Assembly (NCBI RefSeq): GCF_000003605.2
Contig: NW_003141311.1
Coordinates: forward strand, 1-37,822
Source: Saccoglossus kowalevskii
Taxonomy: Eukaryota; Hemichordata; Enteropneusta; Harrimaniidae
Length of the DNA: 37,822 nt
Reading direction: 5' to 3'
Shown here: positions 1 through 37,822 of the stretch, in pieces
Layout: every line of letters starts with the position of its first letter
Position numbering within the stretch: position 1 is the first letter of the stretch
Made by a program: the position numbers and the translations under genes
The notes under the pieces: generated by a model
Told to the model about the DNA's origin: nothing
Database searches by the model: none
Seen by the model: only the letters and a program-made list of their open reading frames with translations

Positions 1-611
1 TTTATCTAGATTCCTACTAAATTTCACCACTAAAAATAAACAATATTCTGGCAATTTAAATTATGCATAGCATATACATCACATTGTTGAAATACAGCTA
101 TAGCTAATTCACGTTTATGAAAGAAATCGTTCAATTGTCTGTAACATGACTTGTCATTCACCCAATCAATCTTTGAAATATCCAATATGAATATAAATAT
201 TTATTTTAAATTGAACAGCTGCGTTAAGTTACTGGTCACTGACTCATTTGCAGAATTAAATCGCCACAGTCTGACAAAGTTCAACATAATTGGAGGATTA
301 GACTCATAATAACCGTATATTATTCACTTATATTTCGTTTCGGAAATTCAAGTGAATCAAAGTGAATTCTGGTGAAAATTGATCGATTACACACTATTGT
401 TGTAGCTGAACGTGTTCTTGTAATTACTAACTAAAGTATTCATGTTTTAGAGAAGAAATAATCTAATAGTACGAGTGACGTAGAACCGTGTCACTACGAG
501 TCGACGACAAGCAATAATTCTTCTTTTACAGCACTAGCATTTTCCTCAGCTGATTAGAAAACACGTCTATTATTATTATCTCATGAACAAGCCAAGTTGT
601 CGATTTCTTCA
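1..611. other. AT-rich flank upstream of gene A, no gene seen
   Basis: I see no open frame with family resemblance, no RNA gene and no clear repeat here. It presumably contains the promoter and 5' UTR of the gene A relic, but I cannot point to a convincing TATA box or initiator. Confidence 0.4.
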
Positions 612-2845
612 ATGATTTTTTATTTTGTTTTCATTGGCGTTACGTGCATTTCGTATGGTAAATAAATGCTGTACATTTCGTATGGTGACATAGTATTACA
701 AACTTGGTATATATTGCCGTATAAAAAAAACATTCTGTTTTATTCATCTGTGATTTTCGTCTGTTTTGACGGGTATGACATAGAACGACCAGGCTACGTA
801 TACAGCCTGTCTTATGAGAAAACCCTTAATGATGTAATAATGATGGCGGTTTAGTTTAATGCGGCGTTTTTGTTGTAAATTGCATAACACACACTTTCAA
901 TCACCAAATTTATACTATAGTTGTTTAAATTGAAATAAAACTCTTGAAATACAACTCCTGATTGTATATTGTATCGAAATATTTGTATGAGTAATAACTA
1001 CAAAGTGTGCTGGCAAATGAATCCGTTTTAATATACGCGGCCATAATGACTTACTTTGATGTCAACAGAATGGGTAATTTGTAGTTAATATTGCCTGGCA
1101 GAACTCGATATCCATGAATAAATATAAATACAGCAACTTACTATAATTTTGATAGTTTACCGACAGTATGGATGGGTAACAATTCAGGTGGTTCGTACAT
1201 TTGTTTTTAGTCTTGTCATGGGCTTTTAGCGTAAGTAAATTTGTCTGACAATAATTTAGCGATCTATAATTTATGTTTACATTGATACAATACCTATACA
1301 TAATATATGTTTTATTATATAATATAGTGATCTGTAATTTGTATTTACATTATTATATAATTGCATTTAAAATATACAGAAATTGCTTGTTATATAATTT
1401 ATATATATTACTATTTACTTCCTTTAGGTTAATACGCAAACAGGTAAGACACGACTTACTGTATTTATTTTAATTATAGTTATTTATTTATTTATTGTAT
1501 ACTCGGCTATACGTAAGTTGAAAAATAATATTTCTGATATTAACCGACAATTCTATTTCGTTTTTATCTTTTTGCGCCATGTTTTAAAATAAAACTTCAT
1601 AAAGTAACATTGATTTCAAAATACAGAGTGTGGGAATTGGACGCAGTGGATGGATGACGAAAATGGTGGTCTTGTTGACCCTCAACTTGGTGAATTTGAA
1701 TACCTCCCTGATCTTCGTAGCCTCTATGATTTCTGCGAAACCCCTAGCAGTATTGAGTGCCGTACAGTGCTTGAACCGTATACACTATCGTACGAAACTG
1801 GACAGACCGTACACTGCGATTTACCTGATGGATTGATATGCTTTCATGAAGACAATGTTTCCCCTTGTATGAACTACAAGATTCTACAACTACAAGGACC
1901 TCTTCGCTCCAAAAGGCTTCGTTGCCGGTTTAGCTAATTTAGAATCTAATGAGGTACGAAACTCTGTGAGAAGGTTCATAAAGAATGTTCCAGGCTTCTC
2001 AAACCCAAAAGGGAAAGGCTACTGGATTGGGTGTCACGACGAGGAAAACGAAGGCATATTCGTATGGTTGAATGGAGAGAAGGTTAATGTGCCTGACAGT
2101 GCCTGGTATTCCTATCCAAACAACAAATATACCGGTGATTGCGATGCAAAAGATTGGGACCAGGATTGTTGTCAACTGTGGTACGTTGATTCCAATTAGT
2201 ATATTATGCTTGCAATCTGCTTTTTTTTTCAAACATTTTCTGAAAAGTCATTCATCAGGTAATCTCTCCCGTCCTGCAATTACAAATAAATGGGTGTACT
2301 CTGTGAGCTTCTTCGTATTGAATCGTCAATTGTCATGATGTCTTTTATAGTGAAAGACCAAAAAACGATCCTTCCTTCAAAATGGATGATTCCTGCTGCA
2401 CAGACAACAAGGCTTTCATCTGTGAAGTTCGTAAGTTCACTATAATATAATTGAATATCGAAAACTATATGAACACTTAGAATCAATTATTTTCCTCTAT
2501 TGAAGAGTCAATACGGATAACTGTACTGTGGGTATTTTTTGAGCGTTTTTAATTATTTTTCTGTGATATTGTATGTGAAATATTATTTATTGTAAAATAT
2601 AAACGTAAACGTGGCATTTTACATTATCCAAACTTTGTGTTAATATCGTTACCTGTTGCGTTCCGTCGGCCTAAAGATGCTTAACATGTAATTACGTTAA
2701 GAAGCATGCAACATATTCAGTGATGTGCGAGACAAAAGACAAAATACGTGGTACTACTACAGAGTAAATTTATTACTATTACTCGAAATACTCTGATTAT
2801 AAAACTTAAGTTTTATCTCCAGCTGGATATTGCGCACGTCCATAG
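612..2845 (+). pseudogene. Gene A: frameshifted WxxW/C-type lectin relic
   Basis: A decayed member of the secreted WxxW plus C-type lectin family represented by genes B and C. The proposed exons are 612-657 (signal peptide beginning MIFYFVFIGVTC, ending in phase 1), 1627-2180, 2351-2430 and 2823-2845. All junctions are GT..AG. The WxxW part reads CGNWTQWMDDENGG and keeps the family cysteines as far as CMNY at about 1868-1879. From about 1882 the reading frame changes by +1 and directly encodes the middle of a CTLD (ESNEVRNS, GYWIGCHDEENEG, DQDCCQL). The WxxW tail, the intron between the domains and the start of the CTLD are missing, including the counterparts of C133, W149 and C156 of gene B. 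The invariant Trp split by intron 2 would be read as Cys (TG+T). The 80-nt exon (DDSCC, FICEV) and the terminal exon (PGYCARP, stop 2843-2845) keep family phase and motifs. The summed exon length is not a multiple of three. The signal exon assignment is the weakest part. Confidence 0.8.
1872..1896 (+). repeat. 9-bp direct repeat at the gene A domain junction
   Basis: AACTACAAG occurs at 1872-1880 and again at 1888-1896, spanning the point where the WxxW frame gives way to the shifted CTLD frame. A short direct repeat at a deletion or fusion point suggests microhomology or slippage, though both copies are kept, so this is only suggestive. Confidence 0.5.
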
Positions 2846-3986
2846 AAGACGATTTCACACCGGTATATGTGGTTTATAAGACGTGACAATTATACACAAC
2901 GATAATTAATCATTTACAATATAAATTGACGTCACATTCTCAATTAAATTGATCATACATCAATCAAATGACGTGTTGTTGTTTAATATTTACTGTTTAA
3001 CACTTTGAACGCAAATTCCAATTAGTGTCACCCAAGACATAATTGATAATGAACATTGAATAGAGTTTGTAGCTAATTTGAAAACGTGTAGATTGGCAGA
3101 AAATGCGGAATTTAATGTATTGCTTGTTACCTCGGTTAGTCTCATGCCCGGGGGATATTTTTATCACTTATTTGAATACGTGTGTGCATTGGCATATGTG
3201 TATCATTTGTTCGATTTCATGTGTGTGGGGGGGGTGTGTGAGATGGAATATCTATTTTGCTGCGATTATCCAAATTTGTTGGCTGTTCAATTGTGCCCTG
3301 AATTGTAATTATTTATCTCGCGGCCATTGAGATATTACGTGCAGATAACAGGAACAGTTAATACACTTCCTATCGATAGCGTACATGTAAGTATCATGCT
3401 TTCTACAATATTATGAATGGAAAAACTACGCTTGCTAAGAACATGACTGTTTTATTCGAAGGCTTGATCGTAAATAATAACTTATACACTTCATATACAA
3501 ACACTACAGACATATTAAGCGCATATTAATCAAGCAAAACGGGATTCTAACTCGAGACTTCAGCAAATAATAAGCAAGTAAGCAGACGCATATCGCATTG
3601 CACCGTAATCAACGTTACTTTTATACTTAACAATTTAAAATAACATGAAAAAGAAATTAGATCGATACACAATGATGCTATCTTTCGATAATGGGCGATT
3701 AAACATTCAATCATAAACACAACAGGAAATCCTAGAATTGGTTTGTATTTATGACTTAGTTTGTGTTCAGTTATATTGGCATAGCAACATCGGGGGGAGT
3801 TAACAAATGAATCGAGAACTCGAGAACTGTTAATGTTCAAGTACACTGCAAAACACGCGATTCCACTTCACAAAATAAATTAGAATAACAATTGCCTGTA
3901 ATCACATATGAAATTGCATATTCGGGTAAGGCGTTGTCCATAAAGTCGTCGTACGTTGACTCACGAAGTCTTTCATATCCTGAAAC
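2846..3986 (+). other. Spacer between gene A and gene B
   Basis: AT-rich spacer with no supported gene. No clear AATAAA lies just after the gene A stop; an AATATAAA-like variant lies near 2920. There is a G-run inside a GT-rich patch near 3221-3240. The last ~150 bases should hold the gene B promoter, but no convincing TATA box is visible. Confidence 0.4.
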
Positions 3987-6900
3987 ATGCTACTGTTAGT
4001 ACTGCTCCTGTGCATTTTCTCTTTCACATCTTTGCAAAAGGTAAGATGTCACAAAATACATTTATTCTCTTCAATTACTGCGAGTACATAACTAATAATA
4101 TTAAGATGTATTTTCGGTTGCTAATATATTGCATAACCGATAATCTAAATGCATAAACTCTGTAACAATTTTTTTTTTATTTCTATTACTTCAGACAAAT
4201 GCGGCAGAAGAAGGTGTAGTACTTATTATTTGTTTTTATCATCTTTTATTTATTCAATATATATTATATAGTCATAATTGTTTTGCTATTTACAGCAACA
4301 GTATGCAGTATCATTCATTATAATTGCACAGTTGTTTAGTTTATAAGTGTTGCACCACGAGTAAATCAGACCCATTTAAAGCAAGGTTATTCTTAAATTG
4401 CGAGTGCAAATTTTCTCTCATAATTTCATCACGATTGATTTATCAGCACTGGTCATTATCAGATCATCTCTGTTTTGTCACAAATAAAATACACGCTCAT
4501 AGTGGCCACGCAGAAACGACAACAGTTGCAGTGTAACTAATCGCACGTTAGCACTAGTAACGGACGTTGCCCAGGTGCAACGTTCACCAGTCCTCGGACA
4601 ACTCCAACACAAAAATCGAACGCTACACAGTGACTGTGGCGCTTTATAGTATCTGGTGCGTGTGTATCAGTGTTTCATATGTGAGTATTTGTTTTGACAA
4701 TAAACAAATAACGCATTTTCGTTCTACCAGCCTGTGATGTATGGACCGAATGGATGGACGACGAGAATGGCGGTCTGGTTGACTTTGAAGCAGTTGGTGA
4801 ATTTGAATTGATAGAAGATCTTCGTCTAAATTATCAAATTTGTGACTCGCCGTCTGAGATAGAGTGTCGTGCCGCGGTGGAGCCGTACACTCCGTGGGAC
4901 CAGACATCACAAACTCTACAGTGTCATTTATCGTTTGGTTTGATATGTTTCCATGACGACAACCATAATTTATGTCAGAACTACGAAGTACGCGTGTTCT
5001 GTCCATGTTCTGTCCAGAATGTGGCATATAATGATTCTGCTGAAGGTACGTCTTCTGCTTTGACCGCTTGTAGAGAAGCTTTTCAAAATTGTACGTATTG
5101 TGTGTACATCGGTGGCAGTGAAACTACACTAGATTACGAAATCCGATGCTTTGGGTATGAATTGTAATAAGACCCCATTATGTTGTGCACATTTCTAGCT
5201 ACACGGTGAACTAATTTTAGTACAGAGATTCGATTAAAATGACGACTGTATGTTTCTGTACACATATTAGCAGTGTAGCTAGTATCCACTTTTATTGCTG
5301 AGTGATCTCATCGTTTATCAAAATTAACCGCAGTGGGATTTGCACTAGGGTGCAACTCACATACATGCGTGTGTTCATATATATCTTCATAGACAGTACG
5401 GGTAACCTGACACATCATGAAGCATGTTGTTGTACTGTTGATTAATGTAGTGAGAAGTTTATGCCACTTAAATATAGTCAACATATTTTTGATATTATAT
5501 TGTTGATGTTGTTGATTTTTTTAATAAATATGGGAAACTACTAGGCAATAATTCAGTATTCACATTGATATCAGTATTCAAGTTCATCCCTAGTTAAAAA
5601 CCTTACATAACATATATCTCGTTATTATTAGGAATAGTTCTCGTGCTACTCTGAACTACTTTTGATATTCTTTTTTCAGACGAACTTTGTATTGGAGACG
5701 ATTTGTTCAAGGTATTTCTCAGCCCAATCATGATGTGGAAATCAGCTGATGACTACTGTAGAGATCAGTATAGTATTGATGGGTTTGATTCGTCGCTGGC
5801 TGTTTTAGAGAAGCAAGAAGTACGCAATACACTGCGCACGTTTTTGATGTCATCGACAGTGTACAGTCATCCACCTAAACACGGTTATTGGATTGGTTGC
5901 AACGATCGGGACATAGAAGGTACCTTTACGTGGACCACCGGGGAAGCTATGAAAACGCAAGATATGGTATGGTCGTCAAACAATCCCAATAACAAGGTCA
6001 ATCTCAGGTGCGCGGATGAAGATCATGACCAAGATTGCTGTCAACTCTGGTAAATATTTCTTAGTTATTACATTTTCATATAAGTCATTGATTTGTATTA
6101 TCTTGTATCTAATATTCGGGTAAAACTTGTGTTAGAGTATCAAGAAATTTTTATATTTACATTCATATTGAAGTATATTATGTTAATATCACGTTGAAAT
6201 GTTGAACATACATTACTCCGTCTGTTGTTAACGTTGATTGATTGATTGATTGATTACTAGTGGTAGGTAAATTTGGTGAGCAGTATTTTGTAAGTCAGCA
6301 GAAATTTGACTGATTCGAATGATCGATCGATCAACTGATTGATTGATTGATTGATTGATTGATTTTCTGTGCCAAAAGCACAAACTGTTCAAAATAATAA
6401 GAATTCGAACGCATCAAATCAAAGCAGTTATCACTATCGTTACACTCATCGGCACCGACATTGCAGTAATCAGATGACTAATTCAGAAAGTTTGTTTTCT
6501 TCCAGGGAATATCCGAGAACCGACCCAGTATTCAAAATTGACGATGAGTGTTGCACAAAAAAGAAAGGATTCATTTGCGAAATCCGTAAGTTTGTTGTCT
6601 GTTTTGAATTGCGTATACTTATGCGGTCACCACGCAATGTGCAATGGACATGTTTCTCTACTCGTATCTCGTAATACGCTGTTTCTGATACAAATATTGG
6701 TGGGGTCCTTTTTACTGTGAGTAAAATTGGCAAAATGGTTTAGTTTTGTCGAAACCATCGAAATTATGAATTATGAATTTCACATAGACCTACCAAATGG
6801 CCAGTGCTCGTGTTCACACACAAACTTAGTAAATTTATCAATATTACTGCAAATCGTAATATAATTAGGATATAGGTTGGGAAAAGTTATTTATGTTATT

Positions 6901-7303
6901 GTTTATTTGAAATCGTGCTATGTAATAATATTTGCTCCAAAACCAAGTCAGCGGTTATTTAATTGCCAGTCAATTTCTCCGCTTGAATGACAGTACAGCA
7001 TGTGCTAATGATATCTGTTTAATCATTTGTGAGAAAGTGTGAGTGGTTGACGCATAAATATATTACCATGGTAGCCAAGCAAAATAAATGCGTCAGTTTC
7101 CAAGAATTCCCAAGTCATGCTCGTGTGGAGCAGACTTTCCAACTCGTTATCTTCACTGTAATTGCATTTAATTTAGGTAGTTTTTGTCTAAATGCATAAT
7201 GACTAGACCATATTAACATACATATTTTATTCACACTTGCTGTTTATAACCTCTAAATATAATTTCAACTTTTCATTTTTTAGGAGGAAAATGTGCCAAT
7301 TGA
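3987..7303 (+). CDS. Gene B: secreted WxxW plus C-type lectin protein
   Basis: Six exons: 3987-4040, 4195-4213, 4731-5045, 5680-6049, 6506-6585 and 7284-7303, all flanked by GT..AG, total 858 nt, 285 aa. Residues 1-21 form a signal peptide (Leu-rich core, likely cleaved after TNA). Residues 26-119 are a Mucin2_WxxW-type domain as in mucins and CILP: CDVWTEW at 26-32, then cysteines and a CPC end. Residues 133-278 are a C-type lectin domain: C133, W149 and C156, WIGC at 200-203 (the WIGL position), NPN at 231-233 (the EPN/QPD position), DQDCC at 246-250, IDD at 264-266 (the WND position), CC at 268-269 and FICE at 275-278. The tail is RGKCAN. The ATG at 3987 was chosen because it gives a signal peptide ending exactly at a donor in phase 0. 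The protein is probably an extracellular glycan-binding or mucus-associated lectin; the ligand is unknown. Gene C is its intact paralogue. I found no stop or frameshift. Confidence 0.87.
6236..6364 (+). repeat. GATT microsatellites in gene B intron 4
   Basis: Two (GATT)n runs, at 6236-6255 and 6336-6364, with a GATCGATCGATC run between them, inside the intron between the CTLD exon and the 80-nt exon. Confidence 0.85.
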
Positions 7304-7415
7304 TCCAGTGCTATGTGTATAAGTTACACTCTTATACTGCTCTGCTGTCCGGAATATAACGTCGGTCTTTATAATTGGCCTCATTATATTTAATAGAAGT
7401 AGATGAATTAATTGA

Positions 7416-7421
7416 AATAAA
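7416..7421 (+). promoter_or_regulatory. Polyadenylation signal of gene B
   Basis: AATAAA lies 113 nt after the gene B stop codon, on the coding strand. It is the first canonical signal downstream and would give a short 3' UTR. Confidence 0.65.
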
Positions 7422-10400
7422 TTTGCATATGATGAGTTTATTATGCGTGTCACTGAAGTTTGTTTGTGGACCGACTACTTGACATGCGTTTCCACGTGGA
7501 AACGACGACTACGTTGCTATGATTTGCATAAATTAAATCATCTGGGCTGGTGAAACGTCCGAGTGATAAAACGAGTCCGCTTACCTACTAGCCGTAGTTT
7601 CGCGGCTCCAGTGTCACTTGTGAATATCTCCCCGAATCCGTAAATGTCAAAACGTTTAACATACGCTTAGTGAAGAAAGTAAACAAGAAATATAGAATGA
7701 TAAAAATATGTTTAGTACGTCGAAAACACGGGTATATTATAGATTTTCCTAAAAATAAAAATATTATGGTGGGTTTGTTGTTTTAACGACCCGTCAAATT
7801 GTGGAGAGAATATGATATTGCAGATTCACGCAATTGTATGTCTGTTATGACCAAATGTGCGTACCGTTTCAATAATCGGTAGCGACTGGAGGCAGGACAA
7901 AATGTTATTTGTGATGCACCGTATTTAACATTATCGCGTCGACAAACATTTTCGTCTCAATATCAATTTGTATGCACGTTTTTCATACATACCACGTTTT
8001 TATGGTGAAATATACAAACAAAACGCGATTTGTTAAAATGGCGTGTACAGTAATTCATCACTGTCTACTTAAATTACCAAGACTATTAACCATATTGTTT
8101 AAAAATATTATGCGCAACGTTTTAGATTTCCAACAATATGCTGAAACTGTTTCGTTATATTGCATCCATTCATCCATTGTGAAAGACATACTACGTCATT
8201 CGACTGACTCGTTAAATCAAAGTGTTTATTAAATACGTCATTGTTAAACTACCATTTAAATTCTGCCAATTTGTATTTGCCCGTATCACTAACACGATCT
8301 ATACATACAACTGCGTGAATGTATACATGAGCACTTGAAGTGCGGGGTGTTTAAAAGTCGTTATGATTCGATAGTACATTAATTATTTCCAGTGTCAGTT
8401 GCGGCGAAATATTATTGCCAAACGATTCCTAAGCGGAGCTGGGGAGAAGTGGCGACTTATAAGATAAGAGATGTCTTTTATTTTACCTGTATTGAATATT
8501 AAACTGTTACGTTACCTTTTATGTACGGAGTACTGATTCTGTCCCACAAATGCCACTCTCGTATTTACGTCACACTGCCGACGGTTTGATAGAGACATAA
8601 TTAACATGTTCACCAATTTTCGACGAATTACACAATCTGTAAAATCATCAAGCAGACATACTAGATAATGCAACGGTCTTTTACTGTGAACTGTGGAGTC
8701 TTGGAAAACTTCAGATTCAATGGTGAAGTGAAGTCCGTGAATGCGACTTTAGACGAAAATGCACTTTTGCTGATATTTGATGATCCAATCCTAAACATTC
8801 AGATTTACTATAATTACAAACAATATATACATGTATTGTCAAATCACCAAACAGGGCATTAGAATGTGCATTATGCACTTTACCACACGGAACTGCCATG
8901 ATTAATAGGAGGACAAGAAAACAAATCACGGCACCGTGGAATGTAGAGTCGTACTCCTAGTTTCTGAGAAAGTTGGTTATAAATTGCGCGTCAGTGCTAT
9001 TCACAAACCGAAGATAAGTGAATAAAACATTCCATGACGTCATGAGTACCAAACAGCTCTATGAAGTGATATTTTATGAGCACACTTCTGTAAATTGTGA
9101 ACCACGCGTATGAATTGAACGATAATTTTAGTTAATTACGCGTAGCATCTAGGCGCGTTAGGTTTTGGGAATCGGCAGAAATTGTATCCCTTTCAGCGAT
9201 ATGTTATTATAGTTGTACCAACCGAGTATTTTTAGTTATCAAGTTCGAAATCTTCGTATTACGGCGATTAAAACGGCACTGTTGCACGATTTGGTCTCAT
9301 ATAATATAGTTTGACGTCACAAAGTTAGGAACATGTTGTCACTGTGACTGTACGCATGAAGGTTGTATGACAACTCTAGGTTTATATACAGCCTGATAAC
9401 TACGGATTGTGTTGAAATAAGTGTATTTTCATTTCGTTTTGTTGAAGTCGGTTGATATTAAAACAATTTCATTTTTTACAGACAGTTATAGATATACAAT
9501 CCCATGATATTACTTCCAGGATGACGAAGGCTGTTGATGTTGATGTGTTGTCTGAACTAATTAATCTTATCACTAATTATCATCACGCATTTAAAATGCG
9601 ATCACAGCTTGTTTTTATATTGTTTATACAACATTTCATGGTCATATTTAAATGTGTGTAATTGGCGTGGTCTAACTAGCGTTCTACAGTCATTCCAGCA
9701 CGAATAATAAAACAGAATACATCACAGAACTTTTGAAATTGTAAAGTGCAAACTACAGTAACTGCACCACACCTAGAGCGATATGTTATAACTTTGTATC
9801 CATTTCACCGAAACATTTCATTATTTGTAAATGTATTATATCTGATCAGAATAATGCCGTACGGACATAGATATTTTCACACAAACACAATAAGGAGGTA
9901 CAGAAGGTCCTGGGCAGTTAGATAAAATTTAATAAGAGACTTTCTATATATGCTGCATGCATCCTACACTAAGAGTACAAACTGGGCTATAAAAATAAAG
10001 TTGTATTAATCTCCATTATTCCACTATCCATATGTTACGGAATACCTCTGATTATGACATTACGTTACTGTTTCAGGTTGCTGGAATAAGTTAACATATT
10101 GTTGTAAACAAATGTTTCAATTACAAGGGAAGTTGAATACGTCAGTTTGATATAATCAAGAATTCTGTAACAATAGATTTTAATTTACGGCATCAATTTA
10201 TTATAATATTGCGTCATACTTATTAGTTATTAGAAATGAAATGTTGCTATCTTAAGGTTAAGTAATAATAATGTATTCCCTTTGCTTCCTCCGATAGAGA
10301 TATGAGAGAACTAAATGATATACACTGCATAATACAAACGAAAAAACATGTATATGGAAGCGTCACACGAAATAAATTAGTAAATTAGAAGAAATGCATA

Positions 10401-11126
10401 ACAAGGCACCAGCGCAAAATTGCAAAAAGCAAGTAAATAAATAAAAATACGTGGTACTGAATCGGTGGTCAGAATTGGCCTGGCTGAATTATATCTTTAC
10501 AGAATCTAGAAAGATTTAACAGCTCTGATTAATTAGATTTGTTAAATAGCTGATACATGTTTGAAGTGGTTACCTTGGCATAAGTGAAATGTACGTTGCC
10601 ACACACTTTAACGACCTGCTAATGAATCATGTTATTCTACTATATGATTGATGTCCCAAGTTATAATTTGGCTATCCAATATTGTATCACAAATAATAAA
10701 TCCGCGTGTTAGAAAAAGTGTTCAAGAAACCAACGTTATATAAAATGATCAGATAGTGTACGTAATTTTTGTAATGAAATGTACGTTACAAATAAAAAAT
10801 GCGCACCGCATGTACTTGGATTTATCAAGGGAGAACACTAGGACCAATCTGCGACAATAGAAATATCTGTGTTGATTATTGGGCTTAAAATATGTAGATG
10901 AAAAGTGTATGTTATTGAAATTACGTTACCGTGGTGGAGACTAAACTGGTTCAAAAAAAGAAAAAAATACTTTAAGCTTACTAAGGTCTTCCTTGTGGTT
11001 AAGACAATGTGTACTTTGTTGCATGTTACTGTTGTGCTATTACTTGGTGATTTATATGCCGTGTTTATGTGAGATCAGTAATTACCACACAAATTAGTAG
11101 CGCCTATAAAACCATTATATGCCGTG
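7422..11126. other. Long AT-rich intergenic stretch
   Basis: About 3.7 kb without a supported gene. The few open frames longer than 60 codons lack family motifs, splice context or compositional bias. The only structured item I noted is the perfect palindrome at 7487-7504. Confidence 0.4.
7487..7504. promoter_or_regulatory. Perfect 18-nt palindrome with central CACGTG
   Basis: CGTTTCCACGTGGAAACG is identical to its reverse complement and contains the CACGTG E-box core. It lies about 180 bases past the gene B stop. A palindromic bHLH-type site is one reading; chance is another. Confidence 0.3.
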
Positions 11127-11133
11127 CATGTCT

Positions 11134-11669
11134 CGGGGGGGTACTTGGCTGCTGATATGGTATAGGTGTGTAGCCCACATTGCAAAACCCAGAGCCCATT
11201 TTAGATCAAATTGGACCAAAAATGTATACCCCATCATAGACCAAAATGTTGTCTAGTAGACCCCATTTTAGATCCGCAATTTGTCCAGCAGACCCCATTT
11301 TGGTCTTGGCATATTAAAAGTAGACCGAAATTATCTTAATGAATACATATACTTTGTATTAAACCATACAAGTATGCATGCATTCCATCAAAACTATAGA
11401 TAGCTGAATACTAAGTCCCCGTTTCTTGAAAGTCATTTCGACATTTGGTGATTATGGCATATACTTATGCATACATGTATGCACCTTTATGCGTGGACAA
11501 AATAACCCCTTTTTAGACCCATGTCCATTTGACAATCAGTCATTGTGGACCCCATTTTAGACCAAATCCCGAAATTTGGTGGATCCCATTTAGGACCAGA
11601 TGGCTGAAAATATACACCCCAAAGGGCGGCACATCCGCGTAAGGTAAATTGCAGTGAGTACCCCCGGGA
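11134..11669. mobile_element. MITE-like element with G-rich inverted ends
   Basis: The left end (CGGGGGGGTACTTGGCTGC) and the reverse complement of the right end (CCCGGGGGTACTCACTGC) match imperfectly. The element is flanked on both sides by CATGTCT (11127-11133 and 11670-11676), a possible target-site duplication. The inside holds about six degenerate copies of a GACCCCATTTTAGACC unit, mostly in one orientation. No transposase frame is present, so it is non-autonomous. Confidence 0.6.
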
Positions 11670-11676
11670 GCATGTC

Positions 11677-12190
11677 TTCGAACGATGTACTTGGTTTAGC
11701 TTACTGTTGATCTGCAGCGGCTCGGGAATCGATCGTGATTGGTTAATGTTAATGAGCTGCGCCATCTACGGCCAACCGGGTCAACGGTCTTTTAATCTTA
11801 TTCTCTGAGAAGTTGCTTGTTGACCTCGTTCAATTCATCGCGCAGTTGCTTTGAGCTCAATGTATCGAGCTAAACTTTGCTCCTGGCGACTTTCTTTACT
11901 GTTTTGAGGGCTGCATAGGATTCAAGTTGAGAAGGTATTGGTGTGAGCTCTGAATAACGTGTGGAATCTATAATAAAGGCGGTCGATCGTAGCATGAACT
12001 GGCTGGTTTGTATTTTCCTGATCGAAGCATTGAACTCCAATTGCAACATTTTAGTTGTAGCAGCGACAGCTACATCGGCGACTGACTAACTTGTAATTAT
12101 TCGCCCATCATTGTCGCGTATGACTGATGACAGAAACACATTCATGCTGTCGCACATTTTAATATTACGAAACATTTCAAGAACTCGTTT
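11677..12190. other. Spacer between the MITE and the LINE remnant
   Basis: More balanced base composition than its surroundings, but no open frame, repeat or RNA gene that I can support. Confidence 0.35.
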
Positions 12191-12194
12191 CTTA

Positions 12195-14575
12195 CTAATA
12201 ATAATAACTTTATTGCCTCCGCGTAAAAAGATTTTCATAAGAAAAATACAGCAAAAAAGAGTGTTAAAATAATAACTGGATATATGTAAAAATATTATAA
12301 AAAAAGAACTTAACTAGTAAATAAAGTTTTGTGTTGTGTAAATATAATTGTCAAGTTCTATAATTATGCCAGTATGTTTGCTTGAGAGTATATATGTGAA
12401 GAGTATATTGTTATTTTTGGATGAAAGTAGAGTCATCATTTTTTTGGATGAAGTTTTCCCTGCATGTGTTCATATTTTGGGCAATTCAATAGAAAATGTT
12501 CTTCATCTTCAAATGAATTTATGTCACAGTTATTGCATATTCTTTTGTTCATAGGTTTCATAGTTTCATTTCCTAAGTTATGGTTACTAATTCTAAATTT
12601 TGTCAACATTCATTCAAGTTCATTCAAATATGGCTCAAAGATGTATTCTGTTTTAAATTTAGCATATGTTCTCAGTTTGCTATTTTCTTTGGAGATCATT
12701 TCTTTCCAAAAACTGGCATATTTATTTTCAAGGGAAGTTTTTAAAAATCATATTAATTTGATTTTTTGTTCTATAGTGAGTGTTTTTTTCTTTTATGAAG
12801 TTTAGTAAATTTTCTTTCAATGTTGTATGTATTGCATTTAGCATTGTGTTGTGCTTGTTCTAGGTATGCCTGTTTTGTTAAGATTATTATCTGGGAGTTC
12901 CTTTATATGCAACCAGTAATTAATAGCTTGAACTTAGTAGTAGTAGTGGATAATTACCCACCTTTGCTCTTGATGCTAAGTTACAGAATGTTTTATTCAC
13001 TTGTAAGATTTGTTTGCAGAATTTAATATTGACTTATTCAATTGATGTTTTGTCCCATTTAGCATTGTCCTGAATGTCCTGCAAGTCTAGGGCCCATAAT
13101 TCTGAGCCTAAAAGCAAAATTGTTTTTTATGTAAATGTTCAATAGTTTCATTTCATGATGTAAATTGATTTTCCAGCTTTACCTGCTAAATTTGACACGG
13201 TATCAGCAAATTATACTCCCATTTGATTCCTAGATATGTATAACTGTTTGTTGTTTGAATGTTATCATTTCCAAAACTGAATTGGTATTTATTTCTCAAT
13301 GTTGATGAACCAAAGATAACAACTTGGGTTTTTGAAAGGTTCACACTCAATTTTCACCGATTGCAATACTATTTTAGCGTATTTAATGATGTATGTAGAC
13401 CAGCCTGGGTAGTGGAAGTGAGGGCTAAATCATCTGCATATGAAATACTTAACAGTGTTATTATTCAGTATTGGCATTATCCAAACTATCTTTTAAATCA
13501 TTAATACAAATGTTGAAAAGAGTTGGACTAGTTGTACATCCCTGTTTTACTCCTCTATTAATAGTGAATTCTTTGGTTATATAATTATTTATATTAATGT
13601 AAGCTTTTGTTTTTGAATACATGTTTTTTATTATTGTGTAAATCTTGCCATTAATGTTATTTTTTAATAGTATATAGAATAGCCCTACTCTCGTGTCAAA
13701 TGCTTTGGCAAAATCTACAAAACAAACATAGAGTTTTTGTTTTTTTAATGTGTTTCTGAATTAGAGTTTACAATGCAAAAAAATGATCTGTTGTTCTGTG
13801 TTTTTTCTGAAGCCGGCCTGGTTGTTTTTGAGTATTTTATTTTTTTCAATGAAACAGTTTATGCGTTTATATATGATGGAACAGAAGACCTTACCAATAC
13901 AACTTGAAACTGATATTCCCCTGTAATTTTGAGGGTGTAATTTGTCTCTTTTTTTGTTATAAAGATGAGTGATGCACCTTAAATTCCAAATATCTGGGAA
14001 AACTGAGCTACTCAAAACTAAGTTCTTTTTCACTAATAACCTTATCTAAGTGATAAAATTGTCTTAGTTGCATATCAAATGGTAATTTATTTATCAACTT
14101 TGCACAAGCCATTATATCACGTTTACTCTGGTTGCATTGTTTATCAAACCATCTGGGATTCTTTTTTTGTTTGTTTTTGTGATTAAATTTATGGGATGTT
14201 ATATTTACATTATTATTTTAAATTATGAATTGTGTTATTAAACTCTTTTTTTTTGATGCTGATCTATCATGGTATTTAAAAACAGATGATTTATCCCATT
14301 TCCACTTCCTTGTCTTGAATTGTCACTTTGGATGAAATCATGTAGTAAACCAGTTCTTGCATTTATATCTCCCATTATTAAAATAGAACCCTTTGAATCC
14401 ATCTCTCTAATTATTTTTTCTAACCATTCAAAAAATGTGTCTGAGTTGGTATTTGAATTTGCTGGTGGATTGTAAACAAAACATATTTGTATATCTGTGG
14501 GTATATTGAAAAAATGTTTTTGTAGTTTACACCAAATCATATCTTCGTGTTCAGTATTGTCAGCCCGCCACGTTT
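12195..14575 (-). mobile_element. LINE remnant with endonuclease and reverse transcriptase
   Basis: A minus-strand, 5'-truncated non-LTR retrotransposon. Reading leftwards, 14540-14238 encodes part of an APE-type endonuclease (GDINARTG, VYNPPANSN). Then 14033-13761 gives reverse transcriptase motifs (PQNYRGISVSSCIGK, NNQAGFRKN), 13560-13500 gives RGVKQGCTTSPTLF, and the catalytic YADD is at 13440-13429. The region near 12550-12450 encodes the C-terminal Cys-rich block (CNNCD, EDEEHFLLNCP). The 3' end carries GGAGGCAATAAAG followed by a TTATTATTA-like tail at about 12195. The frame is broken at several points, so it is inactive. The clade (CR1/L2/I-like) is not resolved by eye. Confidence 0.85.
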
Positions 14576-14579
14576 TTGC

Positions 14580-15470
14580 TTTTTACGTACTATTGAATGG
14601 TCCGAGTATTTGTCATATAGCTGTTATATATAGCTGTTTTTATTGTATTCTGTTTCTTTAATTTCTTTTCGTAAACCATTAGAAGCCTACTCATGATTTC
14701 AAATACCCAGAACATTGTACTTTTGAGCAATATAAGGATATTGACTTAACAAAGTTGAAGGTCACAGCTTAATTTTCAAGAAAATCATCGTTGTATTTTA
14801 GTGAATAGTGTACATTTTGGCAGTATTATAGTGTTTTTGCCATAGGTTCCTGTGGCAGAGATAATGTAGGCTGGTGACATAGGCTGAAAAATTATATATT
14901 GTGAATGATGGGGTACTTTTTGTTCTCATTTATTTCAAAAACCTGGGTTTTAAGATGTGGCACAAAATTAAATTATTCTTTAACATTGTACTCTATGGAA
15001 TTGTTCTGAAAATAAGGATTTTTGAATGATATTAGGACAAGTTTCTCAAAATACGTCACTGTAGCACACAAAAGAAATACCTTCACGATTTTATACAATA
15101 AACCAATGAACATTTTCATGTGATTTATGACGAACTTTCTCACAAATTACGAGTAGGCTGCTACCTTATGACTTACTTCCAAAAGCAACAATAAATTGGA
15201 CAGAAAAATTAGCATATCCATAAGATTGATGACATGTTCATGTGTATTTACAGGTAAAATGGATTTAAAATCTTGACATCAATACCTCTTAAATAATGTC
15301 ACTCTATCTTTTTCTTTTTTCCTAGATGTATATTGTACCACTTTTGTTGTTCTACCCTAGTTGTAGCACACCTATTCCATTTGATGTTAAGTAATTGAAT
15401 ATATATTGTTAAACACCTTGCCACACAAAAACATATATATTTGTTTATTTACTATTTTTTAGATGTTCCA
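14580..15470. other. AT-rich spacer before the satellite
   Basis: No gene or RNA seen. The N-terminal part of the LINE endonuclease would be expected here if the element were full length, but I cannot recognise it. Confidence 0.35.
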
Positions 15471-15474
15471 TGAC

Positions 15475-15936
15475 TTTTCCACTGATATCTAAAGAACCAT
15501 TCATTAGATTTTGATGAAACTTGGTGCATAGATGCTCTGGGCCAATGCGCAGATTTGATTAGGTTTTGGTAGATATTCATGCACATTGATTACCTAATTT
15601 GCATGATAATTTTTAGCTGTCTCGTGACTGTTCCACTTATATCTAAACAACCACTCATTGGATTTTGATGAAACGCGGTACATAGATGCTCTGAATTAAT
15701 GCAAGGTTTTGATTAGTTTTGGGTACAAATCTGTGCATATTAATTACCTAATTTGCATAATGATTAATCAATTTTCGGCTTTTCCACTGATAAGTACTAA
15801 TCATCACATTTCAATAAAACTTGGTACATAGATGTCATAGGACACTGCACAGACCTGATCGTTTTTAGGGTAATATCAGTACATATTAATTACCTAATTT
15901 GCATAATTAATTAATTTTCAGCTTTTGATATTTCAA
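15475..15936 (+). repeat. Tandem ~152-bp satellite running into the gap
   Basis: Three degenerate units begin with TTCCACT at about 15478, 15631 and 15782. Each contains a TTTTGATGAAAC-type block (degenerate in unit 3), a CATAGATG block and ATTACCTAATTTGCAT near its end. The third unit runs directly into the assembly gap, so the array is probably longer and caused the gap. Confidence 0.85.
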
Positions 15937-16632
15937 NNNNNNNNNNNNNNNNNNNNNNNNNNNNNNNNNNNNNNNNNNNNNNNNNNNNNNNNNNNNNNNN
16001 NNNNNNNNNNNNNNNNNNNNNNNNNNNNNNNNNNNNNNNNNNNNNNNNNNNNNNNNNNNNNNNNNNNNNNNNNNNNNNNNNNNNNNNNNNNNNNNNNNNN
16101 NNNNNNNNNNNNNNNNNNNNNNNNNNNNNNNNNNNNNNNNNNNNNNNNNNNNNNNNNNNNNNNNNNNNNNNNNNNNNNNNNNNNNNNNNNNNNNNNNNNN
16201 NNNNNNNNNNNNNNNNNNNNNNNNNNNNNNNNNNNNNNNNNNNNNNNNNNNNNNNNNNNNNNNNNNNNNNNNNNNNNNNNNNNNNNNNNNNNNNNNNNNN
16301 NNNNNNNNNNNNNNNNNNNNNNNNNNNNNNNNNNNNNNNNNNNNNNNNNNNNNNNNNNNNNNNNNNNNNNNNNNNNNNNNNNNNNNNNNNNNNNNNNNNN
16401 NNNNNNNNNNNNNNNNNNNNNNNNNNNNNNNNNNNNNNNNNNNNNNNNNNNNNNNNNNNNNNNNNNNNNNNNNNNNNNNNNNNNNNNNNNNNNNNNNNNN
16501 NNNNNNNNNNNNNNNNNNNNNNNNNNNNNNNNNNNNNNNNNNNNNNNNNNNNNNNNNNNNNNNNNNNNNNNNNNNNNNNNNNNNNNNNNNNNNNNNNNNN
16601 NNNNNNNNNNNNNNNNNNNNNNNNNNNNNNNN
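15937..16632. other. Assembly gap (696 N)
   Basis: A run of undetermined bases. Its left border is satellite DNA; its right border is non-repetitive AT-rich DNA. The true length is unknown. Confidence 0.99.
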
Positions 16633-17294
16633 AAATCTGGATTAACTCATTGACTCGCCTATTGACTTACATGAGCCTTCACTATCTAGAACTAAAATTT
16701 ATGTATTACGTATTAATAGCCCATGTGCTTACGTCAATGACAACAAAAGAAAAAAAAAATATTTAAATGATCCATTATACATTAATAGTTTATATGCACT
16801 TCTACTGGAGATAACTTTCATTGGGGCAGCAAATACCATTTAAAACTAAGATTATAACATTTTGTGTAGTACTAATTCTTTCCCTGCAATGTGTATTTTT
16901 AGCCCCCGGCAGACAATGGTCCAGGGACTTACTTTTTCGACTTCTTCTTGAAAGTCTGATATGTACCTTAGATTTTTTTTATTTCATGCCATTCAGATTG
17001 CTTTGATATTATACATATAGGTACTACAGGCGAGCCTCTGTCAGATTTGTTCATTTTGTGATGATATCTTCAATTCTTTAATTAAAATGTGTGTTGCTAA
17101 CAGCAGAGCTATCACAGTTGAGAGGCTGCTTGTTTTTTGACTTTAATGTTGTCATACATCATTTCATCCTTCAGGTCTATATGTTATGCCATTAAATGTT
17201 AGGCATTATAATTAATGGCAGTATAGTTACAATCAAGTATTCACCAAGCATACTACATTTTGACTTCTTTCTGATTTTTTCTGTTTTTCATCTT
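16633..17294. other. AT-rich spacer right of the gap
   Basis: No supported gene, RNA or clear repeat. Confidence 0.35.
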
Positions 17295-17531
17295 TGTTCA
17301 ACCTCGTTCAACCTCGTTCAACCACGTTCAACCTGTTCAACCAGATGAAAAGATGAATTTGACAAAATCCATTCCAAACTCGTTCAACCTCGTTCAACCA
17401 CGTTCAACCTGTTCAACCAAATGAAAAGATGAATTTGACAAAATCCAATTCATCATCATTCAACCTCGTTCAACCACGTTCAACCTGTTCAACCAGATGA
17501 AAAGATGAATTTGACAAAATCCATTCCAAAC
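17295..17531 (+). repeat. 76-bp minisatellite with nested 10-mers
   Basis: About three units spaced by 76 bp; the landmark ACCTGTTCAA starts at 17331, 17407 and 17483. Each unit has two to four GTTCAACC(T/A)C decamers followed by AGATGAAAAGATGAATTTGA (AA in unit 2) and CAAAATCCA. This is a two-level repeat: decamers inside a larger tandem unit. Confidence 0.92.
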
Positions 17532-19681
17532 AAATAAATGAAGTGGGTATGTATAAAGCTGTGACTTTAATTAACAGATTATAACTGGTGGTGTCCCAGT
17601 TGTATTTGGAACCAAAAACAAAACTATCGAAACAATAATGTTAAGCATGGCTACTGTCGAACATACACAGGTGACTAAAATAACCTAAATCAAAGTCAAT
17701 TATAATAAAAACATAACCAGTAAGAGGAGTACTACAAATAGTGTACCTGACGTCTGCAACAACCACCTCACCCATAGCTCTAAACGTCCCCACCTACTGT
17801 CTCTTCCTCATTTCAATTGTTTATACCCTCTTTGTGTCATTGCAGTTATTTGGGGGGGGGCATGTTAAATTACATTTGGGCTGGAATGATTTTTTCCCCC
17901 AACTTTCCCTATCATGGCTTTCACATACAACCCTACAATTTTTTTTCTTCAAATTTTAATATGCAAATAAGGTATTTTCAAACTGGCCAATGATATCCGA
18001 GTCCCGAGCTGCAGCAGATCATTAGCTTACATACACGTTAATCACGATAACTTCAGCAACATAATATTATATAAGGTCATCGATTGTGACTTTTTTTCGA
18101 CTGAATTAACTTGCTTTACTCTCAACTAATTTTTGAAATCTTTGATTATACATAACTCAATATAATAGTAAATTGTATTCGGAGCATTTTAAACTGACTC
18201 GTACATAATGAATAGGTGCTCATTATTTACACTTTTTCTGCCTCTAGTAATTTGCGAGTTGAAGGGAATAAATAAAACACATTTGAAAAAAAAATATTGC
18301 GATAGACGCGATTGATAAGAGGCTTAGTTCAATGGCAAGATTCAGAATAATTAGACTCTGTGCAAGAAACTTGAGGATTTCATATATTCAGTACATAACA
18401 TATTAATAAAACAGTGGATTCGTGAATTAACGTGGTTATTACTTTCATGTCATACGTGTACGGACTGTCATCTCACATACAATGGCACGATGTGACAGAA
18501 CGTGATATTCACACACACGCAATAGTAACGTCTGACTCCACACAGTGGCCCAACATTGTTTATGAACATTTTTATCACTATTTACAAACAAAGAGTACAT
18601 GAGTAAGGTATTTTTTTCAGTGAGGTTTCAAAAAATTACATAGATGTTTTTCCAACCCTATATAAGGAGTTGGAACTGCTTTGAGTTTATGGTTTACACA
18701 TGGTAACGCTGGTAACTTGATAAAAAAACATATTTCTATTTCCGGACTTTCAAATCGCCAATTGCATCTCTTTCTTATTGTATTTAGACAGTTTGTTGCA
18801 GATCAATTAAACCGTATCCAATGTTGTATATAGGTAAATAAACGTCACCGCGTAATATCGCGCCGTGTTATTCTACATGCTATTATCACATCTCACTACT
18901 GTTACGCCTGCTATGATTGGTTGAAACTTGGTCATATGACATTGAATAAAGATGGATATTACATGGTATATTGCCCGCCAAGTGGATATTACATGGGTAT
19001 ATCACAAGAATGACGTCACTGAAACTACTGCGCAACGATACTGCGCATAAAAAATTGTCGTTCGCGGCATTGATGCTTCCCCGGCCGTTGTTGCTTTCGG
19101 GGTTGCTACCAAGGTTTTGAAGGAACTTTGGCCATCCGAAATAGACAGCCAACGTGCCAGAATGAATATTGAGTAAGATACTCTGTTTTGATGTTTAGGG
19201 TATTCTTTATATGAAGCGCGTTCTACGCTGTGAGCATTTCTAGACGTTCAAGTTCCACGCCGATGCTAACCGAAAACGGCCTAAGCTGTGTGACTGGTTT
19301 GTTATGTTCGTGAGAAAGTAATTTCAAACACTTCTACTGCACTCTGACATTTTTATCTGGCGAGTGGTTAAAATACATTTTGAGAATTTCTCTCAATTTA
19401 TTTCAAAAATGTTATACTTGATAAATTGAGTGGTTAACTTTTAGTATCCGTGGCTGAAAATAGCGTTTACTGTGTGTTTTTTGTAGTTTTTTTAGCAAAC
19501 AATGTATGTATGATATTGTTATTATATATGTAATGTTGCACTTGTTATAATGCATAAAATACAATATTGCATACTTCAAATATAAGCGTTGTTATTTCGT
19601 GGGAGAGTGGGTGTGAGTGATCTATGGTAGATGTATTTGTGCATGGTGGATGTCTGTTCGATGTGATAAAATAAATAACAC
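17532..19681. other. Intergenic stretch with possible dispersed repeat
   Basis: No gene supported. At 18950-19010 the block TGGATATTACATGG occurs twice, 32 bp apart, before ATGACGTCAC. The following ~150 bases are more GC-rich than their surroundings, which suggests an old dispersed element. Confidence 0.35.
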
Positions 19682-19739
19682 ATGGTTATTCGGGCAATAT
19701 CACGATATGTTGTCTGCCCTCGGGCTGTTGGTCATGACC

Positions 19740-19782
19740 ATAATATTGATGATGCCAGAGCCTTCGGCATCATCAATATTAT
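19740..19782. repeat. Perfect hairpin, 17-bp stem and 9-nt loop
   Basis: ATAATATTGATGATGCC at 19740-19756 is the exact reverse complement of 19766-19782, with loop AGAGCCTTC. It sits in a GC-shifted block (about 19690-19870) that also has a second short inverted repeat (ATCGACC..GGTCGAT, about 19814-19840). The block is probably a small dispersed element. Confidence 0.75.
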
Positions 19783-19874
19783 CAATATTATGACTGAAAC
19801 AGTACCCTGTCGCATCGACCTCCGCTGCGCGTCGGTCGATACTGCCGCTGTACTGTCTTCATGCATACTTTGAG

Positions 19875-20813
19875 GTTTCTTCGTTATAACCTTATATTAT
19901 AACTCGTCGCTTGGTGACTTGTCCCAATGCCCCAATCATTTGGCAATACGACACGATATGATAAAGACTGCCTTCTAATAACTTCTAAATATTCAGCCAT
20001 AAAGGCCAATTGTCGGGCAACTTATTAATAATTTTTTTTCGTCGGGAGTACAATTGATTACAAATTAAATAAATTCAGGGTATTCTCATTTATAATAGTC
20101 CAATATGTCGACTCAATTAATCTAGCATTTGTAAAACGTGTCACTGAATTTTCCACACACACTACCATTAATTGATTGGTAAATAAATTGGACTCTTCCA
20201 ATCCGTACGGATGTACATACTAAATAACGAAGTCGATCTGCGTACGTATCAGCGATGTCCTGGGAACTTCAGACAATATGCCTATTACATTCAATGACTA
20301 TGGTAACCGCATATTAGATGTACCAACATGCTGGTATTAATAACATTTACATTGAATAATTCAACATACAAAATAAAAAATATTTGAAGTAAATGGATAA
20401 TTTCACTATGTAATAATTACCCTTTTCAAAATTTAGTCTTCAAAGTAAATTGACTCGTGTACTTGAAAGCCAAGGGTGTATTATTACTTTGCCGCAAAAA
20501 GAGAAAATATCCTAGGTATCTTCTATAATGAATCAGGTTTATTATACCACGTCAAATCTAATTAGTTTTCAGTGTTCTTTTATGAATTTTCAGTTTGTCA
20601 AGGTTATAATCACTGATTTCCTATACTAGTATAATTATTGAAGCAAACTCAATAAGTATAATATATGTCTCGACACGCAATGCGTGTTTATTTTACACAT
20701 TTTTTAATCATATGATAATAATCGTATATTACAAATTACTTATTCGATGAGGGGAATGCACGTTGATAAAATGAATACACTTTGTCATCTACGGCACATC
20801 ATGTCCAAGAAAA
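19875..20813 (+). other. Upstream region of gene C
   Basis: AT-rich DNA with no supported gene. It should contain the gene C promoter, but it shows no obvious similarity by eye to the matching region of gene B and no clear TATA box. Confidence 0.35.
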
Positions 20814-23800
20814 ATGAAAATTAGGATACCACTGATGTTTGAATGGCTATGCTGGTTAATCGTATTGCAACAGGTAAGTATACTTAAATCAAGCGAAATT
20901 TTTCTTTGAATTCCATATACAAACTTCGTTGTATTGAAAGATCATCTCCAAGGGAAGATAACTAATGATTTATTTTGTTCGACTTTATAAATTTGCTAAC
21001 TATATTTACTGTTATAATTTTTGTTTTGAAAAACAATTGCAATTGCAAGTGTCAAAGCTAATTTAAAAAATTTATTTTTGATCTTCAAAAAAAGTAATTT
21101 ATTATTTTTCATATAGTATCAATTTATTACACATTAATACATCCAACTAATGTGTTTAAATTTAGCCCTTAACAGACTATGGCTCGAAATGTATGAGTTT
21201 TCCTCCGAAGATTCTCTTATGTACAATGAAAAATAAATATATATATTTATATATTTTCGTCCGAATATCAATATATTTAGTTAAGTCTAAATACAGTTTA
21301 CTATATAACAGGTCTCCAAGACTAATCACGAATGTCGCCGCGGTGATGACAGGTACCCAGAATGTACACCATACGAACAGACTAGTCAAAACTACTAAAA
21401 CGACCCAGACAGTATTAGTACCCGTAGTTTAGATGTTTCTATATATCGCATACTGTTTCGCATTGTATAGTTAGCTCACATTAGGTGACCATTCAACCAT
21501 GTGGCGCACCAAATGTTTTATCTAATCTCTTTCTTAGGTAACATTCAGTAGTGGAAATTCAGTAGTGTATTTATAGTTGTATATATATATTAAATCATAC
21601 GTGTTTAAATTATTATTACAGGCATATGCTGCAGATGAAGGTAATATGAATTATATATTTGTTTTATAGTGTTTTGTAATATGTATTTCTGGTTTATTAA
21701 ATTAAATTTATTGTAGCAAATTGATCTGAGATTCGAGATATTTACCATAAACTACAATCAAATAATTCTATAAATATACTATCGACAATCCATTCGCAGT
21801 CCGCATGTCGGGGCTCATTTTTCCCGAATGTTGTACATTAAAACCCGGAATGAAGATAAAGCCATTTTGTACTTAGCGTTTTGATATTTTTCTAATCTAT
21901 AGTTTTATATGTTCCCCTGAGTGATATTTTCCTAATTAGCAAAGATTGGTATCGGGAAATTTAGAGTAACTACGACCCTTTTAAATATCACACAGGATTG
22001 CAAGATGAAAGATATAAAAAGTATTAATCCTAGCAACATCAATCAACGTTTACTTCGAACAGATCGGCAAGATCAGTTGTATGGTCGAATTGAATGCTGG
22101 ATTGTCAACATAGCTGTACTAACTGTAAAAGTCACTGCGTTGATGGGAAAACGCTGTTTGATCTCTCGCTCTTCTTTTCTCTTTGCTGAAAATAAAACTA
22201 GGAATGGGTCGCTTTTATATAATACCATTTTTGAACGTTGAATGCAATGATATTCGGTATTATTTAATATCCGTAGGTAATTCGCATATGCATCGAAATC
22301 AATTAGAATAATAAAATTTCGATTGATTTAAGTATATCAACCAGAACACGTTCGATCGATAAACATTTCGAAACACAATTGAATTCGTGATAACTCGAGG
22401 TTCAGTTTGGATTTGTAACGAATGAGACACGTATTTAGAGTATCCGTGGAGTTGAATAACTACACGACCACTCATATTGAAACAAATCGTCATAACAATC
22501 CATTTGTCAATTCACCAGCCTGCGATGTATGGACTGACTGGATGGACGACGAAAATGGCGGTCTGGTTGACTTTGAAGCAGTTGGCGAATTCGAATTGAT
22601 AGAAGACCTTCGTCTAAATTATCAAATTTGTGACTCGCCTTCTGAGATAGAGTGTCGTACTGCAGTGGAGCCGTACACTCCGTGGGACCAGACATCACAA
22701 ACTCTACAATGTCATTTATCATTTGGTTTGATATGTTTCCATGACGATAACTATAATTTATGTCAGAACTACGAGGTACGCGTGTTCTGTCCGTGTGATA
22801 TTCAGAAAGGAGGATATAATGACTCTGCTGCAGGTAGGGGTGATTTGTATTGTAATCTGTTATTGTATTGTTTCTGTGAAACAGTGTATGAATTCATGTA
22901 TGTTTTAGTACTTGTCTACACGGCTCCCTCTACGGCGACTCTATGTTGTAAAATGTTTTTGTGAAAGGGAACGATGCAGTGTGGGTTGGTCAATCAGATG
23001 TCACTTATTGATATTTGGTGGTCGTTTGTTATCACGCCTGATTTGCATCCACAAAAGAAAATTAATGTTTAACATTTATTATAAGTCAAAAGAGACAATT
23101 CGACATATTTAATGTTGCTTTGATATGATTCAGATTATAAAAGGGTTTGTTATGCAATATGTAATTGGTTATTCTCGATTTGTATGCGATAGTCAAAATT
23201 GGTTACAAGATATTTTACCATAATTAGATGAATTACGAAAATAATAATAAAATCACGAGAGATGAATTGGATAAATGAAATAACGAATGAATAAAGTATT
23301 AAATATGTAGTTAACTCTGTGTGAAGTGACATAAACTAGAATGCATGGAGTACACCAGGTTTTACAATTTTGTCATTTCTGCAATGGATGATCTTCTTCT
23401 ATTCTGTGACCTATGTATCTAGTGGACGCAACGACGTCATAGATTAAAACATTATTTGATGGGCTAAAACAAGTACCGTCTCCAAACGAGATCTAGATAT
23501 GGCGATAATCTGAATTTGAAAATGAGATGCACGTATTTTTCTGTAAATTATGTCACCGCTTGGTGGCGTACTTCGTATTTTTGCTGCCATAACGGCATAT
23601 ATGCGCAATATATACACTTAATGCTACAGCTTTTCTACAAACTTTTCAGACGAATTTTGTGTTGAAGACGACTTATTTAAAGTATTCCTGAGTCCTTTTT
23701 TGTCATGGAAATCTGCCGATGACTACTGTAGAGATCTTTACAGCGTTGATGGGTTCGAGGCGTCATTGGCGATCGTGGAGAAAAAAGTCTTTCGTAACAC

Positions 23801-25214
23801 ACTGCGAACCTTCTTGATGAAAACGGAGCCGTTCAATAATCCACCGAGACATGGTTATTGGATTGGTTGCCATGATCGGGAAATTGAAGGAACTTTCATG
23901 TGGACGAATGGGGAAGATTTTTCACTATCGAGTGAGATGTGGCAATCAAAAAATCCGAACAACAGGATCATTAAAAACTGCGATGACGTAGGACATGACC
24001 AAGATTGCTGTCAGCTCTGGTAAACTATATTATTTACTATACCATTGACGAATAAATAATCGCTTCCGGTCGTGATATTGTGGACACTCTGTGGGTCGTA
24101 AAAGTTCTTGGGATAGATATTTTCGGATGGCCTACGTCGATTTCATTAAAATGGCAATTATAAGTAAATTACGTCGCAGTAATTCCAAATTGACACCTCT
24201 GTCATTGATTGTATTTGATTAAAATTTGACGAGATTCAGTTGATCTCGGTATATCGTGCGGGATTGATTGTCTAAATGTGTAAAGATGAAATAGATGATA
24301 ATCTTCAGACTTTGAGATTGACTTGCTGTTGGTGACCTAAAAAAAACAATAACTTTATATAATTTGTAGTTTTCCTAATATGAAACGTATATTTTTACAA
24401 TAATGACAAATTCACCCGTAGGAAGGTAAAGCGTTAACATGTGTTTTACAGCTCAGAAATGAATCCCATGCGCTTCCGAAGTTAAGGTTGGGAGAAAAAC
24501 ATCAGCGAGTGTCTGTTTATCACATATTACAGCAGTTATTACAACAAAAATATATATTTTTAGTCACATCAATAGCAGAACAGAACAAATTGGACCATTC
24601 AAATTGCCGATGGGTGATGTGTTATTGGAGGGTTGATATCGAAAACACATGGGTTTACATTCAAATACTCTTGTGCAGTTTATTTTAATGTTTGGAGTAA
24701 CAACAAACTATAGTACAGTCATGCTGTATTAACCCCCCCCCCCAAAAAAAACAAACAATTTATTTTATATGTAGTTTCTATTGTTCTCATTATGCATTTT
24801 CATTTTTGGTCAAAACTATTATTTTTCAACACGGGCAAGGTTATAATACTATTTATATTGCAGGGAGTCGCCGCGTACCAATCCACAATTTAAACTGGAT
24901 GATGAATGTTGCACTAAAAGAAAACCATTCATTTGTCATATCCGTAAGTGCTATGTCATTACAACCGATCGAGTTTCACTTCTGTGCTGACAGAACTAGT
25001 GTGTTGGTAACATTTCATAATTTATGATAAAATATAAATACGTGTAACGGTCTGCGCAACAGTCTTTGTTCAAATGAAACCTATATCTCGCGCATGCGCA
25101 ACGCTACGGCCACGACCTTTAATATTATACACGTACAATTATAAAAAATACCTTGTGTCACCTGCCAACATATTTTATACTTCGTTTTTTTTAGGAGGAC
25201 GCTGTGCTATGTGA
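20814..25214 (+). CDS. Gene C: secreted WxxW plus C-type lectin protein
   Basis: Six exons: 20814-20873, 21622-21640, 22519-22833, 23650-24019, 24864-24943 and 25195-25214, all GT..AG, total 864 nt, 287 aa. Exons 2-6 match gene B in length and phase exactly. The signal peptide (MKIRIPLMFEWLCWLIVLQQ) ends at AYA, which fits the -3/-1 rule. The WxxW domain is at residues 28-121 (CDVWTDW). The CTLD follows, with WIGC, NPN at 233-235, DQDCC, LDD at 266-268, CC and FICH. The tail is RGRCAM. An upstream in-frame ATG is excluded by a stop after seven codons. By hand count the WxxW exon is ~91% identical to gene B at the protein level (3 differences up to the CPC) while the CTLD exon is only ~64% identical. 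The role is inferred to be extracellular carbohydrate or mucus binding; the ligand is unknown. No stop or frameshift was found. Confidence 0.87.
25089..25100. promoter_or_regulatory. GCGCATGCGC motif in gene C last intron
   Basis: CGCGCATGCGCA contains the palindromic core known as the NRF-1 binding consensus. It lies in the intron just before the terminal 20-nt exon, in otherwise AT-rich DNA. Function is unproven; it is a motif match only. Confidence 0.25.
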
Positions 25215-25432
25215 CTGAACTGACTGGGACTAATATTCATGGCATGCACTCCGTGACTACGAATATTGCTTGCTGTTACGTTATTGTTTCCAACCTATCG
25301 ATACTATACTGCCTGAGACAAGTACAATGCATATAATATCCGCATTTACATTGTAGTATATGTAGCATATCAGCCAGTCATTCATTAGTTCATTTAGTTT
25401 GTCATTGAACTAGATTCAAACAATTCAACTAT

Positions 25433-26035
25433 CAAAACGGTGTTTCTACTCACCGAAATCACAAATATTATGTACCTTGATACTTGATGACAATGTGACC
25501 TGAATAAATTACGATCGTAGTTTATTTGTTTTTCATTATATTTCCGTGTATTTTTTTTTTGTTGTTGTTATATATTTAAAATATTACTATTTATCATTAG
25601 CATTAATTTTTTTAAATTTCTGGTGATCGCGAAAGCCCGCAAGATTTGTGGATTTCCTACATATATTCAGTAATCACAGGTTACCAGTTCACATGGTGTT
25701 AATATAACAACACTTTGCACAATGACTCGTATTTTTTTATTCATTTCATAAAAAGAATAATTAGCACTGGATATGTTTAATGAGGTCATATTACTGGCAT
25801 AAATTCAAATATTGTCATTATTAGGAGCTACACGCTGACCTCAATAAATTATTTTCGTACACTACCAGCATTGCTACACTACCAGCATCAATATATATCT
25901 ACTTTTACAGCACAGCATTTAGTAAATACATATTAATGAATTCTACGTCCAATCATTCAATAACACATTTGGCGTGTGATTCGTCTTTAGCGACACCGTT
26001 GATTTGTAAGGCCTTTATTTTATTCCTATAGATCA
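25433..26035 (+). repeat. Duplicated flank, copy 1 (3' of gene C)
   Basis: This block, covering the gene C polyadenylation signal and downstream DNA, recurs in diverged form at about 27908-28560. The clearest match is 25769-25870 against 28323-28424 (shared AATGAGGTCATATTACTG and ATAAATTATT, ending in CACTACCAG), roughly 85% identical by eye. Order and orientation are kept along the whole block. Confidence 0.75.
25503..25508 (+). promoter_or_regulatory. Polyadenylation signal of gene C
   Basis: AATAAA 288 nt after the gene C stop, on the coding strand. The downstream duplicate has GAATACGA at the matching place, so the signal is lost there. Confidence 0.55.
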
Positions 26036-27753
26036 CATATTTGAATGCTTCTAATCTCTAGTGGTGAATTATTATGGAAATATATAACATATACGATTGG
26101 ACAACAGATGGGGGTTAGCGTATGACGTATTAGTATGGTGAGGAAAGAAATAACGTAAGTGGAGTATAATGTGTTATTGTATTATTTTGTTTTATTAAAG
26201 GAAAAGTCAAGGCTAACAACATATTACTCCCAGATAAAAGAGCTCGGCAAATGTTAGAACGTGCAATTTACAGTTTTTCTTTATCACTTTTCATTCAAAT
26301 CTCTGGATATTCAACATTTCATCAAATTATGTAGTCCACCATTTTGATTCTTCAGCAAAGAATTATGAGTAGAGTATTATGTTATTGCGTCATTTATATG
26401 TCCACTATATTACGAATCACTTGTTAAAAACTGTGTCGTATGTGTACATAATTGTAAACGATGAATTGGTAATCAATTTCAACGACACGAAATGACGTTG
26501 TTGCTGAATCATGTGTATGCTGTGTCGAGTCAGGAGCAATTCATTTTACTATAATATGTTCAGACTTACCAAACCATAACATACTTGCCTTTTGTAAAAA
26601 GAGATCCTCCTCTGAGGGAACATGAAGCTTGTGTACCATGTACCACCTGTGGTGGTCAGGTATTTTAAATTCGCCTTTTTCCGTGAGCACGTCACGGTGG
26701 CGCGGCCGGCCATCGTGTCATGGTTCCTTGTGTATTCGAAATTTGCATATTTTATCTCAACTTTTAAATATTTTTAAATATGTTGAATCGAATTTGTGTC
26801 TGCATATACAATTTAGGAGCCCAACTCATGAACTTAACAGTCTAGAAGGGGTGACAGCAACAGAAAGTCATTATATAAACATACTGAATATGCTAATCCA
26901 TTACGAGGGCGAGTTTCAGAACAAGAGAGACTTAGTTCACTGTGACTTACAGTACAAATCAGAGGAATGAGATCCCCAGCGTTAAACAAGCTGGTGGAGG
27001 GTCAAGTTAGAATCGTGTCACTTGGTAGGGGTTCAAAACGTTGTGGCGGATACAACATCGTGGTAAAAGCTTCAATCAGACAATGACGGACTAGTCACCG
27101 AGAGCTTGGCAAACAACCTGTTAATCTTATGTGTGAAGAGCCACTGATGATACTGTTCAGCATCGGCCAGCAACATCAAACTCTACAAGTATGTGATGTA
27201 TCAACTAGAATGCCCATTCATATGCAATATTGTGGGTAAACTTGGGTGTGTGTGTATATGTGCCGCATTCCCATTGATTTATGCAGTAATAGCATCTACA
27301 TCAAATGTCAAAGTGACAGTGAATTGAGACTTAACTGAGTGAAATGAGTAGGAAAAGGGATACGCCATCTACACAATCTGTCAATAATGTCACAAGACCA
27401 CATCAATTCAACACTGTTCCAATTACGGTCTAAAAGCTTTCCAGCAATTGGCAACTGAGATTTTTGTTATCCAAGTATCCAACAACATCACCTGATACCA
27501 TCAGAAATCTACTCTGTGTCTCTACGAGTACAAATAGAAATAGTTCCACAGTTGGTGTGGTGGGAGTAATTTTTCCATCCAGTAGTAGATTATTTGTTTC
27601 AAACAAAACTTACCGAAGAAATACAGTTCTGACATATGCTTTCATCGATCTAGTTCTACAGATGGTGTTTTTTTGTTTTTTCAGCAATCGCTAAAATGCC
27701 CCAATGGGGTTATCGACTTTTAGTACTAAAACATTATATAAGCTTTTTACCCA
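26036..27753. other. Spacer between the duplicated flanks
   Basis: No supported gene. I looked for CTLD or WxxW exon remnants that would explain the second flank copy and found none by eye. The 113-codon open frame at 26629-26970 has no recognisable motif or splice context. Confidence 0.4.
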
Positions 27754-27893
27754 GTGTAGTGTAGTGTAGTGTGGTGCAGTGTGGTGTTGTGCAGTGCCGT
27801 GCAGTGTAGTGTAGTGTGGCGTAGCGTGGCATAGCGTGGCGTGGCGTGATAGTGCGGTGTGGTGTGGCGTGGCGTGATAGCGTAGCGTAGTGT
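27754..27893 (+). repeat. Degenerate GTGTAGT / GCGTGGC simple repeat
   Basis: About 140 bases of purine-thymine-rich 5- to 7-mers (GTGTA, GTGTAGT, GTGGT, GCGTGGC). It ends just before the second copy of the gene C downstream flank. Confidence 0.9.
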
Positions 27894-27907
27894 TGGAATT
27901 ACTTTTT

Positions 27908-28560
27908 CTGTTTATAAAATTGCACCTTGCCGAAATCACAATAAATAATATGTAACTTCATACGCGTTATGATGATTGTATGACCTGAATACGATACTAG
28001 TTGTATTTGTTTTTATTGTATTTTGTAGTCTCTTGTTCGTTTTAGTGTATTCAATTCAATTATTATGTGAGCGTAAAAATAATGAAAGCTATGTTACCGG
28101 GAAAATCATCGTGAGTATTTATTCTCGTGTAGTTATTTTGCATATTTAATTTATCATAATTTGTTCATTAGCATATCATTTTTTTGTGATTACCAAAACC
28201 CATATATGAACTCCATATATTTATTCAGTGGCATGAGTTCCGGTTCATATGGTTTTAGTATAACGACAATGGTATTTTGTACTTTTTCTCTTTTTGTATA
28301 AAAGATAACTCAATTAGCAGTTGGATATTTTTAATGAGGTCATATTACTGCCATAAATTTAGATATTGTCATCATTAAGTATTACACATTGACCACAATA
28401 AATTATTGTCGCACACTACCAGTACTAATATATAAGTATAAGCCTTTAGTAAATATATTTTAAATGAATCCTGTGTTCAATCATCCACAGTTGGCGTGTG
28501 AAGCGTCTTCGTTATAATTGATTAGTGGAGCATTTCTTTTATTTAGATAGATGTAACATT
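27908..28560 (+). repeat. Duplicated flank, copy 2
   Basis: Diverged second copy of the DNA downstream of gene C. It keeps landmarks such as CCGAAATCACAA, TGACCTGAATA, AATGAGGTCATATTACTG, CACTACCAG and GGCGTGTGA in the same order and strand. No lectin exon precedes it, so it is either a flank-only duplication or the footprint of a lost gene copy. Confidence 0.72.
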
Positions 28561-29740
28561 TTAGTACAATTTAGAGTGTTTGGTTTATGGGAGAATTACA
28601 ATGTCGACATAATTAAACAGCACACATAGCATATCAGTGTGGTTAAAATATGAGTGCTTGCTGTATCAGGGTCAATTGGTCCATGGTGTTAACTGTCCAT
28701 CTGTTAACCGGCATTCAATCGTGATACAATATTCTTCTCTGTGAATCACTGTGTAGTCGAACACATTTGACCTGTTAATTCCGATAGTGATCTTTCAATA
28801 TGCCCGCTTCAATTTAAATATCCAGCTTAAATATGATCATCGCTCACAATTGCTGCCGTTTATGTAGCTCTCTTGGTCGTGGTATACGTTGCGGGCGACC
28901 AGAGATGGTCGCAACGTAAAATCAAAATAGCTTAAGCGGCCAATAAGAGCTGCTAAACTGCAGCAACGCTCACAAGTGTGTGTGTTTAGAATGGTTTACT
29001 CATCTTAGTAAAAACATGTGATACATATTTGCAACCAGAAGATTTCATATATAAAAAAAATCATCTATAACAGTATTAGGAAGAGATAAGAATTTGTCTT
29101 CTCGCTAAAGTCTTAATGGTTAAATGAACTATTTCGAAAAGAATGTTCAAAATGTGCCACCGAACAAAATTCGTCCAGATGCTCATAGTAGCGGTCACAA
29201 AGTTTATAATTTGCAAAACGCTTCGATACCAGAAATCTCACACTGTCTATTGACATATTTCCCCTGTGTAAATATTTTTCTCAGTTTTTGTACTCACTTT
29301 AATCACTATTTGGAAATTCGAATCTCAGCTCGTACACCTCATGAACATAATTTAAAGGTTTGGGCGAGTGGCATTCACAGAAAGCGAGACATCACATGAA
29401 CTAGTCAACCCAGCCACCAATATTAGAGAGGGATCCCCATTTTAATAGATAAAAAAATCGATCATATATTGTAATTTCAACTTCATTTCCTAATTTGGGA
29501 CAAGTTACATGAAAATTATTGTGACCCGTCAATAATACTATTATAGTAAATAGCTTTCCTATTTCACAAAATAATGTCTTTCTTCAAGTTTTACTCCAAG
29601 CAGCAATCGCTGAAAGTGAATATTGGCAGAAGCATTAGCCTAGTACAAGACGCATTATGTAAGCCTTCTTGAAAAACTGCCAAGCCAGTGTGCGGATGAA
29701 TTGTGCAAGGGAAGCATAGCACAAACAAGTAGTATGTTGT
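28561..29740. other. Intergenic spacer
   Basis: No supported gene. An imperfect hairpin lies at about 28886-28917 (ACGTTGCG arm and CGCAACGT arm). The open frame at 29124-29399 has no recognisable motif. Confidence 0.35.
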
Positions 29741-30095
29741 CCCCGGGAGGGGGGTCACTCTATATGCTGTTACTACCCCATGTGCGTTCCAAGTTTAGCG
29801 GGAAAGCGAGGTGTTTTTCACCTTCTAAAGCGGGCCCGCGCGGGAAGCAAATAGGCCCCCTTTAAAATGCTAATGTCTGCAATAGGCCCCCAGAAATAAA
29901 CTCACAGGGCTGCTGCGCCCGTTGTAGCCCCCCTCTTGCAACAACCACTCCCATACACCGCCCTAGGCCCCGAATTGGCGCACCCATAGCCCGGACCAGG
30001 CAGCAAACGTCCACTTGAACTTTCCCACCGGGACATTCCCGCCACTTTCAATACGAGCATACGGAGGCTTATTGTAATCAAATAAACGAAACAAA

Positions 30096-30118
30096 ACGAA
30101 ACGAAACGAAACGAAACG
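30096..30118 (+). repeat. (ACGAA)n microsatellite
   Basis: A short pure run of the pentamer inside the inverted-repeat element. Confidence 0.9.
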
Positions 30119-30471
30119 GGATAAAACACATAATATAAATTAAACTGTATTCAGTGAAAATGGGTCTTATACGCACATTATTTACAAAATGTTGCTGAAA
30201 ATAATATTTAAGCAATAAACCACCGCCCGGCCGGAGACGAAACTTGACCAGTATTTTTATTTATTTATTGATCCGAAAAAAAAGACGTGCATCAAGGTCC
30301 TATTATGTTTAATGTATGTACCAAATTTGAACAAAATCCGTCCATGCATAACTGAGATCCGGGTCCGGAATGGTGAAAATGAGCGATTTCAATGCATTTT
30401 CACAACGGAAAGGTAAATATACTTGTCAAGTGTCGTCCGACAGTTGTAAATATTGTACGTGTCAGACCCAT

Positions 30472-30515
30472 GTTTCGCTGATCACAGATTTTCGATTATC
30501 TGTAATTAGCGAAAC
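30472..30515. repeat. Imperfect hairpin inside the large element
   Basis: GTTTCGCTGATCACAGA (30472-30488) pairs with TCTGTAATTAGCGAAAC (30499-30515) with two mismatches and a 10-nt loop. It lies in the interior of the 29741-31222 element. Confidence 0.6.
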
Positions 30516-31222
30516 GAGTCATATGCGTATTAAATATTAATATTTGCAGCAAATATTGTGTGTATATTGTGAGTATAAAACCCATTTTCACTGATTACAG
30601 TTTAATTTACATTATGTGTGTTATCCCGTTTTGTTTCGGTTCGTCGATAACAATAAACCGCATACAGAAAGTCATCCCCCGAGTCATCCACACTTCCGAA
30701 ATTGCTTTCGCGCCTCGGCCTCATTCGCATTCAGCTCCTGCTTTTTTCTGGGTGTTCTGCCCTGTATTCATGCCAAAGTCACTCGGAGCTGAACATAAAA
30801 TTGCGTAGTTGTGTCTGATGGAATAAGAATCCTGGCAAAGTTGTGTGCATTGTGTTTTAAACTATCAAATAAATGATCATATTCACACTCATGTCAATAG
30901 TTCTCATCTTTCTTCATCAAACAACGAATGACACCAACAGGAGTTGCATACACAGTAACTTGTTTGAGTTGATCACAATCCACTTGAGTGCAAAAAACGG
31001 CAGAGAATCCTCGCAATAGGGGGGTAGGATATTCTTAAAATATCTCTGAAATAGGGGGAGATTTTTTCTTCAATATGTCTGCTTTAGGGGGTACTAAATT
31101 TACATTGCGTCCGCAATAAGGGGTATGGTTTGTCAATGTGCTGCCACAGCCCTAGGGGCCTAATATTTTTTTAGCAAGAACGCACATGGTGTAAGGTTTT
31201 AATATTGAGTGACCCCCCCGGG

Positions 31223-34200
31223 ATCACTAGAAATAATGAAAATACAAAACCTTCTATTTTTAGACATTACGGGAACAACACGCTAATAACCTAGCCACAA
31301 AAAAAAAACAGAGTTGCCCAGGCAGTTACTCGGGTGCGATAAATTCTGGACGTCAAGTGGACTTTGTTTACTTGTTTTGAATATGGGTCGTAAAAAGTTA
31401 CATAAGCTAAGACGAAGTACTCATAAATACTTTCTTACGCGTGGAACTTTTTTTTTTTCACGATGAGTTCTTTATATACTCTATAATAATGAAAATAAAC
31501 ATATACTGTTGAACATGTTATTTAGTTTAGAGCTCCGTGGAATTGTCTTTATCGTCATATTTTAACATGAGAATTCAATCTGGAACGGCCTCTTCACTTC
31601 GCTCTTACGTATAGGGATATGCAAACGTGACTTTTATGCAGTCTTATAAAAACAACTAGTGTCCAGTTGAATTTTCAGTTACGGCATTTCGTCGAACTTT
31701 GTAGACGATTTGTCAATTTTTCCTGTAATTGTATCAGTATGGCCAGTTTCACATATGAACGGGGAGACATCATCAGTTGATGGAGCGAATCGATGGGCAG
31801 TCGCCAAAGTACGACAAATCCACGCAGACAGTAACACGGAAGTGACTTTTCCACGGTGGTCGAAACGAACGCCAGAAAACTCCTGTAACTGAGAGACAGT
31901 AAAATACTTGTACTCTTTTCCGTTTATATTGTTCTAAGGCTTATTTTAAATGATCGCGAAAAATGTGTGTGATTACTGTAAGGTCGTGCTATAGAACACA
32001 AACGCGAACTCCATGTGATTTTCTAAACTGGCAGGTCAATCGATGTCTAAAAGTAGTTCCAGTCAGTACACATTTGTTTACACATTGTTACGTGGCATAA
32101 GACAACACTCTTTATACCTAATTAAATAAGACTAATGTCCTGATCACAAACTGATAACCAAGTGAGGAAGTGGGGTACATTTGTTTAATGGGTTGTTCCG
32201 GTAATGAAGTTACTCCACCCTTCCCTTAGCATTAAAATCCTTAGTTTGGAATGTATTGTGGTCTTAGTTCCGCCAAGAAAACATTTTACATAGTGAATCT
32301 ATATTTATTATACACCACCTAAGTCGCTTCATCTTTCACAGCTTCAGTTTTAAATATAAATAAATTTGAACTAATCCTTTTAAGCCAATTTGGACTACTG
32401 TGGAACGGACATAATCGAGTAACGCCCTAGAGTTTCAATCGAAACATCAAATATCCTACATGAATTTGATGAATTCGTGTCGTCGTGTATTTAGCACCAA
32501 CTGTCCCATTTCATAGTGTTTTAAAAATAGCAATTGAGGTCAATCTAATTATATCGGTGACGAGAGTTGTAGTTATTTAAAAAGCAAAACGCTTATGTGA
32601 GCGTAGTTTCCACTTGGAGTTGGAGTTCATTGCGAAATACGTTGGCTACTCGTGATTCGTGTCTCAATTGTGACTTATAGCTGTGGCTGGCATTGTGGTG
32701 TTAACAGCTGTCATTGGTGATAAGGTTAGTATGAATTTAGTATTGTTAGTTACTCATGTTGTTGTAAGTTGTAAGTTTTGTATTACGTACGGCCAATGTA
32801 TCGAAAATGTATCGTGAGCTTTTGTATTTTTTTATAGTTATTGGCTGTTGTAGCATTTTGTGACTGGAGTGGTGGTTAAAAATATTATGCACGTAGCTGT
32901 AGGTGGTAAATTCCGAATGTGTGGTTGGTGTGAACAATGGCAGCTCGTAATAATTAATGAGAAAGCGTTTCAGAAATAGATAATGACGTATAGTACAGAT
33001 GCTGGTTTTGTCAGTTTCTTTCTTGTGATATCATTACAGTAGACAGCCACATGAACCCCGATGACTTGATGGTGCTATTCATGATCTGTTCTACATCATT
33101 AATCATACATACATACATTTTTTTTCTGGCAACATTTGTTGAATAATACCGTTTTTTTAAATCGCTGTGTCGCTGTATCGGCATGTTTTGTCGAGTAGGA
33201 ATGCTAGAATGGGCACTCATCTCAGAGCTGTCAGACTCATGTTCACCCAGCGCTAACTTCCTTCAAACTTCTAGAATCTTGCATATTGTCTGTGCATTTA
33301 TAGTACATGCAATTCATTATATCACTTGTCAAAACACAGTACAGATTTGCATAACTGAATTTAAAGTACACGTCATGAATACAAATTTATAAAAAAACAA
33401 ACAAAGAAAACAACGATAACGATTCGAACTTTTATTCTAATCCATACAGATTATATATAATAAACATGTTTAAAATATGGCTGTGCGCTATGTCAGCATG
33501 TAATCAGATTGGTGTCAAAAGTCCACCCTCTCAGACCTAACTAGAATGTTAGAATTTAAATTGTAACATCCCCAAGCGTGTACCATTCTTCAATAATGCA
33601 GTAACATATATTGAAAGGGAATGATCGTACGACCCGAATGTCCCTGGTCGGTCGGTTGAAAGACTTGCTCAACGCGTATACGAATATCGTAATATTAAAC
33701 AATCATTCATTTTTCCTGTTTTTTGCAAATACTAGCTTGTGTATAGAAATACACAAGTTTGCATTAAATGTTCAGATTAAATGCTCAGTAGTTGGGTCAG
33801 TCCTGGACGGTTAACTATGACAATATGATGAATCAGAAAAAAGTTGTTTAAAATCCTGTGGTTCCGTCCAATCATTCTTCTAACGTTTACTTTGCTGTTA
33901 TTCTCCTATTACCGTGTGTAAAAAGTTGAGATTTATAGATACTGCGATTACAGTAAACGCCACGAGATCTACATTTTTAGTTCGAACAAATTCTAGTCCT
34001 AATTACCAATACTAAACATATCAGAATCACTCACTATGAAAGAAGTAGGGATAGCTATATCTAAAGTTTCCATCCATCATTCGTCTATCCAATAATTGGA
34101 TGCTATTAGTTTAGTTTTAACATTGCTACATCCATGGTATATTGCGAATATGTACATAATTAAGCATTGCTAACATTTCTACCACCATTTCTAAGTTTAC

Positions 34201-34234
34201 GACACGTTTAAATACTGGTATAATATTTATGATA
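31223..34234. other. Intergenic stretch left of the acyl-CoA synthetase
   Basis: About 3 kb without a recognisable gene. The open frames at 31710-31892 and 33611-33814 have no family motif. The left end of this stretch might hold the 3' UTR partner of neighbouring genes, but no strong polyadenylation signal stands out on either strand. Confidence 0.35.
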
Positions 34235-34901
34235 CTAATTGTTCTTTTTCAATTCTTTTTCACGATCTCTGAGTATTCTTCGTAATATCTTCCCACTTTG
34301 TGACTTCGGAAGTTCCTTTAAAATCTCAGCACCGCCTCTAAGTTTTTTGTGATGAGCAACACGCCCTGTGTACAAAATTACAAAATAAATATATTGTAAA
34401 CTTATTCACCAATAATTGTGTCCAAGGCTCATTAATTCTGCTTTGACGAAATTATATGAAGTACTAACAAAATTGAATGCTGGTATCATGGAATGATGTT
34501 AAATGGACTAAAAATTCAAACAACGTATTAAGATGAAACACTTTACCGTCCATAAATCTAACAACATCTTCTGGCGTAAGCGTGTCAGTCTTTGCCACAA
34601 TAATTGCTTTAGGGAGTTCACCAGCATACTCATCAGGTACACCGATCACAGCAGCGTCTTGTATTTCAGGATGGGTCAATAATATATCTTCTAATTCCGC
34701 TGGTGCAACCTATAAATACACCTACATATCAAAATCTTTCTTCGCAGAAAATAATTTCAACTCAAATAAACTAATTTTAATTGATTTATTTTAAAATGAT
34801 TTTAATTTGAAATCAAACCTGAAAGCCCTTGAACTTAATGAGTTCTTTTAATCTGTCTACTACGAAGAAATTTCCTGCAGCATCATAATGACCAATATCT
34901 C
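34235..34901 (-). CDS. Acyl-CoA synthetase (4CL/luciferase-like), last three exons
   Basis: Three minus-strand exons, read right to left: 34901-34819, 34709-34547 and 34365-34235 (stop 34237-34235). The joins are GT..AG and phases agree (1/0, 0/1, 1/stop). Together they encode the C-terminal part of an ANL adenylating enzyme: [20 protein letters not shown] followed by LIKFKGFQ (the Asp and Arg of the hinge region and core motif A8), then [33 protein letters not shown] and [13 protein letters not shown]. That last motif holds the conserved catalytic Lys (SGK). The family activates a carboxylate with ATP and transfers it to CoA. The C-terminus ends in LKKNN; I see no clear SKL-type peroxisomal signal. 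The N-terminal two thirds are not recognisable in the window, so the gene is partial here; upstream exons lie beyond the LINE or off the window, or are lost. The substrate cannot be read from this part. Confidence 0.9.
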
Positions 34902-35451
34902 CTGTGATTATACAAGAATTATGCATAAACATTAGACCGTGACTTGAACCATTGCGCAGTGAACGCGGGTGTTATATTAAAACAAATTTCGAGAACCAAC
35001 CCATTCCCGCTTTCGTTATTGACGAAATATACGATTCTGTTGAATGGTTTAAAGCGGGGGAGTCGTCGCCTGCGCATGCGTCAGATGGCCATAAAGTGTC
35101 ATTGTTTACAAACAAGCGTCTACCCAGGAGCCTTTGCGTGTGTTGTTATCGTCGCTTAGGGCTAAATTCCATTGTGTGCGCGCAGGTGAGTACCGCCCGC
35201 TTTAACTCAAATTGATAAAGCATTGATTACTAATTATACCATAAACCTTAGAGAACAGGGACATGCATCTGTGGGTATTCCATTCATGTAACCTTAGTTA
35301 TAATCCTCTACCCAGTTAACAGGATAGAGGAACTGACAATAGAGAAATGTCAACATCGACTCTGTTCCATAAGCCAAACATGGCTGCCAGGGTGTAGCTA
35401 AACAAAATGAGCCAACTTTGGGGGTAAGAATATAATCAGGAAAACTATAAT
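34902..35451 (+). other. CpG-richer block with a possible first exon
   Basis: Between the acyl-CoA synthetase exons and the LINE lies a GC-shifted patch. An open frame covers about 34952-35187 and ends at a strong donor-like GCGCAG/GTGAGT at 35187/35188. The frame includes VIDEIYDSVEWF and a Cys cluster, CVCC. It matches no family I recognise. It contains TGCGCATGCG (35071-35080), close to the NRF-1 consensus. It could be the first exon and promoter of a + strand gene, or repeat-derived. Confidence 0.25.
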
Positions 35452-37310
35452 AATATAATAATAATTTATTAATTGTATAATGGCCTCCGGCCCATTACAA
35501 TCATACAAATTAATTATTGACAAGAAATAAATTTATATTACAAAATATGTATGAAAATATAGATGAAGAGGCCTGGGTGTCAATAGATAATATAAGCACT
35601 ATATAATGTGATGGGGATATTAATATGTATATACATACAAACTTATTAGGTTATTCTCATTTGATCTTTGATTAAAAAAACACTTATAAATAAATATAGC
35701 TAATGAGTTAATGATTTGGCTTTTAGAGCAACTTAATAGTTGTACTAGAGTATTCAAATTTGGAGGTTGGGTCTCATTTGAGAGATACTTTTTCCTGATT
35801 GTGTCCCATGCAGTACATTTTAGTAAAAAATGATATCCATCATCAATTTCTTGCAGGCACAAATGACAAATACGGCCCTCCCTAGAGATATTATTATGTC
35901 TACCTCTTTCTATTTCTAAGGGATGGCACGCACATCTTAATCTTGCTATTGCTCTGCGCAATGTTAATTGTGGCAATGACACATAGTTTTCAATCCCAAA
36001 ATTTGTTTTTTATTGCCTATAATACTGCGTTTTTTCTCCAGAACAAACGTCTATATACCAATCTGTAATTCCAATATATTTGACCCGTTCACAAAATTTG
36101 TACAAGAACATAACAGAGTCCCTCACCCCTTGATTAAACCAGACATAACCAAACCCATATTTAAATAGCAATTTTTTAATTTCTGTGGCCCATGTGACCT
36201 TTGTCCTTTTTCGTCCAGTGAAAGTAGCATCCGGTAAGCTTTTTGGGGAAATCTGTTTTCATCCATGCTAGTAATTTTTTACCAATATTTCACACATCTT
36301 TTAACATGGTAACAAAATAAGGGTAGCCTCCCACAATCCTGTCCTGTCCTAATACTGTACAAGTTAGAGCATTTTTACCTACACCGAGGTATTGCCTACA
36401 ATAAGATGTATGTACACTTTCTAAATGTTGATATTGACCATATCCCCAGATTTCAGACCCATATGTAAGTACAAATTGAATTAAAGTGTCAAAGATCTTA
36501 AAATACAAGTCTGCTTTAAAACATTGCATTTTTCTTAAGTATCTTTTGATTGCAATCAACTTCTTTTTGCCTTTTATAGCTAAATTTTCTGTGGTAATAT
36601 TTACATGACATTACCAACCCCAGGTATTCGCATGAACTAACAGTACTAATTTGCTTGTTCTCGAAGTCCACTTTTCATATTTACTGAGATATCCCCCATT
36701 TCTGTAAACTACAATTTTAGTTTTATTTAAGTTGATATTGCGATCCCACTTGTTTGTAAACTCATACAATATACTTATAGCCTTTTCAAGCCCAAAACAG
36801 AATTTGAAAATAAAGCAATGTCGTCAGCATACAATAATGAAAACAACTCTAACATGTCGTTCGAGATCAATTGTATTCCTCTATACCCAGAGTCATCCGA
36901 CATGCTTTGTAGCTCATTAATGTAATATGCACCCTTGTCGAACCCCATTCTTCAATTCAAAGAATCTCGAAGTAACCCCTCCTTCACATGATTTGACATC
37001 TTTATAAATACTTTGTAAAATTACATACATTTTTCCGTTGATACTATTATTGGCCAGTCAAAAAAATAATAAAATACATGTTAACCGAGTCGAATGTCTT
37101 CTGGGAATCTATATAGAGGCAATACAATTCCCCCCCCCTTTCCTGGCTAACTGTTTCTGAATTATGGCATATAATGTAAATATTTGATCAATAGTTGAAT
37201 AGCCTTCCCTAAATCCAGCCTGTGTCTCTGGGATTATATCAAAAACATTTGCCCATTTTGATAGTCGTGCTTCAATGATACTGGTGAAGATTTTTCTAAA
37301 TATAGTCGAT
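35452..37310 (-). mobile_element. Second LINE remnant with reverse transcriptase
   Basis: A minus-strand, 5'-truncated non-LTR retrotransposon. From right to left: FRKIFTSIIEARLSKW near 37303, ETQAGFREGYSTIDQ near 37215, the catalytic YADDIALF at about 36831, then 36559-36290 (TLIQFVLTYGSEIWG, the connection region). The C-terminal block at 35982-35620 has RCACHPLEIERGRH, RICHLCLQEIDDGYHFLLKC. The 3' end has GGAGGCCATTAT and an ATT-rich tail near 35452-35480. Frames are interrupted several times. The 3' terminus resembles that of the first LINE (GGAGGC plus ATT repeats), so the two may belong to related families. It lies in the same orientation as, and upstream of, the acyl-CoA synthetase exons. 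Confidence 0.87.
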
Positions 37311-37735
37311 TTGTCATTTCTTGAACCTAGAAATTTTGTTTCCTATGAAGTTTTTTTATTGATTTACATTCATATGGGACCAAAGAACAATTTTAGCTTG
37401 GTTGCCAAAATTGCAACATTGGGCAACTCTGCTAATTTGCATAATCCAAGATGGCCACCAAACGTCATTTTGAAAATGTAAATTTTGACCCACCCGTCCT
37501 ACTATAGTGTGTAATACCTCTTTTTAAGGGTTTTCTTGTGTGTAGAATTCATTTCTGATGTTATTTGTTTATTTGCAGGTCAACGTTTAGTGCTAAAGGT
37601 CAGGTCAATATTAACTTTGACCTTTATTATTTTATTTATTTATGTTTGAATAGCAGTAGCGAATATTGCACCTAAACGTTTGAAATGAATTATTTTTTTT
37701 TTCTAATTTTACTGTTTCTTTTCTGGGTATTAGAG
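37311..37735. other. Spacer at the right edge
   Basis: AT-rich DNA with a block around 37385-37490 (ATTTGCATAATCCAAGATGG and nearby) that looks like a dispersed repeat. It ends with a pyrimidine-rich stretch and TATTAG just before the open frame at 37736. Confidence 0.3.
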
Positions 37736-37822
37736 ATGACTGATGCTGGGAAATGCCTCCTGCCAACCTGCAGCAAGTCTGGGCGACTAAAAACATTCAA
37801 ATTACAAGCCGTGCAAAGACTT
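37736..37822 (+). CDS. Start of an unidentified frame running off the edge
   Basis: An ATG at 37736 opens 29 codons with no stop before the window ends. It begins MTDAGKCLLPTCSKSGRLKT. The CxxxxC spacing early in the protein could be the start of a zinc-binding module. A pyrimidine-rich tract and TATTAG directly precede it and could act as a splice acceptor. The base composition is closer to coding than its surroundings. The product is unknown and it may equally be transposon-derived. Confidence 0.4.
   Translation, partial: MTDAGKCLLPTCSKSGRLKTFKLQAVQRL

Follow-up and report, generated by a model that had tools for sequence, protein, structure and literature searches.

In the hemichordate Saccoglossus kowalevskii, the pairing of a Mucin2_WxxW (CysD) domain with a C-type lectin domain is a gene family. 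Two intact six-exon members, gene A (positions 3987–7303, product 285 aa) and gene B (20814–25214, 287 aa), lie in the window, by which we mean the whole 37,822-nucleotide stretch of DNA analysed here, and both encode a signal-like peptide (called by eye, without a predictor), a WxxW domain and a C-type lectin domain in that order (Table 1). All 10 introns of the two genes are GT–AG, and the phases after exons 1–5 are 0, 1, 1, 2 and 1 in each. A tblastn search of the window with both proteins recovered three copies (A, B and a relic) and found no convincing fourth. These gene models, together with the Pfam and tblastn results, bear out an earlier note on this DNA, which had described two intact genes and a relic with the same domain order and identical exon phases.

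Table 1 Exons of genes A and B and of the relic, in window coordinates
Gene	Exon	Position	Strand	Content
A	1	3987..4040	+	Signal-like peptide MLLLVLLLCIFSFTSLQK
A	2	4195..4213	+	Phase 0 to 1
A	3	4731..5045	+	WxxW (CysD) domain; symmetric 1-1 exon
A	4	5680..6049	+	Bulk of C-type lectin domain
A	5	6506..6585	+	End of C-type lectin domain
A	6	7284..7303	+	Tail (R)GKCAN, then stop
B	1	20814..20873	+	Signal-like peptide MKIRIPLMFEWLCWLIVLQQ
B	2	21622..21640	+	
B	3	22519..22833	+	WxxW (CysD) domain; 91% DNA identity to A exon 3
B	4	23650..24019	+	Bulk of C-type lectin domain; 71% DNA identity to A exon 4
B	5	24864..24943	+	End of C-type lectin domain
B	6	25195..25214	+	Tail (R)GRCAM, then stop
Relic	1	1168..1230	+	Signal-like peptide, stop at codon 4; gapless alignment to the signal exon of the contig C1210 locus (10/21 residues)
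Relic	2	1428..1443	+	Splice sites intact
Relic	3	1627..1884	+	WxxW domain, shortened by deletion
Relic	4	1885..2180	+	Remainder, lectin domain; frame differs from exon 3
Relic	5	2351..2430	+	End of lectin domain

Both domains were detected well above their Pfam cut-offs, as the earlier note had proposed to check. PF13330 (Mucin2_WxxW) scored 70.5 bits in A and 69.7 bits in B (cut-off 22.4), covering positions 1–88 of the 88-position model, and PF00059 (Lectin_C) scored 42.5 and 40.5 bits (cut-off 22.6); the two halves of the relic, scanned separately, gave 61.8 and 25.5 bits. The motif itself reads WTEW in A, WTDW in B and WTQW in the relic. This domain also occurs in CILP. By profile and by sequence match to PDB entries 8qtb, 8oer and 6tm6, it is the CysD domain of the gel-forming mucins (top PDB matches MUC5AC, MUC5B and MUC2), with WxxW kept. 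Seven cysteines of the MUC5AC CysD align with the WxxW exon and the eighth is one residue off, although the mucin domain is described as having five disulfides (PMC11912381, accessible text) whereas the A and B exon has eight cysteines. The Pfam scan of A and B returned WxxW and Lectin_C only. Unlike gel-forming mucins, the two proteins therefore carry a single CysD and a C-type lectin domain in 285–287 aa, with no VWD, C8, TIL, PTS or cystine-knot domain found; nor did the scan find an F5/8C domain, so that they are not F-type lectin fusions either.

The third copy lies at about 1168–2430, upstream of 3987. The earlier note was thus right that a relic exists, but its range of 3987–25214 excludes it. 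Two lesions mark this copy, an early stop and a deletion of 367/368 bases at 1884/1885, the latter evident against C3507, another contig of this genome, which carries a colinear copy of the array. There, the counterpart of the relic is open across the exons read, including exon 1, whereas the counterpart of gene A is broken; the two array copies thus differ as to which gene is broken. Contigs C3628 and C4829 may, like C3507, represent alleles or duplicates of the array in the window. The 367/368-base deletion may be an assembly error, but because there are two separate lesions and the C3507 copy is open at both, the relic as a whole is less likely to be a mere assembly slip.

The pairing recurs across the genome, beyond the stretch on which the earlier note was based. 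Among 65 WxxW matches examined of the 73 found (7 on contig C2922 and 1 on C1646 lay outside this count), 15 have a lectin exon just downstream on the same strand. Paired loci include a gene 46 kb beyond B (C3222:71 kb) and others on C1210 and C3803; the C3803 gene adds an F5/8C domain (61.5 bits) ahead of the WxxW and lectin domains. In the five modelled loci (these three, A and B) the phases agree, with 1 on either side of the WxxW exon and 2 within the lectin domain, and the spliced frames are open across the exons modelled. Chance matching or a single-gene oddity is excluded by the profile scores, the common phases and this recurrence. The WxxW and lectin exons that the gene models of A and B join might instead be separate genes that are adjacent by chance; given the 15 same-strand pairs, the agreeing phases and the open spliced frames, we regard that as highly improbable.

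The lectin profiles used for this count were built on five to seven sequences, and very divergent lectin exons may therefore be missed; further weak profile matches near WxxW exons, with E values above 5, were discarded as noise. Of 480 candidates in a Lectin_C search across the genome, 150 were scored. On C131 and C3574, CysD exons that group near A and B in the tree had no detectable lectin exon within 9.7 and 9.6 kb downstream, respectively, a point against the mucus-docked lectin model set out below. Around the unpaired WxxW exons, 78 open frames (same strand, at least 75 aa, more than 2.5% cysteine, lying up to 4.5 kb from a WxxW match or in one of four flanking stretches) contained 12 Pfam families, among them WAP, TIL, VWC, WSC, C8, VWD, EGF_CA, LDLa and HYR, and no Lectin_C. 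In a search of the openly accessible literature, no title or abstract opening described the WxxW–lectin pairing and no paper contained both Pfam names; the name Mucin2_WxxW occurred in two (PMC5728529 and PMC8576976).

What might such proteins do? We infer secretion, mucus docking, C-mannosylation, ligand binding and a defence role for proteins of the A/B type, and we judge it an evenly balanced question whether they form a small family of secreted lectin-type proteins in which CysD docks on mucins or matrix and the lectin head binds a ligand. Signal cleavage would leave the CysD module joined to the lectin domain; the module would fold in the endoplasmic reticulum, with probable C-mannosylation at WxxW, and would hold the protein on mucins or matrix. 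The lectin domain would then form an exposed head with a long loop free to diversify; its ligand could be a glycan, of microbial or host origin, or some other molecule. The earlier note had called WxxW a C-mannosylation motif, and the accessible text of PMC6163557 agrees, stating that this modification occurs in mucin CysD; judging from the motif, A and B are probably modified in the same way. Mucus tethering, one of two roles suggested in the earlier note, is plausible by homology. MUC2 CysD1 participates in filament assembly, but MUC5AC CysD1 was not seen in MUC5AC filaments, which counts against docking (both from the accessible text of PMC11912381). CysD domains tend to self-aggregate, and a recombinant CysD protein stiffens mucus (PMC6861317, accessible text); that protein has 12 copies of CysD, and A and B carry one. 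If the mucus-docked lectin model is right, it would tie the architecture of mucins directly to innate recognition, with an assembly domain of mucins placing a lectin in mucus, and would offer a natural experiment in which anchor and binding head sit in adjacent exons under different evolutionary rules.

C-type lectins of the mannose and galactose types carry EPN or QPD, plus WND, at Ca2+ site 2. In A and B neither combination is present: both have NPN, and at the position of the WND of mosGCTL-1 (PDB 9t9z) A reads IDD and B reads LDD. The first EPN residue is also replaced by Y in the relic and by R in the C1210 locus. Because EPN is NPN, a canonical mannose lectin is unsupported. By eye, the aligned Ca2+ positions retain oxygen-bearing side chains (N, N, Q, D and D). 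Glycan sensing, the other role suggested in the earlier note, is possible for A and B. Invertebrate secreted C-type lectins such as mosGCTL-1 resemble A and B in having a C-type lectin domain, small size and copies side by side; A and B differ by an N-terminal CysD and, in alignments, by NPN for EPN, by the greater length of the loop and by additional cysteines (by eye, CC, ECC and the GKC/GRC tail). AlphaFold models made from three-row alignments were of low confidence, with a mean pLDDT of 44.2 for the exon 4 protein and 35.4 for that of exon 3.

The loss of the first EPN residue in all four sequences and the extra cysteines, as a stable structural module might have, would also suit a structural component of matrix or mucus gel, in which CysD and a protein-binding lectin fold cross-link the gel without recognizing microbes. 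We consider this unlikely, because it is mainly the ligand loop that has changed between A and B, whereas a purely structural part would stay conserved, and because Pfam detects in each protein one CysD and neither a VWD nor a cystine-knot domain. In the long loop, 18 of 29 residues differ, compared with 27 of 93 in the remainder of exon 4 (Fisher, P = 0.0019), and dN/dS is 0.58/0.89 = 0.65 in the loop and 0.16/1.84 = 0.09 in the remainder. With the ratio below 1 in the loop, relaxed constraint accounts for the pattern no less well than selection for diversity.

The two domains have diverged unequally, a contrast that the earlier note does not mention and that would be expected of recognition proteins bound to mucus. 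By NG86, dN and dS between A and B are 0.041 and 0.340 in exon 3 (where dS lies at 0.26–0.34) and 0.246 and 1.52 in exon 4, so that dN/dS is low in both domains, indicating coding constraint. At codons for the same residue, synonymous differences occur at 14 of 96 in exon 3, compared with 41 of 103 in exons 4–6 (Fisher, P = 7e-5). Similarity in the WxxW region stops about 5 bases or less from the exon borders, as either gene conversion or constraint on the exon would produce. Our most elaborate reading is a mucus recognition system with a constant anchor and a variable head, in which a uniform CysD anchor exon (perhaps kept so by exon-confined gene conversion) accompanies a diversifying lectin ligand loop, and genome copies hold different sets of intact and broken genes; we offer it tentatively, with the balance leaning against it.

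Changing tandem arrays that combine lectin with cysteine-rich secreted modules are also found for proteins of venoms, adhesives, spawn coats and gametes. The same modules could thus serve another secreted niche of this kind, but the window holds no pointer to such a tissue and we think this decidedly unlikely; in its favour, beyond the resemblance of the arrays, the C3803 relative bears F5/8C, and oyster F-type lectins act as gamete bindins (PMC5712786, accessible text). Mixed-domain F-type lectins of molluscs, hemichordates and cephalochordates share F5/8C with that relative, whereas A and B are without it. The C-type lectin domain is among those found in F-type lectins according to the accessible text of the same review, in which the terms 'WxxW' and 'mucin' are absent. 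Secreted CysD proteins outside the classical mucins include oikosin1 of Oikopleura and the fish 'Mucin-5AC', and the accessible texts mention no lectin domain in either (PMC6861317; PMC11765562). Oikosin1 has 13 CysD domains and the zebrafish protein six, whereas A and B each join one CysD to a lectin.

Genes A and B each comprise six exons on the forward strand, separated by GT–AG introns with phases 0, 1, 1, 2 and 1 after exons 1–5, and encode products of 285 and 287 aa that are 75% identical over 269 residues. By inspection, both products begin with a hydrophobic signal-like peptide, and Pfam searches of the spliced proteins detected Mucin2_WxxW (the CysD domain; 70.5 and 69.7 bits) in exon 3 and Lectin_C (42.5 and 40.5 bits) in exons 4 and 5. 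These gene models and domain scores confirm the earlier note's report of two intact signal–WxxW–lectin genes with identical exon phases. The relic that it described is also present, but lies upstream of gene A and outside the interval to which the family had been assigned; a tblastn search of the window gave no convincing fourth copy. The closest solved structures to the WxxW part are the CysD domains of MUC5AC (E = 3.8e-13), MUC5B and MUC2, and the lectin part matches those of mosGCTL-1 (E = 3.2e-6), L-selectin and others.

The window forms the beginning of contig C3222 in a 572-Mb genome. A search of this genome with PF13330 returned 73 matches, 56 of which were fetched as DNA (53 of them followed by 3 kb or more of sequence). 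Six of the 56 have a same-strand lectin exon downstream: A, B, the relic, C3222:71,783 and one locus each on contigs C1210 and C3803. On three further contigs, C3507 and C4829 (read in part) and C3628 (counted by coordinates only), all nine WxxW matches have a same-strand lectin match 0.28–0.71 kb downstream. Overall, 15 of the 65 examined are paired, corresponding to about seven distinct loci if these three contigs carry copies of the window array. The gene at C3222:70,999-73,782 combines WxxW (58.2 bits) and lectin (57.1 bits) domains with an extra Cys-rich exon that has no Pfam match, and in the C3803 gene a single open spliced frame contains F5/8C, WxxW and lectin domains in that order (61.5, 71.8 and 25.3 bits). 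The N-terminus was found for neither of these two genes, nor was the small exon 2 found in the C1210 gene. All five modelled loci share a symmetric WxxW exon of phase 1-1 and a first lectin exon that begins in phase 1 and ends in phase 2. Symmetric exons are the class suited to exon shuffling. Upstream of the C1210 gene (stretch L040) we also noted, by eye, an exon with a Kunitz-like Cys pattern.

A FastTree tree of the 56 WxxW matches plus MUC5AC placed A, B, the relic, C1210, C131 and C3574 in one group (local support 0.959), with C3222:71 kb and C3803 outside it. Within this group, no lectin exon was detected over the 9.7 and 9.6 kb that follow the WxxW exons of C131 and C3574, respectively. 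The next-best lectin matches of gene A outside the family (33–41% identity; for example, C4724, C1416 and C1613) are on contigs without a WxxW match. Together, the unpaired WxxW domains and the A-like lectins on WxxW-free contigs speak against a simple family history. Elsewhere, the WxxW matches at C2922:763724-811319 fall within open frames of great length (up to 9,175 aa) that may belong to a large mucin with few exons, and C4110:4287-36599 carries a regular array of Lectin_C matches, on both strands and spaced by about 8 kb.

The WxxW domain, the C-type lectin domain and lectins in mucus are already known; their pairing is not described in the titles or abstract openings found by literature search, and domain databases may well list it. 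Excerpts of published reports describe CysD domains as first appearing in Bilateria (PMC9169620), mucus stiffened by a protein of 12 CysD copies (PMC6861317), mucin filaments in which CysD1 of MUC2, and not that of MUC5AC, is seen (PMC11912381), and C-mannosylation of mucin CysD at WxxW (PMC6163557). On the basis of this literature, we propose that the CysD module would dock the protein in mucus or matrix, with the lectin domain as a putative recognition head. In A and B, the motifs of Ca2+ site 2 have changed (NPN for EPN; IDD or LDD for WND), although a reading of the alignment by eye shows oxygen-bearing side chains (N, N, Q, D, D) kept at the aligned positions, so Ca2+ and sugar binding is possible in a non-canonical form. 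The C3803 relative retains EPN.

The two domains have diverged unequally between A and B. DNA identity is 91% in exon 3 and 71% in exon 4; synonymous differences at same-residue codons number 14/96 in exon 3 versus 41/103 in exons 4–6 (Fisher, 7e-5), and fourfold sites differ at 6/33 versus 15/29 in exons 4–5 (Fisher, 0.007). A single dS is expected for neighbouring exons of a gene pair, yet the estimates are 0.26–0.34 for exon 3 (two methods) and about 1.5 for exon 4, which suggests either that exon 3 has been homogenised by gene conversion or that its synonymous sites are constrained. Strong similarity around exon 3 stops no more than about 5 bases from the exon borders, a pattern compatible with both, and 11 of the 27 exon 3 differences fall in its last 47 bases. 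When global alignment scores of 150-base intron ends were compared with 200 shuffles, the A/B score was reached by 0 shuffles for the end of intron 2, 105 for the start and 25 for the end of intron 3, and 2 for the start of intron 4, indicating that intron similarity adjoining exon 3 remains on the upstream side only.

Within exon 4, residue differences are concentrated in the long loop (18/29, versus 27/93 elsewhere; Fisher, 0.0019), where dN/dS is 0.65 compared with 0.09 outside, both figures using loop boundaries chosen from the alignment after the sequences had been inspected. The best 29-codon window, beginning three codons upstream of the loop, contains 19 differences, a count matched in 49 of 5,000 shuffles. 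The proteins may pair an anchor that stays constant with a head that varies, a stronger claim drawn from one gene pair.

Exon 1 of the relic reads as a signal-like peptide interrupted by a stop at its fourth codon; it gives a gap-free alignment with the signal exon in the open C1210 relative (10/21 residues). Exon 3 of the relic runs on into exon 4, which is in another frame. A stretch of C3507 is colinear with window positions 1290-6635, and the bases directly upstream match at 195/200. In 200-base steps, aligned-base identity is 0.90–0.99 in 25 of 27; the other two (0.80 and 0.86) cover most of gene A's intron 3. Relative to C3507, 367 or 368 bases are absent from the window at 1884/1885. 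The C3507 counterpart of the relic is open in the exons read (exon 1 and spliced exons 3–5), and the C3507 copy of gene A is broken by the insertion of one base into exon 3 and by two stop codons in exon 4. Array copies, whether alleles or duplicates, therefore carry different broken members. Across 5,439 alignment columns, C4829 and C3507 are 99.1% identical. The gene A copy of C4829 is open in exons 1–4; its exons 5 and 6 were not found, the similarity ending before exon 5, 569 bases from the contig end.

Coordinates of the genes and other elements (window positions unless a stretch of the same genome is named)
Feature	Position	Strand	Basis
Relic	1168-2430
Gene A	3987-7303	+	Six-exon model
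Gene B	20814-25214	+	Six-exon model
Decayed non-LTR retrotransposon	12300-14582	-	Pfam: RVT_1, 41.6 bits (13464-13760); endonuclease domain, 28 bits (14241-14582)
Minisatellite, CGTTCAACC-type units	17300-17540		By eye
Exon of AMP-binding (acyl-CoA ligase type) enzyme gene	34467-34709	-	AMP-binding_C, 47.4 bits
MITE-like elements	about 35050-35205; L012 about 6700-7500; L028 about 4610-4770		By eye
Second RT-like stretch	35620-37300	-	By eye only

The second RT-like stretch gave no Pfam match in the three frames scanned. Positions 34816-34971 (reverse strand) perhaps hold, by eye, a neighbouring exon of the AMP-binding gene, with no Pfam match. A 696-base run of N (15937-16632) lies near the minisatellite, and the short MITE-like elements, similar to one another and recognised by eye at the three genomic sites listed, have inverted ends (AAAGCGG..GTCGTC..TGCGCATGCG and its reverse).
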